Origin: Salinibacterium sp. dk2585
GTDB taxonomy: Bacteria > Actinomycetota > Actinomycetes > Actinomycetales > Microbacteriaceae
DNA: 64,000 nucleotides
Direction: 5' to 3'
Assembly: GCF_008001035.1 (NCBI RefSeq)
Contig: NZ_CP042856.1
Span: forward strand, 310,001-374,000
Below are positions 1 to 64,000 of the stretch, piece by piece. The translations under genes and the position numbers were made by a program. The notes beneath the pieces were generated by a model, which was given only the letters and a program-made list of their open reading frames with translations, did not search any database and had not been told where the DNA came from. Positions within the stretch are counted from its first letter, which is position 1. Every line of letters begins with the position of its first letter.

Positions 1-2
1 AC

Positions 3-776
3 CTCGTGATCGTCGTCGGCGCACCCGTCTTCCGCTATCACCACGATCGCCCCGGGCGTTACCTCGCCGAGGGTTCGAGCCTCGTGCACATCTCGCAGGA
101 CCCCGCCGAGATTGCCCGGGCGCCCTTCGGTGACTCCTTCCTCGCCCCCGTCGCCGACACCCTCGCTCGACTCGCGGAGTCCGTCGCGCCCAAGGAGAAC
201 CCGGTGCCGGTGCGGGCCGAGCGCACTCCCGGCGTCGACCGCGAAGACCGGATGCACCCCGACACCGTCTTCCGCGCCATCACCGAGCTCGCGCCCGACG
301 ATGCCGTGCACGTCGTCGAGTCGACGTCGACCGCCGACTCGTTCTGGGGAACCGTGCGGATGGAGTCACAGGGCTCCTTCTACTCGGCGGCCGCCGGGGG
401 CCTCGGCTTCGGGCTCCCCGCCGCCGTCGGCATCCAGTTGGCCAACCCGCGCCGCCGCGTCGTAGCCTCAATCGGTGACGGGTCGGCGAATTTCGGGATC
501 ACCGGGCTGTGGTCTGCAGCCCAGCAAAACACGCCCGTCGTCTTCGTGATCCTCCGCAACGACACCTACGGGGCGATGGTGAACTTCAACAGGCGCTTGA
601 AGGTCACCGGCACGCCCTCGGTCGATCTCCCCGGCATCGACTTCGTTCAAGTGGCCGCAGGTTACGGTGTGCCCGCCGAGCTCGCCACCACCGAGGCGGA
701 GCTTCGCCTCGCCCTCAAGCGCGCCTTCGCCTCAGACGGCCCGACGCTGATCGAAGCGCGCACCTTTCACGACTGA
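3..776 (+). CDS. mdlC: Benzoylformate decarboxylase, C-terminal part (5' truncated by window)
   Basis: ThDP-dependent decarboxylase of the benzoylformate decarboxylase type, converting an aryl-glyoxylate to an aryl-aldehyde and CO2 in the cytosol. The frame is open from the first bases of the window, so the N-terminal half lies upstream; the GTG at 6 is an internal Val. The visible part has the middle domain (VVGAPVFRYHH) and the C-terminal ThDP/Mg domain, with STSTADSFW, AAGGLGFGLPAAVG and the IGDGSANF...RNDTYGA metal-ThDP motif in the order and wording familiar from Pseudomonas MdlC. The ABC importer starts 29 bp downstream, which suggests one transcript and an aryl-keto-acid cargo. An aldehyde dehydrogenase at 18728 could take the product. 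A relative acting on a substituted phenylglyoxylate is equally possible. Confidence 0.85.
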   Translation, partial: LVIVVGAPVFRYHHDRPGRYLAEGSSLVHISQDPAEIARAPFGDSFLAPVADTLARLAESVAPKENPVPVRAERTPGVDREDRMHPDTVFRAITELAPDDAVHVVESTSTADSFWGTVRMESQGSFYSAAAGGLGFGLPAAVGIQLANPRRRVVASIGDGSANFGITGLWSAAQQNTPVVFVILRNDTYGAMVNFNRRLKVTGTPSVDLPGIDFVQVAAGYGVPAELATTEAELRLALKRAFASDGPTLIEARTFHD

Positions 777-805
777 GATCTGACACTGAGAACAGGAACA
801 TCACC

Positions 806-1921
806 ATGAAGATCACGATCGAGAACCTGCAACTCCGCTACGGCAAGTTCACCGCAATCGACGACATGCAGCTGGAGATCGGCGACCGCGAGTCGGTCGT
901 GCTCCTCGGCAAGTCGGGCTGCGGCAAGACCAGCACGATGCGCTGCATCGCTGGGCTTGAGGAGCCCACGGCGGGCCGCATCACGATCGGAGACACTGTC
1001 GTCTTCGACGCAGACAAGGGCATCAACGTGCCGCCGAACAAGCGGAACGTGGGAATGGTCTTCCAGTCCTACGCCGTGTGGCCGCACATGACGGTCTTCC
1101 AGAACGTTGCGTACTCCCTCAAGCTGCAGAAGCTTCCCAAGGACGAGATCAAGACCCGCGTCATGGAGACGCTGGAACTCGTCGGCCTGGAGGCCTTCGC
1201 GGAGCGCGGCGCGAGCCTCCTCTCGGGTGGCCAGATGCAGCGCGTTGCCCTCGCCCGCAGCCTCGTCATGCGTCCCTCCGTGCTCCTGCTCGACGAGCCG
1301 CTCTCGAACCTCGACGCTCGCCTCCGTGACCGCCTGCGCATCGAGCTGCGCGAGATCCAGCTCGAGATGGGCCTCACGACCGTCTACGTCACGCACGACC
1401 AGCAGGAGGCCTTCGCGCTCGCCGACCGGATCGCGCTCATGCAGGACGGCATCATCGTGCAGATGGACAAGCCGACCGCCATGTACAACGAGCCGGTCAG
1501 CGCATCGATCGCGCACTTCCTGGGTGTCTCCAATGTGCTGCCGGTGGCGGCCGCGGCCGACGGCGACTACACGCTGACGGATGCGCCGCTCACCGTGGCC
1601 ACGAGCCAGACGCGCCCGGCTCCCGGTGCGCAGGACCTCAAGGCGTGCATCCGCAGCGAAGACCTCAAGCTCGCGCGTGCGGGTGTCGCGGGCGCCAACT
1701 CGTGGGAGGGCGTCGTGCGCGTTGCGAGCTTCCAGGGCAGCAGCATCCGCTACGCCGTCGAGGTCGGTGACGTCGCCCTCGACGTCGTCGCACCCAAGGG
1801 CTCGGATGACTTCGCCGTGGGCGACACCGCGTGGGTGACGGTCAGCCCGGCCGCCGTGCAGGTGCTGCCGGAGGCTGTCACGAAGCGTGCCGACCTCACC
1901 GTCGGGGCGGTGGCGGCATGA
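806..1921 (+). CDS. ABC importer ATP-binding protein (Fe3+/spermidine type)
   Basis: Cytosolic ATPase subunit, 371 aa, of a binding-protein-dependent importer. It shows Walker A GKSGCGKT (35-42), Q-loop FQSY (Q87), signature LSGGQ (139-143), Walker B LLLDEP (E164), H-loop H197 and a C-terminal TOBE-like region from about residue 280. The ATG at 806 starts the protein directly before the conserved beta-strand; the open frame upstream overlaps the decarboxylase and has no family similarity. Its stop overlaps the permease start by ATGA. Although the subunit type is common for Fe3+, thiamine or putrescine, adjacency to mdlC suggests an organic acid substrate (inference). Confidence 0.9.
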   Translation: MKITIENLQLRYGKFTAIDDMQLEIGDRESVVLLGKSGCGKTSTMRCIAGLEEPTAGRITIGDTVVFDADKGINVPPNKRNVGMVFQSYAVWPHMTVFQNVAYSLKLQKLPKDEIKTRVMETLELVGLEAFAERGASLLSGGQMQRVALARSLVMRPSVLLLDEPLSNLDARLRDRLRIELREIQLEMGLTTVYVTHDQQEAFALADRIALMQDGIIVQMDKPTAMYNEPVSASIAHFLGVSNVLPVAAAADGDYTLTDAPLTVATSQTRPAPGAQDLKACIRSEDLKLARAGVAGANSWEGVVRVASFQGSSIRYAVEVGDVALDVVAPKGSDDFAVGDTAWVTVSPAAVQVLPEAVTKRADLTVGAVAA

Positions 1922-3732
1922 CCTACACGCTCCCGCCCAGCGAGCAGCAGGACGAGCAGTCCACGCGCGCGGTCGCCACGAGTCGTGGTGTCGAGTCGCC
2001 GGCTCCCAAGGGACGCAACCGTGGCCGCATCGCCCTGAAGAACCTCCGTCGCGAGATCCCGTCGAGCGTGCTCGCGATCATGTTCATCTTCCTGATCGTG
2101 CTGCCGATGATCTTCATCATCATCGCGGCGTTCTCGACCGCCGTCCCGCGCCCGGGCAACCCCGACGTCGGCACCTTCACCTGGGAGAACTTCGCCATCC
2201 TCGGCACCGAGCGGGGTGTGCAGAGCATCATCAACTCGATGATCATCGGCACCGGCGCCGGACTCCTCTCCCTCCTCATCGGTGCGCTGCTCGCCTTCAT
2301 TGCGGCGCGCACGGATGCTCCGTGGAAGCGCTTCATCTACATCGCCGGCATCGCCCCGATGTTCCTCCCCGCCCTCGTGGGCGCCCTCGCGTGGTCGATC
2401 CTTGCGAGCCCGACCTCGGGTCACCTGACCCTGTTCCTCCGGGACATCGGCCTCGGCGGCGGAATCAATATCTACTCCTACGGCGGCATCATCTTCGTGC
2501 TGGGCCTGTACTACGCGCCCTACACGTTCATGCTGACGTACAGCTCCTTCGCGATGATGAACGCCGACCTCGAGGAGGCGGCCTCGGTGCACGGTGCCGG
2601 GCTGCGCAAGCTCTTCGGCAGCGTGACCCTGCCTCTCGCCGTGCCGGCCCTCGCGGGTGCCGCCATCCTGAGCTTCACGCTCGCGATGGAGAACTTCCCC
2701 GTCAACGCGATCCTCGGCAACCCGGCGGGGATCGAGACGCTGCCGACCTACATCTACGGCCTCATGGTCGGTGACCCGCAGCCGAACGCTGCCGCGGCCA
2801 TCGCCATCGCGCTCACCGCTGCGGTCGTCATCGTCACGGTCGTCCAGCAGCGCGTTGTCAACCGCAAGCGCTTCACGACGCTGACGGGCAAGGGCAACCG
2901 CCCGCGGCCCGTTCCCTTGCGTGGGCTCCGCTGGGTCGCGACCGGCTTCGCAGTGCTCTACTTCACGCTCTCGGTCGGCATGCCGATGATCGCGCTCGTG
3001 CTCACCGCGACGTCGAAGAACGTCTACATCAACCGCTTCATGGACCTCTTCGAGGGCTTCTCCTTTGACCGCATCGCGCAGGCCGTCGGCCAGAGCGACT
3101 TCCGCGACTCGATGATGAATTCGATCATCATGGCGGTCGCCGCCGCGGTCGTCGGAACGCTCATCGCGTTCCTCGCCTCCTACGTGCGCTACCGCAGCAC
3201 CTCCCGCCTCGGGCAGCTGCTCGAGCAGATCGCCATGTCGCCACTCGCGATCCCGCAGGTCGTGCTCGGCATGGGCATACTGTGGGTGTGGCTGAGCCTG
3301 CCGTTCCCCGTGTACGGCACGATCGCGCTGCTCGTGATCGCGACCCTCGCGGTCAACATGCCGCAGGGCTATCGCAGCATCTCGTCGTCGATGCTGCAGC
3401 TCGATGGTGACCTTGAGAACAGCGCTGTGATGCTCGGTGCTGGCCGCATGCGCGCGGTGCGCAACGTCACCATCCCGCTCATGCGCACGGGCATCGTCTC
3501 GACGCTGCTCCTGCTGCTGATGCTCGGCCTGCGTGAGATGAGCGCCATCCTGTTCCTCTACACCTCGGACACGCGGGTGCTCTCGATCCTCGTCTTCCAC
3601 AGCTTCGAGAACGGCAGCATCAGCTACTCCGCGGCCATCAGCCTCGTATTCGTGCTCCTTATCGCCGTCGTGGCGATTGCCACCCAGGTGATCGGTATCC
3701 GCGAGCGGAAGTTCAAGGACGCATCCCTGTAG
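1918..3732 (+). CDS. ABC importer permease, two fused membrane domains
   Basis: Inner-membrane permease of 604 aa with two fused transport domains, as in FbpB/AfuB-type permeases. The first strong membrane segment is at about residues 45-70. An EAA loop is visible in each half: EEAASVHGAGLRKLF...LPLAVPAL in the first and NSAVMLGAGRMRAV...IPLMRTGI in the second. The ATG at 1918 overlaps the ATPase stop (ATGA), which fixes the start. The N-terminal 40 residues are hydrophilic and probably cytosolic. It works with the ATPase before it and the lipoprotein after it. It resembles the permease at 60389 in length and plan. Confidence 0.9.
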   Translation: MTYTLPPSEQQDEQSTRAVATSRGVESPAPKGRNRGRIALKNLRREIPSSVLAIMFIFLIVLPMIFIIIAAFSTAVPRPGNPDVGTFTWENFAILGTERGVQSIINSMIIGTGAGLLSLLIGALLAFIAARTDAPWKRFIYIAGIAPMFLPALVGALAWSILASPTSGHLTLFLRDIGLGGGINIYSYGGIIFVLGLYYAPYTFMLTYSSFAMMNADLEEAASVHGAGLRKLFGSVTLPLAVPALAGAAILSFTLAMENFPVNAILGNPAGIETLPTYIYGLMVGDPQPNAAAAIAIALTAAVVIVTVVQQRVVNRKRFTTLTGKGNRPRPVPLRGLRWVATGFAVLYFTLSVGMPMIALVLTATSKNVYINRFMDLFEGFSFDRIAQAVGQSDFRDSMMNSIIMAVAAAVVGTLIAFLASYVRYRSTSRLGQLLEQIAMSPLAIPQVVLGMGILWVWLSLPFPVYGTIALLVIATLAVNMPQGYRSISSSMLQLDGDLENSAVMLGAGRMRAVRNVTIPLMRTGIVSTLLLLLMLGLREMSAILFLYTSDTRVLSILVFHSFENGSISYSAAISLVFVLLIAVVAIATQVIGIRERKFKDASL

Positions 3733-3773
3733 ACGGCAGTGACGCCTTCTACCCCACCAAGAAAGGAAACAGC

Positions 3774-4874
3774 ATGCGAATCAGGAACACCGCATTCGCC
3801 TCTGTCGCCATCGTCGCGCTCGCCCTCACGGGCTGCGCGAGTGGTGACTCTGACTCGGTCGTCAGTGGAGACGCCGAGGTCAACGTCGAGGACGGCCTGG
3901 TCATCGACGGCGAGCTCATCGCCGACAAGGAGACCTACGAGGCGGCCAAGGAACAGACCCTCTCGCTCTACACGGGGTACCAGGACGCCAACCAGAAGGC
4001 CTTCAACGAGGCCTTCACCGCCGACACGGGCATCAAGGTCGAGTACGTGCGCGACGTCACCAACAAGCTCAGCGAGCGCGTGCTCTCGGAGCACGGCGCA
4101 GGCCGCCTGCCAGCCGACGTCATCATCACTTCCGACTACAAGGTCGCCAACGAGTTCGGCGAGGCGGGCATCTGGGAGCCGTACACCCCGCTGCCCATCC
4201 AGGATGAGGAGGAGCTGCAGCACGACGGCGGCGACTTCACGACCTTTGCGAACGTCGCGGTCACCTTCGCCTACAACACGCAGCTCGTGTCTGAAGAGGA
4301 CGCGCCGAAGTCGTGGATGGACCTGCTCGACCCGGCCAATGACGGCAAGATCGGCCTCACGAAGGGCACCGCCGGTGGTTCGTCCATCGCGCTGAACCGT
4401 TTCATCCAGGAAGAGGTCGACGCCGACTACTGGAGCAAGATGGCGGCCCTCAAGCCGACGATCTTCGACAGCGGCGGCCAGCGCCAGGAGGCCCTCGCGC
4501 GTGGGGAGCTCAACGTCGCGACCGCCGGCACGGCATCCGTCAATGTCGCCGTGACGCAAGATAACGCCCCCATCATGCTGGTCGTGCCCGAGGAGGGCAT
4601 CGTGCTCTTCAGTTTCTTCGCGGGCAAGGTTGCGGATGCGCAGAATTCCGAGGCCGCCGAGGTGTTCCTCAACTACGCGCTCTCGAAGCGTGGCCAGTCG
4701 GTCATCTCGCAGGTCGGCGACTACGCGGCTCGCGCCGATGTCGAGCCGCCCGTCGCGGCCGGCATCGAGCTTCCCGCCCTCGACTCCGAGCAGGTGTGGA
4801 TCATGCCCGCCGAGGGAGAGCTCGAGTACGGCTCGGCAGACGCGGAGATCTGGAAGTCCGCTTTCGGTCACTGA
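3774..4874 (+). CDS. Extracellular solute-binding lipoprotein, family 1
   Basis: Substrate-binding protein of the preceding ABC importer, 366 aa. A signal peptide ends in the lipobox LTGC, so the mature protein is anchored to the outer face of the membrane through Cys near residue 21. The body is Fe3+-type in layout (SLYTGYQD... early, then DTGIKVEYVR, LPADVIITSDY, APKSWMDLLDPANDGKIGL). The start has an AAGGAAA ribosome site just upstream. Spacing of 41 bp from the permease and the strong terminator after it close the operon. Its ligand cannot be read from the sequence; neighbours suggest an aromatic keto acid rather than iron. The protein at 62187 is a distant relative in the same operon position. 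Confidence 0.9.
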   Translation: MRIRNTAFASVAIVALALTGCASGDSDSVVSGDAEVNVEDGLVIDGELIADKETYEAAKEQTLSLYTGYQDANQKAFNEAFTADTGIKVEYVRDVTNKLSERVLSEHGAGRLPADVIITSDYKVANEFGEAGIWEPYTPLPIQDEEELQHDGGDFTTFANVAVTFAYNTQLVSEEDAPKSWMDLLDPANDGKIGLTKGTAGGSSIALNRFIQEEVDADYWSKMAALKPTIFDSGGQRQEALARGELNVATAGTASVNVAVTQDNAPIMLVVPEEGIVLFSFFAGKVADAQNSEAAEVFLNYALSKRGQSVISQVGDYAARADVEPPVAAGIELPALDSEQVWIMPAEGELEYGSADAEIWKSAFGH

Positions 4875-4891
4875 GTAACAGCACTCCTGAC

Positions 4892-4926
4892 CTCGGGAGC
4901 CCGGCACTCGGTGCCGGGCTCCCGAG
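4892..4926 (+). terminator. Strong hairpin terminator after ABC operon
   Basis: Perfect 16-bp inverted repeat (4892-4907 and 4911-4926) with a 3-base loop, lying 18 bp after the binding-protein stop and before the MFS start. There is no clear T-run on the plus strand, as is usual for actinobacterial intrinsic terminators, so it may act as a terminator or as an mRNA 3'-end stabiliser. Confidence 0.75.
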
Positions 4927-4962
4927 TCGCGTCCCGCCCACCACCCGCAGACAGGAGAGCAC

Positions 4963-6255
4963 GTGGCCGCAATAGCAGGCGCCCCGCGCCGTGGCACCCT
5001 CAGCGCGTTCCGTCACCGCAGTTACACGATCTTCTGGGTGGGGGCGCTCATCTCGAGCACCGGCACCTGGCTCGGCAACCTTACGGTGCCGTACGTGCTT
5101 TACCAGATGACCGGCAGTGCCGTCTGGGTCGGCGTCGCCGCAGCGGCACAGTTCGGCCCGGCCTTCGTGCTCTCGCCGCTCGGCGGTTCCCTCGCCGACA
5201 ACAGGGACCGGCGGATGCTCCTGCTCTGGACGCAGGCGGGCCTCGGAGTCATCACCCTGCTCATGTGGCTCCAGTGGGCCTCGGGCTTCCATGTGCCGAT
5301 CGTGCTGGTGGGACTCCTGACGCTCTTCGGCATCCTGAACGGTGTCAACAATCCTGCATGGCAGTCGCTCGTCAATGACCTCGTGCCGCGGGAGGACGTC
5401 GTCTCGGCCGTCACGCTGAACTCGCTGCAGTTCAATCTCGCCCGCGCGCTCGGGCCCGCTATCGCCGGCGTGCTGCTCGCGACGCTGGGCGCGACGTGGG
5501 CCTTCTTCTTCAACGCGCTCTCCTTCGTGATCGTCGTTGTGACCCTGTTCTTCGTGCGGCCGCACATCTCGCGCATCCTCGTGCCGGTCGGCGGCGGCTT
5601 CGCCTCACAGTGGCGTGACGCGCTCGCCTACATGGCCCGGAGCCGCGCGATGCTCCTCGCGATCGCGCTGTGCTGCGTCGTGGGCCTGCTCGGGAATCCG
5701 ATCTTCACCTTCACGGTCGTCTTCGCCGAGACGGTCTTCGAGACGGGCCCAGTCGGCATGGGGATGTTGACGGCATCGCTCGGTGTCGGCGCGGTGCTCT
5801 TCGCGATCTTCCAATCTGTGATCCGCGGCCGCGGCGGATCGTTCGGGCGCCGGGCGGCCACGGCGGTCGTCGCGCTCGGCCTGGCCCTCATGGTCATGGG
5901 GCTCGTGCCGACCCTCGGATGGGGCATCGCGGCCGGGCTCGCGGTGGGTGCGGCGTTCCTTGCGGCGTTCGCGACGCTCAACAGCGCCATCCAGCTCATG
6001 GCTGCCGATCACCTGCGCGGCCGTGTCATGGCTGCCCGCCACATGGTCTTCTCGGGGTCGATCGCGCTCGGGGTGCTCATCTCGGGGGTGCTCGCGGAGG
6101 AGTGGGGCGTGCAACTCGCCACGATCATCTTCGGTGCCGGTCTCATCGTGGTCGCCGCGATCGTGGTCCTCGTGCCGGGCCTGGGGTTCCGCCTGCTCGA
6201 TGAGGCCGAGGTCGAGCCGGGGGCTATCGTGCCGCCGCTTGACCCGGAGACGTAG
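4963..6255 (+). CDS. MFS transporter, EntS/MFS_3-like exporter
   Basis: Integral membrane transporter of 430 aa with about 12 hydrophobic segments. The opening (GTLSAFRHRSYTIFWVGALISSTGTWL) and the DNRDRRMLL loop are typical of the enterobactin-exporter-like MFS_3 group, which mostly export small molecules by proton antiport. The start is GTG at 4963, preceded by AGGAGA. It sits alone between a terminator and the IclR gene, so it may be expressed separately from the ABC operon. Its substrate is unknown; export of a toxic aromatic intermediate would fit the context (inference). Confidence 0.85.
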   Translation: MAAIAGAPRRGTLSAFRHRSYTIFWVGALISSTGTWLGNLTVPYVLYQMTGSAVWVGVAAAAQFGPAFVLSPLGGSLADNRDRRMLLLWTQAGLGVITLLMWLQWASGFHVPIVLVGLLTLFGILNGVNNPAWQSLVNDLVPREDVVSAVTLNSLQFNLARALGPAIAGVLLATLGATWAFFFNALSFVIVVVTLFFVRPHISRILVPVGGGFASQWRDALAYMARSRAMLLAIALCCVVGLLGNPIFTFTVVFAETVFETGPVGMGMLTASLGVGAVLFAIFQSVIRGRGGSFGRRAATAVVALGLALMVMGLVPTLGWGIAAGLAVGAAFLAAFATLNSAIQLMAADHLRGRVMAARHMVFSGSIALGVLISGVLAEEWGVQLATIIFGAGLIVVAAIVVLVPGLGFRLLDEAEVEPGAIVPPLDPET

Positions 6256-6314
6256 GCCCCCGGGCTTTCGCCGCGGCGTGGTGACCCGCCTCGCGCCCAT
6301 TGAGTGGGAATTGG

Positions 6315-6331
6315 ATTCTGTCCCCTAGAAT
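6315..6331. promoter_or_regulatory. Candidate operator ATTCT-N7-AGAAT, copy 1
   Basis: Inverted repeat ATTCT-GTCCCCT-AGAAT, extended by one more pair (G...C) on each side, ending 6 bp before the IclR start at 6338. The same pattern occurs twice more at 8375 and 8395. The position suggests autoregulation by the IclR protein it precedes. Confidence 0.6.
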
Positions 6332-6337
6332 CACTGC

Positions 6338-7093
6338 ATGTCCGAGCAACCCGAGCGGGATCAGCCTGCCTATCCCATCGGCTCCGTCGACAAGGCGCTC
6401 CGCCTCCTCATGCTTGTCGCTGAACGTCCCGGCGGTGTGCGCATCGGTGAGGCGGCATCCGCCCTGGGGGTCGCCGCCTCGACCGCGCACCGCCTGCTGC
6501 AGATGCTCGCGCTGCACGGCTTCGCCCGACAGGACCCCGCGACAAAGGTCTACCACCCGGGCGACGCGATCGAGCGCCTGACGAACCCGATCGAGCGGGT
6601 GCGACAGTTGGCGCTGCCGCTCCTGCGTGAGCTTGTCGAGGAGTGCGGCGAGACCGTGCACCTTGCGGCCCTCGAGGATGGCACGGCGGCGCGCACACTC
6701 TTCTCGGTCGAGAGCCCCCACCTGCTGCGGGTCGGCGACCGTTCGGGCCACACGCAGCCGGCGCACCTGAGCGCCATGGGGCGCGTGCTGCTGTCGGACA
6801 GCGATCCCGCGGAGGTCGCCAAGACGGTGCGCGCGGCCGGCTCGGAGGCGGATGTCGCGGCGATTGAGAAGCACTTCGCGGCCATCGCCGAGAGCGGCTA
6901 CATGCTGCAGCACGGTGAGGTCGAGTCGGGCGTCAGCGCCCTCGCGGTCCCCGTGCGCGGCGCCTCCGGCGCGGTCGAGTACGCGATCGGCGTCACCTAC
7001 CCGACCGGTCGCATCCCGGCGGATGCCGTGCCAGAGCTCGCAGAATCCATGAAACGAGCAGCGGCGCAACTCGAGAACGAGCTGCGCCGCTGA
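6338..7093 (+). CDS. IclR-family transcriptional regulator
   Basis: DNA-binding regulator of 251 aa. The N-terminal winged helix-turn-helix (about residues 14-75) includes IGEAASALGVAASTAHRLLQML, and the effector-binding domain (about 90-250) has HLSAMGRVLLS and GVSALAVPV landmarks. IclR proteins commonly control aromatic acid catabolism and sense the pathway acid. The candidate operator at 6315-6331 abuts its start and two more copies sit between the divergent genes at 8321 and 8539, so it probably controls itself, the monooxygenase and the large CoA operon. It is convergent with the minus-strand monooxygenase, only 16 bp apart. Confidence 0.9.
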   Translation: MSEQPERDQPAYPIGSVDKALRLLMLVAERPGGVRIGEAASALGVAASTAHRLLQMLALHGFARQDPATKVYHPGDAIERLTNPIERVRQLALPLLRELVEECGETVHLAALEDGTAARTLFSVESPHLLRVGDRSGHTQPAHLSAMGRVLLSDSDPAEVAKTVRAAGSEADVAAIEKHFAAIAESGYMLQHGEVESGVSALAVPVRGASGAVEYAIGVTYPTGRIPADAVPELAESMKRAAAQLENELRR

Positions 7094-7109
7094 GGCTCCT
7101 GGCTGTCGC

Positions 7110-8321
7110 TTAGGCGGGGTAGTTCCGCACCTTCGGCGCCTTGTCGAGGGGCATGAACATCCAGTCGAGGTTCGAGAAGTCCTTCGGGTCGTGGTCCTTG
7201 AACGCGTAGTTGCGGATCTCGCGACCGATGCCCTCGATGTGGAACAGCTCGCCGGCAACGCGCGCGAGGCGCTGGATGTTGTTCGCGTGCACGACGCGGC
7301 GCTCCTGGTACTCGGCGAAGGCGTCGGAGGTGTTCTCCGAGCTCAGCAGCGCACCGGCCATCGCGATCGAGTCGTCGAGCGACTGCGCGCCACCCTGGGC
7401 GAGGTACTGCACCATGGCGTGGGCTGCGTCACCGATGAGGGCGACGTTTCCGTCCACCCAGTTCTCGGTGGGCTCACGGTCGTACATGGGCCAGCGAATG
7501 TCGCGGCTCAGGTACTTGCCGGCGTTCTGCACGCTCTCGCAGCAGACCGAGAAGCGGGCGTCGAGTTCCTCGGGCGTGCCCCAGTTGTCGTGGTCGGGGC
7601 TGTAGCTGTCGGACTTGAAGACGGCGACGTTGTTGTAGACCTTGCCGCTTCGCAGCGGGTACTGGATGAGGTGCATGTTCGGGCCGAGCCAGCAGAGCAC
7701 CGAGGGCGAGGAGGTGATGTCTTCGCCGACGATCTCGGTGGGCACGGTGCCGCGGTAGGCGACGTACTTGGTGGGCACGAGCTCGTCGCCGATGATCGCG
7801 TCACGCAGCGGGGAGCGGATGCCGTCGGCACCGATGACCGCGTTGGCCAGGTAGCTCTGGCCCTTGAGGGTCGTGACGAGCACCTTGCCGTCGGGCTGGT
7901 TGACGGCGCTGACGACCTCGCGGTCGGTCTCGACCTCGACGATGCCGCTCTCACGGCATCCCTCGAGGAGGGAGCTGTGGAGGTCGGCGCGGTGTGCGAC
8001 GACGTAGGGGTAGCCGTAGTGCTTCACGAACTCTTCGCCGAGGTCGATGATGCCGATTGTCTTGCCCGTGACGGCGTCGAGGTAGACCTTGCGCTCGGGG
8101 AATACGGCATCTTTCAGCACCTTGTCGAGCACGCCGAGGCTGTCGAGCGCTGAGAGGGCGTTGGGGGCGAGCTGGATGCCGGCACCGACCTCGCCGAGCT
8201 CGGGAGCGCGTTCCAGGACGTGCACCTTGCGACCTCCCCGGGCGAGTCCGAGTGCGGTGGCGAGGCCGGCGATGCCGGCGCCGGACACCAGGACATCGAC
8301 TTCGGTGGGCTGTTCTGACAT
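7110..8321 (-). CDS. FAD-dependent 3-hydroxybenzoate 6-hydroxylase-like monooxygenase
   Basis: Cytosolic group A flavoprotein monooxygenase, 403 aa. It has the N-terminal FAD fingerprint GAGIAGL (14-20), the DG motif (GADGIRSPLRD) and the C-terminal GD motif (ALIGDAAHAMVQYLAQGGAQSLDD). The layout, including RDIRWPMYDREPTENWVDG and a C-terminal LDW segment, matches 3-hydroxybenzoate 6-hydroxylases, which make gentisate using NADH and O2. The start at 8321 has an AAGGAG site 8 bases upstream; the longer open frame is not needed. Salicylate hydroxylase activity is the main alternative. It is divergent from the CoA operon across a gap with two operator copies. A paralogue is at 40878. Confidence 0.8.
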   Translation of the reverse strand: MSEQPTEVDVLVSGAGIAGLATALGLARGGRKVHVLERAPELGEVGAGIQLAPNALSALDSLGVLDKVLKDAVFPERKVYLDAVTGKTIGIIDLGEEFVKHYGYPYVVAHRADLHSSLLEGCRESGIVEVETDREVVSAVNQPDGKVLVTTLKGQSYLANAVIGADGIRSPLRDAIIGDELVPTKYVAYRGTVPTEIVGEDITSSPSVLCWLGPNMHLIQYPLRSGKVYNNVAVFKSDSYSPDHDNWGTPEELDARFSVCCESVQNAGKYLSRDIRWPMYDREPTENWVDGNVALIGDAAHAMVQYLAQGGAQSLDDSIAMAGALLSSENTSDAFAEYQERRVVHANNIQRLARVAGELFHIEGIGREIRNYAFKDHDPKDFSNLDWMFMPLDKAPKVRNYPA

Positions 8322-8374
8322 GGGCCCTAACTCCTTGGGACGGGCCGACGCGGTGTGAGTCGGCGTGCGGTTCA

Positions 8375-8411
8375 ATTCTGTAAGAAAGAATGTGATTCGG
8401 TATGCCAGAAT
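8375..8411. promoter_or_regulatory. Two tandem candidate IclR operators in divergent promoter
   Basis: Two copies of the ATTC(T/G)-N7-AGAAT inverted repeat: ATTCT-GTAAGAA-AGAAT at 8375-8391 and ATTCG-GTATGCC-AGAAT at 8395-8411. Their starts are exactly 20 bp apart, about two helical turns, and the spacer begins with GT in all three known copies. They lie in the 217-bp gap between the monooxygenase (minus) and the CoA-transferase (plus), where both promoters must be. Confidence 0.65.
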
Positions 8412-8538
8412 AGATACCGCACGCCGGGTTCGTCAACCGGGCGGCGAGAACCTCTCTCAGCAGGTGAGAGCACGCCTTCGCCTCTGGATGCCTCGCGCCT
8501 ACGCTGACCCCGAACGATCGAGAGTTGGGAGATCCATC

Positions 8539-9774
8539 GTGACCACCACCCCCGCAGCCGACGAGAGGTCGGGTGAATCGGCGCCCCGCCGTGGGCCCCT
8601 CGACGACCTCAAGGTCATCGACATCGCAACCCTCTTCGCAGGCCCGAGCGCAGCGACGATCTTCGCCGACTTCGGCGCCGACGTGCTCAAGGTCGAGCAC
8701 CCCACGCGCCCCGACGGTGCCCGCACCCACGGCAAGAGCAAGGACGGCAAGGGCCTCTGGTGGCTCATGCTCGGCCGCAACAAGCGCACGGCCACCCTCA
8801 ACCTCTCGAACCCCGAGGGCAAAGAGGTCTTCCTGCGCCTCGTGCGCGAGGCCGACGTCGTGATCGAGAACTTCCGCCCCGGCACCCTCGAGAAGTGGGG
8901 CCTCGACTACGAGACCCTCTCCGCCGAGAACCCCGGCCTCATCCTCGTGCGCATCACGGGCTTCGGGCAGAGCGGTCCCATGTCGCGACGCCCCGCCTAC
9001 GGCACCCTCGCGGAGGCCATGAGCGGCTTCGCGTTCTCGACGGGCCAGCCTGACGGGCCGCCCACCCTTCCACCGCTCGCGCTCGCCGACAACATCGCGG
9101 GCCTCGCCGCCGCCATTGCGACCCTCACGGCCGTGCACAACCGTGCCCGCACGGGCAAGGGCCAGGTCATCGACCTCGCGATCATCGAGCCCATCCTCGC
9201 GATGCTTGGCCCGCAGCTGCTTGCCTACGACCAGCTCGGCTACATCACGCGCCGCTCGGGCAACCGTTCCGAGAACAACGCGCCCCGCAACACCTACCTC
9301 ACGGCCGACGACCATTGGGTCGCGATCTCGTCGAGCTCGACCTCGATCGCGGAGCGGGTCATGCGCCTCGTGGGTCGCGCCGACATGGTCGACGAGCCAT
9401 GGTTCGGCTCCGGCGTCGAGCGGGCCAAGCGTGCCGACGAGATCGACGGCGCTGTCGCCGACTGGATCCGCGCCCGCCCCATGGACGAGGTCATCGCCGA
9501 GTTCGAAAAGGCGGAGGCGGCGATTGCCCCCGTCTACGACATGTCGCAGGTGATCGAGGACCCGCAGCTCAACCACATCGGCACGATCGCCTCGGTGGAC
9601 GACCCCGACCTTGGCACCGTGCGCATGCAGAACGTGCTCTTTCGCATGTCGGAGACGCCCGGTGGCATCCGCCACACGGGTCGCGGCCACGGCGCCGACA
9701 CCGATGAAGTGCTGGCCGGGCTCGGCTACACCGCCGAAGAGATTGCGCGACTCCGTGCGGAGGGCGCCGTCTGA
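8539..9774 (+). CDS. CaiB/BaiF family III CoA-transferase (copy 1)
   Basis: Transfers CoA between carboxylic acids without free intermediates, cytosolic, probably dimeric. Length 411 aa is typical. FADFGADVLKVEHP near the N terminus, IENFRPGTLEKWGL in the middle and the expected catalytic Asp in ALADNIAGL (D184) are present. The GTG start at 8539 has GGGAG upstream; upstream codons in frame include the operator sites, so a longer start is unlikely. It is the first gene of the long operon and overlaps the CitE-like lyase by TGATG. The pairing with a CitE-type lyase resembles the itaconate/citramalate route (transferase plus citramalyl-CoA lyase), which is an analogy and not proof of substrate. 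Confidence 0.88.
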   Translation: MTTTPAADERSGESAPRRGPLDDLKVIDIATLFAGPSAATIFADFGADVLKVEHPTRPDGARTHGKSKDGKGLWWLMLGRNKRTATLNLSNPEGKEVFLRLVREADVVIENFRPGTLEKWGLDYETLSAENPGLILVRITGFGQSGPMSRRPAYGTLAEAMSGFAFSTGQPDGPPTLPPLALADNIAGLAAAIATLTAVHNRARTGKGQVIDLAIIEPILAMLGPQLLAYDQLGYITRRSGNRSENNAPRNTYLTADDHWVAISSSSTSIAERVMRLVGRADMVDEPWFGSGVERAKRADEIDGAVADWIRARPMDEVIAEFEKAEAAIAPVYDMSQVIEDPQLNHIGTIASVDDPDLGTVRMQNVLFRMSETPGGIRHTGRGHGADTDEVLAGLGYTAEEIARLRAEGAV

Positions 9775-10643
9775 TGGCCGCCGACTGGGAGCTCGCCCTC
9801 GCCTGGCTCTATGTGCCGGCGACGCGCACCGACCGCTTCGCGAAGGCCGCGGCATCCGCTGATGGTGTCGTGATCGACCTCGAGGATGCCGTGCATGCTG
9901 CCGAGAAGGCCGCCGCCCGGGCAGGGCTCGACGCGGCCGTCGGTGACGGTCTCGGCACGCCGACCGTCGTGCGCGTGAACGCGCCCTCAACCGAGCACTT
10001 CGACGCCGACATCGCGGCCGTGACGCCGCTCGTGCTGCGCGGGGCCGTCTCGGCGATCCGCGTCGCCAAAGTCGACAGCGCCGACGAGGCGCGCCGTGCC
10101 GCTGAGGCGACCGCGCACTGGGGCGTCGAGCGCCGGCTCATCGTGCAGCTCGAGACCGCGCGCGCCATCCGCGACGCCCACGAGATCGCGGCCGTCGAGG
10201 GCGTGCACTCGCTCATGCTGGGCGAGGCCGACCTGCGCGCCGACCTCGGCCTGGGCCGCGACCTCGCGAGTGCCGACGGCCTGCTGCTCGCGCGCCTCAC
10301 GGTCGTGCTCGCCGCACGCGCCGCCGGGCTCCCGTCGCCCCTCGCGAGCGCCTTCGTCAACGTCAGCGACACGGATGCCCTGGCCGCCGACTGCGCACGG
10401 CAGCGCGAGCTCGGCTTCCGTGGCCGCAGCTGCATCCACCCCAAGCAGGTCGAGACCGTCCGTGCCGCCTTCCAGCCGAGTGCGGCCGACGTCGAGTGGG
10501 CACGCTCCGTGCTCGAGCGCGCCGAGGGCATGGACACCTCGGGTAGCGGCGTCGCAACCCTCGCCGATGGCTCCTTCATCGACATGCCCGTCATCCGCCA
10601 GGCCCAGACCATCGCGGCCCTCGCCGAAAGGAGCGCATCGTGA
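9774..10643 (+). CDS. HpcH/HpaI-CitE-like acyl-CoA lyase
   Basis: Cytosolic Mg-dependent C-C lyase of 289 aa in the CitE/malyl-CoA lyase family, which cleave 3-hydroxy acyl-CoAs such as citryl-, malyl- or citramalyl-CoA to a keto acid and acetyl-CoA (or propionyl-CoA). Family marks are LYVPATRTDRFAKA (12-25), VIDLEDAV (33-40), an LETARA segment, LMLGEADLRADLG and CIHPKQVETVR. Stand-alone members without CitF/CitD normally act on CoA esters, which suits the CoA-transferase just upstream. The start overlaps the previous stop; the end overlaps the cyclase GTG start. Confidence 0.85.
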   Translation: MAADWELALAWLYVPATRTDRFAKAAASADGVVIDLEDAVHAAEKAAARAGLDAAVGDGLGTPTVVRVNAPSTEHFDADIAAVTPLVLRGAVSAIRVAKVDSADEARRAAEATAHWGVERRLIVQLETARAIRDAHEIAAVEGVHSLMLGEADLRADLGLGRDLASADGLLLARLTVVLAARAAGLPSPLASAFVNVSDTDALAADCARQRELGFRGRSCIHPKQVETVRAAFQPSAADVEWARSVLERAEGMDTSGSGVATLADGSFIDMPVIRQAQTIAALAERSAS

Positions 10644-11476
10644 CCTCGCGACTGCACCACGGCACGCGCGCCAACGGCTCGCGCGTCGAGATCGTGGACC
10701 TCGGCCACCAGCTGCACCAGGCCATCCCCACCTCGCCCAGCCACCCCGGCTACCGGCACGCGCTCATGCGTCGCCACGGCGACAGTGTGCGCGTCGACGG
10801 CACCTCGGGTGCCAACGACATGCTCTTCCTCGGCACCCACACGGGCACGCACGTCGACGCGCTCTCCCACATCAGCGCCGACGGGATGCTGCACGACGGT
10901 GTCAGTGCGGAGGAGGCGCAGAGCACGGGGCGCTTCACGAGCCACGGCGTCGAGACCATCGGCCCGGCGATCGTGCCAGGAGTGCTGCTCGACGTGCCCC
11001 GCGCGCTCGGCATGCAACGCCTCGAGCCCGCGCATCCCGTGACCGGCGACGACCTCGCGGCGGCGGCAGCGCTCCTGCCTGACGGTGAGGAGTCGATCCC
11101 CGCGGGCGCCGCGCTGCTCGTGCGCACGGGCTGGACCCAGCTCTGGGAACAGGGCGCCGCCTTCGTCGGCCACGACTCCGGCGTGCCCGGCCCCAACCTC
11201 GACGGCGGCACCTGGCTTGCCGGCCACGAGCCGCGCTTCGTCGGCAGCGACACGACCGCCTTCGAGCACATCCCGGCTGGCGAGGGCCACGCTCGCCTCC
11301 CCGTGCACCGCCTCATGCTCGTCGAGCAGGGCGTGCCAATCATCGAGATGCTCAACCTCGAGGCACTCGCCGAGCGCGGTGAGCGCATCTTCGACTTCAT
11401 CCTCTCCCCCCTGCCCCTCCTGGGCGCGACCGGTTCGCCCGTGCGCCCCATGGCCGTCTTCGAGGTGACCGAATGA
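10640..11476 (+). CDS. Cyclase-family metal-dependent hydrolase
   Basis: Protein of 278 aa with the metal-binding signature HTGTHVDALSH (67-77) of the cyclase family that includes kynurenine formamidase and isatin hydrolase. These enzymes open amide or lactam bonds with Mn or Zn. In this operon, between a CitE-like lyase and an MmgE/PrpD protein, it might hydrolyse a cyclic or ester intermediate; no specific substrate can be assigned. It starts with GTG in a GTGA overlap with the preceding gene and ends in an ATGA overlap with the next. Confidence 0.8.
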   Translation: MTSRLHHGTRANGSRVEIVDLGHQLHQAIPTSPSHPGYRHALMRRHGDSVRVDGTSGANDMLFLGTHTGTHVDALSHISADGMLHDGVSAEEAQSTGRFTSHGVETIGPAIVPGVLLDVPRALGMQRLEPAHPVTGDDLAAAAALLPDGEESIPAGAALLVRTGWTQLWEQGAAFVGHDSGVPGPNLDGGTWLAGHEPRFVGSDTTAFEHIPAGEGHARLPVHRLMLVEQGVPIIEMLNLEALAERGERIFDFILSPLPLLGATGSPVRPMAVFEVTE

Positions 11477-12897
11477 CCGACGTGACAACCCTCAGCGCTC
11501 GACTTGCCGAGTTCGCGGTGGCGACCGCCGCCGAGCTGCCACAACGCATCGCCGACGACTCGCGCGACCGCATCATCGACACGATCGGCATCTCGATCGC
11601 GGCGCGCGACACCGAGCCCGTGCAGGCCGCCGTCGCCCTCGCCCGTGAGTGGGGCGGCAACCCGCAGGCGACGCTCCTCGGCTTCGCCGACCGCGTGCCG
11701 GCGCCGACCGCCGCGCTCGTCAACGGCACGGCCGCCCACGCGCTCGACTTCGATGACACGCACCTGCCCTCGATCCTGCACCCCAGCGCATCCGCCGTTC
11801 CCGCCGCGCTCGCCGCCGCCGAGGTGGCGGATGTCGACGGCCGCACCCTCCTCGCGGCCGTCGCGGCCGGCAACGAGATCGCGATCCGGCTGGGCAACGC
11901 GGCTGACGACCCCGAGCTCGGCAACAACGTCTTCTTCGAGCGGGGCATCCACGCGACATCCCTCTGCGGCGCTATCGGCTCTGCCGCGGCGGCGGCCGTC
12001 GCCCTCGGCCTGGATGCCGCGACCACGCGCCACGCGCTCGGTATCGCCGCGAGCATGGGCAGCGGCATCCTCGAAGCCAACCGCAACGGCGGCTCGGTCA
12101 AGCGCGTGCACTGCGGATGGGCCGCCCACGCGGGTGTCACGGCGGCGCAGTTCGCGCGCCAGGGCATCACGGCACCCGACACGGTGCTCGAGGGTCGCTT
12201 CGGCTTCTTCCAGGCGTTCACGGGCCTGCACCCCATCGACGAAGGCTTCATGGCGGGCCTCGGCGAGGAGTGGGAGCTCGACAAGTGCTTCATCAAGCCC
12301 TACCCGACCAACGTCTTCACCCACACGGGAATCGACGCGGCCATGCTGCTCTCCAAGCGCGGCATCGACATCGACTCGATCGAGCGCATCGACCTCTCCG
12401 TGCCGATGTCGGTCACGCGCACGATCGCCGAGCCGCGCGAGGCGAAGCTGCGCCCGCAGAGCCCGTACCACGCCCAGTTCAGTGGACCTTTGACCTTCGC
12501 GATGGCCTGGCGGGGCGGCTCCGGCCTGGGGCTGTACCTCGACGACTTCATGCAGGAGGCGCTCGACGACCCCTTCGTGCGAACCCTCTCCGAGAAGGTG
12601 CACTACGTGCGCGACGAGGAGGTCGAGTCGCTCTATCCCGAGCGCCTGCCCACGATCGCACGCGTGCACATGGCCGATGGCTCGGTCATCGAGGAGCGGG
12701 TCATGGCCAACCTCGGCACCGTCCTGCGCCCCATCCAGCCGGAGCAGGTGCAGCTCAAGTTCGACCTGAATGTGCGTGCGCTTGGCGAGCAGCGCGCGGG
12801 CGCCCTGCGCGGCGCCATCACGAGCCTCGATGGCGCCGCGAGCGTCCGCAGCGTCTTCAGCGGCCTCGACTTTGCAGAATCCAATTCCGCAGCGTGA
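11473..12897 (+). CDS. MmgE/PrpD family protein (copy 1)
   Basis: Length 474 aa, cytosolic. MmgE/PrpD proteins include 2-methylcitrate dehydratase and cis-aconitate decarboxylase, so a hydro-lyase or decarboxylase acting on a tricarboxylic or branched dicarboxylic acid is expected. Seen here: ALVNGTAAHALDFDDTHLPSILHPS near residues 78-102, the typical histidine/aspartate-rich active-site segment, and KCFIKPYPTNVFTHTGIDA later. Start fixed by ATGA overlap with the cyclase gene. It ends the first tightly overlapped block; 69 bp separate it from the acyl-CoA dehydrogenase. It differs clearly from the copies at 14160 and 48405, which share PSMPLHPSA/PAAVL wording. Confidence 0.85.
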   Translation: MTDVTTLSARLAEFAVATAAELPQRIADDSRDRIIDTIGISIAARDTEPVQAAVALAREWGGNPQATLLGFADRVPAPTAALVNGTAAHALDFDDTHLPSILHPSASAVPAALAAAEVADVDGRTLLAAVAAGNEIAIRLGNAADDPELGNNVFFERGIHATSLCGAIGSAAAAAVALGLDAATTRHALGIAASMGSGILEANRNGGSVKRVHCGWAAHAGVTAAQFARQGITAPDTVLEGRFGFFQAFTGLHPIDEGFMAGLGEEWELDKCFIKPYPTNVFTHTGIDAAMLLSKRGIDIDSIERIDLSVPMSVTRTIAEPREAKLRPQSPYHAQFSGPLTFAMAWRGGSGLGLYLDDFMQEALDDPFVRTLSEKVHYVRDEEVESLYPERLPTIARVHMADGSVIEERVMANLGTVLRPIQPEQVQLKFDLNVRALGEQRAGALRGAITSLDGAASVRSVFSGLDFAESNSAA

Positions 12898-12917
12898 TAC
12901 GCGCGCTTTGATCCACC

Positions 12918-12934
12918 GCGAACCTCCGGTTCGC
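12918..12934. promoter_or_regulatory. Inverted repeat GCGAACC-TCC-GGTTCGC before acyl-CoA dehydrogenase
   Basis: Perfect 7-bp arms with a 3-base spacer, ending 32 bp before the acyl-CoA dehydrogenase start. A related repeat, GCGAAC-CGC-GTTCGC, precedes the paralogous dehydrogenase at 51918-51932. A shared operator or an mRNA hairpin are both possible. Confidence 0.4.
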
Positions 12935-12966
12935 TTACCGTAAACACCCCTGTGAAGGAGCACCCC

Positions 12967-14154
12967 ATGGCAGACAAGATCGAGTCCTCCGCGTTCAGCC
13001 TCACCGAAGAGCAGATCGCCATCCGCGAAGCCATCGACGACCTGTGCGAGCCGTTCGACAACGAATACTGGCGCACGAAGGATGCCGACGACCTCTACCC
13101 CGAGGAGTTCGTCGACACCGTCTACGAGCAGGGCTGGATGAGCATGCTCATCCCCGAGGAATACGGCGGAGGCGGCGCCGACATCCGCGACGCCGCGGTC
13201 GTGCTCGAGCAGATCGAGCGCAACGGATGCCACGCCGGCGCAGTGCGGGCGGGCATGTACACGATGGGCTCCATCCTGCGCCACGGCTCGGACGAGCAGA
13301 AGGCGAAGTACCTGCCGAAGATCGCCTCGGGTGAGCTGCGCCTGCAGTCCTTCGGCGTGACGGAACCGGATGCCGGCTCTGACACGACCCGCATCAAGAC
13401 CTTCGCGGTGCGTGATGGCGACGAATACGTCGTGAACGGCAACAAGATCTTCATCTCGCGCGTGCAGCACTCCGACCTGCTGCTGCTGCTGACCCGCACG
13501 ACCAAGCGCGAGGACGCCACGAAGCCGAGCGATGGCTTCACTGTCCTCCTCGTCGACCTTCGCGAGGCGATCGAGAACGGCCAGATCGTCGCGACCCCAA
13601 TCAAGACGATGGTCAACCATGAGACCAACGAGCTCGCCATCCGCGACCTGCGTGTGCCGGTCGCGAACCGGATCGGCGAGGAGGGCAAGGGCTTCAAGGT
13701 CATCCTCTCGGGCATGAACTCTGAGCGGGTCATCGTCACCAGCGAGTACATCGGCGCTGGGTTCTACCTGCTCGACCGTGCGGTGCAGTACGCCAACGAG
13801 CGTGAGGTCTTCGGGCGCAAGATCGGCATGAACCAGGCCATCCAGATCCCGATCGCTCGCGCCTACGCGCAACTGCAGGCGGCCTCGCTCATGCGCTGGC
13901 GTGCCGCCGAGATGTACGCCGCCGGCGAGAACCCCCGCTTCGAGGTCAACGGCGCCAAGCTGCTCGCCTCAGAGGCGCTGTGGGCTGCGGCCGAGGCGGC
14001 CTTCGACACCTTCGGTGGCTACGCGGCCGCCGAGGAGTACGGCATCGAGCGCGCCTGGCGTGGCGCTCGCCTGCCCCGCACGGCACCGATCAGCAACAAC
14101 ATCGTGCTCGCGGGCATCGCCCACGGCACGCTCGGCCTGCCGAAGTCCTTCTGA
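12967..14154 (+). CDS. Acyl-CoA dehydrogenase (cassette copy 1)
   Basis: FAD enzyme of 395 aa that introduces an alpha,beta double bond in an acyl-CoA and passes electrons to ETF. The three-domain plan is clear: helical N-terminus, FGVTEPDAGSDTTRIKT (129-145) for FAD/substrate, and a C-terminal helical bundle. The usual C-terminal YEGT glutamate is absent (TAPISN is in its place); instead E253 in SGMNSERVIV matches the helix-G position of the catalytic glutamate in isovaleryl-CoA dehydrogenase, which favours a branched substrate (family knowledge plus inference). Start at 12967 is preceded by GAAGGAG. It heads a cassette repeated at 51959, with which most of its second half is nearly identical in DNA. 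Confidence 0.9.
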   Translation: MADKIESSAFSLTEEQIAIREAIDDLCEPFDNEYWRTKDADDLYPEEFVDTVYEQGWMSMLIPEEYGGGGADIRDAAVVLEQIERNGCHAGAVRAGMYTMGSILRHGSDEQKAKYLPKIASGELRLQSFGVTEPDAGSDTTRIKTFAVRDGDEYVVNGNKIFISRVQHSDLLLLLTRTTKREDATKPSDGFTVLLVDLREAIENGQIVATPIKTMVNHETNELAIRDLRVPVANRIGEEGKGFKVILSGMNSERVIVTSEYIGAGFYLLDRAVQYANEREVFGRKIGMNQAIQIPIARAYAQLQAASLMRWRAAEMYAAGENPRFEVNGAKLLASEALWAAAEAAFDTFGGYAAAEEYGIERAWRGARLPRTAPISNNIVLAGIAHGTLGLPKSF

Positions 14155-14159
14155 TCACC

Positions 14160-15557
14160 ATGGTCGAATCAGCCACCGAACCGGGAGCGACGGAGGTCCT
14201 GGCGGAGTTCGCCGTCTCGGGAGTCCTCGCATCTGCAGACCACACCGAGGCCGTGACGCGTGCGCTGGTCGACACGGTTGCGGTCTCCCTCGGCGCCTCC
14301 GGCGCGGAGGGAGACCGCATCCTGCGCACCTGGGCGCGACGCGAGTCGCCTTACGGGCCCTCGACCGTCTGGACGTCGGGGGAGACGACGACGCCCTCGA
14401 TGGCGGCACTGGTCAACGGCAATGCCGCGCACCTGCTCGACTACGACGACATCTCGCCGTCGATGCCGCTGCATCCGGCCGCCGTGCTCATGCCCGCCCT
14501 CGTCGCGGTCGCTGAGGCGCGCGGCACGAGCAGTGAGCGCTTCAGTGAGGCCTACGAGGTCGGCTCGGCCGTCTTCCGTGCGGTCGCCGACGTGCTCCCG
14601 CAGCACGTGCACTACGCGCGCGGCTGGCACTCCACCTCGACCGTGGGTCGCCTCGCGACGGTCGCCGCACTCGGGCGACTCGTGGCATCCGATGTCGACA
14701 CGGTCAGGAATGCCCTCGGCATCGTCGCCTCGCTCACGGCGGGCAGCCGGGTCAACTTCGGCACCATGACCAAGCCCTTCCACGCGGGTGCCGCCGCCCG
14801 TGACGCCGTCATGGCGCTCGAGCTCGCCGAGGCGGGCTTCACCGCCAATCCTGATGAACTGGATGCACCGAACGGCTTCCTCGAGCGCTACGGCGACCAG
14901 GAGGTCGCGCCCGTCGGTTCCGCTGGGCAGGCACTCGGGGAGCGCCTCGAGTACTGGGCGGACGCCTGGCCGAGCGACGCTGGACTCAAGCGTTATCCGA
15001 GCTGCTACGGCACCCACCGCAGCATCGACGCCATGCTCACCCTGCGCGAGACCGCGCCGCTTGCGGAGATGCCGACGCGCATCACCGCGACCGTGCACCC
15101 GAGGGGCACGCGGGCGCTGCGCCCCGGCCTGCCGGCGACCGGCACGCAGGGCAAGTTCAGCCTCGAATACACGCTCGCGGTCGCGTGGCTGCGCGGTGAC
15201 GTGACGCTCGACGACTTCACCGAGGAGCGATTCGCCGACGAGGAGGCGCAAGCATTGCTGCGCCGCGTCGAGATCGGCGAGAGCGCCGTGCCGCCCCACG
15301 GCCCGGCCGAGTTCGACACGGGCTACTCCGTTGTCGAGGTCACCTTCCCCGACGGCGGCACCCAGGTCTCGCGCACCGAGGTCACCCACGGGCTCGCGGC
15401 TGACCCGCTGAGCGATGACGAGCTCCGCGGCAAGTTCCTCGACTGCTGCGCGGCCGGCGGCTACGACAGCGAGACGGCCGACCGCATCATCGCCGCCATC
15501 AGCGCCGAACCGGGCGCCGCATTCACATCGTCCATCCCGAAGAGGAGCACCGAATGA
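14160..15557 (+). CDS. MmgE/PrpD family protein (copy 2)
   Basis: Length 465 aa. Contains ALVNGNAAHLLDYDDISPSMPLHPAAVLMPAL and GWHSTSTVGRLATVAALGR, matching the 48405 protein closely in these parts and the 11473 protein less so. Predicted hydratase/dehydratase or decarboxylase of a branched di- or tricarboxylate. It starts 5 bp after the acyl-CoA dehydrogenase stop and overlaps the lyase gene by ATGA, so it is part of the same transcript. In the second cassette no MmgE/PrpD gene is inserted at this place; there the copy lies upstream of the acyl-CoA synthetase. Confidence 0.83.
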   Translation: MVESATEPGATEVLAEFAVSGVLASADHTEAVTRALVDTVAVSLGASGAEGDRILRTWARRESPYGPSTVWTSGETTTPSMAALVNGNAAHLLDYDDISPSMPLHPAAVLMPALVAVAEARGTSSERFSEAYEVGSAVFRAVADVLPQHVHYARGWHSTSTVGRLATVAALGRLVASDVDTVRNALGIVASLTAGSRVNFGTMTKPFHAGAAARDAVMALELAEAGFTANPDELDAPNGFLERYGDQEVAPVGSAGQALGERLEYWADAWPSDAGLKRYPSCYGTHRSIDAMLTLRETAPLAEMPTRITATVHPRGTRALRPGLPATGTQGKFSLEYTLAVAWLRGDVTLDDFTEERFADEEAQALLRRVEIGESAVPPHGPAEFDTGYSVVEVTFPDGGTQVSRTEVTHGLAADPLSDDELRGKFLDCCAAGGYDSETADRIIAAISAEPGAAFTSSIPKRSTE

Positions 15558-16696
15558 CCAAGGGACGCCCCACCATCAGCATCCTCGAGGAGGGGATGCG
15601 CGAGGGCATGCAGATCGAGAGCGCCGACATCCCGGCCGCAGAGAAGATCCGCCTGCTCGACGCACTCTCTGCGACCGGCCTCAAGCGCATCCACGTCGGT
15701 GCCTTCGTGAGCCCCAAGTGGACGCCCCAGATGGCGAACGTCGACGAGGTCATCGCCGGCTTCACCCCCGTCGAGGGCGTCACCTACACCGCGATCGTGC
15801 TCAACCAGAAGGGTGCGGAGCGGCGCGACGCCTACGGCGAGAAGCTGAGCCTGCCCGACCCGACGCTCGGCCGCAGCAAGATCCACCTCTGCGACGTCTT
15901 CGTGCGTCGCAACATCAACATCAGCCAGCAGGACGAGATCGACGCGCTCGGGCGTGCCGTCGCGACCGCCAAGGAGAAGGGCGTCACGCACGCCGAGATC
16001 TCCATCAATGCGGCGTGGGGCTCGAACTGGCTCGGTGAGTTCGATGAAGAGGAGCGGATGCGGCTGCTCCAGCTGCAGCACGACGCGTGGACCTCGGCGG
16101 GCGTGCCCGTCACGCGCATCCACGTCGGCGACCCCATGAGCTGGAACACCCCCTCGGCCGTGCGGTCGATGATGCGCCGCCTCGTGGCGACGTGGCCCGA
16201 GGTGCACGACTACCACCTGCACCTCCACGACGCCCGCGGCATGGCGATGCTGTCTGCCTACGTCGCGATGGAGGAGCTCGACGAGCGCCACACCCTCCAG
16301 ATCGACACCGCCATCGGCGGAATGGGCGGATGCCCCTACTGCGGCAACGGTCGCGCGACCCGCATGATCCCGACCGAGGACTTCGTGCACCTGCTTGAGT
16401 CTGAGGGCATCGAGACGGGCGTCGACCTCCCCAAGCTGATCGAGGCCGGCGTCATCGCCGAGGAGGTCGTGGGGCACGAACTCTGGTCGAAGGTGACCGC
16501 TGCGGGGCCCCGCCCCACGGGTGCCGCCGTCTACGCCATGGACATGCCCTTCATCGAGACCTTCGAGCAGGCATCCCACTTCCGCAACGGGCCCTCGGTC
16601 TACGAGGGCGCCATGTCGCCCTATCGCGAGCCGGTGAAATCCCCCGCTCGCGACGAGTACGAAGCGCGGCTCGCCGCAGAGAAGGAGAGCAACTGA
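15554..16696 (+). CDS. HMG-CoA-lyase-like (pyruvate carboxyltransferase domain) enzyme (copy 1)
   Basis: TIM-barrel lyase of 380 aa from the HMGL-like/DRE-metallolyase group. The metal-binding HLHD (H223-H225) and the flexible-loop cysteine GGMGGCPY (C260) of HMG-CoA lyases are present. The N-terminal RDGLQ signature is altered to REGMQ (R16-E17), so the usual Asp metal ligand is Glu; the paralogue at 53195 has the same change. Such enzymes cleave tertiary 3-hydroxyacyl-CoAs. Its position beside a CoA-transferase, an enoyl-CoA hydratase and an acyl-CoA dehydrogenase supports cleavage of a CoA ester. It is longer than bacterial HMGL (about 300 aa), mainly at the C terminus. Confidence 0.83.
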   Translation: MTKGRPTISILEEGMREGMQIESADIPAAEKIRLLDALSATGLKRIHVGAFVSPKWTPQMANVDEVIAGFTPVEGVTYTAIVLNQKGAERRDAYGEKLSLPDPTLGRSKIHLCDVFVRRNINISQQDEIDALGRAVATAKEKGVTHAEISINAAWGSNWLGEFDEEERMRLLQLQHDAWTSAGVPVTRIHVGDPMSWNTPSAVRSMMRRLVATWPEVHDYHLHLHDARGMAMLSAYVAMEELDERHTLQIDTAIGGMGGCPYCGNGRATRMIPTEDFVHLLESEGIETGVDLPKLIEAGVIAEEVVGHELWSKVTAAGPRPTGAAVYAMDMPFIETFEQASHFRNGPSVYEGAMSPYREPVKSPARDEYEARLAAEKESN

Positions 16697-17910
16697 TGAG
16701 CACCCCAGGTTCCCTCAAGGGGATTCGCGTCATCGAGATCGGCACGAGCGTCGCGGTGCCCTACGGCTGCCAGGTCCTCGCCGACTTCGGCGCCGAGGTC
16801 ATCAAGGTCGAGCGGCTCGGGGGCGGCGACGACGCTCGCGCCTGGGCCCCGCTCAGCAAGGGCGTCTCGGTCACCTTCCTTTCGCTCAACCGCAACAAGA
16901 AGTCGGTCGTCGTCAACTACAAGGATGCGAAGGGCAAGAAGGTCCTCGAAGACCTCATCGCCTCGGCGGATGTGCTCGTGCAAAACCTCCGCCCCGGCGC
17001 GCTCGCCAACGCTGGCTTCTCATGGGAGCGCATCCACGAGATAAACCCCCGCGTCATCTACGCCGACATGAGCGGCTACGGCCGCACCGGCCCGCGCCGT
17101 GACCAGCCCGCCTACGACGCGATGCTGCAGGCCTACTCCGGCGTCGTCGCCATGACCGGCGAGGAGGGCGGCGCGCCCGCCCGCGTGCCGCTGTCGATGA
17201 TGGACATGGGCACGGGCATGTGGATCGCGCTCGGCGTCTTCGACGCGCTCCGCCGCCGCGACCAGACGGGCGAGGGTGTGCACCTCGAGGTCTCGCTGCT
17301 GCAGACGGCCCTCGCGTGGGTTGCCACGCCGCTCATGAGCGTGGCGGCGGGAAGCCCCGTGCCCAAGCGCCTCGGCTCCGGCTTCCGCGGCAACGTGCCC
17401 AACGGCGCCTACCCGGCATCCGACGGCTACGTCTTCCTCTCCTGCGGCAACAACGACACCCTCTACCGCCTGCTCGACGCGATCGAAGCGCCGGAACTCA
17501 AGGATGTGCCCGAGTTCGCCGACAACGTCACGCGCGTCAATAACCGCGGCGTCGTCAACGAGCGACTCGGCGCGGCCACCTCGCGCTTCACGATGGATGA
17601 GCTCGTCGAGCGGCTCGACAAGGCCAACGTGCCCCACTCGGCCGTCAACACGCTCGACAAGGTCATCGTCGACCCGCAGGTGCAGGCCATCGGCCAGCTG
17701 GAGGAGATGGAGCACCCGGAGCTCGGCGAGTTCACGATCGTCAACACCCCCATCACCTTCGACGGTGAATACCTTGAGCACACGGGCGCGCCCCCCGCCG
17801 TCGGTGCTGACACGGCCTCCGTGCTCGCAGAACTCGGCATCGAGGCATCCGACATCGACGCCCTGCTCGAGGCCGGCGTCATCGAGATCGCAGAAGGAGA
17901 CGCAGCATGA
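16696..17910 (+). CDS. CaiB/BaiF family III CoA-transferase (cassette copy 1)
   Basis: CoA-transferase of 404 aa. GTSVAVPYGCQVLADFGAEVIKVER, NLRPGAL and PARVPLSMMD with catalytic Asp at D170 are visible, the same position as the known Asp169 of formyl-CoA transferase. TGATG overlap with the lyase fixes the start. It probably activates the cassette's acid substrate by taking CoA from a product thioester. It is much closer to the 54334 protein than to those at 8539 and 44135. Confidence 0.9.
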   Translation: MSTPGSLKGIRVIEIGTSVAVPYGCQVLADFGAEVIKVERLGGGDDARAWAPLSKGVSVTFLSLNRNKKSVVVNYKDAKGKKVLEDLIASADVLVQNLRPGALANAGFSWERIHEINPRVIYADMSGYGRTGPRRDQPAYDAMLQAYSGVVAMTGEEGGAPARVPLSMMDMGTGMWIALGVFDALRRRDQTGEGVHLEVSLLQTALAWVATPLMSVAAGSPVPKRLGSGFRGNVPNGAYPASDGYVFLSCGNNDTLYRLLDAIEAPELKDVPEFADNVTRVNNRGVVNERLGAATSRFTMDELVERLDKANVPHSAVNTLDKVIVDPQVQAIGQLEEMEHPELGEFTIVNTPITFDGEYLEHTGAPPAVGADTASVLAELGIEASDIDALLEAGVIEIAEGDAA

Positions 17911-18722
17911 GTGACGGACTGAACGGTGGCCTCATCGCTGGCACCCCCGACGAGGTGCTCTACGAGGTCACCGACCACGTCGCGCGCATCACGATCAACC
18001 GCCCCGAGCGGCGCAACGCCATGAGCCGGCACACCGTGCAGTTGCTGCTCGAGGCCTTCGTCGAGGCGGGCGAGGACCCGGAGGTCTGGGCCGTCGTCAT
18101 CACGGGCACCGGCGACAAGGCGTTCTGCGCCGGCGGTGACCTCAAGGAGATGAACTCGATCGCCAAGGCCGGCCGCCAGGTGCACACGCCCATGACGGGG
18201 GTGCACCGCGCCATGCTCGAGGTGATCGTCGAGACCTACAAGCCCGTCATCGCCGCAATCAACGGCCACGCGCTCGCCGGTGGATGCGAGATCGCGCTCG
18301 CCGCCGACATCCGTATCGCTGTCGAGGGCACGACCATCGGGCTCACGGAGGCCAAGCGCGGCATGGGGGCCAACTTCGGTTCCATCGTGCTGCCCCGCCT
18401 CGTTCCCCGCGGCTACGCGATGGACATGCTCTACACGGGCCGCATGGTTCCCGTCGAGGAGGCCGCCGAGATCGGACTCGTCAACAAGGTCGTCTCGCGG
18501 GAATCCTTTGAAGAGGAGGTCGAGGCCTACGTGCGCAGCATCGTGGCGAACTCGCCCGTCTCCACGCGTCGCTACAAGGAGATGGCCGTCAAGGGCTGGG
18601 GCCTGCCCCTCGCCTCGGCGCTGCGCCTCAACGTCGGCCCCAACCCCTACACGAGCGAGGACCGCGCCGAAGGCGTCGCCGCGTTCGTCGAGAAGCGCGC
18701 ACCCCAGTGGAAGAACAGGTAG
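17907..18722 (+). CDS. Enoyl-CoA hydratase/isomerase (cassette copy 1)
   Basis: Crotonase-fold enzyme of 271 aa. The oxyanion-hole segment FCAGGDL and both catalytic glutamates of hydratases are present (GGCEIALAADI and LTEAKRGMG), so true hydratase activity is likely. It would add water to the double bond made by the acyl-CoA dehydrogenase, giving the 3-hydroxyacyl-CoA for the lyase. ATGA overlap with the CoA-transferase. No 3-hydroxyacyl-CoA dehydrogenase or thiolase follows. The C terminus ends in QWKNR, identical to its copy at 55575. Confidence 0.9.
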   Translation: MSDGLNGGLIAGTPDEVLYEVTDHVARITINRPERRNAMSRHTVQLLLEAFVEAGEDPEVWAVVITGTGDKAFCAGGDLKEMNSIAKAGRQVHTPMTGVHRAMLEVIVETYKPVIAAINGHALAGGCEIALAADIRIAVEGTTIGLTEAKRGMGANFGSIVLPRLVPRGYAMDMLYTGRMVPVEEAAEIGLVNKVVSRESFEEEVEAYVRSIVANSPVSTRRYKEMAVKGWGLPLASALRLNVGPNPYTSEDRAEGVAAFVEKRAPQWKNR

Positions 18723-18727
18723 AGACC

Positions 18728-20194
18728 ATGACCCTGCTCGACGCAGACGTGTGGACCGGCAAGATCGCCGCGGGCGGATGGGTTGCCGGTGACGGCGAAC
18801 CGCTCGAGGTGACCGAGGCGGCGACGGGTGCCGTGATCGGCACCCTCGGCACCGCCTCGCTCGAGCAGGTCGCCGAGGCTGCGCGCCGCGCAGACCGGGC
18901 ACAGCGCGAATGGGCGCGGATGACGCCAGCCGCCCGGGCGAGCGTGCTGCGCAAGGCGGGCGACATCTTCGAGCGGGATGCCGAACTCATCAAGCCCTGG
19001 ATCGTGCGCGAGAGCGGCGGCACCTGGGCGAAGGCCGGCACCGAGGTGCTCGCCGCCATCAGCGAGTGCCGGGAGGGGGCGGCCCTGCCCGCCCACCCGC
19101 ACGGCGAGGTGCTCACGACCAACAAACCGCGCTGGTCGATCGCACGTCGCGTGCCCGCCGGTGTGGTCTCCGTGATCGCGCCGTTCAACTACCCGCTGAC
19201 GCTCGCGATCCGTTCCGTCGCCCCCGCGCTCGCCCTCGGCAACGCGGTGCTGCTCAAGCCGGACCCCCGCACCTCCGTGTGCGGTGGTGTCGTCATCCAG
19301 CGGGTCTTCGAGGAGGCCGGCCTCCCCGAGGGTGTGCTGCAGGTGCTGCCCGGCGGGGCGGATGTCGGTGCTGCCGTCGTGAGCGCCCCCGAGGTTCGCA
19401 TCATCTCCTTCACGGGGTCGACCGCTGCCGGGCGCCACGTCGGCAAGGCCGCCGCCGAGCACATGAAGCGTGCCCACCTCGAACTGGGCGGCAACAACGC
19501 CATCATCGTGCTCCCCGGGGCTGACCTCGACAAGGCCGCAGCGGCGGGCGCCTTCGGCTCCTTCCTGCACCAGGGCCAGATCTGCCAGGCGGCGGGGCGT
19601 CACCTCGTGCACGAGTCGCAGCTCGAGGAGTACGTCGCAAAGCTCGGCGCCGTCGCGGACGCCGTGCGCGTGGGCGACCCCTTCGCCGAGGAGGGCGTGC
19701 AGGTGGGACCCATCATCGACGACCGGCAGCTCGGTGCGGTGCGCAGCATCGTGGATGACGCCGTCGCCAAGGGTGCGCGTGTCGTCTCGGGTGGCACCGC
19801 GGCGGGGCGCTGCTACCGGCCGACCGTGCTGAGTGGAGTCACGCCCGACATGTCGGTGTGGAAGGACGAGATCTTCGGACCCGTCGCCCCCGTCGTCGCC
19901 TACAGCACGATCGAGGAGGCCATCGAGCTCGTCAATGCGAGCGAGTACGGCCTCTCGGTCGCGATTCTTGGCGACGCGGGCACCGCGATGGATGTCTCGG
20001 ACCAGATCCGCAGCGGGGTAGTGCACATCAACGAGCAGACGGTCGGTGACGAGGCGAGCGCGCCCTTCGGCGGCATGGGAGCATCCGGAAACGGCTCACG
20101 CTTCGGTGGGCCCGGCGCGAACTTCGAGGCCTTCACCGAGACCCAGTGGGTCACGGTGCGCTCCGAGATCGAGACCTACAAGCTCCCCTCTTAA
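18728..20194 (+). CDS. NAD(P)-dependent aldehyde dehydrogenase, benzaldehyde type
   Basis: Cytosolic oxidoreductase of 488 aa. Catalytic Cys286 (GQICQAAG), general base Glu252 (LELGG) and the Asn of APFNYP (N154) are all present, with the NAD-binding FTGST segment. HQGQICQAAGRHLVHE is characteristic of benzaldehyde/vanillin dehydrogenase relatives. It lies 5 bp after the enoyl-CoA hydratase, the last gene of the operon, ahead of a strong terminator. It would oxidise the aldehyde from the benzoylformate decarboxylase to the carboxylate; other aliphatic aldehydes remain possible. Start MTLLDADV at 18728 is preferred over a start 21 bp upstream inside the previous gene. Confidence 0.87.
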   Translation: MTLLDADVWTGKIAAGGWVAGDGEPLEVTEAATGAVIGTLGTASLEQVAEAARRADRAQREWARMTPAARASVLRKAGDIFERDAELIKPWIVRESGGTWAKAGTEVLAAISECREGAALPAHPHGEVLTTNKPRWSIARRVPAGVVSVIAPFNYPLTLAIRSVAPALALGNAVLLKPDPRTSVCGGVVIQRVFEEAGLPEGVLQVLPGGADVGAAVVSAPEVRIISFTGSTAAGRHVGKAAAEHMKRAHLELGGNNAIIVLPGADLDKAAAAGAFGSFLHQGQICQAAGRHLVHESQLEEYVAKLGAVADAVRVGDPFAEEGVQVGPIIDDRQLGAVRSIVDDAVAKGARVVSGGTAAGRCYRPTVLSGVTPDMSVWKDEIFGPVAPVVAYSTIEEAIELVNASEYGLSVAILGDAGTAMDVSDQIRSGVVHINEQTVGDEASAPFGGMGASGNGSRFGGPGANFEAFTETQWVTVRSEIETYKLPS

Positions 20195-20205
20195 TTAAGG
20201 AGGAG

Positions 20206-20238
20206 AAGGGGCCGGCATCCACTGGATGCCGGCCCCTT
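20206..20238. terminator. Strong intrinsic hairpin after the CoA operon
   Basis: Perfect 16-bp inverted repeat (20206-20221 and 20223-20238) lying 12 bp after the aldehyde dehydrogenase stop, followed by CCGCTTT. It sits between convergent genes and may stop both. Confidence 0.8.
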
Positions 20239-20242
20239 CCGC

Positions 20243-20318
20243 TTTCCCAATTCAGGAGCTGGCTCTCTCAACTCAGGAGCTCCTGAATTAGGAAAGCCAG
20301 CTCCTGAGTTAGGAAAGC
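20243..20318. repeat. AATTCAGGAG repeat cluster, two direct and two inverted units
   Basis: Two direct copies of a (T)CCCAATTCAGGAGCTGGC-like unit at about 20244 and 20265 are followed by two inverted copies (CTCCTGAATTAGGAAAG and CTCCTGAGTTAGGAAAG). The whole can fold into nested hairpins between convergent transcripts. The same unit recurs at 24000-24190, and related copies occur at 31051-31089 and 31228-31262. Confidence 0.7.
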
Positions 20319-20322
20319 GGGG

Positions 20323-21117
20323 CTACTCCGCGAAGGTGACCTCGAGGTCACCCAGTTCGCCGAAGGTGGCCCGGATGCTGTCGCCCGGCGCAATCGCGAC
20401 GGCCGCCGTGATCGACCCCGCCATGACGACGGAGCCGGCCTCGAGCGTCGTGCCGAGGGCACCGAGCGTGTTCGCGAGCCAGACGATGCCCTCGATGGGG
20501 TGGCCGAGCACCGCGGCACCGACTCCCTCGCCGACGGTCTCGCCGTTGCGCTTGAGGGTCACGGGCATGGCGGCGAGGTCGACCGCGTCGAGCGCCGCCT
20601 TCTCGCCGAGGATGAGTGCGCCGGATGACGCGTTGTCCGAGATCGTGTCCGCAAGCGTGATTTTCCAGTCGGCGATGCGGGAGTCGATGACCTCGAGCGA
20701 GATGACCGCGTGGTCGATCGCCTCCGCGACATCCTCACGGCTGAGCCCTGGTCCCTTGAGGTCGCGGCCGAGCACGAAGGAGATCTCCGGCTCGATGCGG
20801 GGCGAGATGAAGCGGTCGAGGCTCACGGGGGACGAGGCATCCAGCACCATATCGTCGAAGAGGTGACCGAAGTCGGGCTGGTCGACGCCCAACTGGTCCT
20901 GCATGGCCTTCGACGTGAGCCCGACCTTGTAGCCGACGATGCGGCGGCCGGATTCCGTCCACCGCTTCACCTGGTGGAGCTGCACGGCGTAGGCATCCTC
21001 GATGCTCAGTCCCGAGTGGGTGGACGTGAGGGGGGCGATGGGGGTGCCCGTCTCGTAGGCGCCCAGCAGCGCATCGCCGAGGGTGGCGTAGTAGACCGAG
21101 TCGTGCGTGGTGCTCAT
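20323..21117 (-). CDS. mhpD: 2-keto-4-pentenoate hydratase
   Basis: Cytosolic Mg-dependent hydratase of 264 aa converting 2-hydroxypenta-2,4-dienoate to 4-hydroxy-2-oxovalerate in meta-cleavage pathways. [42 protein letters not shown] and the GSVVMAGS segment are typical. It is the last of three genes in the order mhpF-mhpE-mhpD on the minus strand and overlaps the aldolase by 4 bp. The product of the extradiol dioxygenases and hydrolases elsewhere in the window would enter here. Confidence 0.92.
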
Positions 21118-22145
21118 GCGGCGTCCTTCTCTTTCAGGAGGTCGAGGGCCACGTCGACGATCATGTCCTCCTGGCCTCCCACCATCTTGCGCTTGCCGAG
21201 CTCCATGAGGATCTCGATCGTCGGCACGCCGTAGCGAGCGGATGCCCGTTCCGCGTGCAGCAGGAACGACGAGTAGACCCCGGCGTAGCCGAGCCCGAGC
21301 GTCTCGCGGTCGACCTGCACCGGCCGCACCTGGAGGGGGCGCACGATGTCATCGGCCGCGTCCATCAGCGCGAAGACGTCGGTGCCGTGGTTCCAGCCGA
21401 GCTTGTCGGCCACCGCGATGAAGACCTCGAGCGGGGCATTGCCCGCGCCCGCGCCCATGCCGGTGAGCGAGGCATCCACTCGGTTGACGCCCGCCTGCAC
21501 GGCCGCGACCGAGTTGGCAACGCCGAGTGAGAGGTTGTGGTGGGCGTGGATGCCGATCTCGGTCTCGGGGTTGAGCACGTCGCGCATGGCGTTGACGCGG
21601 TCGGTCACGTCGCCCATCGTCTGGGCGCCGCTCGAGTCGACGACGTAGACGCACTGGGCACCGTAGCCTTCCATGAGCTTCGCCTGCTTGGCGAGGTCCC
21701 CGGGGGTCGTCATGGCGCTCATCATGAGGAAGCCGGTCGTGTTGAGCCCCAGCTCGCGCGCCGTCTCGATGTGCTGCGCCGAGACATCCGCCTCGGTGCA
21801 GTGGGTCGCGACTCGCACGTAGCTGACGCCGGCGGATGCGGCGCGCTTGAGGTCATGGATCGTGCCGACGCCCGGCAGCAGCAGGGTCGCGATGGCGATG
21901 TTCTCGGCGACCTCGGCGGCGGCCTCGATCAGCTCGACGTCGGAGTGGCGTGCGAAGCCGTAGTTGGCGCTCGAGCCGGCGAGCCCGTCGCCGTGGGCGA
22001 CCTCGACGCTGTCGACGCCCGCCTTGTCGAGCGCGGTGACGATGTCGCGCACGTTCTGCACCGTGTACTGGTGGCCGACGGCGTGGCTGCCGTCACGCAG
22101 CGTGACGTCGGAGATGAAGAGCTTGTCCTTGGTGGGGTCGAACAT
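21114..22145 (-). CDS. mhpE: 4-hydroxy-2-oxovalerate aldolase
   Basis: TIM-barrel class II aldolase of 343 aa that splits 4-hydroxy-2-oxovalerate to pyruvate and acetaldehyde, channelling the aldehyde to its partner dehydrogenase. [15 protein letters not shown] at the N terminus and [13 protein letters not shown] carry the metal ligands; the C-terminal domain with [17 protein letters not shown] is as in BphI/MhpE. Start ATG at 22145 lies one base after the mhpF stop (TGACATG); upstream in-frame codons fall within mhpF. Confidence 0.93.
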
Positions 22146-22146
22146 G

Positions 22147-23088
22147 TCAGGCCGCCTTGTCTGCCTGCTGGCGCAGTGCGATCGTCTCAGCGGCACGCAT
22201 CGCCGCGGAGGTCATGATGTCGAGGTTGCCGGCGTAGGCGGGCAGGTAGTGGGCTGCGCCCTCCACCTCGAGGAAGACGCTCGTCTTCAGGCCCGTGAAC
22301 TCGCCGACGCCGGGAATGACGATGGGCTGCTCGATGAGGTCGAACTGCACCTTCTGCTTGAGACGGTAGCCGGGAACGTAGGCGTTCACCTTGGAGACCA
22401 TCTCCTCGACGGCAGCCTCGATCGCGTCCTGGTCTCCGGGCTCGGAGAGCGTGAACACGGTGTCGCGCATCATGAGGGGCGGCTCGGCGGGGTTGAGCAC
22501 GATGATGGCCTTGCCGCTTTCGGCGCCGCCGACCGTCTTGAGCGCCTCAGAGGTGGTCTCGGTGAACTCGTCGATGTTGGCGCGCGTGCCTGGGCCGGCT
22601 GACTTGCTGGCGATGGATGCCACGATTTCGGCGTAGCGCACGGGCACGACACTGGAGACGGCCGCCACCATGGGGATCGTGGCCTGGCCGCCGCACGTCA
22701 CCATGTTGAGGTTGGGCGCGTCGATGTGCTCCTCGAGGTTGACGACGGGCACGCAGTAGGGGCCGATCGCCGCGGGGGTGAGGTCGATGAGGCGGATGCC
22801 CGGCTTCGCCGCGAGGAGCTTCTCGGCGTTGTAGACGTGCGCCTTGGCCGAGGTGGCGTCGAAGACGATGCCGATGTTGGCGAAGACGGGGTCGGCGATG
22901 AGCCCGTCGACGCCAGTCGCGATCGCCGTTACGCCCATGCTGGCGGCGCGGCGCAGGCCGTCACTCTCGGGGTCGATGCCGACGAGGGCGGCCGCCTTGA
23001 GCAGCCCCTTGCCGCGGAGGATTTTGATCATCAGGTCGGTGCCGATATTGCCGGAACCGATGATGGCGACGTGGATGGGCTCAGCCAT
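22147..23088 (-). CDS. mhpF: Acetaldehyde dehydrogenase (acylating)
   Basis: 313-aa partner of the aldolase, oxidising acetaldehyde to acetyl-CoA with NAD and CoA. The NAD fingerprint [10 protein letters not shown] is at residues 10-19 and the catalytic Cys lies in [15 protein letters not shown]. The start at 23088 has GAGAAGG upstream. It is the first gene of the mhpF-E-D operon and is divergent from an IclR gene, with a near-perfect 20-bp palindrome in between. Confidence 0.93.
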
Positions 23089-23142
23089 TCCAGTACCTTC
23101 TCTCGATAGCGTTCGAGCCGACCCTGTTCGAAGTTTCGGCAC

Positions 23143-23162
23143 TTGTTCTATATATCGAACAA
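23143..23162. promoter_or_regulatory. 20-bp near-perfect palindrome, candidate IclR operator
   Basis: TTGTTCTATATATCGAACAA is a palindrome with one mismatch, centred in the 151-bp gap between mhpF (minus) and the IclR gene (plus). A single site at this place could control both genes. Confidence 0.65.
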
Positions 23163-23239
23163 CGCGAAGGGCCGCATGTCAAGCGGGCGACGGGGACTCC
23201 CAGTTTGCGCTCGACCCACGGGCCGAGTATCCATAGGGA

Positions 23240-24004
23240 ATGGCCCGCCTCACACCCGCCGTCGTGCGCACCCTCGACATCCTCGAGCTGTTCCTCGACG
23301 CCGACGGACCCCTCACGGCGCCCGAGGTCGTGCGCCGCACCGGCGTCCCACGCACGACGGCCCACGAACTGCTCTCGACGCTCGTCGCCCGCGACTACCT
23401 GCAGAAGGATGACGGCGGCGGTTTCCGGCTCGGGGTGCGACTCCTGCACCTCGGCAACGCATACTCGGCCCGCTTCGACATGCTCGCGGCCGCCAACGAG
23501 GCCGCACGCGAACTCTCGGCCCGCACCAACGAGACCGTGAGCGTCGCACTGCGCGAGGGTGCCGACGTCTTCTACCTGGCCAAGGTCGAGCCGAGGGACA
23601 CTCTTCGGCTGCCCTCCAGCATCGGCCAGCGCCTCCCCGCCAATGTCACGGGGCTCGGCAAGGTACTGCTCGCCTACGTCTCGCCCACGACTCTCCGCGA
23701 GTTGTTTCCTGATCCGGATGCGCTGCCGCGGATGACGGAGCGCAGCATCCGCTCCCTCGACGTGCTGGAGGAGGAACTCGAGGGCGTGCGCGAGACGGGG
23801 GTCGCCTTCGAGCGTGAGGAATCGACGCCGGGCGTGTGGTGCGTCGCCGCCCCCGTGCGCGACTCTTCGGGCGCCGTCGTCGCGGCCATCAGCCTCTCGG
23901 TGCCATCCGCCCGCTTCTCCGAGCGCCCCGACAGCGACTGGGCCGACCTCGTGCGCGCGGCGGGCGACGGCCTCTCGTCGAGCCTCGGCTACGCCCTTCC
24001 CTAA
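23240..24004 (+). CDS. IclR-family regulator of the mhp operon
   Basis: 254-aa regulator with the winged helix-turn-helix at about residues 4-60 (APEVVRRTGVPRTTAHELLSTLV) and an effector domain with GQRLPANVTGLGKVLLAY and GVWCVAAPVRDSSG. It is divergent from mhpF and separated from it by a strong palindrome, so it is the likely regulator of mhpFED. Its stop codon (24002-24004) falls inside the first unit of a 21-bp tandem repeat array. The ribosome site is weak (ATAGGGA directly before ATG), so a slightly different start cannot be excluded. Confidence 0.88.
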   Translation: MARLTPAVVRTLDILELFLDADGPLTAPEVVRRTGVPRTTAHELLSTLVARDYLQKDDGGGFRLGVRLLHLGNAYSARFDMLAAANEAARELSARTNETVSVALREGADVFYLAKVEPRDTLRLPSSIGQRLPANVTGLGKVLLAYVSPTTLRELFPDPDALPRMTERSIRSLDVLEEELEGVRETGVAFEREESTPGVWCVAAPVRDSSGAVVAAISLSVPSARFSERPDSDWADLVRAAGDGLSSSLGYALP

Positions 24005-24146
24005 CTCAGGCCTAGCCCTTCCCAACTCAGGACTTGGCCTTCCCAATTCAGGCCTAGCCCTTCCCAATTCAGGACTTGGCCTTCCCAATTCAGGACTTGG
24101 CCTTCCCAACTCAGGACCAGGCCTTCCCAGCTCAGGCCCGGCCCTC
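24000..24146. repeat. Seven tandem 21-bp repeats
   Basis: Seven uninterrupted units of exactly 21 bp with the pattern CCCAA(C/T)TCAGG(A/C)C(T/C)(T/A)GGCCTT or near variants, starting at 24000, 24021, 24042, 24063, 24084, 24105 and 24126. Units 4 and 5 are identical. The first unit contains the IclR stop codon. Divergence is lowest in the middle and rises towards both ends, as expected for growth by slippage or unequal exchange. Confidence 0.85.
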
Positions 24147-24151
24147 ACCAC

Positions 24152-24190
24152 CTCCTGAACTGTGAATGCCAAGTCCTGAACTAGGAAAGC
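24152..24190. repeat. Inverted units of the same repeat
   Basis: Two units in reverse orientation (CTCCTGAACTGTGAATGCC and AAGTCCTGAACTAGGAAAGC) follow the direct array, so any direct unit can pair with them in RNA. This region lies after the IclR gene and before the GntR gene and probably acts as a terminator or RNA 3' end. Confidence 0.65.
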
Positions 24191-24225
24191 AGGGCTGGCA
24201 TGCAAGGGTCGTCCATACTGGAGAG

Positions 24226-24924
24226 ATGAGCGACGTCGACAATCAGCGCAGCAGGGGGAGGCTCTCGGGCCACGTGTATGAGACGCTCAAGTCCCGACTC
24301 CTTGACGGCCACTACCCAGCGGGTTCCCGCGTCTCGGTCGAGACCGTGCGGGCCGAGTTCGGCGTGAGCAAGCAGCCCGTCATGGAGGCCCTGCGCCAGT
24401 TGGCCGCCGACGGCATCGTCGAGATCCTGCCCCAGATCGGATGCGTCGTGAAGAGCTACTCACCGCGCGATGTCGTCGACTTCTTCGAGGTCTTCGCCGC
24501 CTTCGAGGGAGCAATGGCGGGTGCGGCCGCCAAGCGCGGCACCCCGGAGGACGTGCAGCGGCTCGAATCGATCATCGCGGCGGCGACCGCTCGCGACCAC
24601 CAGCCGGGCGCTGACGAGTCCTCCGCCTACCGCCGGGAGAACCGCGACTTCCACTCCGCGATCCACCGCGCCGTCGCCTCGCCGATCATGTCCGAGTCCA
24701 GCCGTCGGCTCTGGGACCTGAGCGACTTCCTGATCAACACGGCGGGTCGCCCGCTCCCGCTCGGCTACGTGACGGAGGAGCGGCACAGTGAGCACGCCGA
24801 GATCGTCGCCGCCATCCGCGCCGGCGATTCGGAGGAGGCTCGCCGGGTGATGGAGGCGCACATCCGCTCGACCCCCGCCCTCATCCTCGGCGATGTGCTC
24901 GCGGATCAGGGGGCTGCGCGATGA
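24226..24924 (+). CDS. GntR-family regulator, FadR/FCD subfamily
   Basis: 232 aa: N-terminal winged helix (about 12-78) with VETVRAEFGVSKQPVMEALRQLAADGIVEILPQIGCVV, then an all-helical FCD ligand domain (about 85-215). FCD regulators usually bind organic acids and often use a metal held by D and H residues, for which FHSAIHRAV and HSEHAEIVAAI are suitable. The start is at 24226 with GGAGAG upstream. Its end overlaps a methionine aminopeptidase by ATGA. Its target could be the nearby MHS importer and hydroxylase genes, whose divergent gap carries an inverted repeat (inference). Confidence 0.88.
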   Translation: MSDVDNQRSRGRLSGHVYETLKSRLLDGHYPAGSRVSVETVRAEFGVSKQPVMEALRQLAADGIVEILPQIGCVVKSYSPRDVVDFFEVFAAFEGAMAGAAAKRGTPEDVQRLESIIAAATARDHQPGADESSAYRRENRDFHSAIHRAVASPIMSESSRRLWDLSDFLINTAGRPLPLGYVTEERHSEHAEIVAAIRAGDSEEARRVMEAHIRSTPALILGDVLADQGAAR

Positions 24925-25691
24925 TCGAGATCCTCACTCCGGCCGAGATTGCGCAGGCGCGCACGAGCGGCGCACTCGTCGCCGACATCCTGCACACGAT
25001 CAAGGGCCGCGCGCGCGTGGGCACCAACCTGCTCGAGGTTGACCGCTGGGCGAAGGAGATGATCCTCGCGGCGGGCGCGGAGTCCTGCTATGTCGACTAC
25101 GCGCCGTCCTTCGGCCGCGGACCCTTTGGCCACTACATCTGCACGGCCGTCAACGACGCGGTGCTGCACGGGATGCCGCACGACTACGCTCTCGCCGACG
25201 GCGACCTCCTCACGCTTGACCTTGCCGTGCTCACGGGCGGGATCGCGGCCGACGCGGCCATCAGCTTCATCGTGGGCGACTCGCGCCCGCCCGAGAGCGT
25301 TGCCCTGATCGACGCGACGGAGCGGGCCCTGGTGGCCGGCATCGCGGCGGCGGGTCCGGATGCCCGCATCGGCGACATCGCGCACGCGATCGGCACCGTG
25401 CTGGAGGAGGCCGGCTACCCGATCAACCTGCAGTTCGGCGGCCACGGCATCGGTTCGACCATGCACCAGGACCCGCATGTGCCCAACACGGGCCGCCCCG
25501 GTCGAGGGTTCAAGCTGCGCCCAGGGCTGATGCTCGCGATCGAGCCGTGGGCCATGATCGACACGGACGAGCTGGTGACGGATGCCGACGGCTGGACCCT
25601 GCGCAGCAAGACCGGCTGCCGCACGGCCCACAGCGAGCACACGATCGCGATCACCGACGACGGGGTTGAGATCCTCACGCTCCCGCGGTAG
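24921..25691 (+). CDS. map: Type I methionine aminopeptidase-like protein (M24)
   Basis: 256-aa pita-bread peptidase. The expected metal and active-site residues can be placed: H84 (VLHG), D100 (LLTLD), D111 (AADAA), H175 (GGHGIG), E208 (AIEPW) and E239 (HSEHT), so it should be active. Unusual for a housekeeping function, it is translationally coupled (ATGA) to a GntR regulator in a catabolic island. It is probably an accessory paralogue, the essential map gene lying elsewhere with ribosomal genes (inference). It could instead act on a dipeptide or another M24-type substrate. Confidence 0.8.
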   Translation: MIEILTPAEIAQARTSGALVADILHTIKGRARVGTNLLEVDRWAKEMILAAGAESCYVDYAPSFGRGPFGHYICTAVNDAVLHGMPHDYALADGDLLTLDLAVLTGGIAADAAISFIVGDSRPPESVALIDATERALVAGIAAAGPDARIGDIAHAIGTVLEEAGYPINLQFGGHGIGSTMHQDPHVPNTGRPGRGFKLRPGLMLAIEPWAMIDTDELVTDADGWTLRSKTGCRTAHSEHTIAITDDGVEILTLPR

Positions 25692-25764
25692 CGCCGGGCT
25701 GCCGCGACGCGCTGAGACATCCGGGTTCCGTCTGCTTCTCAGCGCGGCCGTCCGCTGCGCGCGC

Positions 25765-25836
25765 AACTACGGAGATTTGGCGACACGCGGACCCGGCGAC
25801 TGCGATCGCAGGGCGTGTCGCCACATCTCCTTAGTT
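25765..25836. repeat. 24-bp imperfect inverted repeat
   Basis: Arms 25765-25788 and 25813-25836 match at 22 of 24 positions (core GGAGAT-T/G-TGGCGACACGC) around a 24-base centre. It lies between convergent genes. It may be a bidirectional terminator or a small non-autonomous repeat; no terminal duplication was recognised. Confidence 0.6.
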
Positions 25837-25887
25837 ACGGTGGGCCCGAGGTCCGGGCGGCGCACCCTGCACCGCGAAAGTGCAACG

Positions 25888-25925
25888 GAACGGCCCCCCG
25901 GAACCGAAGTCCCGAGGGGCCGTTC
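25888..25925. terminator. Hairpin followed by T-rich tract
   Basis: Perfect 10-bp arms GAACGGCCCC and GGGGCCGTTC (25888-25897, 25916-25925) with an 18-base loop, followed on the plus strand by TCTTT. It lies 10 bp from the end of the MHS importer and faces the aminopeptidase gene, so it can serve both strands. Confidence 0.6.
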
Positions 25926-25935
25926 TCTTTGGCTG

Positions 25936-27273
25936 TCAGTTGTTCTCGAGTACGTTGTTGGCGTCGTTGCGGAACGCCGCCTCCTTGCGTCCCCATCCGC
26001 CGGGGATGAGGGTGACGGAGATGACCGAGATGGCGCACACGATCATCAGGTAGACGACGACCGCCTGCCATCCGCCAGCCGCGAGGAGGGCGACGGCGAT
26101 GGTCGGCGCGAAGGCGGGCCCGGCGATCTGGGAGATCGTGTAGCCGACGGATGCCCCGGTGTACCGCACCTCGCGCGTGAAGATCATCGCGAACAGCGAG
26201 CCCGTGACGCCGGCCGAGGGGGCCATCGCGATGCCGAAGATGAGGGTGACGGCGAGGGCGAAGTTCCACGGGTTGCCCGTGTTGATGAGCAGGAAGCCGA
26301 TGGGCGTCGCGATGAGCATCAGCACGGCGCCGAGGAAGTACATGGTCTTGCGGCCGTACTTGTCGGAGAGCGAGCCGAACACGGGGTAGAGCACGGTCGC
26401 GACGATGGCGGCGAAGCAGATGCCCATGAGCGCGGCGGTGCGGTCGATGCCGACCCCGCCGCTGTAGTTCACGAGGAACGCCATCGTGATGTAGGCGAGC
26501 ACGCCCTGGCTCAGGTAGGTGCCGGCGACCATGAAGATCTCGCGCCAGTGCTTGCGGAAGGCGACGACGAGTGGAACCTTGACGATCTCGGACTTCTCGC
26601 GGGCTGCCGCGAACGCGGGGCTCTCGCTGATGGAGAGGCGGATGAAGAGTCCCACGCCGACGAGCAGGATGCTCGCGATGAAGGGGATGCGCCAGCCCCA
26701 CGAGAAGAACTCGGGGTCGGGCAGCTGCGAAACCATGAGGAAGGCGAGGGTGGCGAGGAAGGTGCCGGCGGGTGCGCCCATCTGGGGGAACGCGCCGTAG
26801 AAGCCGCGCTTGCCGAGGGGTGCGTGCTCGACCGCCATGAGCGTTGCACCGCCCCATTCGCCGCCGACCATGAGTCCCTGCAGGAGGCGGAGGACGGTCA
26901 GGAGGATGGGGGCCCAGATGCCGATTTGTGCGTAGCCGGGGAGCAGCCCCATGAGGAGGGTCGCAAGCCCCATGCCGAGCAGGGAGATGACGAGCATCTT
27001 CTTGCGGCCGACGCGGTCTCCGAAGTGGCCGAAGATGATGCCGCCGAGGGGGCGGGCGAGGAAGCCCACGCCGAAGGTCGCGAAGGAGAGCAGGGTTCCC
27101 ATGAGTGGGGTGGAGTCCGGGAAGAAGATCTGCGGGAACACGAGCGCTGCCGCGGTTCCGTAGATGAAGAAGTCGAAGTACTCGACCGTCGTGCCGACGA
27201 AGCTGGCGCTCGCGACCTTCAGGGGTGATGTCTTAGCCGTCGGTGTCGCGGGCGGCTGTGTCGTCGTTGTCAC
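25936..27273 (-). CDS. MHS-family MFS importer (metabolite:H+ symporter)
   Basis: Twelve-helix membrane importer of 445 aa. SFVGTTVEYFDFFIYGTAAALVFPQIFF in helix 1, GHFGDRVGRKKML in loop 2-3 and LRLLQGLMVGGEWGG in helix 4 are hallmarks of the MHS group (shikimate, alpha-ketoglutarate and aromatic acid symporters). The start is GTG at 27273, preceded by AGAGGAAAA; the upstream frame MFSERKT lies over that ribosome site. It is divergent from the aromatic hydroxylase at 27433, which suggests it brings in that enzyme's substrate. Confidence 0.9.
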   Translation of the reverse strand: MTTTTQPPATPTAKTSPLKVASASFVGTTVEYFDFFIYGTAAALVFPQIFFPDSTPLMGTLLSFATFGVGFLARPLGGIIFGHFGDRVGRKKMLVISLLGMGLATLLMGLLPGYAQIGIWAPILLTVLRLLQGLMVGGEWGGATLMAVEHAPLGKRGFYGAFPQMGAPAGTFLATLAFLMVSQLPDPEFFSWGWRIPFIASILLVGVGLFIRLSISESPAFAAAREKSEIVKVPLVVAFRKHWREIFMVAGTYLSQGVLAYITMAFLVNYSGGVGIDRTAALMGICFAAIVATVLYPVFGSLSDKYGRKTMYFLGAVLMLIATPIGFLLINTGNPWNFALAVTLIFGIAMAPSAGVTGSLFAMIFTREVRYTGASVGYTISQIAGPAFAPTIAVALLAAGGWQAVVVYLMIVCAISVISVTLIPGGWGRKEAAFRNDANNVLENN

Positions 27274-27298
27274 GGTTTTCCTCTCTGAAAACAAACTC

Positions 27299-27381
27299 GC
27301 ATGCTAGCGGGTTAGTCGAGGGTAAGCGGCTTCCTCGCTTAATTGCAAGTGCCTTGCCCCGCAGTATGCGTGCTAGCATGC
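27299..27381. promoter_or_regulatory. Paired GCATGCTAGC inverted repeats in divergent promoter
   Basis: GCATGCTAGC at 27299-27308 and its reverse complement GCTAGCATGC at 27372-27381 frame the gap between the MHS importer and the hydroxylase. The arms lie 25 bp before the importer GTG and 51 bp before the hydroxylase ATG. A regulator bound at both could loop the DNA. Confidence 0.5.
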
Positions 27382-27432
27382 CAGTTCAACGACGGCGAGC
27401 GCCTGACCAGTCCAATCTCGAGGAAGAGAGCG

Positions 27433-29208
27433 ATGCCAGAGAACACTGAATTCGACACTGACGTGATCGTCGTGGGCACGGGGCCCGCCGGCGCCACCAC
27501 GGCACTCGCACTGGCGAAGTACGGCGTGCGCACGCACATGGTGTCCAAGTGGAACTGGCTCGCCAACACGCCCCGCGCGCACATCACCAACCAGCGTGCG
27601 ATGGAGGTGCTTCGCGACCTGGGTGTCGAAGACGAGGCCAAGAAGTATGCGACCCCGTGGGAGTTCATGGGCGACACCATGTTCACGACGAGCCTCGTCG
27701 GTGAAGAGATCGCGCGCATCCGCACCTGGGGCACGGGCGACCAGCGCTACGGCGACTACCTCAAGGGCAGCCCCTGCGGCATGGCTGACATCCCGCAGAC
27801 CCTCATGGAGCCCGTGCTCGTCAAGAACGCCGCCGCCAATGGAGCGGATGTCTCCTTCAACACCGAATACCTCTCGCACGAGCAGGACGCCGACGGCGTC
27901 ACCGTGCGGCTCCTCAACAAGCAGAGCGGCACCGAGTACACACAGCGCGCCCGCTACCTCGTCGGTGCGGACGGAGCCAAGTCGAAGGTGGCCCAGGAAC
28001 TCGACCTGCCCTTCGAGGGTCAGCTGGCCCGCGCAGGCACTGTCTACATCCTCTTCACGGCCGACCTCAGGCAGTACGTCGAGCATCGGCCGAGCATCCT
28101 GCACTGGATCATGAACCCGGCGGCGGGCATCGGCGAGATCGGCATGGCGACCTTCCGCGCCATCCGGCCCTGGGACCAGTGGATTCTCGGCTGGGGCTTC
28201 GACATCACGGCGGGCGAGCCCGACCTGAGCGAGGAGTTCCTGCTCGGGCAGATTCGCACGCTCACCGGCATCCCCGACCTCGAGGTCGAGATCGACCGCG
28301 AGATGATCTGGTACGTCAACCAGCAGCACGCCGAGCTCTACCACCGCGGCCGCATCTTCTGCGCGGGCGACGCCGTGCACCGGCACCCGCCGAGCTCGGG
28401 CCTCGGCTCCAACACCTGCATGCAGGATGCCTTCAACCTCGCATGGAAACTCGCCTTCGCCGTCAACGGCTGGGCCGGGCAGGGGCTGCTCGACAGCTAC
28501 TCCGACGAGCGCGTGCCCGTCGGCCGGCAGATCGTCGCGCGCGCCAACCAGTCCCGCAAGGACTACGCGCCCATCCGCGCCGCGATCAGCATGCCTGAGG
28601 CAGACGACCCCGTCGCCGCGGGCGTCAAGCGACTCAAGTCGGCCACGCCGGAGGGTGTTGCCGCTCGCAGGGCCCTCTACGAGGCGCTCGAACTCAAGAA
28701 CACCGAGTTCAACGCGCAGGGTGTCGAGCTCAACCAGCGCTACGCGTCGAGCGCGGTCATCCCCGACCCCACCCTGGGTGAGGAGGAGTGGGTGCGCGAC
28801 CGGGAACTCTACCTCCAGGCGACCACCCGCCCCGGCGCGAAGATTCCGCATGCCTGGCTCGTGAATGAGCGCGGCGTGCGGGTGTCGACGCTTGACGTGA
28901 CCGGGGGCGGGCGGATGTCGCTCGTCACGGGACTTTCGGGAACCGCCTGGGCCGAGGCATCTGCTCGCCTCGATGTCCCGTACCTGCGCACCGTCGTGAT
29001 CGGCGCGCCCGAACACGCCGACCTCTACGGCGACTGGAACGCCGTCAGCGAGATCGATGAGGCCGGGGCGCTGCTCGTGCGGCCCGACGGCTACATCGCC
29101 TGGCGCCAGCCGGCAGGCGTGCACGACACCGATGAAGCAGAGCGACAGCTCACCGCGGCACTCGCGGCGGTCCTCGGCGCGGCCGAGGGGAATGGAGAGA
29201 AGCAATGA
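27433..29208 (+). CDS. FAD-dependent aromatic hydroxylase (MhpA/TfdB-like)
   Basis: 591-aa group A flavoprotein monooxygenase of the phenol/2,4-dichlorophenol hydroxylase and MhpA type. FAD fingerprint GTGPAGATTA from residue 15, ARYLVGADGAKSKV for the DG motif and FCAGDAVHRHPPSSGLGSNT with the downstream QDAFNLAWKLA, plus a C-terminal thioredoxin-like domain of about 150 residues. It would ortho-hydroxylate a phenolic acid to a catechol for the MhpB-type dioxygenase two genes on. Start at 27433 has AGGAAGAG upstream. ATGA overlap with the next gene makes a three-gene operon. Confidence 0.88.
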   Translation: MPENTEFDTDVIVVGTGPAGATTALALAKYGVRTHMVSKWNWLANTPRAHITNQRAMEVLRDLGVEDEAKKYATPWEFMGDTMFTTSLVGEEIARIRTWGTGDQRYGDYLKGSPCGMADIPQTLMEPVLVKNAAANGADVSFNTEYLSHEQDADGVTVRLLNKQSGTEYTQRARYLVGADGAKSKVAQELDLPFEGQLARAGTVYILFTADLRQYVEHRPSILHWIMNPAAGIGEIGMATFRAIRPWDQWILGWGFDITAGEPDLSEEFLLGQIRTLTGIPDLEVEIDREMIWYVNQQHAELYHRGRIFCAGDAVHRHPPSSGLGSNTCMQDAFNLAWKLAFAVNGWAGQGLLDSYSDERVPVGRQIVARANQSRKDYAPIRAAISMPEADDPVAAGVKRLKSATPEGVAARRALYEALELKNTEFNAQGVELNQRYASSAVIPDPTLGEEEWVRDRELYLQATTRPGAKIPHAWLVNERGVRVSTLDVTGGGRMSLVTGLSGTAWAEASARLDVPYLRTVVIGAPEHADLYGDWNAVSEIDEAGALLVRPDGYIAWRQPAGVHDTDEAERQLTAALAAVLGAAEGNGEKQ

Positions 29209-30101
29209 CCGAACGACCCTTCGCCTCAGTCTGGTCTGACCTGGCCGCGCTCGAGTTCAGCCAGGGCTACATCGACGCCGGTGGGTACCGCACGCGGTAC
29301 CTCCACGCAGGCGACACCTCGAAGCCGGCGCTGCTGATGTTGCACGGAATCACGGGCCACGCCGAGGCGTACTCGCGCAACCTCCGCGCGCACTCGGAGC
29401 ACTTCTCCTGCTGGGCGATCGACTTCATCGGCCACGGCTACTCCTCCAAGCCGGAGCATCCGCTGGAGATCACGCACTACATCGACCAGGTGCTGGCCTT
29501 CATGGACGGCATCGGTGCGGAGAAGGTCTACATCACGGGCGAGTCGCTTGGCGGTTGGGTCGCGGCGAAGCTCGCGCAGCTGCACCCCGAGAAGGTGGAG
29601 CGCATCGTGCTCAACACGATGGGTGGCACGATGGCCAACCCTGTCGTGATGGAGCGACTGCTGACGCTGTCGACGGATGCCGCGAACGACCCGTCCTGGG
29701 AGCGGGTCAAGGCGCGGCTCGAGTGGCTGATGGCCGACCCGAGCATGGTGACGGATGATCTCATCAAGACCAGGCAGGCGATCTTCCAGCAGCCGGACTG
29801 GAAGATGGCGTGCCAGATGAACATGGCCCTGCAGGACCTCGAGACTCGCAAGCGCAACATGCTCTCGGATGGCGACCTCGCCGCGATCACCGTGCCCGCC
29901 ATGGTGCTGTGGACGACGAAGGACCCCTCCGGTCCCGTTGATGAAGGCCGTCGCATCGCCTCGCTGATCCCTGGCGCGAAGCTCGCCGTCATGGAGAACT
30001 GTGGCCACTGGCCCCAGTACGAGGACACCGAGACCTTCGACCGCCTGCATCTGAACTTCCTGCTCGGCAAGGATGACCCCCAGGTGAAGGACCCGGCATG
30101 A
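29205..30101 (+). CDS. Meta-cleavage product hydrolase, alpha/beta fold
   Basis: 298-aa hydrolase with nucleophile Ser114 (GESLGG), a HG oxyanion segment (LMLHGITGH) and the catalytic His in MENCGHWPQYED. Proteins of this type (MhpC, BphD, HsaD) split the C-C bond of ring-fission products to hydroxypentadienoate and an acid. It lies between the hydroxylase and the extradiol dioxygenase with 4-bp overlaps on both sides. Its hydroxypentadienoate product would feed mhpDEF. Confidence 0.87.
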   Translation: MTERPFASVWSDLAALEFSQGYIDAGGYRTRYLHAGDTSKPALLMLHGITGHAEAYSRNLRAHSEHFSCWAIDFIGHGYSSKPEHPLEITHYIDQVLAFMDGIGAEKVYITGESLGGWVAAKLAQLHPEKVERIVLNTMGGTMANPVVMERLLTLSTDAANDPSWERVKARLEWLMADPSMVTDDLIKTRQAIFQQPDWKMACQMNMALQDLETRKRNMLSDGDLAAITVPAMVLWTTKDPSGPVDEGRRIASLIPGAKLAVMENCGHWPQYEDTETFDRLHLNFLLGKDDPQVKDPA

Positions 30102-31045
30102 CGCTTGCACTCGTCACGATGTCCCACAGCCCGCTGCTGGAGTTCGTGGACCCGCCCGCCGAGGTCAAGGCCGAGGTCGAAGCGGCCTTCGAGGCTGCCC
30201 GCGCCTTCGTCATGGACTACGACCCTGACCTGGTGATCAACATCGGGCCGGACCACTACAACGGTTTCTTCTACGACATCATGCCGCCGTTCTGTGTCGG
30301 CTATGAGGCGACCGCGATCGGCGACTTCGGCACCCAGGCCGGGCCGCTGGATGTCCCGAGTGAGATCGCGCGGGATCTCACCGAGTTCCTCATGGAGCGC
30401 GGGATCGACATGACGGTGTCGTTGCGCATGGAGGTCGACCACGGCGCCGTGCAGCCGATGGAGCTCATCTATGGCGACATCACGGCCAAGCCCGTGTTGC
30501 CGATCTTCGTGAACTCGGTGGCCCCGCCTTTCACGCCGCTGCGTCGCATCCGCCAGTTGGGTGAGGAGATCGGCGCCTTCGTGCGCGAGAAGCTCGCCGA
30601 CAAGAAGGTGCTCGTGATCGGCTCGGGCGGGCTTTCGCACGAGCCGCCCGTGCCCCAGATCGCCACGGCAACCCCGGAGGTAAGGGAGGCGCTGCTCGGT
30701 GGTGGCCGTCACCTGACCCCGGAGGCTCGGGATGCCCGTCAACAGCGCGTCATCAACGCCGCGCGCGACTTCGCGGCCGGCATCAACGTGGTCAAGCCGC
30801 TGGCCCCCGAGTGGGACCAGGAGCTCATGCGCATCCTCGCCTCGGGCGACCTATCGCCGATCGACGCCTGGACGCCCGACGAGATGAGCGAGATCGCGGG
30901 CAACTCCTCCCACGAGGTACGCACGTGGATCGCGGCGTACGCGGCCCTCGGCGCCGTGGGTGAGTACACGGTCGACTATTCCTTCTACCGACCCATCCCG
31001 GAGTACATCGCGGGCTTCGGCGTCACAACCGCCCGCCTCGCCTAA
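30098..31045 (+). CDS. mhpB: Class III extradiol dioxygenase, MhpB type
   Basis: 315-aa Fe(II) dioxygenase cleaving a 2,3-dihydroxyphenylpropionate-like catechol. The sequence follows E. coli MhpB along its length: SHSPLLEFVDP, PDHYNGFFYDIMPPFC, ATAIGDFG, VDHGAVQP and GSGGLSHEPPVP. The two catalytic histidines known in MhpB correspond to H115 and H181 here; H10 and H53 are likely iron ligands. Last gene of the hydroxylase-hydrolase-dioxygenase operon, followed by a 17-bp hairpin. Confidence 0.92.
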   Translation: MTLALVTMSHSPLLEFVDPPAEVKAEVEAAFEAARAFVMDYDPDLVINIGPDHYNGFFYDIMPPFCVGYEATAIGDFGTQAGPLDVPSEIARDLTEFLMERGIDMTVSLRMEVDHGAVQPMELIYGDITAKPVLPIFVNSVAPPFTPLRRIRQLGEEIGAFVREKLADKKVLVIGSGGLSHEPPVPQIATATPEVREALLGGGRHLTPEARDARQQRVINAARDFAAGINVVKPLAPEWDQELMRILASGDLSPIDAWTPDEMSEIAGNSSHEVRTWIAAYAALGAVGEYTVDYSFYRPIPEYIAGFGVTTARLA

Positions 31046-31050
31046 TGGCC

Positions 31051-31089
31051 CTTTCACAATTCCGGACTGTCGGTCCGGAATTGTGAAAG
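31051..31089. terminator. 17-bp perfect hairpin of the repeat family
   Basis: CTTTCACAATTCCGGAC and its exact reverse complement (31051-31067, 31073-31089) with a 5-base loop, starting 6 bp after the mhpB stop. The arm carries the CACAATTC(A/C)GGA word shared with the other intergenic repeats, so here a repeat unit serves as terminator. Confidence 0.8.
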
Positions 31090-31145
31090 GCGGACGGTGA
31101 GAGCCGCTCCGGCCACGAAAAGTCAGGAAACCCGATCCAATGAGA

Positions 31146-31183
31146 ACGACCCCGCCTCCTTATATATAGGGAGGCGGGGTCGT
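31146..31183. terminator. GC-rich hairpin with AT loop
   Basis: Fourteen-bp arms ACGACCCCGCCTCC and GGAGGCGGGGTCGT (31146-31159 and 31170-31183) around a TTATATATAG loop, followed by CTTGTTC. It lies midway between convergent genes and probably stops one or both transcripts. Confidence 0.75.
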
Positions 31184-31227
31184 CTTGTTCAGGGAGGTGG
31201 GACTATTCCTGAGTTTCCGCGACGTTC

Positions 31228-31262
31228 ACAATTCAGGAGTTGGACGGTCCTGGATTGGGAAA
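31228..31262. repeat. Degenerate AATTCAGGA repeat pair
   Basis: A direct unit TTCACAATTCAGGAGTTGG is followed by an imperfect inverted unit GGTCCTGGATTGGGAAA just after the end of the minus-strand hydrolase gene. It is the same family as at 20243 and 24000. Confidence 0.6.
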
Positions 31263-31268
31263 GTGAGC

Positions 31269-32105
31269 TCAGTGCTCCGCGATAAACCCTGCGACAACGC
31301 GGTTGAACTCGGCGGCGTGCTCAAGCTGGGCCCAGTGGCCGCAGCGGTTGATGAGCAGCAGGCGTGAGTTGGGGATGAGGCTGTGCAGGCGCAGCGAGTG
31401 CTCGAAGTGCACGACGCGGTCGTCGCGCCCGTGGATGAGCAGCGCAGGAGCCTTGATCCCCGCGATCTTGCCGGGCTCAAGGGTGTGCCGTGCACGGTCG
31501 TTGCCGAGGCCGTCGACGAAGTTCTTGAGGTGGTCGGGGCGCGAACTCGCGATCTCGGAACGCTGTGTGATGAGCTCCTCGGTCGCGAAGGCGGGGTCGA
31601 AGGTCATGATGTCGACGAGCTTGCGCATGCCCTCGATTGACGGGTCGCGGTAGGTCGCCTGCAGGATGCGCAATCCCTCCGTGAGGCCCGCGGGGCCGAA
31701 CATGCCGGGGGTGCCGCTGCCGGGGCCCATCGTGATGAGGTGCGAGATGCGGTCGGGGTGGGTCGTGGCGAAGCGGGTGGAGGTCATGCCACCCATGGAG
31801 TTGCCGACGAAGGCGGCCTTCTCGATGCCGAGCGCGTCGAGGATCTCGAGGGCCGTCTGCACGTGGTTGCGCTTGTCAACGGTGACGGTGTCTGACTCGC
31901 CCCAGCCGGGCATGTCGGGCGCGATGACGCGGAAGTGCTTGGCGAGGTACTCGATGTTGGGCGCGTAGTTGCTCCAGCCGGTGGCGCCGGGGCCCGAGCC
32001 GTGCAGGAGGAGCACGGGGTGGCCTTCGCCGGCCTCAATGTAGTGGATCTTGCCGCTGGGGGTCTCGATGTCGTGGGCGGTGACGCCCGCCGGGAGAGCT
32101 GCCAT
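31269..32105 (-). CDS. Alpha/beta hydrolase, meta-cleavage compound hydrolase type
   Basis: 278-aa hydrolase close in form to MhpC/BphD/XylF: LLLHGSGPGATGWSNYAPNIEYLAKHFRVIAPDMPGWG, nucleophile Ser103 (VGNSMGG), catalytic Asp in GRDDRVVHFE and His in CGHWAQLEHAAEFN. It is more typical of ring-fission hydrolases than the 29205 protein. The start at 32105 follows a GGGAC site. The IclR gene lies 34 bp upstream on the same strand, so the pair is probably co-transcribed. Confidence 0.9.
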   Translation of the reverse strand: MAALPAGVTAHDIETPSGKIHYIEAGEGHPVLLLHGSGPGATGWSNYAPNIEYLAKHFRVIAPDMPGWGESDTVTVDKRNHVQTALEILDALGIEKAAFVGNSMGGMTSTRFATTHPDRISHLITMGPGSGTPGMFGPAGLTEGLRILQATYRDPSIEGMRKLVDIMTFDPAFATEELITQRSEIASSRPDHLKNFVDGLGNDRARHTLEPGKIAGIKAPALLIHGRDDRVVHFEHSLRLHSLIPNSRLLLINRCGHWAQLEHAAEFNRVVAGFIAEH

Positions 32106-32139
32106 TGTGTGGGTGGTCCCTTTCGTCGTGGTGGAGAGG

Positions 32140-32961
32140 TCAGGCGGCGGCGAGTGCCGCAGTGATCTGGGTGCTAACGGCGCGCACGGTTGCTGCGAGG
32201 GCGCGCTCGTTGAAGGCGGTGGATGCCGTCGTGATCGAGACGGCGCCGATCGCGCGGCCGCCCGAGAGCACGGGGGCGGCGACGCTCGAGAGGCCCGAGT
32301 GGCATTCTGAGATCTCGACGGCGACACCCGAGCGGCGAGAGATGGCGAGGTGCTCGACGAAGCTGCGGGAGTCGGTCACGGAGCGCTGTGTGCGCGCCTC
32401 GAGCGGGGTGCCGAGGTATTCGGCGATCTCGGCGCGGCTGCTGAAGGCGAGCATGACCTTGCCGAGTGCCGTGCAGTTGGCGGGCAGGCGGTCGCCGACC
32501 GAGTCGGGCACCCTGGCGCCGCCGACCGGATGCAACTGCTCGAGCAGCACGACGTCGCTTCCGTCGAGCATTCCGAGCTGCACGACCTGGCGGGTCTGCG
32601 CGAAGAGTTCGCAGAGGTAGGGGAAGGCGGCCCCGATGACGCTGCGGTTGCGCACCTCGCGCACGCTGCATCCGAGTTCGAAGGTGCGAAGGCTGAGCTG
32701 GTAGTTGCAGCCGACGCGCTCGACGAAGTTGCCCGTCTCGAGGGCGCTGAGGAGGCGGTAGGCGGTCGACTTGGGGAGGAGGGCCCGGCGGGCGAGCTCG
32801 CTGACTCCGACGGGACGCTTGAGACCCGTGAACGCTTCGAGCAGCTGGAGTGCCTTGCGCACGGAGGTGCCGGGGTTCTGTGCTGAGTCGATCCCGAGGG
32901 TGATGTTTGCGAGCGCCTGCTCCTGGGGGAGGGCGGGTGCCGGGGCGAGGGTGGTCGTCAT
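32140..32961 (-). CDS. IclR-family regulator
   Basis: 273 aa with a 40-residue leader before the helix-turn-helix (SVRKALQLLEAFTGLKRPVGVSELARRALLPKSTAYRLLSALE) and an IclR effector domain (GDRLPANCTALGKVMLAF, GLSSVAAPV). An ideal AAGGAGG site precedes the ATG at 32961. It is divergent from the binding protein at 33240 across a 278-bp gap with direct repeats, and upstream of the ring-fission hydrolase. It could control both directions. Confidence 0.9.
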   Translation of the reverse strand: MTTTLAPAPALPQEQALANITLGIDSAQNPGTSVRKALQLLEAFTGLKRPVGVSELARRALLPKSTAYRLLSALETGNFVERVGCNYQLSLRTFELGCSVREVRNRSVIGAAFPYLCELFAQTRQVVQLGMLDGSDVVLLEQLHPVGGARVPDSVGDRLPANCTALGKVMLAFSSRAEIAEYLGTPLEARTQRSVTDSRSFVEHLAISRRSGVAVEISECHSGLSSVAAPVLSGGRAIGAVSITTASTAFNERALAATVRAVSTQITAALAAA

Positions 32962-32998
32962 TCGTGCCTCCTTGGCGTCATTGCCATGCACGCGAGTT

Positions 32999-33027
32999 CT
33001 GTAGTGCGTGCTCTGGAGACTGTAGTG
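32999..33027. promoter_or_regulatory. Direct repeats CTGTAGTG in divergent promoter region
   Basis: CTGTAGTG occurs at 32999-33006 and 33020-33027, 21 bp apart (two helical turns), 38 to 66 bp upstream of the IclR start. A candidate binding site; the remainder of the 32962-33239 gap holds the promoter of the binding protein but no other repeat that I could support. Confidence 0.4.
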
Positions 33028-33239
33028 GTTACTTTGTGACGAAGGCAAGCGTCCAGCAGAAATCGATTCTTGGCTGCAGAAGAGGCGTTCCGCAAAATGA
33101 GACACCCAGATTGTTCGCACCTGTAGCGCCCCGCATGATTGCGACCACGGCGCAGGCCCCGGCCAGCGCCCGATCTGCACCCTCGACTCAGAGCTGAGTC
33201 GAGCATGTCCCCTGCCTACACGGCACAAAAGGAGTGAAT

Positions 33240-34841
33240 ATGAAGATCTTCCGTCCCGCTATCGCGGTCGCGGCCGGAGCACTGTTGGTGCTCACCGGTT
33301 GCACCAGCGGTGGCCCCACTGGAGGCGGTGGCCAGGACAGCGACATCACCACGACGGCGTGGGGTGCCCAGGTCCTGGAACGCGGCGAACCTGAAATGGG
33401 TGGCAGCATCACCTACGGCCTGCAGGCCGTGGTTGAGTCGCTCGACCCCGCCGGCGCTGCCGTCAGCGGAAACCTGATCATGCGTTCCATTTACGGTGTG
33501 CTGTTCTCCTACGACGGCGAGCGCAACATCGTTCCCGACATGGCCGAGTCGATCGAGTCCGACGACAACGGCCTCAACTGGACCCTCAAGCTCAAGCCCG
33601 GCTTCACCTTCACCGACGGCAACCCTTACGACGCCGAGGCGGTCAAGGCACACTTTGAGCGCACGGCGGCAGAGGGCTCGCGTTCGCGTTCGGCCGGCGA
33701 CATGCGGCAGATCGCGTCCATGACGGCGACGGATGCCACGACCCTCGAGATCACGCTCAAGCAGCCGTGGACGGGCTTCCCCAACACCCTCGTCGGCGCC
33801 TTCCCCGGCGGTCCCGCGATGGTTCCATCGCCTGCCGCAGTCGAGCAGCACGGCGAGGCGCTCGCGACCAACCCCGTGGGTGCGGGCCCCTTCATGCTCA
33901 AGTCGTTCCAGCCCGGCGGCGACGTCGTGCTCGTGAAGAACACCGACTATGCGGGCGAGGAGGCCTACCTCGACGAGATCAAGTTCGTCACGGCAACCGA
34001 CACCCAGTCGCGCGTCTCGGCCGGCCTCGCGGGCGACATCGACATCGCCCGCACGCAGTCGGCGGTCGACCTCCAGGCCGCGGCCGACGGTGGCCTGACC
34101 ACGCTCGACCAGCCGGACTCGGCGTACTACAACCTGCTGCTGAACCTCACGCAGGCGCCCTTCGATGATGTCCGGATGCGCCAGGCCCTCGCCCACGCGA
34201 TCGACCTGCAGGGCCTCAACGCGGCCGTCTTCGAGGGCAAGCACGACCCCATGGTCGGCTTCATGCCCAGCACGAGTCCCTTCTTCGAGGAGACCGAGTG
34301 GCCGAGCTTCGACCCCGACAAGGCGAAGGAACTCGCTGAGGACTACACGGCAGACACCGGCAACCCCGCTGCCTTCAGCCTGACCACGACGAGCCCGCCC
34401 GAGTTCCAGCAGCAGGCGGCCGTGCTCCAGCAGATGCTCGCCGACGCCGGCATCGACATGTCAATCAACGTGAGCGACCAGCCCACCATGGTCTCCGAGG
34501 CCCGCGCCGGCAACTTCCAGGCGCAGCACCGCTACCTCGAGATCAACGACGACCAGAACGCCCGCACGGCCTTCTACAGCACGTCTGGCGGCAACAACGG
34601 ACTCGCGGGAGACCCGACGGTCGACAAGATCCTCGACGACATGCTCGTGGCATCCGAGTCGGAGATGGACGGCCTCTACGCCGACCTCCAGCACGCCCTG
34701 ACCGAGTGGATGCCCCAGGTGCCGCTCGTGTTGCAGAAGAACGGCATCTTCGTGAGCGACCGCGTGGGTGGATACCCCGGGAACATCGTCGGCACCCCCG
34801 ACCCCGACTTCCGCCTCGTCTGGGTTCGCAGCGGCGAGTGA
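33240..34841 (+). CDS. Orphan family-5 (peptide/nickel type) solute-binding lipoprotein
   Basis: 533 aa; signal peptide with lipobox LTGC, then the SBP_bac_5 body (GSITYGLQAVVESLDPAGAA, IYGVLFSYDGERNIVPDMAESIE, LTQAPFDDVRMRQALAHAIDLQ). Binds its ligand outside the membrane and delivers it to a two-permease, two-ATPase importer. No such permease or ATPase is in the window, so it must use components from elsewhere. AAGGAG site upstream of 33240. A 13-bp hairpin follows the stop, as often seen when a binding protein is made in excess of downstream genes. The position at the head of a ring-cleavage operon suggests an aromatic or steroid-like ligand (inference). Confidence 0.88.
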   Translation: MKIFRPAIAVAAGALLVLTGCTSGGPTGGGGQDSDITTTAWGAQVLERGEPEMGGSITYGLQAVVESLDPAGAAVSGNLIMRSIYGVLFSYDGERNIVPDMAESIESDDNGLNWTLKLKPGFTFTDGNPYDAEAVKAHFERTAAEGSRSRSAGDMRQIASMTATDATTLEITLKQPWTGFPNTLVGAFPGGPAMVPSPAAVEQHGEALATNPVGAGPFMLKSFQPGGDVVLVKNTDYAGEEAYLDEIKFVTATDTQSRVSAGLAGDIDIARTQSAVDLQAAADGGLTTLDQPDSAYYNLLLNLTQAPFDDVRMRQALAHAIDLQGLNAAVFEGKHDPMVGFMPSTSPFFEETEWPSFDPDKAKELAEDYTADTGNPAAFSLTTTSPPEFQQQAAVLQQMLADAGIDMSINVSDQPTMVSEARAGNFQAQHRYLEINDDQNARTAFYSTSGGNNGLAGDPTVDKILDDMLVASESEMDGLYADLQHALTEWMPQVPLVLQKNGIFVSDRVGGYPGNIVGTPDPDFRLVWVRSGE

Positions 34842-34846
34842 CCTTC

Positions 34847-34879
34847 GGTGGCGGGGAGCTGCAACGGCTCCCCGCCACC
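34847..34879 (+). terminator. 13-bp hairpin between binding protein and dioxygenase
   Basis: Perfect arms GGTGGCGGGGAGC and GCTCCCCGCCACC (34847-34859, 34867-34879) with a 7-base loop. Probably a partial terminator or 3'-end stabiliser, letting the binding protein be expressed above the downstream enzymes. Confidence 0.65.
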
Positions 34880-34912
34880 TCCGAAACGATCAACACACAC
34901 GAAAGGAACACC

Positions 34913-35827
34913 ATGGCAAAGCCTCAGGTACGCGCCTTGGGATACGCGATTGTCGACTCCGCCGACCTCGACGGCTGGGAGCGGTTCGCGTCTGACCTCC
35001 TGGGCCTCCAGGTAGCCAATAAGTCGGATGACCTCATCGAATTCCGTGTCGACGAGAAGGAATACCGCCTCGCCGTGCGCCGCAACACCGAGCGCGAGGG
35101 CGTCGCGATCCTCGGCTGGGAGACCTCCGGCCCCGTCGAGCTCGAAGAGCTCACGGCCAAGGTCGAGGCGGAGGGCTACGTTGTCACCCGCCACAGCCGC
35201 GAGGAGGCGCGCGAGCGTCGCGTCTCGAAGTTCGTGAGCTTCGACGACCCCGACGGCACCGTGCGCATCGAGCTCTACTACGGCCTGCGCGAGACCCTCG
35301 CGCCCTTCGTCTCCCCGACGGGCGCGAAGTTCGTCACGAAGGGCCTCGGCTTCGGCCATGCCTTCCAGACGGTCAGCGACGTCGAGAAGTACTGGCGCCT
35401 CTACGTCGACATCCTCGGCTTCAACCTGAGCGACAACATCGAGGCCGGCCCCGACTTCAAGGTCGACCTCAACTTCTTCCACTGCAACCGCCGCCACCAC
35501 TCGATGGCCTTCGCGCACATCGCGACGTCGCAGCTCCGCGTCGGTCACCTCATGTTCGAGGTCGACAGCATGGACACGGTCGGTCTCGCCTGGGACCAGG
35601 TCGACGAGCACGGCGCCGCCCCGATCCTCTCGCGCCTCGGCAAGCACACCAACGACAAGATGGTGTCCTTCTACGTGCGCAGCCCATCCGGTTTCGGCAT
35701 TGAGTACGGCACCGGCGGCATCGAGATCACGGACGACTGGGTGCCCACCCGCTACCCGGATGCCCACTACTGGGGTCACCAGCGCGTCAGGCCGATCGAC
35801 CCCACCGACGCAGCAGACCACGGCTAG
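34913..35827 (+). CDS. Type I (VOC fold) extradiol dioxygenase, BphC/HsaC-like
   Basis: 304-aa Fe(II) dioxygenase with two vicinal-oxygen-chelate domains. The metal triad is visible as H149 (GFGHAFQTV), H212 (VGHLMFEVD) and E264 (GFGIEYGTGG), and the second-sphere histidine lies in CNRRHHSMAF. It cleaves a catechol next to the hydroxyl pair, by analogy with dihydroxybiphenyl or steroid A-ring catechols. AAAGGAAC site before the ATG at 34913. It is followed by an HsaA-like oxygenase, hydrolase and flavin reductase, the same set of functions as steroid HsaABCD, though sequence identity to that set cannot be measured here. Confidence 0.9.
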   Translation: MAKPQVRALGYAIVDSADLDGWERFASDLLGLQVANKSDDLIEFRVDEKEYRLAVRRNTEREGVAILGWETSGPVELEELTAKVEAEGYVVTRHSREEARERRVSKFVSFDDPDGTVRIELYYGLRETLAPFVSPTGAKFVTKGLGFGHAFQTVSDVEKYWRLYVDILGFNLSDNIEAGPDFKVDLNFFHCNRRHHSMAFAHIATSQLRVGHLMFEVDSMDTVGLAWDQVDEHGAAPILSRLGKHTNDKMVSFYVRSPSGFGIEYGTGGIEITDDWVPTRYPDAHYWGHQRVRPIDPTDAADHG

Positions 35828-35839
35828 GAACACGCAACA

Positions 35840-37066
35840 ATGACCAGTGCAACCACCACCCCCACCTTCGCGGAGTCGCTCATCGGCGACCCGAACGCGG
35901 GCCGCAAGGTTCGTGACCGGGTCGAGGAACTTACCGAGTTCTGGGCCTCGCAGGAGCCGGAGTCCAATGAGCTTGGCCGCGTGACCCAGTCCGCGGCGGA
36001 CGCCATCAAGGAGTCGGGCCTCGTGCGGATGCTCCAGCCCGCGCAGTACGGCGGCTACGAGACGCATCTCAACGACTTCATGCGCGCCGTGCTCCACATC
36101 GGCACGCAGGCCCCGTCGGTCGGCTGGGTCGCCGGTGTCGTCGGAGTCCACCCGCACGAGCTGGGTCTCGCCGACCCGCGACTGCAGGAGGAGCTGTGGG
36201 CGCAGAACCCCGACATCTGGGTCGCCTCCCCCTACGCGCCCATGGGCGTCGGCGTCCCCGTCGAGGGTGGGTTCCGCTTCACGGGGCACTGGAAGTTCTC
36301 CTCCGGCACCGACCACTGCCAGTGGGTCATGATCGGCGGCTTCGTCGGCAACCCTGACGGCAGCCCCATCCACAGCGACGTGCGTCACTTCGTGCTCCCG
36401 CGCAAGGACTACGAGATCCTCCAGGACTCCTGGCAGGTCATGGGCCTGCGCGGCACGGGCAGCAAGGACCTCGTGGTCAAGGACGTGTTCGTGCCCGACT
36501 ACCGCGTGATCGCCCAAGACGAGATCCAGGCGGGCACCGCCGGCAAGGCGCTGGGCCTCGACAACCCGCTCTACTCATTGCCCCGTGCGAGCGTCTTCTC
36601 GGGCGCGATCACGGCGGGCACCCTCGCGATCGCCCAGAGCGTCGTCGCGGAGTACGTCAAGTGGACGCGCGGACGAGAGAACCGTCGCGGCAAGGCGTCG
36701 CTCGACCCGTTCAAGCTCGCGACCCTGGGTGAGGCGATGGCCGACATCCAGGCGAGCGTGACGCACGTGCTGAGCGACATCGACCGGCTCTACGACATCG
36801 TGAGCGCCGGCAAGGTCGTCTCGCTCGAGACGCGCTTCGAGGTTCGTCGCAACCAGGTGCGTGCTGCTCGTCGTGCCGTGGATGCGGCCGACCGCCTGTT
36901 CATGCACGGCGGTGGGGCTGCCCTGCACCTCGACCAGCCGCTGCAGCAGCGCTGGCGTGACCTCCACGCCGCGATGAACCACGCGTCGAACGTCGCGGAG
37001 CCGGTCTACCAGCACGCGGCCATGCTCGAGTTCGGCCACGAGCTTCCCCCGGGAGCGCGGGCCTGA
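35840..37066 (+). CDS. Flavin-dependent monooxygenase oxygenase subunit, HsaA/acyl-CoA-dehydrogenase fold
   Basis: 408-aa group D oxygenase using reduced flavin from a partner reductase to hydroxylate a phenol. It has the acyl-CoA dehydrogenase fold but lacks the usual YEGT and TEPDAGSD motifs; instead there are LRGTGSKDLVVKDVFVPD, APSVGWVAGVVGVH and the C-terminal HGGGAALHLDQPLQQRWRDLHAAMNHA typical of HsaA-type and p-hydroxyphenylacetate C2-type oxygenases. The reductase is encoded two genes on at 38031. Probably supplies the catechol for the adjacent dioxygenase. Confidence 0.87.
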   Translation: MTSATTTPTFAESLIGDPNAGRKVRDRVEELTEFWASQEPESNELGRVTQSAADAIKESGLVRMLQPAQYGGYETHLNDFMRAVLHIGTQAPSVGWVAGVVGVHPHELGLADPRLQEELWAQNPDIWVASPYAPMGVGVPVEGGFRFTGHWKFSSGTDHCQWVMIGGFVGNPDGSPIHSDVRHFVLPRKDYEILQDSWQVMGLRGTGSKDLVVKDVFVPDYRVIAQDEIQAGTAGKALGLDNPLYSLPRASVFSGAITAGTLAIAQSVVAEYVKWTRGRENRRGKASLDPFKLATLGEAMADIQASVTHVLSDIDRLYDIVSAGKVVSLETRFEVRRNQVRAARRAVDAADRLFMHGGGAALHLDQPLQQRWRDLHAAMNHASNVAEPVYQHAAMLEFGHELPPGARA

Positions 37067-37068
37067 TC

Positions 37069-38019
37069 ATGGCGGAGACGACCATGGATGCTGACATCCG
37101 TTCACGGCAGGTCACGCTGCCCAACGGTTCGATCGCCCATTACTCCGAGGCGGGGGACCCGGCGAATCCGGCCGTGGTCCTCCTCCACGGGGGACTGCAC
37201 GGTGCCTCTGGCTACGCGGGCTGGGTCAAGATCATCCCGCGTCTCGTTGCCGAGGGCCTCTATGTGGTCGCGCCCGACCGGCCCGGCTTCGGCAAGGCCG
37301 ACACCCGTGAGGAGTTCTGGCCGGTCGAGGGGCACCTCAGCTGGATCCGTTTCGTCCGCGACTTCGTCGACACGATCGGGCTCGACCGTTTCGGCATCGG
37401 CGGCAACTCGCAGGGCGCCCAGCTCGCCGCCTATATCGCCCTCGAGATGCCGGAGCGGGTCACGCACCTGGCGCTCATCGCATCCGCTGGTTTCAACGCC
37501 GCCCTTGGCATCGACCGCGCACTCCTCAAGGAGGGCGTGCCCTTCCCGCGCTGGGACGGCACGGTCGACGGGATGCGCGAGATCCTCAAGACGATCGCCC
37601 ACAAGCCGGAGGGTGTCACTGACGAGGTCGTGCAGATGCGCGCCGAGGCGGCGGCCCAGCAGAAGGACGCCTGGGCGGCCGCATCGAAGTTCAACCGCGA
37701 GTCGTTCACCGTGCCGGAGCACCGCGAGAAGCTGATGCTCGTCGGCAGGATCGAGAAGCTGACAATCCCCGCGATCTACCTGTACGGCCAGGATGACGTG
37801 CTCGGCCCCGTCGAGAACGCCTACCTGCAGGAGGATGCGATGCCGGGCGTGCAGTTCTTCTATCCGGAGAACTGCGGCCACCAGGGGCAGACCGATCGCC
37901 CCGAGCTCTTCGGGCAGGTGTTCGCCGAGTTCTTCTCGACGGGCCGTGTCACACGGGCGACCGCGCGCGACGCGGGAGTCTCACCACGGCGGGACCCCCT
38001 CCCCGTGGTGTCCGACTGA
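37069..38019 (+). CDS. Alpha/beta hydrolase of the meta-cleavage type
   Basis: 316 aa with LLHGGLHGASGYAGW, nucleophile Ser114 in GGNSQGA, an acid in YGQDDVLGP and His in ENCGHQGQTD. Likely hydrolyses the ring-fission product of the dioxygenase at 34913. It begins 3 bp after the preceding stop; a second ATG at 37084 could be the true start, removing five residues. The last 25 residues (ATARDAGVSPRRDPLP) are polar and not part of the fold. Confidence 0.83.
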   Translation: MAETTMDADIRSRQVTLPNGSIAHYSEAGDPANPAVVLLHGGLHGASGYAGWVKIIPRLVAEGLYVVAPDRPGFGKADTREEFWPVEGHLSWIRFVRDFVDTIGLDRFGIGGNSQGAQLAAYIALEMPERVTHLALIASAGFNAALGIDRALLKEGVPFPRWDGTVDGMREILKTIAHKPEGVTDEVVQMRAEAAAQQKDAWAAASKFNRESFTVPEHREKLMLVGRIEKLTIPAIYLYGQDDVLGPVENAYLQEDAMPGVQFFYPENCGHQGQTDRPELFGQVFAEFFSTGRVTRATARDAGVSPRRDPLPVVSD

Positions 38020-38030
38020 AAGGAACCACC

Positions 38031-39224
38031 ATGACGCAGGATGCGACGGCAGTGCAGTCGATCGACCCGGCCCGCTTTCGCCAGGTGCTCGGCCACTATC
38101 CGACGGGCGTGGTCGTCATCACGGCGATCCGTCCCGATGGGCAGCCGCTCGGCATGACGGTCGGCTCCTTCAGCTCGGTGTCGCTTGACCCCATGCTCGT
38201 GAGCTTCATGCCCACGACCGCATCGAAGAGCTTCCAGGCGCTGCGTGAGGCCGACTGCTTCTGCGTCAACGTTCTCGCGGCCGACCAGGAGGCCCTCGCG
38301 AGGCGCTTCGCCCGTTCGGGCCCCGATCGATTCGAGGATGTTCTCTGGTCGGTCGCCGAGAGCGGCGCGCCCGTGCTCGACGGCACTGTCGCATCCATCC
38401 ACTGCACCTTCGACTCGATCGTAGAGGCGGGTGACCACTACATCGTACTGGGCGCCGTGCAGGCGCTTGAGGTGCACCGGCCCGTTTCGCCGCTGCTGTT
38501 CTTCCAGGGCGGCTACGGCAAGTTCTCGCTGCTCGCGGTCGAGGACCGTTCGCCGAGCGAGATGATTGAGAGCGTGCGGCTCGTGGAGACCTTCCGCGGC
38601 ACCATGCAGGATGTCGCGGATGCGGTGGGCGCCGAGTGCAGCGCGCTCACGGTGATTGGTTCAGATCTCACGGTGGTTGCCACCGCCGCGGCCGGCGGAC
38701 TGGCGCCGCACGGCAGCCTGGGCAGTCGCATCCCGTACATGCCGCCGCTCGGGGAGCTCTACGCTGCCCTCGACGCCGACGAGTCCGCCCTGCGCTGGCT
38801 CGGTCGCGCGGCATCCCTTGAAGACGAGGATGTCATGGACCGCTACCGCGAGCGGCTCGAGCTTGCGCGCGAGCGTGGGTGGTCGATGTCGTTCGCGGGC
38901 GAGTACCCTGATGTGGCACTGTTCGACGCCCTCCGCGACTATTCCGGCGGCGATCTGACACCCGTGCGCCTGGCCGAGATCCGCGAGGTTATCCGCTCGG
39001 CGAACAAGTACTACGAGCACCGTGACCTGGTGGAGGGGGAGCGCTATGACGTCACGTCGATCGTCGCGCCCGTCATGTGCGACGGCCTCATCCGTTTCGT
39101 GCTGCGCCTCCGCCAGCTGCCGACGCAGGCCACTCCGGCCCAGATCAGCGCCTGGATCGATGCCCTCACGGATGCTGCGGCCACCGCGAGCGAGACCCTC
39201 TCGGCACACGGCTCCTGCCGCTGA
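38031..39224 (+). CDS. Flavin reductase with C-terminal IclR-like effector domain
   Basis: 397 aa, about twice the size of a normal HsaB/HpaC-type reductase. Residues 1-175 form the flavin reductase domain (FRQVLGHYPTGVVVIT, VGSFSSVSLDPMLVSFM, CVNVLAADQ, YGKFS). Residues about 185-395 resemble the effector-binding domain of IclR regulators (LGSRIPYMPPLGELYAAL, RERGWSMSF, TSIVAPVMCDGLIRFVLRL, AATASETL) but no helix-turn-helix is present. It supplies reduced flavin to the 35840 oxygenase; the extra domain might sense the phenolic substrate and gate reductase activity (inference). AAAGGAAC site upstream of 38031. Confidence 0.85.
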   Translation: MTQDATAVQSIDPARFRQVLGHYPTGVVVITAIRPDGQPLGMTVGSFSSVSLDPMLVSFMPTTASKSFQALREADCFCVNVLAADQEALARRFARSGPDRFEDVLWSVAESGAPVLDGTVASIHCTFDSIVEAGDHYIVLGAVQALEVHRPVSPLLFFQGGYGKFSLLAVEDRSPSEMIESVRLVETFRGTMQDVADAVGAECSALTVIGSDLTVVATAAAGGLAPHGSLGSRIPYMPPLGELYAALDADESALRWLGRAASLEDEDVMDRYRERLELARERGWSMSFAGEYPDVALFDALRDYSGGDLTPVRLAEIREVIRSANKYYEHRDLVEGERYDVTSIVAPVMCDGLIRFVLRLRQLPTQATPAQISAWIDALTDAAATASETLSAHGSCR

Positions 39225-39239
39225 GCGGGTGATGCCGCG

Positions 39240-40277
39240 ATGACGGCGCCCGTGAGCGCGGCCGAGCTCGACGCGCATCGGGCGGGTCGCCTGCCCGCGA
39301 TGGAACGCGTCGTCGAGGGCGTCTGGACGGTCCCTCTCGCGATCCCGCCCGGGCACATGCCCTACACGCTCTCCTACCTTGTCGAGGATGCGCGCGGCGG
39401 CGTGCACCTCGTCGACCCCGGTTGGGATCTCGACGAGAACCTTGACGCACTCCGCCTCGCGCTCGGGCGCATCGGCCGTGACTGGGCGGATGTCGCTTCC
39501 GTCATCGTCACCCATCTGCACCCCGACCACATCGGCCTCGCGGGTCGCGTGCGCACGCTGCACGGCCTGCCTGTCGTGCTGCACCGGCTCGAGCACGAGG
39601 CGCAGCAGCGGGTGGCCGCGCTCGAGGCCCGGCCGCACCATGTGCGCGACGAGCTCACCCGCTGGGGCGTGCCCGCCGAGCGTTTCGACGAGGTGCGCGG
39701 CTACGCCACCAAGGGCGCGCGGGTCGTCGTCGAGGGCGACATCCTCGTGCAAGACGGGCAGGTGCTCGACGTGCCGGGGCGACGCATCCGGGCCCTGCAC
39801 ACGCCGGGGCACACGCCCGGGCACATGTGCCTGTTCGATGAAGGCGACGGGCTGCTCTTCACGGGTGACCACGTGCTGCCGAAGGTCGTGCCCGGCATCG
39901 GGCTCGGCGGGCCCGTCGACTACAACCCGCTCGAGCGGTACCTGCACGGCATGGCCGACATCGCCAGGTACGACGGATGCGAGGCGCTGCCCGGTCACGG
40001 ATACCGGTTCCGCGGGGTCACGGCCCGGGCCGCAGAGATCGCCCGGCACCACCTCAAGCGCACGGCCGAGGTCGCGCAGCTCGTCGGGCACGGCGACCCG
40101 GGCTCGACCTGGGAGACGGCCTCGCGGCTCACGTGGTCGCGCGGTTGGGAGAACATGACCCGCCACTACCTGATCGCGGCCCTCAGGCAGACCGAGCTGC
40201 ACCTCGAACTCGTGCGCGGCGGCGGTCATGTCGAGCTGCTCGAGCGCTGGCGCGTTGGCATTCCCGGCAGCGAATAG
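39240..40277 (+). CDS. Metallo-beta-lactamase-fold hydrolase
   Basis: 345 aa with the dinuclear zinc motif VTHLHPDHIGLAG, the later HTPGHTPGHMCLF, FTGDHVLP and LPGHG segments, so all metal ligands are present. C-terminal helical extension of about 90 residues as in LACTB2-like and CoA-thioesterase-like members. Substrate unknown; hydrolysis of a thioester or lactone in the pathway is plausible. Begins 16 bp after the flavin reductase and 10 bp before the chorismate mutase gene. Confidence 0.82.
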   Translation: MTAPVSAAELDAHRAGRLPAMERVVEGVWTVPLAIPPGHMPYTLSYLVEDARGGVHLVDPGWDLDENLDALRLALGRIGRDWADVASVIVTHLHPDHIGLAGRVRTLHGLPVVLHRLEHEAQQRVAALEARPHHVRDELTRWGVPAERFDEVRGYATKGARVVVEGDILVQDGQVLDVPGRRIRALHTPGHTPGHMCLFDEGDGLLFTGDHVLPKVVPGIGLGGPVDYNPLERYLHGMADIARYDGCEALPGHGYRFRGVTARAAEIARHHLKRTAEVAQLVGHGDPGSTWETASRLTWSRGWENMTRHYLIAALRQTELHLELVRGGGHVELLERWRVGIPGSE

Positions 40278-40286
40278 AGTATTCAC

Positions 40287-40577
40287 GTGAGTGACACCAT
40301 GGACGAGCTGCTCTCCCTGCGCCAGAGCATCGACAATGTCGATGCGGCCCTCATTCACATGCTGGCGGAGCGCTTCAAGTTCACGCAGCAGGTCGGTCGG
40401 CTGAAGGCCAGGCACGGCCTGCCGCCCTCCGACCCGGAGCGCGAGCGCGTGCAGATCGAGCGGCTGAGGGCGCTCGCTGCTGACTCGAACCTCGACCCGG
40501 AGTTCGCGGAGAAGTTCCTCAACTTCATCGTCGCCGAGGTCATTCACCACCACGAGCGCATCCGCGACGAGTCTTAG
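40287..40577 (+). CDS. Chorismate mutase, AroQ type
   Basis: 96-aa all-helical protein: LRQSIDNVDAALIHMLAERFKFTQQVGRLKARHGLPPSDPERERVQIERL is the classic helix-1/helix-2 pattern of AroQ mutases (Arg, Lys, Asp/Glu active-site residues). Converts chorismate to prephenate in aromatic amino acid synthesis. Start GTG at 40287 or ATG at 40299; there is no strong ribosome site. It is a biosynthetic gene at the end of a degradation operon, followed by a 300-bp gap, so it may be an old neighbour outside the inserted catabolic genes. Confidence 0.85.
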   Translation: MSDTMDELLSLRQSIDNVDAALIHMLAERFKFTQQVGRLKARHGLPPSDPERERVQIERLRALAADSNLDPEFAEKFLNFIVAEVIHHHERIRDES

Positions 40578-40877
40578 CCCACCGCGACGGACCCCGCTTC
40601 GCGGTCGGGGCTTCGTCTGCCGTCCACCCTTTAGTTTGTGTACCCGATGATTTAGCAAAACTATTGCAATAGGCCTCCGCCCTCGTGTTCGGCGCTATGT
40701 GCGGGCCATCCACTCATGTTGCCCGCGGTTCCGGGGAAATCAATGCTTGACGGCCCCTGAGTGCTCTCCTAGGGTTTCGATACGTACACGCAGAATCTCG
40801 CGGAAGCCAGACACGGCCAAACCGTAAGTAGGCGTGAGAATTTGTTTCCCAACGATGCGAAACGGCGGCACAGCACA
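40578..40877. other. 300-bp intergenic region
   Basis: Relatively AT-rich for this DNA. It holds an imperfect hairpin at 40586-40617 after the chorismate mutase, a perfect 12-bp palindrome CTATTGCAATAG at 40661-40672, and a good promoter-like pair at 40747-40775. No convincing small ORF or RNA gene was recognised. Confidence 0.55.
40747..40775 (+). promoter_or_regulatory. Sigma70-type promoter candidate
   Basis: TTGACG (-35, 40747-40752), 17-bp spacer and TAGGGT (-10, 40770-40775), about 100 bp before the monooxygenase ATG at 40878. The palindrome CTATTGCAATAG lies 75 bp upstream of the -35. Confidence 0.55.
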
Positions 40878-42074
40878 ATGAACTCCACGCAACCCACCCA
40901 CGACGTCCTGGTGCTCGGAGGGGGCATTGGCGGCCTCGCAACCGCGATCGCGCTGGCCGATGTCGGCCGCACGGTGCACCTCGTTGAGCAAGCAGCGGAG
41001 TTCGGGGAGATCGGCGCGGGCCTGCAGCTCGGCCCCAACGCGATCCGCAGTCTCGACCGGCTCGGCGTGTGGGACGAGGTCAAGAAGACCGCGGTGTTCC
41101 CCAGCGCCGGCATCATCATGGACGCGATGACGGGCGAAGAACTCACCCGGCTCGACCTGGGCCCAGCCTTCATCGAGCACTACGGCTACCCCTACGTTGT
41201 CGCACACCGCGCCGACCTGCACAGCATCCTCGTCGAAGCCTGCCGCCGCCGCCCCGAGATCACGCTCGAGACGAACCGTCGCGTGGTCGAGGTCACCGAA
41301 TCAGCGGATGCCGCGGCCGTGACCTTTGCCGATGGCGACCAGTACGTCTCCAAGACGGTCATCGGTGGCGACGGCATCCGTTCGCGTACCCGGCTGCAGT
41401 TCGACGACAGCGAGCCGAAGTTCACGGGCCAGACCGCCTACCGCGGCACCGTGCCGACAGAGCTTGTCGACCTGGACTCCGACGACGTCATCCTCTGGAT
41501 GGGCCCGAACTTCCACATGATCCAGTACCCCGTGCGGGCCGGTGAACTCTACAACCAGGTCGCCGTGATTGAGAGCAAGTGGCACGCGCAGGGCCGCGAG
41601 GACTGGGGCACCCGGGCCGAGCTCGATGAGGTGACGCGGGATGCCTGTGACGAGGTCAAGGCATCGCTCGCGATGCTGACGAGCGAACAGAAGTGGCCCA
41701 TCTACGACCGCGACCCCATGTACTCCTGGTCGACCGAGCACACCGTGCTGATCGGCGATGCTGCGCACGCCATGCGCCAGTACCTGGGCCAGGGTGCCTG
41801 CCAGGCGCTAGAGGACGCGCTCGTGCTCGCCCAGGCCGTCGCCCGGCATCCCGAGCAGTCGGCCGCGTTCGCCGAGTACGAGGAGCGCCGCGTGCCGCGC
41901 GGGACACGGTGCCAGGAGGTCTCGCGCCCGTGGGGCGACCTGTGGCACACGGAGGACCCGACCCTGCAGCTCATGCGCAACAAGTACTTCAAGATGCGCG
42001 CCGCCGACGACTACTCGGAACTCGACTGGCTCTACAACGACCACGTCGGCGAGCTGTCGCCCGCCCGCGCCTGA
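40878..42074 (+). CDS. FAD-dependent 3-hydroxybenzoate 6-hydroxylase-like monooxygenase (copy 2)
   Basis: 398-aa group A flavoprotein. GGGIGGL (14-20), GGDGIRSRTR and LIGDAAHAMRQYLGQGACQALED mark the FAD sites; EFGEIGAGLQLGPNAIRSLDRLGVWDEV and GPNFHMIQYPVRAGELYNQVAVIES are the wording of 3-hydroxybenzoate 6-hydroxylases. Likely makes gentisate, with the FAH-family hydrolase 35 bp downstream later in the route. The ribosome site is poor (GCGGCACAGCACA), and a longer TTG start 36 bp upstream is possible. Related to, but clearly diverged from, the 7110 protein. Confidence 0.82.
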   Translation: MNSTQPTHDVLVLGGGIGGLATAIALADVGRTVHLVEQAAEFGEIGAGLQLGPNAIRSLDRLGVWDEVKKTAVFPSAGIIMDAMTGEELTRLDLGPAFIEHYGYPYVVAHRADLHSILVEACRRRPEITLETNRRVVEVTESADAAAVTFADGDQYVSKTVIGGDGIRSRTRLQFDDSEPKFTGQTAYRGTVPTELVDLDSDDVILWMGPNFHMIQYPVRAGELYNQVAVIESKWHAQGREDWGTRAELDEVTRDACDEVKASLAMLTSEQKWPIYDRDPMYSWSTEHTVLIGDAAHAMRQYLGQGACQALEDALVLAQAVARHPEQSAAFAEYEERRVPRGTRCQEVSRPWGDLWHTEDPTLQLMRNKYFKMRAADDYSELDWLYNDHVGELSPARA

Positions 42075-42109
42075 GCCCCCTGCTTCTGAACCCCTAGAGA
42101 GGAACGCCC

Positions 42110-43024
42110 ATGCGCTACGCAAGCGTCGTCCACAATGGCCGTCTGACCGCCGTCTCGGTCACCGAGCACGGTTACCGTGACCTGTCCGCCCTACTCCATG
42201 ACTCGTCGGCGAGCGGCGACCCCATGCTCGACCTGCTGCGCGTGATCGCTGAGACGGAGCTCTCGCAGGAGGTCATCGAGGCCCAGCCGCTCATCCCGAG
42301 CGATGAAGTGACCGTCGCCCCGCTGCTCTCCCGCCCCGGCAAGATCGTCGCGGCCCCCGTGAACTATGAGGACCACCAAGAGGAGATGAAGCAGCTCGGC
42401 AACGTGTCTGCCCTCGGCTTCTTCCTCAAGTCCCCGACCTCGGTGGCGGCGCACGGAAGCACGGTGCGACTGCCCTACAGCGACCGTCGCTTCGACCAGG
42501 AGGGCGAACTCGCTCTTGTCATCGGCAAGCGCGGTCGCAACATCCCGCAGGAGAGCGTGGCGGAGCACATCGCGGGCTACACGTGCCTTCTCGACCTGAC
42601 GATGCGCGGCGGGGAGGACCGTTCCACCCGCAAGTCCTTCGACACCTTCACCCCGGTCGGGCCGCACCTCGTCACCCCCGACGAGGTCGGTGACCTCGAC
42701 CAGCTCACGATGACCTGCGCCGTCAACGGCACGGTGCGCCAGGACACCGACATCAAGGACCTCATCTGGGGAGTGCCCCAGTTCGTCAGCTACGTCTCGT
42801 CGGTGACGACGCTCGAGGTCGGCGACATCATCACGACGGGCACGCCCGCGGGCGTCGGCGTCATCCGCGACGGCGACACCATCGAGGTCTCGATCGACCG
42901 CATCGGCACCCTCGCGGTCACGGTCAGCGACGAGCACGCCGTGCCGTGCCCGACCCTTGGAGCGAACTCGGGCCCGCACGCGCCCGAGACGATCACACCG
43001 GTTCGGGAGCGCGCCCGCAGCTAG
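42110..43024 (+). CDS. Fumarylacetoacetate hydrolase-family protein
   Basis: 304 aa. C-terminal FAH domain from about residue 75: GKIVAAPVNYEDHQEEM, then DQEGELALVIGKRGRNI with the acidic metal ligands, and GDIITTGTPAGVG. Members act as fumarylpyruvate hydrolase, oxaloacetate decarboxylase or ketopentenoate-type enzymes. Next to a 3-hydroxybenzoate hydroxylase, cleavage of maleyl/fumarylpyruvate from gentisate is the best guess. GAGAGGAAC site before the ATG. Confidence 0.85.
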   Translation: MRYASVVHNGRLTAVSVTEHGYRDLSALLHDSSASGDPMLDLLRVIAETELSQEVIEAQPLIPSDEVTVAPLLSRPGKIVAAPVNYEDHQEEMKQLGNVSALGFFLKSPTSVAAHGSTVRLPYSDRRFDQEGELALVIGKRGRNIPQESVAEHIAGYTCLLDLTMRGGEDRSTRKSFDTFTPVGPHLVTPDEVGDLDQLTMTCAVNGTVRQDTDIKDLIWGVPQFVSYVSSVTTLEVGDIITTGTPAGVGVIRDGDTIEVSIDRIGTLAVTVSDEHAVPCPTLGANSGPHAPETITPVRERARS

Positions 43025-43093
43025 CGTGCCGTCCCTGCAGCAGCACCCCGCGGCGCTTCGCCGCCAACGATCAATGGAGATCAGGAGAACGAC

Positions 43094-44050
43094 ATGAAGG
43101 CATTCAAGATCGCATCGGTAGCGACGGTTGCAGCACTCGCCCTCGCGGGATGTGGCGGTTCCGCGGCACCCGACGAGGGCGCCAACGGGCTCACCCCCGT
43201 CTCGGTCGCCGCCATCCCTATCGCGGACACGGCAGCCCTGCACCTCGGGGTCGAGCAGGGCTTCTTCGAAGACGAGGGGCTGGATGTCACGGTCGAGAGC
43301 GTCATGGGCGGCGCGATCTCGGTGCCAGGCGTCGTCAGCGGCGACTTCGACTTCGCCTTCTCTAACGTCATCAGCATGTTCGTGGCGCAGGAGCAGGGTC
43401 TCGACCTCCAGTTCGTGACGAACGGTGCGACGAGCACCGGCGAGGTCGACGCCGACATCGCCGCGATCGTCGTGCTCGACGACGCACCGTACAAGTCCGC
43501 GGCGGACCTCGATGGCCTGACGGTCTCCTCGAACCTGCTCTCCAACATCGGCGACACCACCATCCGGCACGCGGTCGACGCGGCTGGTGGCGACGGGGCT
43601 TCACTCAACTTCATCGAGGTTCCAGTGCAGGAGGCGATGGCCGCGCTCGAGAACAAGCAGATCCAGGCGGCGCTCGTCGTTGAGCCCTTCCTGACGCAGG
43701 CGCTGCAGACGGGCGGCCGCGCACTCGACTGGAACTATGTCGCGGTGCATCCGGAAATGGATGTCTCGGGCTACATGACGAGCGGACGGCTCGTCAAGGA
43801 GAACCCAGAGCTGGTCGAGAAGTTCGCGGCCGCGATGGCGAAGTCCCTCGAGTTCTCGCAGGAGAACCCTGACGAGGTGCACCGCATCATCACGACCTAC
43901 ACGCAGATCACTCCGGAGCTTGCCGCCGACATCGTGCTGCCGCGGTTCAAGCCGGACTTCAACCGCGAAGCCATGGAGATCCTCGGCAAGGCGGCCGCCA
44001 AGTACGGGATCCTCAAGGCCGAGCCGGACCTCGACACGCTGCTTCCCTAG
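43094..44050 (+). CDS. Orphan SsuA/NMT1-like ABC substrate-binding lipoprotein
   Basis: 318 aa. Signal peptide ends in lipobox LAGC (Cys about 19). Mature part: VSVAAIPIADTAALHLGVEQGFFEDEGLDVTVESVMGG and VVSGDFDFAFSNV, typical of the sulfonate/thiamine-precursor/aromatic acid binding family. No permease or ATPase is adjacent. A GCGGCG-CTT-CGCCGC hairpin at 43050-43064 lies between it and the hydrolase. It probably captures the aromatic acid fed to this operon (inference), using membrane parts encoded elsewhere. Confidence 0.87.
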   Translation: MKAFKIASVATVAALALAGCGGSAAPDEGANGLTPVSVAAIPIADTAALHLGVEQGFFEDEGLDVTVESVMGGAISVPGVVSGDFDFAFSNVISMFVAQEQGLDLQFVTNGATSTGEVDADIAAIVVLDDAPYKSAADLDGLTVSSNLLSNIGDTTIRHAVDAAGGDGASLNFIEVPVQEAMAALENKQIQAALVVEPFLTQALQTGGRALDWNYVAVHPEMDVSGYMTSGRLVKENPELVEKFAAAMAKSLEFSQENPDEVHRIITTYTQITPELAADIVLPRFKPDFNREAMEILGKAAAKYGILKAEPDLDTLLP

Positions 44051-44134
44051 CCGGCGGGTCGAGCAGGCCCGTCGGGGCCATGCCTCCACCGCCCAGACCA
44101 CAACCGTCCCCGTCAGACCAGCCAGGAGCATCCC

Positions 44135-45373
44135 ATGTCACATTCGTCTGCTTCACCCCTCAGCGGGGTGCGGGTCCTCGAACTCGGCAACTACATCGCT
44201 GCCCCCACGGCCGGCCGGATGCTTGCCGACTTCGGTGCAGAGGTCATCAAGGTGGAGCGTCCCGGCACGGGGGATGAGCTTCGCCGTTGGCGCCTGTACT
44301 CGGGTGACACGTCGATGCTTTACCGCACAATCAACCGCAACAAGAAGTCGCTCGTGCTGGACCTGGGCTCGCCCGAGGGGCGGGCGGCCGTCGTCGAACT
44401 CGTCAAGCACTGCGATGTGCTGATCGAGAACTTCCGGCCGGGCACGCTCGAGAAGTGGAGTATCGGGCCCGAGGTGCTCAAGGAGGCCAACCCGGAGCTG
44501 ATCATCTCCCGCATCTCCGCCTTCGGGCAGACGGGGCCGCTCTCATCCCGACCGGGGTTCGCGGCGGTCGCGGAGGGCTACGGGGGCCTGCGCAACCTCA
44601 TCGGTGAGGCCGACCGGCCGCCAGCCCGCGTCGGCGTCTCGATCGGCGACTCCATCGCGGGGCTCTATGCGGCGCTTGGTGTTGCCATGATGCTCTTCGA
44701 CCGCGAGCGGGGCCGCGAGCGGGCGGGGTCGTCGTCTGCCCCGGTCATCGACGTGGCGCTCAACGAGGTGATCCTCTCGATGATGGAGTCGCTCGTGCCC
44801 GACTACGAGGCCTTCGGCGTGCTGCGCCAGCGCACGGGGGGCCGGGTCGAGGGCATCGCCCCCTCCAACGCGTACCTCTGCGCCGACTCCTCGAGCGTCA
44901 TCATCGCTGGCAATGGGGACTCGATCTTCCTCCGCCTGATGGAGGTCATCGGGCGTCCCGACCTCGCGGCAGACCCGCAGCTGTCAGAGAACGCCGGCCG
45001 CTGGGAGCGACGCGACGACCTGGATGCCGCGATCGAGGGGTGGACCTCGGCGCACAGCTCCGAACACGTGCTTGCGGCGCTCGCCGAGGCGGGTGTGCCG
45101 GCGGGCCCCATCTACTCGGCCGCCGACATCACGAAGGACGAGCAGTACCGCGCTCGCAACATGATCCAGAAGTTCTCAGTGTCGACCGGCAGCGAGGTGA
45201 TCGACGACGTCGGATTCACGGGAATCGTTCCGGTGCTCGGTGACGTGTCGGCGTCGATCCGCACACTCGGCCCGGAGCTCGGTGAGCACACGGACGAGAT
45301 CCTCGGCGGCATGCTGGGCATGTCGAGCGACGAGATCTCGGCCGTCACAGGCGGGGCGAGGGCGGCCGAGTGA
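44135..45373 (+). CDS. CaiB/BaiF family III CoA-transferase (copy 3)
   Basis: 412 aa: NYIAAPTAGRMLADFGAEVIKVERPGTGDE, IENFRPGTLEKWSI and PARVGVSIGDSIAGLYAAL with the catalytic Asp at D172. It is nearer in wording to the general formyl-/succinyl-CoA type than to the cassette copies at 16696 and 54334. AGCCAGGAGC precedes the start. It begins the block leading through a tandem MarR gene to the LeuCD-like genes, so it may activate the acid handled by those enzymes. Confidence 0.87.
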   Translation: MSHSSASPLSGVRVLELGNYIAAPTAGRMLADFGAEVIKVERPGTGDELRRWRLYSGDTSMLYRTINRNKKSLVLDLGSPEGRAAVVELVKHCDVLIENFRPGTLEKWSIGPEVLKEANPELIISRISAFGQTGPLSSRPGFAAVAEGYGGLRNLIGEADRPPARVGVSIGDSIAGLYAALGVAMMLFDRERGRERAGSSSAPVIDVALNEVILSMMESLVPDYEAFGVLRQRTGGRVEGIAPSNAYLCADSSSVIIAGNGDSIFLRLMEVIGRPDLAADPQLSENAGRWERRDDLDAAIEGWTSAHSSEHVLAALAEAGVPAGPIYSAADITKDEQYRARNMIQKFSVSTGSEVIDDVGFTGIVPVLGDVSASIRTLGPELGEHTDEILGGMLGMSSDEISAVTGGARAAE

Positions 45374-45397
45374 GGATGAGTGCGGCGGGGGAGCATC

Positions 45398-46315
45398 ATG
45401 GCTGACACGGCGTGGATGTCGGGTGGATTCCTGCTGCGCCGTGCGCAGCGGGTGCACACCTCGCTGTGGAACGACCTGTTCGGCAACGAGCTGACGGGCC
45501 CCCAGTACTCCACCCTCATCGCGATCGCGCGCTGGCCCGGGTCAGACCAGCAGACCCTCGGCGAGCTGACCGGCCACGATAAGGCCACGATGGGCGGGAT
45601 CATCGAGCGGCTCGAGACGCGGGCACTGGTGGAGCGCACGCCGGATCCCGGCAACCTTCGCCGCTACCGACTTGACCTCAACGAGCACGGTCGCGCCTCG
45701 ATGGCCGCGTTCGCGGAGCGTGCGACCGCCGTGCATGACGCCCTCCTGGACCTGCTGCCGGAGGGCAGCGGCGCGGAGTTCGTCGGTCTCGTCTTCGCGG
45801 TGGCGTATGCGGGCGGCGCTCCGCAGGAGCCGCGCGTCGACGACCCGGGTTTTCCCGTCATGAGCATGTCGACCTCGATCGGCCACCTGCTGCGGCGCGC
45901 CCACCAGAACCACGCCGCCCGGTGGAACGAGATCTTCGCGGGCGAGATCACCACCGCCCAGTACTCGGTGCTCGCGGCGTGCTCCGCGCTCGAGGTGCCC
46001 GATCTCTTCGCGGTCGCAGAGCTCGCTGGGCTCGACCTGTCATCCGCGGGCGCCGTCATCACCCGCATGGAGAAGGACGGATGGCTCGTCAAGGTGACCG
46101 ATGAGCAAGACAAACGCCGCCGGCTTATCCACCTCACGCCCGTCGCGCGTATCGCGGCGCGATGGAGCGTGCACGGGGTGGAGCAAGTGGAAGAGAAGCT
46201 GTTGGGCGTGTTGGGCGAGGCCGAGCGCGAGCGCTTGGCGTTCCTTGCGCGTCAGCTGATTGACGCGCATGACGCGGGGCGCAGGGGCCCCCGGCGACCG
46301 CGCGGCACCGAGTGA
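45398..46315 (+). CDS. Tandem MarR-domain transcriptional regulator
   Basis: 305 aa containing two complete MarR winged helix units: about residues 5-145 ([11 protein letters not shown]...[42 protein letters not shown]) and about 155-290 ([11 protein letters not shown]...[43 protein letters not shown]). MarR proteins are normally about 150-aa homodimers, so this is a covalent pseudo-dimer. The halves differ in sequence, which would favour an asymmetric operator or two ligand pockets. GGGGGAG site before 45398. It lies inside the operon it may regulate. Confidence 0.87.
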
Positions 46316-46326
46316 AAGGGCACATC

Positions 46327-47790
46327 ATGAGCGCAGAAGAGAAGTCTCGGACTCTCGCCGAGAAGATCTGGGAGTCCCGCCTCGTGCGGCGGGGAGAGGG
46401 CGAGGGCTCGAGCCGCGAGCCAGATCACATCTACATCGACCTGCACCTCGTGCACGAGGTCACCTCGCCCCAGGCATTCGACGGTCTTCGACTCGCGGGG
46501 CGCACCGTGCGGCGGCCTGACCTGACGATCGCCACGGAAGACCACAACACCCCGACGGTCGACATCGACAAGCCCATCGCAGACCTCACGAGCCGCCTGC
46601 AGATCGAGGCGCTCCGCAAGAACTGTGCTGAGTTCGGCATCCCGTTGCACTCACTCGGTGAGCTGAACCAGGGCATCGTGCACGTGGTCGGGCCGCAGCT
46701 GGGCCTGACCCAGCCGGGTCTCACGGTCGTCTGCGGCGACTCGCACACCGCGACGCACGGTGCCTTCGGCGCCCTCGCCTTCGGCATTGGGTCCTCCGAG
46801 GTCGAGCACGTGCTCGCGACACAGACGTTGCCGCTCAAGCCCTTCAAAACGATGGCGATCGTCGTCGACGGCGAGTTGAAGCCCGGAGTTTCATCGAAGG
46901 ACATCATCCTCGCGATCATCGCGAAGATCGGCACAGGCGGTGGGCAGGGCTACATCTTCGAGTACCGCGGCTCCGCGATCGAGGCGCTGTCGATGGATGC
47001 ACGCATGACGATCTGCAACATGTCGATCGAGGCGGGCGCGCGGGCGGGCCTGATCGCTCCCGACGACACGACCTTCGAGTATCTGAAAGGCCGGCCGAAT
47101 GCGCCGAGCGGGGCCGATTGGGATGCGGCGGTTGCGGAGTGGCGGCAGCTGCGCACCGACGATGGTGCCGTGTACGACGCCGAGGTGCACATCGACGTGA
47201 ACGAGCTCGAGCCCTTCGTGACGTGGGGGACCAACCCTGGACAGGGCGTACCGCTCTCGGGTGCCGTGCCCTCGCCCGAGGACTTCAGCAATGAGAGCGA
47301 ACGCCAGGCGTGCATCCAGTCGCTCGAGTACATGGGCCTCACGCCGGGCACTCGGCTCAAGGAAGTCGACATCGACACGGTCTTCCTCGGCTCCTGCACG
47401 AACGGGCGTCTCGAGGACCTTCGGGCGGCGGCCGCCGTCGTGCAGGGGCACACGATCGCCCCCGGGGTTCGCATGATGGTGGTCCCGGGCTCGATGCGGG
47501 TGCGTCAGGAGGCCGAGGCAGAGGGACTCGACCGGGTGTTCCTCGACTTCGGCGCCGAATGGCGTTACTCGGGCTGCTCCATGTGCCTCGGCATGAATCC
47601 CGACAAGCTCGCGCCGGGCGAGCGCTGCGCATCCACGTCCAATCGCAACTTCGAGGGTCGGCAGGGAGCGGGTGGGCGCACCCACCTCGTCTCGCCCGTC
47701 GTCGCAGCGGCGACCGCAGTGCGGGGCACGCTGAGCTCGCCCGCAGACATCATCGCGCCGGCCCCAGTCGGCGCCCGCGCAGGAGAGTGA
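46327..47790 (+). CDS. LeuC-like aconitase-family hydro-lyase, large subunit
   Basis: 487 aa. The [4Fe-4S] ligands are visible ([13 protein letters not shown], then [12 protein letters not shown]), as are [28 protein letters not shown] and ATEDHNTP. By homology it is the large subunit of isopropylmalate isomerase, but the setting with CoA-transferases and MmgE/PrpD, far from leucine genes, suggests a catabolic relative such as a methyl- or dimethylmaleate or citraconate hydratase (inference). ATG at 46327, 11 bp after the regulator. The small subunit follows. Confidence 0.87.
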
Positions 47791-47799
47791 GGATCCACC

Positions 47800-48393
47800 A
47801 TGGAGAAGATCACGAGCCACACGGGCATTGGCGTTCCCCTGCGGCGCAGCAACGTCGACACCGACCAGATCATCCCGGGCGAGTTCTGCAAGCGGATCAC
47901 CCGCACGGGATTCGATGACGCGCTCTTCGCCGCCTGGCGCAAGGACGAATCGTTCATCCTGAACCAGCCCCCGTACTCGCAGGGTTCGGTGCTGGTCGCA
48001 GGCGTCGACTTCGGCACCGGATCCTCCCGGGAACACGCAGTGTGGGCGCTCAAGGATTACGGCTTCCGCGCCGTCGTCTCGTCACGCTTCGCCGACATCT
48101 TCCGCGGCAACGCCGGCAACCAAGGCCTCGTGACGGCGCAGGTCGAACAGGCCGAGGTAGAGCGGATCTGGGAACAACTCGAGGTGCAGCCGGGGCTGGC
48201 CGTCACGGTCGACCTCGTGCAGCGACACGTCACCTGCGGCTCCGTGAGCGCACCCTTCGTGATCGACGAGTACACGCGCTGGCGCCTTCTGGAGGGACTC
48301 GACGACATCGGACTCACCCTCCGTCACGAGGACGCCATCGGGGAATTCGAATCGCGCCGCCCGCGCCGCCTTCCCACGACGATCGCCAGATAG
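47800..48393 (+). CDS. LeuD-like aconitase-family hydro-lyase, small subunit
   Basis: 197 aa swivel subunit of the preceding enzyme. [21 protein letters not shown] and [24 protein letters not shown] are the substrate-loop and phosphate/carboxylate-binding landmarks of LeuD. Together with the large subunit it should add or remove water across a 2-substituted malate/maleate. The C-terminal [14 protein letters not shown] tail is basic. 9 bp downstream of the large-subunit gene. Confidence 0.88.
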
Positions 48394-48404
48394 GAACCAG
48401 CACC

Positions 48405-49769
48405 ATGACCGATCACGCGGCCGAACGGGGCCTGACCCTACGCCTCGCGGAGCTCGCTGTCGCGCTGCCTGTGGGGGAACGCCTGCACGCGGACGTGATC
48501 GCGCAGGCGTGGGCCGACACGATTGCCGTGTCGGCGGCCGCCGTCGGGCAGCAGGGGCTCCGCGACATCCGCTCTGCCGTGCTCGGCCAGCATGCGTCAT
48601 CGCTCTGGTTGGCGACCGGGCCGCAGCGGGCCGACGACGCCGCCCTCCTGAATGGCACGGCGGCGCACTTCCTCGACTTCGACGACGTCTCGCCCTCGAT
48701 GCCGCTGCACCCCAGCGCGGTGCTCGTCCCAGCGCTCATGGCGGCCGAGTCACACGGCGAGTTGCGCTTCGACCGCTTCGCGGAGGCCTTCAACGTTGGG
48801 TCCGCGATGTTCCGCTACATCGCGGAGGCGCTGCCGAGCGAGGAGCACTACGGGCGCGGTTGGCACTCGACGGCGACCGTCGGTCGTGTGGCGGCGGTGG
48901 CCGCCATCGCCCGCTACCGGCGGTTGTCGGCCGAGGTGACGGCGAATGCGCTCGGCATGGCCTCGTCGATGGCGTCCGGTTCGCGCGTGAACTTCGGCAC
49001 CATGACCAAGCCGCTGCACGCCGGCCTGGCTGCCCGCGACGCCCTGCACGCGGTCGAATGGTCGGAGGCTGGCGTGACGGCCTCGACAACGGAACTGGAA
49101 TCGAAGGGCGGGTTCTTCAGCCGCTTCGGCACCGCGGATGCCGCGGGGCTCGCCGAGACGGTCGAGGCGCGTTTCACCCACTGGGTCGAGGAGTGGCCGA
49201 GCGACTGGGGGCTCAAGCGCTATCCGTCCTGCTACGGCACGCACCGCCCGATTGACGCGGCGCTCGAACTGCGCGCGCTCGTGCCCGCCGAGCAGGTGGC
49301 CCGCGTCGAGGTTGAGATCTACCGCGGCGGCAGCGCGCCGCTCACCCCGCGCCCGCCCGAGGCTGGCACCGAGGCGAAGTTCAGCCTCGAATACTGCACC
49401 GCGCTCGCGTGGTTGCGGGGGAACGTGGCCCTCCTTGACTTCGCGGATGCGCACTTCGCCGCGGACCGTGCCGAGGTTGCTGCGCTGGCCTCGCGCATCT
49501 CGCTGCGCGAGGTCGACGGTGAGGGGGAGTTCGCGCACGTCACGGTGTTCGCCGCCGACGGTGGCTCGCACCACCGCACGGTGACCCTCACGAAGGGTTC
49601 CGGAGGCAACCCCATGGGGCCCAGCGAGTTACAGGCGAAACTCCGCTCGTGCCTCGAGTTCGCGGGTGTAGCGGGTGGCGAGAGGCTGCTCGCGGGGGCC
49701 GACGGGTACTCGCCCGAGCAAGACCTCATCCAGATCGCCGCCGAACTTCGTCTCGAAACCGGGTCTTGA
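48405..49769 (+). CDS. MmgE/PrpD family protein (copy 3)
   Basis: 454 aa. LLNGTAAHFLDFDDVSPSMPLHPSAVLVPALMA, YGRGWHSTATVGRVAAVAAI and NFGTMTKPLHAGLAARDA match the 14160 protein segment by segment, so the two are paralogues. Predicted dehydratase or decarboxylase of a branched di/tricarboxylic acid, directly beside the LeuCD-like pair, a combination reminiscent of citrate/methylcitrate chemistry. AGGAACC site before 48405; 2 bp separate its stop from the next ATG. Confidence 0.85.
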   Translation: MTDHAAERGLTLRLAELAVALPVGERLHADVIAQAWADTIAVSAAAVGQQGLRDIRSAVLGQHASSLWLATGPQRADDAALLNGTAAHFLDFDDVSPSMPLHPSAVLVPALMAAESHGELRFDRFAEAFNVGSAMFRYIAEALPSEEHYGRGWHSTATVGRVAAVAAIARYRRLSAEVTANALGMASSMASGSRVNFGTMTKPLHAGLAARDALHAVEWSEAGVTASTTELESKGGFFSRFGTADAAGLAETVEARFTHWVEEWPSDWGLKRYPSCYGTHRPIDAALELRALVPAEQVARVEVEIYRGGSAPLTPRPPEAGTEAKFSLEYCTALAWLRGNVALLDFADAHFAADRAEVAALASRISLREVDGEGEFAHVTVFAADGGSHHRTVTLTKGSGGNPMGPSELQAKLRSCLEFAGVAGGERLLAGADGYSPEQDLIQIAAELRLETGS

Positions 49770-49771
49770 TC

Positions 49772-51886
49772 ATGTCCATCACGAATCCCCCCACGCGCCC
49801 CTCAGGCCTTGACGCCCTCTTCGCTCCTCGCAGCGTGGCGGTCATCGGTGCGTCGGCATCGCCCGAGAAGCCCAGCCACATGCCGCTGCGCAATCTGCTG
49901 CGCAACGGCTTTGCGGGCGAGGTGTTCCCCGTCAACCCCTCCGCCGAGTCGGTGCTTGGGGTTCCGGCGTACGCCTCGATCACGGATGTCCCGGCTCCCG
50001 TCGACCTTGCCTACATCGTCATCCCGGCCGAGTTCGTGCTCGACGAGCTCGAGCGCTGCGCTGCTGCCGGCATCCCGTGCGCGGTCGTTGCCGTGAGTGG
50101 CTTTGCCGAGACAGACAGCGCGGATGGCCGCAGTCGCCAGCAGCGCATCGCCGAGATTGCGGCGAGTTCCGGCATGCGCATCCTCGGCCCCAACACCAAC
50201 GGGCTCTACAGCACGCCCGCCTCGATGTCGCTCGGCTACAACTCGGCGCACGAGCGCACGTTCACGCGAGGCAGGCTGGCGATCATCTCCCACAGCGGCG
50301 CCCTCTTCAGCGCCGTCGCTGGCCAGCTTGAGCAGCGCGAGGTCGGCCTCGACACCTTCGTCTCTGTGGGCAATGAGGCGGATGTCACGATGCTCGACCT
50401 CGTGGAATACTGCGTGCACCAGGGCGAGAGTTCCGTCATCGCGATGATCATGGAGTCGGTGCGGGACGGTCACCGCCTCCGGGGCCTCGCCGATGATGCC
50501 CGCGCCCGCGGCAAGACCCTGGTCGCATTGAAGCTCGGACGCTCCGTTGCCGGGGCGCGGGCGACGGTCGCCCACTCCAGTCGGCTCGCGGGGTCGTCGG
50601 CCGCATATGAGGCCTGGCTCGAGGACGCCGGTGTGCCGCTGCTCGACAGTCTCGAGAGCATTGCCGGCCTGGCCTCGATCGCGGAGCACAGCCCCGCAGC
50701 AGTCCGGCGCGGTGGTCTCGGTGTGGTCACCTATTCCGGCGGCGGCAGCGCACTCGTGGTCGACAGGGCAAGTGAGCTGTCACTGCCCGTCGCTGAGCTC
50801 GGGGCTGAGACCCTCGCGGCCCTCGCGGCGCGGCTCACCCGGCCCGCGCCGCTGATGAATCCGCTCGACATGGGGGCGGGCATCCCACTCGCCGAAAGCT
50901 ACGAGGCGCTGTCGGCGGTCGCGAATGACCCTGGCGTCGGGGCGATGGTGGTCTTCCTGCATGGCATGCAGACGCCGGCCGTCAATCTCATGATCGCCCG
51001 AGCGATCGCGAAGTCCCAGCGAGACACGGGCGTACTGCACGTCGTGATTGCTCCCGGCGGGGTGAGCTGCGAGGAGCACGACATCCTGAGCGATGCCGGC
51101 ATTGAGGTCTTCACCAATACGGCCCTGTGCCTCTCGTCGCTCAAGCCGCTCGTGCAGGTGGCAACGTATGAGGTCACCACCGAGCGCGCGGTGCAAGCCG
51201 AGACGGAGACCCTGCCCGAAGGGGTCCTCGACGAACGAAGGAGCCTGGAGCTCCTGGCGCGTTGGGGCATCCCCGCGGTCGTGCCAAGACTCGTGCGCAG
51301 CGCGATCGACGCGCACGCCGTCGCGGATGCCATGGGCTATCCCGTCGTCATGAAGGGACTCGTCGACGGTGTCGCGCACAAGGCCGAGGCGGGCCTCGTG
51401 CGGCTCGGCCTCGAGAGCCCATCCGACGTGGTCACGAACTTCACCTCGCTTGAGGCGGTGATCGCGCAACTCTCGCCCAGTGGCGGCGACATCATCATCG
51501 AACGCCAGGCGACCGGTGAATTCGAGGCCTTCGTTGGCAGCAGCCGGCAGCCAGGCATCGGGCACGTGCTCGTGGCGGGACTCGGTGGCGTCTACACGGA
51601 GGCGATCGCGCAGGTCGTGCTCTGGTCGGTGCCCGTCGCGCGCGACCGGATCCGGCACAAGCTGCTCGACTCGCCCCTCGGTCGCATGCTGGGGCGGCTT
51701 GAGAGCGAGAACCCAGGGGTCACGGAGCAGTTCATCGATGTCGTCGATCGCGTGCAGGACATGCTCTTGGCCCATCGTGACTCGGTTGATGCGATCGACC
51801 TCAACCCCATTCTGATCACCACGGAGGGGCCCATCGCCGTCGATGCGCTTCTCGTCGCAAGCCGGCCAGGCGGGACTCCGCCGTGA
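49772..51886 (+). CDS. ADP-forming acyl-CoA synthetase, fused alpha-beta
   Basis: 704-aa fused NDP-forming acyl-CoA synthetase. Order: CoA-binding Rossmann domain (FAPRSVAVIGASASPEKPS), succinyl-CoA-ligase-like domains (ILGPNTNGLY, IISHSGALFSA, phosphohistidine H268 in VAHSSRLAGSSAAYEAW) and a C-terminal ATP-grasp domain (AVADAMGYPVVMKGLVDGVAHKAEAGLVRLGL). It activates an organic acid with ATP and CoA, or runs backwards to make ATP from the thioester. No acetyltransferase domain is seen, so it is not a Pat-type protein acetylase. It begins 2 bp after the MmgE/PrpD stop. Confidence 0.87.
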   Translation: MSITNPPTRPSGLDALFAPRSVAVIGASASPEKPSHMPLRNLLRNGFAGEVFPVNPSAESVLGVPAYASITDVPAPVDLAYIVIPAEFVLDELERCAAAGIPCAVVAVSGFAETDSADGRSRQQRIAEIAASSGMRILGPNTNGLYSTPASMSLGYNSAHERTFTRGRLAIISHSGALFSAVAGQLEQREVGLDTFVSVGNEADVTMLDLVEYCVHQGESSVIAMIMESVRDGHRLRGLADDARARGKTLVALKLGRSVAGARATVAHSSRLAGSSAAYEAWLEDAGVPLLDSLESIAGLASIAEHSPAAVRRGGLGVVTYSGGGSALVVDRASELSLPVAELGAETLAALAARLTRPAPLMNPLDMGAGIPLAESYEALSAVANDPGVGAMVVFLHGMQTPAVNLMIARAIAKSQRDTGVLHVVIAPGGVSCEEHDILSDAGIEVFTNTALCLSSLKPLVQVATYEVTTERAVQAETETLPEGVLDERRSLELLARWGIPAVVPRLVRSAIDAHAVADAMGYPVVMKGLVDGVAHKAEAGLVRLGLESPSDVVTNFTSLEAVIAQLSPSGGDIIIERQATGEFEAFVGSSRQPGIGHVLVAGLGGVYTEAIAQVVLWSVPVARDRIRHKLLDSPLGRMLGRLESENPGVTEQFIDVVDRVQDMLLAHRDSVDAIDLNPILITTEGPIAVDALLVASRPGGTPP

Positions 51887-51917
51887 CCAGCCGCCCGTCG
51901 CGACACCACCCCTCGCC

Positions 51918-51932
51918 GCGAACCGCGTTCGC
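51918..51932. promoter_or_regulatory. Inverted repeat GCGAAC-CGC-GTTCGC before second acyl-CoA dehydrogenase
   Basis: Perfect 6-bp arms with a 3-base spacer, ending 26 bp before the start at 51959. It shares the GCGAAC...GTTCGC arms with the repeat at 12918-12934 before the paralogous gene, although the spacer differs (3 against 5 bases between these arms). Confidence 0.4.
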
Positions 51933-51958
51933 CGGCGCCAATTGATAGAGGAGTACCC

Positions 51959-53146
51959 ATGGCAGACCGTATCGAGTCATCCGCGTTCAGTCTCACGGAG
52001 GAGCAGATCGCGATCCGCGAGGCGATCGACGACCTCTGTGAGCCGTTCGGCAACGAGTACTGGGCTCGGCATGACGCGGCGAGCACGTACCCGGAGGAGT
52101 TCGTCGACGCCGTCTATGAGGCGGGCTGGATGAGCATGCTCGTTCCGGAAGAGTATGGCGGAGGCGGTGCTGACATCCGCGATGCTGCCGTCGTGCTCGA
52201 GCAGATGGAGCGCAATGGATGCCACGCCGGCGCGGTGCGGGCGGGCATGTACACGATGGGGTCGATCCTGCGTCACGGTTCCGAGGAGCAGAAGGCGGAG
52301 TTCTTGCCGAAGATCGCCTCGGGTGAGCTGCGCCTGCAGTCCTTCGGCGTGACGGAACCGGATGCCGGCTCTGACACGACCCGCATCAAAACCTTCGCGG
52401 TGCGTGATGGCGACGAGTACGTCGTGAACGGCAACAAGATCTTCATCTCGCGCGTGCAGCACTCGGATCTCCTGCTGCTCCTGACCCGCACGACCAAGCG
52501 CGAGGACGCCACGAAGCCGAGCGATGGCTTCACTGTCCTCCTCGTCGACCTTCGCGAGGCGATCGAGAACGGCCAGATCGTGGCGACGCCCATCAAGACG
52601 ATGGTCAACCACGAGACCAACGAGCTCGCCATCCGTGACCTGCGGGTGCCGGTCGCGAACCGGATCGGCGAGGAGGGCAAGGGCTTCAAGGTCATCCTCT
52701 CGGGCATGAACTCTGAGCGGGTCATCGTCACGAGTGAGTACATCGGCGCGGGCTTCTACCTGCTCGACCGTGCGGTGCAGTACGCCAACGAGCGTGAGGT
52801 CTTCGGGCGCAAGATCGGCATGAACCAGGCCATCCAGATCCCGATCGCCCGCGCCTACGCGCAACTGCAGGCGGCCTCGCTCATGCGCTGGCGTGCCGCC
52901 GAAATGTACGCCGCCGGCGAGAACCCCCGCTTCGAGGTCAACGGCGCCAAGCTGCTCGCCTCCGAGGCGCTGTGGGCTGCGGCCGAGGCGGCCTTCGACA
53001 CCTTCGGTGGCTACGCGGCCGCCGAGGAGTACGGCATCGAGCGTCACTGGCGGGAGGCGCGTCTGCCCCGCACGGCTCCGATCAGCAACAACATCGTGCT
53101 CGCGGGCATCGCCCACGGCACCCTCGGCCTGCCGAAGTCCTTCTAA
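51959..53146 (+). CDS. Acyl-CoA dehydrogenase (cassette copy 2)
   Basis: 395 aa, same function as the protein at 12967 and nearly identical to it from residue 118 to about 360. Differences cluster in residues 30-115 and at 362-367 (HWREAR against AWRGAR). It keeps E253 in SGMNSERVIV as the likely base and lacks the YEGT motif. AGAGGAG site before the ATG. DNA of the central and C-terminal part is almost unchanged between copies even at silent sites, unlike the first 350 bp, which points to a recent conversion event. It heads the second cassette, where an MmgE/PrpD gene is missing after it. Confidence 0.92.
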   Translation: MADRIESSAFSLTEEQIAIREAIDDLCEPFGNEYWARHDAASTYPEEFVDAVYEAGWMSMLVPEEYGGGGADIRDAAVVLEQMERNGCHAGAVRAGMYTMGSILRHGSEEQKAEFLPKIASGELRLQSFGVTEPDAGSDTTRIKTFAVRDGDEYVVNGNKIFISRVQHSDLLLLLTRTTKREDATKPSDGFTVLLVDLREAIENGQIVATPIKTMVNHETNELAIRDLRVPVANRIGEEGKGFKVILSGMNSERVIVTSEYIGAGFYLLDRAVQYANEREVFGRKIGMNQAIQIPIARAYAQLQAASLMRWRAAEMYAAGENPRFEVNGAKLLASEALWAAAEAAFDTFGGYAAAEEYGIERHWREARLPRTAPISNNIVLAGIAHGTLGLPKSF

Positions 53147-53194
53147 GCTGCCGACCTCCACGTCACACGAGAACCCACACGCTAGGAGCACGCT

Positions 53195-54337
53195 ATGACC
53201 ACCGGCAAACCCACCATCGTCATCGTTGAGGAGGGCATGCGAGAGGGCATGCAGATCGAGAGTCGCGACATCCCGGTCGATGGCAAGATCCGTCTGCTCG
53301 ACGCGCTGTCTGCGACGGGGCTCAAGCACATCATCGTGGGCTCTTTCGTGAGCCCCAAGTGGACCCCGCAGATGGAACACGTCGAAGACGTCATCAACGG
53401 CTTCACTCCCGTCGAGGGGGTCGAGTACCAGGCGCTCGTGCTCAACGCGAAGGGTGCCGAGCGCCGCGAGGCCTACGCGCAGAAGCTCACGGTGCCCGAC
53501 CCGGCGCTGGGCCAGTCGCGCATCCACCTGTGCGACGTCTTCGTGCGGCGCAACACCAACCGCAGCCAGCAGGACGAGATCGATGCCACGCTCGCCATGG
53601 TCGCGGCGGCGAAGGACAAGGGCGTCACGCACGCCGAGATCAGCGTCAACGCCGCCTGGGGTTCGAACTGGCTGGGCGAGATCAGCGAAGACGAGCGGAT
53701 GCGCGTGCTCCAGTTGCAGCACGATGCCTGGACGGCGGCCGGCATACCCGTGACCCGCATCCACATCGGTGACCCCATGAGCTGGAACACGCCCTCGGCG
53801 ATGAGCTCCATGTTCCGTCGGCTGCTCGATACCTGGCCGGAGGTCAAGGAGTTCCACCTGCACCTGCACGATGCGCGCGGCATGGCGATGCTCTCGGCAT
53901 ATGCGGCCATGCAGCAGCTCGACGAGCGCCACACGCTCACGGTCGACACATCGATCGGCGGCATGGGTGGATGCCCGTACTGCGGCAATGGGCGCGCGAC
54001 CCGCATGATCCCGACGGAGGACTTCGTGCACCTGCTCGAATCCGAGGGCATCACAACGGGCATCGACCTGCGCAAGCTGATCGAGGCCGGCGTCATCGCT
54101 GAGGAAGTGGTCGGGCATCCGCTCTGGTCGAAGGTCACGGCGGCGGGGCCCCGCCCCACGGGCGCGGATGTCTATGCGATGGACATGCCGTTCGTCGAGA
54201 CATTCGAGCAGGCGCAGCACTTCCGGCTCGGACCCGACGTGTATGCGGGGGCAATGTCGCCCTGGCGCGAGCCGGTGCGCTCGCCCGTGCGCGACGACTA
54301 TGAGGCGCGGCTCGCGGCAGAGGGGGCAGGGCGATGA
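53195..54337 (+). CDS. HMG-CoA-lyase-like enzyme (copy 2)
   Basis: 380 aa, paralogue of the 15554 protein. REGMQ in place of RDGLQ, the HLHD metal pair and GGMGGCPYCGNGRATRMIPTEDF loop cysteine are all kept, so the unusual Glu is not a random change. Differences between copies are spread out and include many silent changes. Expected to cleave a 3-hydroxyacyl-CoA with a tertiary alcohol. CTAGGAGC precedes the ATG at 53195; the end overlaps the CoA-transferase. Confidence 0.85.
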   Translation: MTTGKPTIVIVEEGMREGMQIESRDIPVDGKIRLLDALSATGLKHIIVGSFVSPKWTPQMEHVEDVINGFTPVEGVEYQALVLNAKGAERREAYAQKLTVPDPALGQSRIHLCDVFVRRNTNRSQQDEIDATLAMVAAAKDKGVTHAEISVNAAWGSNWLGEISEDERMRVLQLQHDAWTAAGIPVTRIHIGDPMSWNTPSAMSSMFRRLLDTWPEVKEFHLHLHDARGMAMLSAYAAMQQLDERHTLTVDTSIGGMGGCPYCGNGRATRMIPTEDFVHLLESEGITTGIDLRKLIEAGVIAEEVVGHPLWSKVTAAGPRPTGADVYAMDMPFVETFEQAQHFRLGPDVYAGAMSPWREPVRSPVRDDYEARLAAEGAGR

Positions 54338-55578
54338 GCTCGATGGGGTCACTCGCAGGAGTGCGGGTCGTCGAGATCGGCACGAGCGTCGCAGTGCCCT
54401 ATGGCTGCCAGATCCTCGCGGACTTCGGTGCCGAGGTCATCAAGGTCGAGCGCCTGGGCGGCGGAGACGACGCGAGGGCGTGGGCCCCCGTCATCAAGGG
54501 GGTCTCGGTCACCTTCCTCGCGCTCAACCGCAGCAAGAAGTCCGTCGTCGTGAACTACAAGGATGAGCAGGGCGCCGAGGTGCTCGAGAAGCTCATCGCC
54601 TCGGCCGACGTGCTCGTGCAGAACCTGCGACCCGGCGCGCTCGCCGCCGCCGGGTTCACCTGGGAGCGGATGCGCGAGATCAACCCGCGCCTCATCTACG
54701 CCGAGATGACCGGCTACGGGCGCACGGGTCCGCGGAGCGAGCAGCCGGCCTACGACGCGATGCTGCAGGCCTATTCGGGTGTTGTCGCCATGACGGGAGC
54801 GGATGACGGGCCTCCGGCTCGCGTGCCGCTGTCGATCATGGACCTCGGCACGGGCATGTGGATCGCGCTCGGCGTCTTCGATGCCCTGCGCCGCCGCGAC
54901 CAGACGGGGGAGGGCGTGCACCTCGAGGCATCCCTCCTGCAGACGGCCCTGTCGTGGGTCGGCCCGGCGCTCATGAACGTCGCCGCGGGAGATCCCGTGC
55001 CGAAGCGGCTGGGCTCGGGCTTCGGCGGGAACGTGCCCAACGGCGCGTTCCCGGCATCCGACGGCTACGTATTCCTCTCTGTGGGCAACAACGAGAGCTT
55101 CTACCGCCTCCTCAAGGCCATCGAGGCACCCGAGCTGAAGTATGCGCCGGAGTTCGCCGACAACGTCACCCGCGTTGCCAACCGCGCGGTCGTGAATGCT
55201 CGTCTGGGCGAAGCGACGAGCCGCTTCACGATGGACGAACTACTCGAGCGTCTTGACCGCGCCCAGGTGCCGCACTCGGCGGTCAACACGCTCGACAAGG
55301 TCCTCGTCGATCCGCAGGTGCAGGCAATCGGTCAGCTCGAACAGCTTGACCATCCTCAGATGGGGCCGTTCACGATCGTGAACACCCCGCTCACCTTCGA
55401 CGGGGAGTACCTCGCCCACCGCGGGGCGCCCCCGGGACTCGGGGCAGACACCTCCGCGGTCCTCTCCGACATCGGGGTGACGCCCGAACAGCTCGAGGCG
55501 CTCGTGCAGGCGGGGATCGTCGAGGCAGCAAAGACCAGCACCGACACCGACACCGACACGCAGGGAGACGCACGATGA
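54334..55578 (+). CDS. CaiB/BaiF family III CoA-transferase (cassette copy 2)
   Basis: 414 aa, close paralogue of the 16696 protein with catalytic Asp at D170 (PARVPLSIMD). ATGA overlap with the lyase. The last residues read KTSTDTDTDTQGDAR, encoded by three tandem ACCGAC hexamers (55540-55557), a low-complexity tail not found in the other copy. The stop overlaps the hydratase start. Confidence 0.9.
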   Translation: MSSMGSLAGVRVVEIGTSVAVPYGCQILADFGAEVIKVERLGGGDDARAWAPVIKGVSVTFLALNRSKKSVVVNYKDEQGAEVLEKLIASADVLVQNLRPGALAAAGFTWERMREINPRLIYAEMTGYGRTGPRSEQPAYDAMLQAYSGVVAMTGADDGPPARVPLSIMDLGTGMWIALGVFDALRRRDQTGEGVHLEASLLQTALSWVGPALMNVAAGDPVPKRLGSGFGGNVPNGAFPASDGYVFLSVGNNESFYRLLKAIEAPELKYAPEFADNVTRVANRAVVNARLGEATSRFTMDELLERLDRAQVPHSAVNTLDKVLVDPQVQAIGQLEQLDHPQMGPFTIVNTPLTFDGEYLAHRGAPPGLGADTSAVLSDIGVTPEQLEALVQAGIVEAAKTSTDTDTDTQGDAR

Positions 55579-56378
55579 CCGATGGACTGCTCGCGGGTAC
55601 GCCCGACGAGGTGCTCTACGCACTCAACGACCACGTGGCGCGCATCACGATCAACCGGCCGGAGCGGCGCAATGCGATGAGCCGCCACACCGTCCAGTTG
55701 CTCACCGAGGCGTTCGTTGAGGCGGGGGAGGACCCGGAGGTCTGGGCCGTCGTTGTCACGGGCACCGGCGACAAGGCGTTCTGCGCCGGCGGTGACCTCA
55801 AGGAGATGAACAACATCGCCAAGGCCGGTCGCCAGGTCCACACCCCTATGACGGGCGCCTATCGGGACATGCTGGAGGTGGCGGCGGAGACGTACAAGCC
55901 CGTCATCGCCGCGATCAACGGGCACGCGCTCGCGGGAGGATGCGAGCTGGCGTTGGCCTGTGACATCCGGATCGCCGTGGAGGGCACGACGATCGGCCTG
56001 ACCGAGGCCAAGCGCGGCATGGGGGCCAACTTCGGTTCCATCGTGCTGCCGCGGCTCGTGCCTCGCGCCTATGCCATGGACATGCTCTACACGGGCCGCA
56101 TGGTTCCCGTCGAGGAGGCCGCCCAGATCGGACTCGTCAACAAGGTCGTCTCGCGCGAATCGTTCGCAGATGAGGTCGAAGGCTACGTGCGCAGCATCGT
56201 CGCCAACTCGCCGGTGTCGACGCGTCGCTACAAAGAGATGGCGGTGAAGGGCTGGGGGCTACCCCTCGCCTCGGCGCTGCGCCTCAATGTCGGGCCGAAC
56301 CCGTACACGAGCGAGGACCGCGCCGAGGGGGTCGCCGCGTTCGTCGAGAAGCGCGCACCCCAGTGGAAGAACAGGTAA
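55575..56378 (+). CDS. Enoyl-CoA hydratase/isomerase (cassette copy 2)
   Basis: 267 aa, paralogue of the 17907 protein, with both catalytic glutamates (GGCELALACDI, LTEAKRGMG) and FCAGGDL. Long stretches are identical in protein and in DNA to the first copy, including the C-terminal QWKNR. Last gene of the second cassette; no aldehyde dehydrogenase follows here. The LysR gene starts 71 bp on. Confidence 0.9.
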   Translation: MTDGLLAGTPDEVLYALNDHVARITINRPERRNAMSRHTVQLLTEAFVEAGEDPEVWAVVVTGTGDKAFCAGGDLKEMNNIAKAGRQVHTPMTGAYRDMLEVAAETYKPVIAAINGHALAGGCELALACDIRIAVEGTTIGLTEAKRGMGANFGSIVLPRLVPRAYAMDMLYTGRMVPVEEAAQIGLVNKVVSRESFADEVEGYVRSIVANSPVSTRRYKEMAVKGWGLPLASALRLNVGPNPYTSEDRAEGVAAFVEKRAPQWKNR

Positions 56379-56449
56379 CACGGCAGCACACGGTGTACGC
56401 GGCCACTGGCGGCCGACGGTGTCCCCCGGTTGTGGGGGAGAATGGCACT

Positions 56450-57442
<993 letters not shown>

Positions 57443-57547
57443 GGCGACCTTATCGGGGCCAAACAAAGGCTAAATCGACAGCGCGCAGGAGCGCTGTGAC
57501 GATGGATCCACAGCGGCAGAGTAGCCGCGGGAAACGGGGAACAGCCG

Positions 57548-59200
57548 ATGTCGGATCGCGTCACGGTAGCCGAAGCCGTCGGACGGACTCTTGCGCACCT
57601 CGGTGCGGGACACGTGTTCGGAGTTGTCGGGAGCGGCAACTTCCACGTCACCAACGCCATCCTGGACGGGGGTGTCGAATTCACCGCCGCGCGTCACGAG
57701 ATGGGCGCGGCCTGCATGGCGGATGCCTATGCGCGCCTCACCGGCAAGGTTGCCATCGTCAGTGTGCACCAGGGCTGCGGACTCACGAACGCCATGACCG
57801 GCATCGTCGAGGCCGCCAAGTGTCACTCGCCAGTGCTGGTCGTCTCGGGGGACACCGCCAATGGGCACGTCACCTCCAACTTCTACATCGACCAGGACGC
57901 GGCAGTGCGTGCCCTCGGTGCCGTGCCGGAGCGCATCCACTCGGCGAAGAGCGCCGTGAGCGACGCCGCTCGCGCCTTCCGCTCGGCCCTCTACGAGCGC
58001 CGCACGGTCGTGCTCTCGCTGCCGATCGACATCCAGGACGAACTCGTTGAGTGGAGCGTCGACAGCATTCCGGCGGCGAACGCCCCCGTACGTGCCGGGG
58101 CGTCGCAGCAGTCGGTCCGGGAGGTGCTCGAGCTCCTTGCAGAGGCTGAGCGTCCTGTCATCGTCGCGGGCCGCGGCGCCTGGGGCGCGGGGGCCGACCT
58201 TCGGGAACTCGGCGCTCGCATCGGCGCACTGCTCGTCACCTCTGCCGCGGGCCGCGGACTCTTCGTCGACGACGACTGGGCGCTCGACATCATGGGCGGC
58301 TTCGCCACCGACGGTGCTGCGGAACTCGTGCAGGATGCTGACGTGGTCCTCGCCTTCGGGGTCGCCCTCAACAACTGGACGACCCGCAGCGGCAGCCTTC
58401 TGGCGAACGCCAAGGTGGTGCAGGTCGATGACCGGCTCGACGCGATCGGATGGCACCGTCCCGTCGATGTCGGCGTCTGGGGTGACGCGAGGGAGGTTGC
58501 CCAGGCCCTCGTTCGCGAACTGCCGGGCTCGCGCGTCGGCTACCGCAGCGACGAAGTGGCTGTGAAGGTGCGCGAGTCGCGCTACTGGGCCGACCAAGCG
58601 GTCGAGTCGCGCGCTGAGGAGCGCCGCGTCGACCCGCGCGAGCTGAGCAACGCCCTCGAGCACATCCTCCCCACCGAGCGCGTCGTCGTGCCCGACGGTG
58701 GCAACTTCGCCTGCTACCCGGCGGCGCACCTGCGGGTGCCCGACGAGCGTGGCTTCTGCTTCCCCGCCTCGTTCCAGTCGATCGGCCTCGCGCTCTCGAG
58801 CGCGATCGGCGCCGCCGTGGCGTCGCCCGAGCGACTCGTCGTCGCGGGCATCGGCGATGGCGGCTTCATGATGAGCCTCGTCGAGCTCGACACGGCTGTG
58901 CGCCTGGGCCTCGGCATGGTCATCGTGATCTACAACGACAGCGCGTACGGCGCCGAGGTGCACCATTTCGAGCACGTGACCGACCAGCTGGAGACGGTCG
59001 TGTTCCCCGAGACCGACCTCGCGGCGATTGCGAGGGGCTTCGGATGCGATGCCATCACTGTCGAGACCCTCGACGACGTCGACGCCGTGAGCCTGTGGCT
59101 GGCCGGCCCCCGCGACCGCCCCCTCGTGATCGACGCCAAGGTCGCCAAGTTTGCCTCGTGGGTGCTCGCGCACGCACACCGGGTTGAGAAAGACGCGTAG
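57548..59200 (+). CDS. ThDP-dependent enzyme, acetolactate-synthase/benzoylformate-decarboxylase superfamily
   Basis: 550 aa with all three domains. The ThDP-activating Glu is E51 (ARHEMGAACMADAYARLTG), the middle domain has VIVAGRGAWGAGA, and the Mg-ThDP motif GDG(436-438)...YNDSAYGAE is intact. It lacks the regulatory and FAD-loop wording of true biosynthetic acetolactate synthase, so decarboxylation or carboligation of a 2-keto acid is more likely. It is much diverged from the mdlC at 3-776. Like that gene, it precedes a Fe3+-type ABC importer (64 bp gap with a small hairpin). Start at 57548 with CGGGGAA upstream. Confidence 0.83.
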   Translation: MSDRVTVAEAVGRTLAHLGAGHVFGVVGSGNFHVTNAILDGGVEFTAARHEMGAACMADAYARLTGKVAIVSVHQGCGLTNAMTGIVEAAKCHSPVLVVSGDTANGHVTSNFYIDQDAAVRALGAVPERIHSAKSAVSDAARAFRSALYERRTVVLSLPIDIQDELVEWSVDSIPAANAPVRAGASQQSVREVLELLAEAERPVIVAGRGAWGAGADLRELGARIGALLVTSAAGRGLFVDDDWALDIMGGFATDGAAELVQDADVVLAFGVALNNWTTRSGSLLANAKVVQVDDRLDAIGWHRPVDVGVWGDAREVAQALVRELPGSRVGYRSDEVAVKVRESRYWADQAVESRAEERRVDPRELSNALEHILPTERVVVPDGGNFACYPAAHLRVPDERGFCFPASFQSIGLALSSAIGAAVASPERLVVAGIGDGGFMMSLVELDTAVRLGLGMVIVIYNDSAYGAEVHHFEHVTDQLETVVFPETDLAAIARGFGCDAITVETLDDVDAVSLWLAGPRDRPLVIDAKVAKFASWVLAHAHRVEKDA

Positions 59201-59223
59201 CTCGACGAAGAGCAACGCGCCGC

Positions 59224-59247
59224 GACCCGGGCCAAGCGTCCCGGGTC
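59224..59247 (+). other. Small hairpin between ThDP enzyme and ABC genes
   Basis: GACCCGGG and CCCGGGTC arms (59224-59231, 59240-59247) with an 8-base loop, just ahead of the AAGGAAAGGAAG ribosome site of the ATPase gene. It may attenuate or stabilise the message. Confidence 0.45.
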
Positions 59248-59264
59248 TCAAGGAAAGGAAGAGC

Positions 59265-60392
59265 ATGAACACTGCGTCGATGCTGCAAGAGCGAGCGACG
59301 TTCGAGGCGGCAAATGCCGGCGAGGAACTCGCCGTCAACGTGCAGGGCCTCCATAAGAAGTTCGGCAAGGCAACCGCACTCGAGTCGCTTGACCTTGCGG
59401 TGCGCAAGGGCGAGTTCCTGGTGCTGCTTGGCCCCTCGGGGTGCGGCAAGACGACGACGATGCGGTCGATCGCGGGACTCGAGGTGCCGACCTCCGGCAC
59501 GATCGAGGTCGGGGGCCAGGTCGTATTCGACTCGTCCAAGGGCATTGACCGGGCGCCCGCCGACCGCAACATCGGCATGGTCTTCCAGTCTTACGCGATC
59601 TGGCCGCACCGCACGGTGCGCGAGAACGTCTCCTTCCCGCTGAAGATGCAGAAGGTTCCGCGCAAAGAGGCCGCCCAGCGTGTCGACGAGGTCCTTGCCC
59701 TCGTCGGACTTGAGGCGCAGGGCAGCCGCTCGGCCAGCATGCTGAGCGGTGGCCAGATGCAGCGCGTCGCCCTGGCCCGCAGCATCGTCATGAGCCCCGC
59801 CGTGCTGCTGCTCGATGAGCCGCTCTCCAACCTCGACGCCAAGCTTCGCGAGAAGCTCCGCGTCGAGCTCAAGCAGACGCAGCAGCGACTCGGCACGACC
59901 TCGATCTACGTCACGCACGACCAGGCCGAGGCGCTCGCGCTCGCCGACCGCGTCGTGCTCATGCGCAACGGCGTCATCGAGCAGGTCGCAGCGCCTCTCG
60001 AGCTCTACCGCAACCCCAAGACGCTCTTCGCCGCTGAGTTCCTTGGCACCAACAACCTCCTGAAAGGTCGCGCCGAGAACGGCACGGTCCTGCTCGACGA
60101 CTTCTCGCTGCCGACCGCGTACGCCGGTCCCGCTGGCGACGTGTCGATGTGCCTGCGGGCCGAGGACTTCACCGAGAACCCGCCAGAGGCCTGGGCTGGC
60201 GGGCGGGTCACGGGCCGCATCGAGGTATCGAGCCTGCTGGGCAGCCAGATCCAGTACTCGGTCCGGGTCGGCGGCACGCTGCTCGAGGTGCTCGTGCCCT
60301 TCGTCGAGCGCCTCGCCGCTCCCGGCGACACCATCACGCTCGGCGTCAAGGCGCAGGACGTGCGCTGCTTCCCCACGGTGGTGGAATCATGA
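59265..60392 (+). CDS. ABC importer ATP-binding protein (second Fe3+-type system)
   Basis: 375 aa. Walker A GPSGCGKT (56-63), FQSY Q-loop, LSGGQ (160-164), LLLDEP (E185), H218 and a TOBE-like C-terminal domain. Very similar in plan to the 806 protein but with a 20-residue N-terminal extension. Start at 59265 has AGGAAAGGAAG just upstream. ATGA overlap with the permease. Confidence 0.9.
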   Translation: MNTASMLQERATFEAANAGEELAVNVQGLHKKFGKATALESLDLAVRKGEFLVLLGPSGCGKTTTMRSIAGLEVPTSGTIEVGGQVVFDSSKGIDRAPADRNIGMVFQSYAIWPHRTVRENVSFPLKMQKVPRKEAAQRVDEVLALVGLEAQGSRSASMLSGGQMQRVALARSIVMSPAVLLLDEPLSNLDAKLREKLRVELKQTQQRLGTTSIYVTHDQAEALALADRVVLMRNGVIEQVAAPLELYRNPKTLFAAEFLGTNNLLKGRAENGTVLLDDFSLPTAYAGPAGDVSMCLRAEDFTENPPEAWAGGRVTGRIEVSSLLGSQIQYSVRVGGTLLEVLVPFVERLAAPGDTITLGVKAQDVRCFPTVVES

Positions 60393-62140
60393 CCGCACAA
60401 CTCACCGTCGACACGACGGCGATGCGTGCGGCCGAACCCGCCACGCCCCGTGGCCCGAAGGACAAGATCTGGCTGCTCCGTGCGCCCTACCTGATCCTCT
60501 TCGCGGTCATGGCCATTCTCGTGGTCGTGCCAATGGTGGTGCTGCTCGTCGCATCCTTCACCGACAGCGCGCCGCGCCCGGGTGACGCGATCGGCAACTT
60601 CACCCTCGACAACTACGCGGCAATCTTCTCCGCGCGGGGCCTCTCGGCGGCTGGCAACTCGGCGATCATCGCCTTCTTCGCCGGGTCGCTCGCGATGATC
60701 CTCGGCACCGCCATGGCCTGGCTCGCGGCGCGAAGCGACGTGCCGGGCCGGTCGATCGTGAGCATCGCGGGCATCATCCCGCTCTTCATCTCCGCCTTTG
60801 TCGGCGCGATGGCGTGGAGCCTGATCGCCTCACCCCAGGCCGGCTACATCAACCTCTTCTTCGATTGGATCGGGTGGGACGTCACCCTCAACGTCTATTC
60901 GCTGCCGGGGATCATCTTCGTGCAGGCGATCTACTACTCGCCCTACGCGTTCATCTTCGTCTTCGGTGCGCTGCGGCTCATGAACCCCGAGATGGAGGAG
61001 GCGGCGCTCATCCACGGCGCTCGCCAGCGCCACGTCGTGCGCTTCGTGACGCTGCCGATCATCCGCCCGGCGCTCCTGGGCGCGGCCGTGCTGACCTTCG
61101 CGCTCGTGCTTGAGGACTTCCCGATCCAGACGATCCTCGGTGCTGGCGGCGGCATCGAGACGCTGCCGACCATGGTGTACTCGCTCATGACGGTCGCCCC
61201 GTCGCAGATGAACCAGGCGAGCGCCCTCGGCATGACGCTGCTCGTCATCCTCGTCGCGATCATCGTCTTCCAGCGGATGCTGCTGAAGAACAAGTCGTAC
61301 ACGACCGTGAGCGGCAAGGGCTTCAAGCCCAGCGTCGTCAAGCTCGGCAAGTGGCGCTGGCCCGCCTTCGGCCTCGTCGCGCTCTACCTCATCATCGCAG
61401 TCGTGCTCCCGATCCTCGCCCTCGCGAAGGCGGCGTTCTCCGGAGCGCTCTACGTCGAGTCGTTTACGGACATCTTCGACCCGAGCACCTTCTCCACCGA
61501 TGTGTTCGTCGACACGGTCACGTCGGGGGCGTTCCTCGACGCGCTGAACAACAGCTTCGTCGCGGGCATCGCGGCCGCGATCTTCGGCGTCATCCTCTAC
61601 GTGGCCCTCGCATACTTCATCCAGCGCACGCAGATGAAGGGCCGCCGCCTGCTCGAGCAGCTCGCAACCGCCCCCGTCGCCATCCCGGCGCTCATCATGG
61701 GCCTCGCGTTCTTCTGGACCTGGGCGGTCGTGCCGCTCCCGGTCTATGGCACGCTCATCATCCTCGTGCTCGCCTACATCGCACGCCTCATCCCACAGGG
61801 CTACGGCGGCATCTCGGGCACGATGCAACAGATCGATGGCGACCTCGAGGCGGCCGCCAAGGTCGCTGGTGCTGGCAACCTCCGGGCCCTCACCTACGTG
61901 ACGCTGCCGCTGCTGCGGACGAGCATCATCTCCGCGGGCCTGCTCGTGCTGATCCTTTCGCTGCGCGAGCTCTCGTCCTCGATCTTCCTCTACACCTCCC
62001 AGACGCGCGTGCTCTCCGTGCTCGTCTTCGGGCAGTGGGAGAACGGCCAGTGGGACAAGGTCGCGGCAATGTCGCTCGCCTACAGCGCCATCCTTCTGGT
62101 CATCACGATCATCGGCGGCAAGTGGCTCAAGCCCGCGTAA
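60389..62140 (+). CDS. ABC importer permease, two fused membrane domains (second system)
   Basis: 583-aa membrane protein with an EAA loop in each half (EEAALIHGARQRHVV...LPIIRPAL and EAAAKVAGAGNLRAL...LPLLRTSI). Same fused design and operon order as the 1918 permease. The first helix begins about residue 34 after a polar leader. Works with the flanking ATPase and lipoprotein. Confidence 0.9.
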   Translation: MTAQLTVDTTAMRAAEPATPRGPKDKIWLLRAPYLILFAVMAILVVVPMVVLLVASFTDSAPRPGDAIGNFTLDNYAAIFSARGLSAAGNSAIIAFFAGSLAMILGTAMAWLAARSDVPGRSIVSIAGIIPLFISAFVGAMAWSLIASPQAGYINLFFDWIGWDVTLNVYSLPGIIFVQAIYYSPYAFIFVFGALRLMNPEMEEAALIHGARQRHVVRFVTLPIIRPALLGAAVLTFALVLEDFPIQTILGAGGGIETLPTMVYSLMTVAPSQMNQASALGMTLLVILVAIIVFQRMLLKNKSYTTVSGKGFKPSVVKLGKWRWPAFGLVALYLIIAVVLPILALAKAAFSGALYVESFTDIFDPSTFSTDVFVDTVTSGAFLDALNNSFVAGIAAAIFGVILYVALAYFIQRTQMKGRRLLEQLATAPVAIPALIMGLAFFWTWAVVPLPVYGTLIILVLAYIARLIPQGYGGISGTMQQIDGDLEAAAKVAGAGNLRALTYVTLPLLRTSIISAGLLVLILSLRELSSSIFLYTSQTRVLSVLVFGQWENGQWDKVAAMSLAYSAILLVITIIGGKWLKPA

Positions 62141-62186
62141 CTCGCGCCCGCCAACGCACACCACAGCAATCGAAAGGAAGCAAGCA

Positions 62187-63275
62187 ATGAAGCGGTCTAT
62201 CCCAGTTGCACTGTTCATGGGCGTTACGCTCGGCCTCACCGCGTGCGGCTCCACCGCCGGCGCCGGCAGCTCCAGTGGAGACGGAGGGGAGCTTGTCGTC
62301 GATGGAGAGACAATCGCCTCGGCCGAGCTCTACGCTGCCGCCCAGGAGGAGGGCGAGTTCGTGCTCTACGACTCCTACCCGGAGGAGCAGAATCGGGCCC
62401 TGCTCGACGTCTTCACCGAGGACACCGGCATTGAGGTTGAGCTGGTTCGCGCCGTCACCTCGCAGCTCTACGAGCGCGCCGTCGCCGAAGCCGGTGCGGG
62501 GCGCGGCGTCGCCGACGTGCTGGGCCTCAACGACCTGACTCTCATGAACGAGGTCGCGGAACGCGGCATCCTCGCCGAGTACGAATCCCCCATGGCGCTC
62601 GAAGCGCTCGAGGAAGGGCAGTACGACCCCGAGCACCGCTGGTACACGGGCTCGCAGGTCACCCTCGCGCTCGCCTTCAACGAGAAGCTCGTGGATGAGA
62701 AGGACGTTCCCAAGAGTTGGGACGACCTGCTCGACCCAAAGTGGGAAGGCAAGATCGGCGTGACGCCCGTCTCGGTCGGCGGGAGCGCCTACGTGACGTA
62801 CCACATGCTTCGCGAGGTGGGCGGCGAGGAGTACTGGGAGCAGCTGGCGGGGAACTCGCCCAAGATGTACCAGTCCGTCGTGCCGCTCACGCAGGACCTC
62901 GTGCGTGGCGAGATCGCCCTCGGCATCTCGGGCCCGAGCGTCGTGTCGTCGCAGCGCGCCGCCGGAGCCCCGGTCAACTCGGTGCTCTTCGAAGACGGCA
63001 CGCCGTCCTGGGCCAACGCGCTCGGCGTCATGGAAGAGGCGAACAACCCCAACGCGGCCCGCCTCTACATCGAATGGGTCCTGTCGGAGCGCGGCCAGCA
63101 GGCCATCAGCGATGTCGCGGGCGAGTTCCCGGCGCGCAACGACATGTCACACGCTTACGAGGGTGCGCTCATGCCCAAGGATGGCGCAAACCTCATCTCG
63201 GTGCCGCTCGAGGAGTGGTCGGAGAGCGCCCGCACCCAGCTCGTCAAGGAGTGGGAGTCCGTCTTCCTCGGGTAG
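62187..63275 (+). CDS. Extracellular solute-binding lipoprotein (second system)
   Basis: 362 aa. Signal peptide with lipobox LTAC (Cys at about 20), then VDGETIASAELYAAAQEEGEFVLYDSYPEEQNRALLDVFTEDTGIEVELVR, the family-1 Fe3+-type pattern also seen at 3774. KSWDDLLDPKWEGKIGV is shared with that protein. AAAGGAAG site upstream. The gentisate dioxygenase gene starts 50 bp on, in the same direction, so the ligand may be a gentisate precursor rather than iron (inference). Confidence 0.9.
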   Translation: MKRSIPVALFMGVTLGLTACGSTAGAGSSSGDGGELVVDGETIASAELYAAAQEEGEFVLYDSYPEEQNRALLDVFTEDTGIEVELVRAVTSQLYERAVAEAGAGRGVADVLGLNDLTLMNEVAERGILAEYESPMALEALEEGQYDPEHRWYTGSQVTLALAFNEKLVDEKDVPKSWDDLLDPKWEGKIGVTPVSVGGSAYVTYHMLREVGGEEYWEQLAGNSPKMYQSVVPLTQDLVRGEIALGISGPSVVSSQRAAGAPVNSVLFEDGTPSWANALGVMEEANNPNAARLYIEWVLSERGQQAISDVAGEFPARNDMSHAYEGALMPKDGANLISVPLEEWSESARTQLVKEWESVFLG

Positions 63276-63325
63276 CGCGTTTGTAGTCTGAACCTGAAGC
63301 CCACAAGCAAGAGAGAAGAGTCGTC

Positions 63326-64000
63326 ATGACCGATCCCAACAGCGAACACAACTCGCCAGAGCTCGAGCAGCTCTACCGGGACTTCGATGAGAACCACATG
63401 TCGCCACTCTGGACACAGAGGGAAGACCTGGTGCCGGTGCATCCGAAGCCCAAGGCGGTGCCGCACCTCTGGGAATGGTCGCGTCTCTACGACCTCGCCA
63501 AGCAGTCAGGTGACCTGGTGCCGGTCGGTCGAGGCGGGGAACGTCGGGCAATCGCCCTGGCGAACCCCGGCCTCGACGGCCGCCCCTATGCCACACGCAC
63601 CCTGTGGTGTGCCATCCAGTACCTCGGCGGCCACGAAACGGCCCCCGAGCACCGGCACAGCCAGAATGCCTTCCGCTTCATCATCGAGGGGGAAGGCGTG
63701 TGGACGGTGGTCAACGGCGACCCTGTCTCCATGCGTCGCGGCGACTTCCTCCTGACGCCGGGCTGGCATTTCCACGGACACCACAACGACACAGACCAGC
63801 CGATGGCCTGGCTCGATGGGCTCGACGCCCCGTTCTCGTACTACATGGACGTCGGCTTCTTCGAGTTCGGCTCCGAGCGGGTCACCGACGAGTCCTCGCC
63901 CGACGTGTCGCGCAACGAGCGGCTCTGGGGCTACCCGGGGCTGCGCCCGGTCTCCGAGCTGGCCCCCAAGGTCAACTCGCCGCTGATGGCATACCGCTGG
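63326..64000 (+). CDS. Gentisate 1,2-dioxygenase, N-terminal part (3' truncated by window)
   Basis: The first 225 residues of a bicupin Fe(II) dioxygenase that opens gentisate to maleylpyruvate. PEHRHSQNAFRFIIEG holds H109 and H111, and H150 in GWHFHGHHND is at the right spacing for the third ligand of the first cupin. The family is about 340-380 aa, so roughly 120-150 residues lie beyond the window. ATG at 63326 follows GAGAGAAGAG. It completes the 3-hydroxybenzoate-gentisate route suggested by the two hydroxylases and the FAH-family hydrolase. Confidence 0.9.
   Translation, partial: MTDPNSEHNSPELEQLYRDFDENHMSPLWTQREDLVPVHPKPKAVPHLWEWSRLYDLAKQSGDLVPVGRGGERRAIALANPGLDGRPYATRTLWCAIQYLGGHETAPEHRHSQNAFRFIIEGEGVWTVVNGDPVSMRRGDFLLTPGWHFHGHHNDTDQPMAWLDGLDAPFSYYMDVGFFEFGSERVTDESSPDVSRNERLWGYPGLRPVSELAPKVNSPLMAYRW

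Follow-up and report, generated by a model that had tools for sequence, protein, structure and literature searches.

The acyl-CoA dehydrogenase genes A and B of Salinibacterium sp. dk2585 raise the question of how two paralogues came to be nearly identical over one part of their length and well diverged over the rest. Both genes are located in the window (the whole stretch of 64,000 nucleotides that was analysed, C1:310001-374000 in a genome assembled as one contig of 2,835,338 bases), in the same orientation and with 39 kb (39,000 bases) between them on one chromosome. Each belongs to a cluster of homologous genes arranged in the same order: acyl-CoA dehydrogenase, HMG-CoA-lyase-like, class III CoA-transferase and enoyl-CoA hydratase. 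The third gene used in the comparisons, A1, is the orthologue of A in the sister species G001.

12952..14154, + strand: acyl-CoA dehydrogenase copy A, 400 amino acids, with the Pfam acyl-CoA dehydrogenase N, M and C domains
51959..53146, + strand: acyl-CoA dehydrogenase copy B, 395 amino acids, 93% identical to A at the DNA level
15554..18722, + strand: cluster A partner genes (Pfam), HMG-CoA-lyase-like, CoA-transferase III and enoyl-CoA hydratase
53195..56378, + strand: cluster B partner genes (Pfam), in the same order as in cluster A

The MmgE/PrpD-like gene of cluster A is located between the dehydrogenase and the lyase, and that of cluster B is located upstream, preceding an acyl-CoA-synthetase-like gene; the MmgE/PrpD pair is about 72% alike across part of its length. 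Copy A has five additional N-terminal codons, and the rest of the A-B codon alignment is free of gaps.

The mosaic of copies A and B

The original prediction held that many silent differences over the first 350 bp or so give way to a nearly identical segment, a mosaic left by a recent conversion or recombination event. It had placed this segment correctly to within a few bases, and the tract was delimited as follows.

13315..14049, + strand: putative conversion tract in A (minimum 13329-14046, maximum 13313-14051), residues 122-366 of 400
52307..53041, + strand: putative conversion tract in B, from the codon alignment (offset 38992, no gaps)

The results of the three-way counts on the codon alignment showed that the base differences between A and B were 58/348 in the 5' part (12967-13314), 19/735 in the tract (13315-14049) and 11/105 in the 3' part (14050-14154). 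Silent codon differences were 31/101, 19/245 and 6/32, respectively, and the decrease from the 5' part to the tract (Fisher p = 1.7e-7) excludes a uniform divergence along the gene. The number of amino-acid differences was 15 before the tract, 0 in the tract and 2 after it. All 19 base differences of the tract are silent, which fits with both copies having been kept working. The many differences predicted for the first part of the gene are therefore present, while the description of the tract as almost identical, silent positions included, was close but overstated, since 19 silent differences remain. The predicted return of differences 3' of the tract was found in the base counts, but not in a max-chi-square scan limited to silent codons, which gave a low segment of 13294-14151, reaching the gene end (matched by 0 of 2000 permutations).

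The two edges are not equally well defined. The 5' edge (13313-13328) is sharp and is fixed by the last site of unmixed type, at 13312, and by the first site of the tract at which A equals B, at 13329. The 3' edge (14047-14051), fixed by sites 14046 and 14052, is weaker, as its support comes from six codons that differ within 14050-14070, two of them in the amino acid, and it is invisible from silent sites alone, with 6/32 silent codons differing beyond it. Moreover, A equals B and is unlike A1 again at three sites past this edge (14133, 14136 and 14148), which makes the 3' edge less certain than the 5' edge. The posterior probability of conversion given by our HMM was at least 0.98 at all four inner points reported (13330, 13399, 13699 and 13999). 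The same model pointed to a further segment.

13225..13268, + strand: candidate short second patch of 44 bases, apart from the main tract, where A is like B and unlike A1 (HMM posterior about 0.87 at 13240)

Among the 15 silent-comparable codons of this segment, 2 differ between A and B, 6 between A and A1 and 7 between B and A1, and a second patch of the same kind is possible there.

Paralogues that are 97% identical are a known hazard for assemblers, and the A-B identity of the tract is at this level, so that a mixing of reads from the two copies had to be weighed. Against such an artefact, the 19 differences are scattered, the longest run identical between A and B is 101 bases, and the genome is a single contig of 2.84 Mb, estimated to be 99.99% complete. 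The spacing of the 19 differences was mildly unusual when short gaps were counted (8 gaps of three codons or fewer versus 3.9 expected, p = 0.012) and was not unusual by gap variance (p = 0.41). Collapse of the assembly is unlikely, and we give very little credence to mixed reads as the origin of the mosaic.

Comparison with the sister species and outgroups

A search with copy A (E <= 1e-100) found the gene in 4 of 59 relatives, the own genome counted, and a search with copy B (E <= 1e-120) found it in 2 of 5 genomes of the genus, this genome being among the five. A search at the family level gave 6 of 398 genomes, drawn from a larger group. A contig scan gave at least 80 loci, with at most 63% identity among the matches listed, and only L012 of these was used, in the outgroup silent counts. 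Of the remaining four genomes in the genus, G001 alone carries a close relative of the gene, in one copy: the A copy is the single close match of G001 at E <= 1e-100, and the next best is 43% identical. A1 has 97% protein identity to A and is in synteny with it, and the DNA around A, from window position 6285 to 25691, aligns to G001 at 94%. G001 was the only relative found with the gene in synteny, and these searches found no other strain of the species.

Comparison of the three genes showed that A is closer to B than to A1 inside the tract and that the order is reversed outside it. In the tract, base differences were 2.6% for A-B, 9.0% (66/735) for A-A1 and 9.1% (67/735) for B-A1, while the corresponding values were 16.7%, 8.0% and 15.8% in the 5' part and 10.5%, 4.8% and 13.3% in the 3' part. 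The proportion of silent codons that differ inside the tract was 8% for A-B versus 25% for A-A1. Variable sites at which A equals B, A equals A1, B equals A1 or all three differ numbered 56, 9, 8 and 2 in the tract and 13, 49, 13 and 7 outside it, and the first two classes were distributed very differently between the tract and the rest of the gene (Fisher p = 4e-14). Only inside the tract does the distance between the paralogues fall below that between A and its orthologue, which supports the predicted conversion or recombination.

An explanation without any exchange, in which the middle and C-terminal domains are slow to change, draws on the fact that the tract covers most of these domains (Pfam 133-228 and 245-378) and contains no amino-acid difference between A and B. 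However, silent differences between A and A1 are higher in the tract (60/241) than in the 5' part (12/94 without the patch, 18/109 with it); those between B and A1 are 61/241 in the tract. The silent differences of six pairs of outgroup genes (L101-L104) were 0.46, 0.40, 0.55, 0.21, 0.63 and 0.62 in the 5' part and 0.48, 0.48, 0.50, 0.21, 0.53 and 0.56, respectively, in the tract part. The tract part was higher in two pairs, equal in one (L102-L103, 23/108 and 51/242) and lower in three, the largest decrease being from 0.63 to 0.53. Since the outgroup pairs have similar silent rates in both parts, the decrease from 0.31 to 0.08 between A and B cannot be ascribed to the gene as such. These silent-site counts contradict domain conservation as the explanation, and a history without exchange is highly improbable.

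Rooted trees with four distant outgroups (70-71% protein identity) rejected none of the possible arrangements, whether built from the tract or from the flank. The p-AU values of the (A,B), (A,A1) and (B,A1) arrangements were 0.67, 0.41 and 0.29 in the tract, 0.63, 0.50 and 0.14 in the flank, and 0.23, 0.78 and 0.23 in the flank without the patch.

The partner genes of the two clusters differ at 95/304 silent codons (31%) for the lyase, 113/320 (35%) for the CoA-transferase and 63/245 (26%) for the enoyl-CoA hydratase. As predicted, the lyase and CoA-transferase pairs differ throughout, and the HMM found no conversion tract in either (maxima of 0.11 and 0.05, respectively). The hydratase pair gave weak signals at 18432-18489 and in the last codons, from 18693, with a maximum of 0.67. 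Conversion is not evident in the partner genes.

Origin, age and direction of the proposed exchange

We consider it likely that the mosaic was produced by one non-reciprocal exchange (gene conversion) of about 718-739 bases between A and B, on the same chromosome and after the split from G001. Both copies would have been present in the same cell, where a break or gap in one dehydrogenase copy would have been repaired by a RecA-type process using the other copy, 39 kb away and in the same orientation, as the template. The repair would have proceeded with no crossover, which would have deleted the 39 kb between the copies. Gene conversion of this sort commonly accompanies DNA repair, and it stands out here because the sister species carries a single copy. 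The copies are alike in the tract, as a one-way transfer leaves them. The flanks and the partner genes suggest that the copies may have been well diverged, at about 30% of silent codons, at the time of the exchange, which is possibly less usual.

Because A1 stands apart from both A and B in the tract, the exchange most likely post-dates the species split, on the assumption that no later replacement affected A1 itself there. At 7.8%, the silent A-B difference of the tract amounts to some 55-60% of the silent distance usually seen between the two species, for which the medians are 14.0% (863 orthologue windows) and 13.0% (168 local windows). This difference is below the orthologue level, with a binomial p of 0.007 when that level is taken as 0.13 and of 0.05 when it is taken as 0.112. 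The event, which had been called recent, looks younger than the split but is not fresh.

As for the direction, B was probably the donor and A the recipient. In the tract, A and B are both at a silent distance of 25% from A1, a value between the orthologue-like level (11% over the three partner genes, with a median of 14%) and the paralogue-like level (30%). The A-A1 distance of the tract (60/241) is significantly higher than that summed over the three partner genes (108/1025, p = 3.8e-8). A beta-binomial comparison, in which the spread of the paralogue class was set equal to that of the orthologues, favoured B as donor by a log-likelihood of 2.0 with all genes and 3.5 with local genes. Of the 124 genes chosen for its background set, 121 were used, copy A and two rows of cluster B having been removed. 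At third positions, the GC shift between A and A1 within the tract (9:18) resembles that of the B partners versus A1 (49:92) and not that of the A partners versus A1 (35:39). In a three-state model, three choices of rates favoured the B-to-A direction, by 8.0, 5.3 and 3.6.

The same exchange with A as donor and B as recipient, a variant whose probability overlaps with that of the main explanation, is rather unlikely. It was favoured by 5.3 in the three-state model when the rates were 0.17/0.34, which lie near the rates found for the 5' part if the patch is included. The third-position GC content of B is also higher in the tract (0.914) than in the 5' part (0.828), while A has 0.922 in the 5' part and 0.906 in the tract. 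However, the value for A1 also climbs, from 0.897 to 0.943, so that the increase in B is partly a property of this part of the gene. A as donor is also opposed by the silent A-A1 distance of the tract, which is about twice that of the three partner genes, and by the other results of both models. Since the direction flips with the rates of A's own 5' part, B as donor is favoured but the evidence is not decisive.

Divergence as high as that of the tract is not confined to it: a silent divergence of at least 0.249 from G001 was reached by windows in 9 of 102 orthologue genes. Eight of these genes lie to the left of the stretch analysed, and the ninth, at window position 4963-6252, is only some 6.7 kb away from copy A. 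The block C1:316285-350568, which holds cluster A, has no such case among its 168 windows.

The region of cluster B and comparison with known systems

Cluster B is located in a stretch that differs from the surroundings of cluster A in its relation to G001.

40569..64000, continuing to C1:375071 (no strand): stretch holding cluster B, without a syntenic counterpart in the compared part of G001, from synteny blocks

The synteny blocks with G001 stop at window position 40568 and resume at C1:375072, so that the stretch runs 1071 bases past the window. Searches of the whole of G001 gave best matches of 76% identity for window 41000-51900 and 71% for 56400-64000. The non-syntenic stretch is about 24.5 kb long, and its place in G001 is taken by about 10.4 kb of different DNA, most of which resembles C1:285564-293492 of G000 at about 75%.

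The absence of synteny makes transfer plausible there, and the 7.8% silent distance of the tract would also fit the divergence from a close relative. The exchange could thus have occurred between cells, either because another strain or species supplied a B-type or mosaic gene that entered the A locus, or because cluster B was already mosaic when it came from a close relative. We consider this unlikely, as it requires an unseen donor whereas a possible donor is present on the same chromosome; moreover, had B been mosaic on arrival, A would behave in the tract like any other orthologue of A1, but the A-A1 distance is raised there (60/241). If the exchange took place within the chromosome and from B to A, the species-specific cluster B would have overwritten the core of the dehydrogenase of the resident cluster A. 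A variable region would thus edit the conserved genome while the partner genes keep diverging, a picture that we put forward tentatively.

The proposed conversion between A and B is a clean case of a known process, the partial homogenisation of two paralogues. It resembles the tufA/tufB conversion of Salmonella enterica (Paulsson et al. 2017, PMC5485169), as described in the parts of that paper used here, in that two paralogues of about 1.19 kb share one chromosome, identity stops at the gene edges and the tract is contiguous over several hundred bases. The tuf genes are 1185 nt long, their average unrestricted conversion walk is about 1000 nt and more than 96% of the tracts are contiguous, so that the size of the tract reported here is ordinary by the figures in those parts. 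By the same account, the tuf genes have 12 differing positions, are inverted and are 762 kb apart, whereas A and B are direct and 39 kb apart. The tract of A and B, unlike the tuf case, has flanks that differ at about 30% of silent codons, and the gene is homogenised in part only. Conversion of the tuf genes was selected in the laboratory, while the event described here was read from a genome. According to the portions consulted of the study of concerted evolution of prokaryote paralogues by Wang and Chen (2018, PMC6053082), the paralogues there are likewise closer to each other than to the orthologue of another species. That study describes recurrent homogenisation in 26 genes, most of it over more than about 500 million years, in contrast to the one partial tract in one species found here.

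A literature search found no paper on this gene pair, which offers a naturally occurring, clearly delimited case of partially homogenised metabolic paralogues, dated by a sister species. Judged by the core of the gene, the duplication would seem young, whereas the flanks and the partner genes reveal a greater age, and trees or divergence dates obtained from this dehydrogenase gene alone would mislead.

Three other features were observed in or near the window. Five consecutive chosen genes at C1:267911-277541, about 32-42 kb to the left of the window (L109, L110), have a silent divergence of 24-28% from G001, compared with a window median near 14%, and this is possibly a replaced segment. Seven perfect copies of GCCGAC are located at window position 56975-57016, within the LysR-type regulator gene adjoining cluster B. 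A 21-base repeat with the core TTCCCAACTCAGGA forms tandem and inverted intergenic arrays at window positions 23993-24145 and 20241-20318. Exact copies of this core number 31 in this genome, 12 in G001 and 0 in three other genomes of the genus, and it looks like a lineage-specific dispersed repeat.
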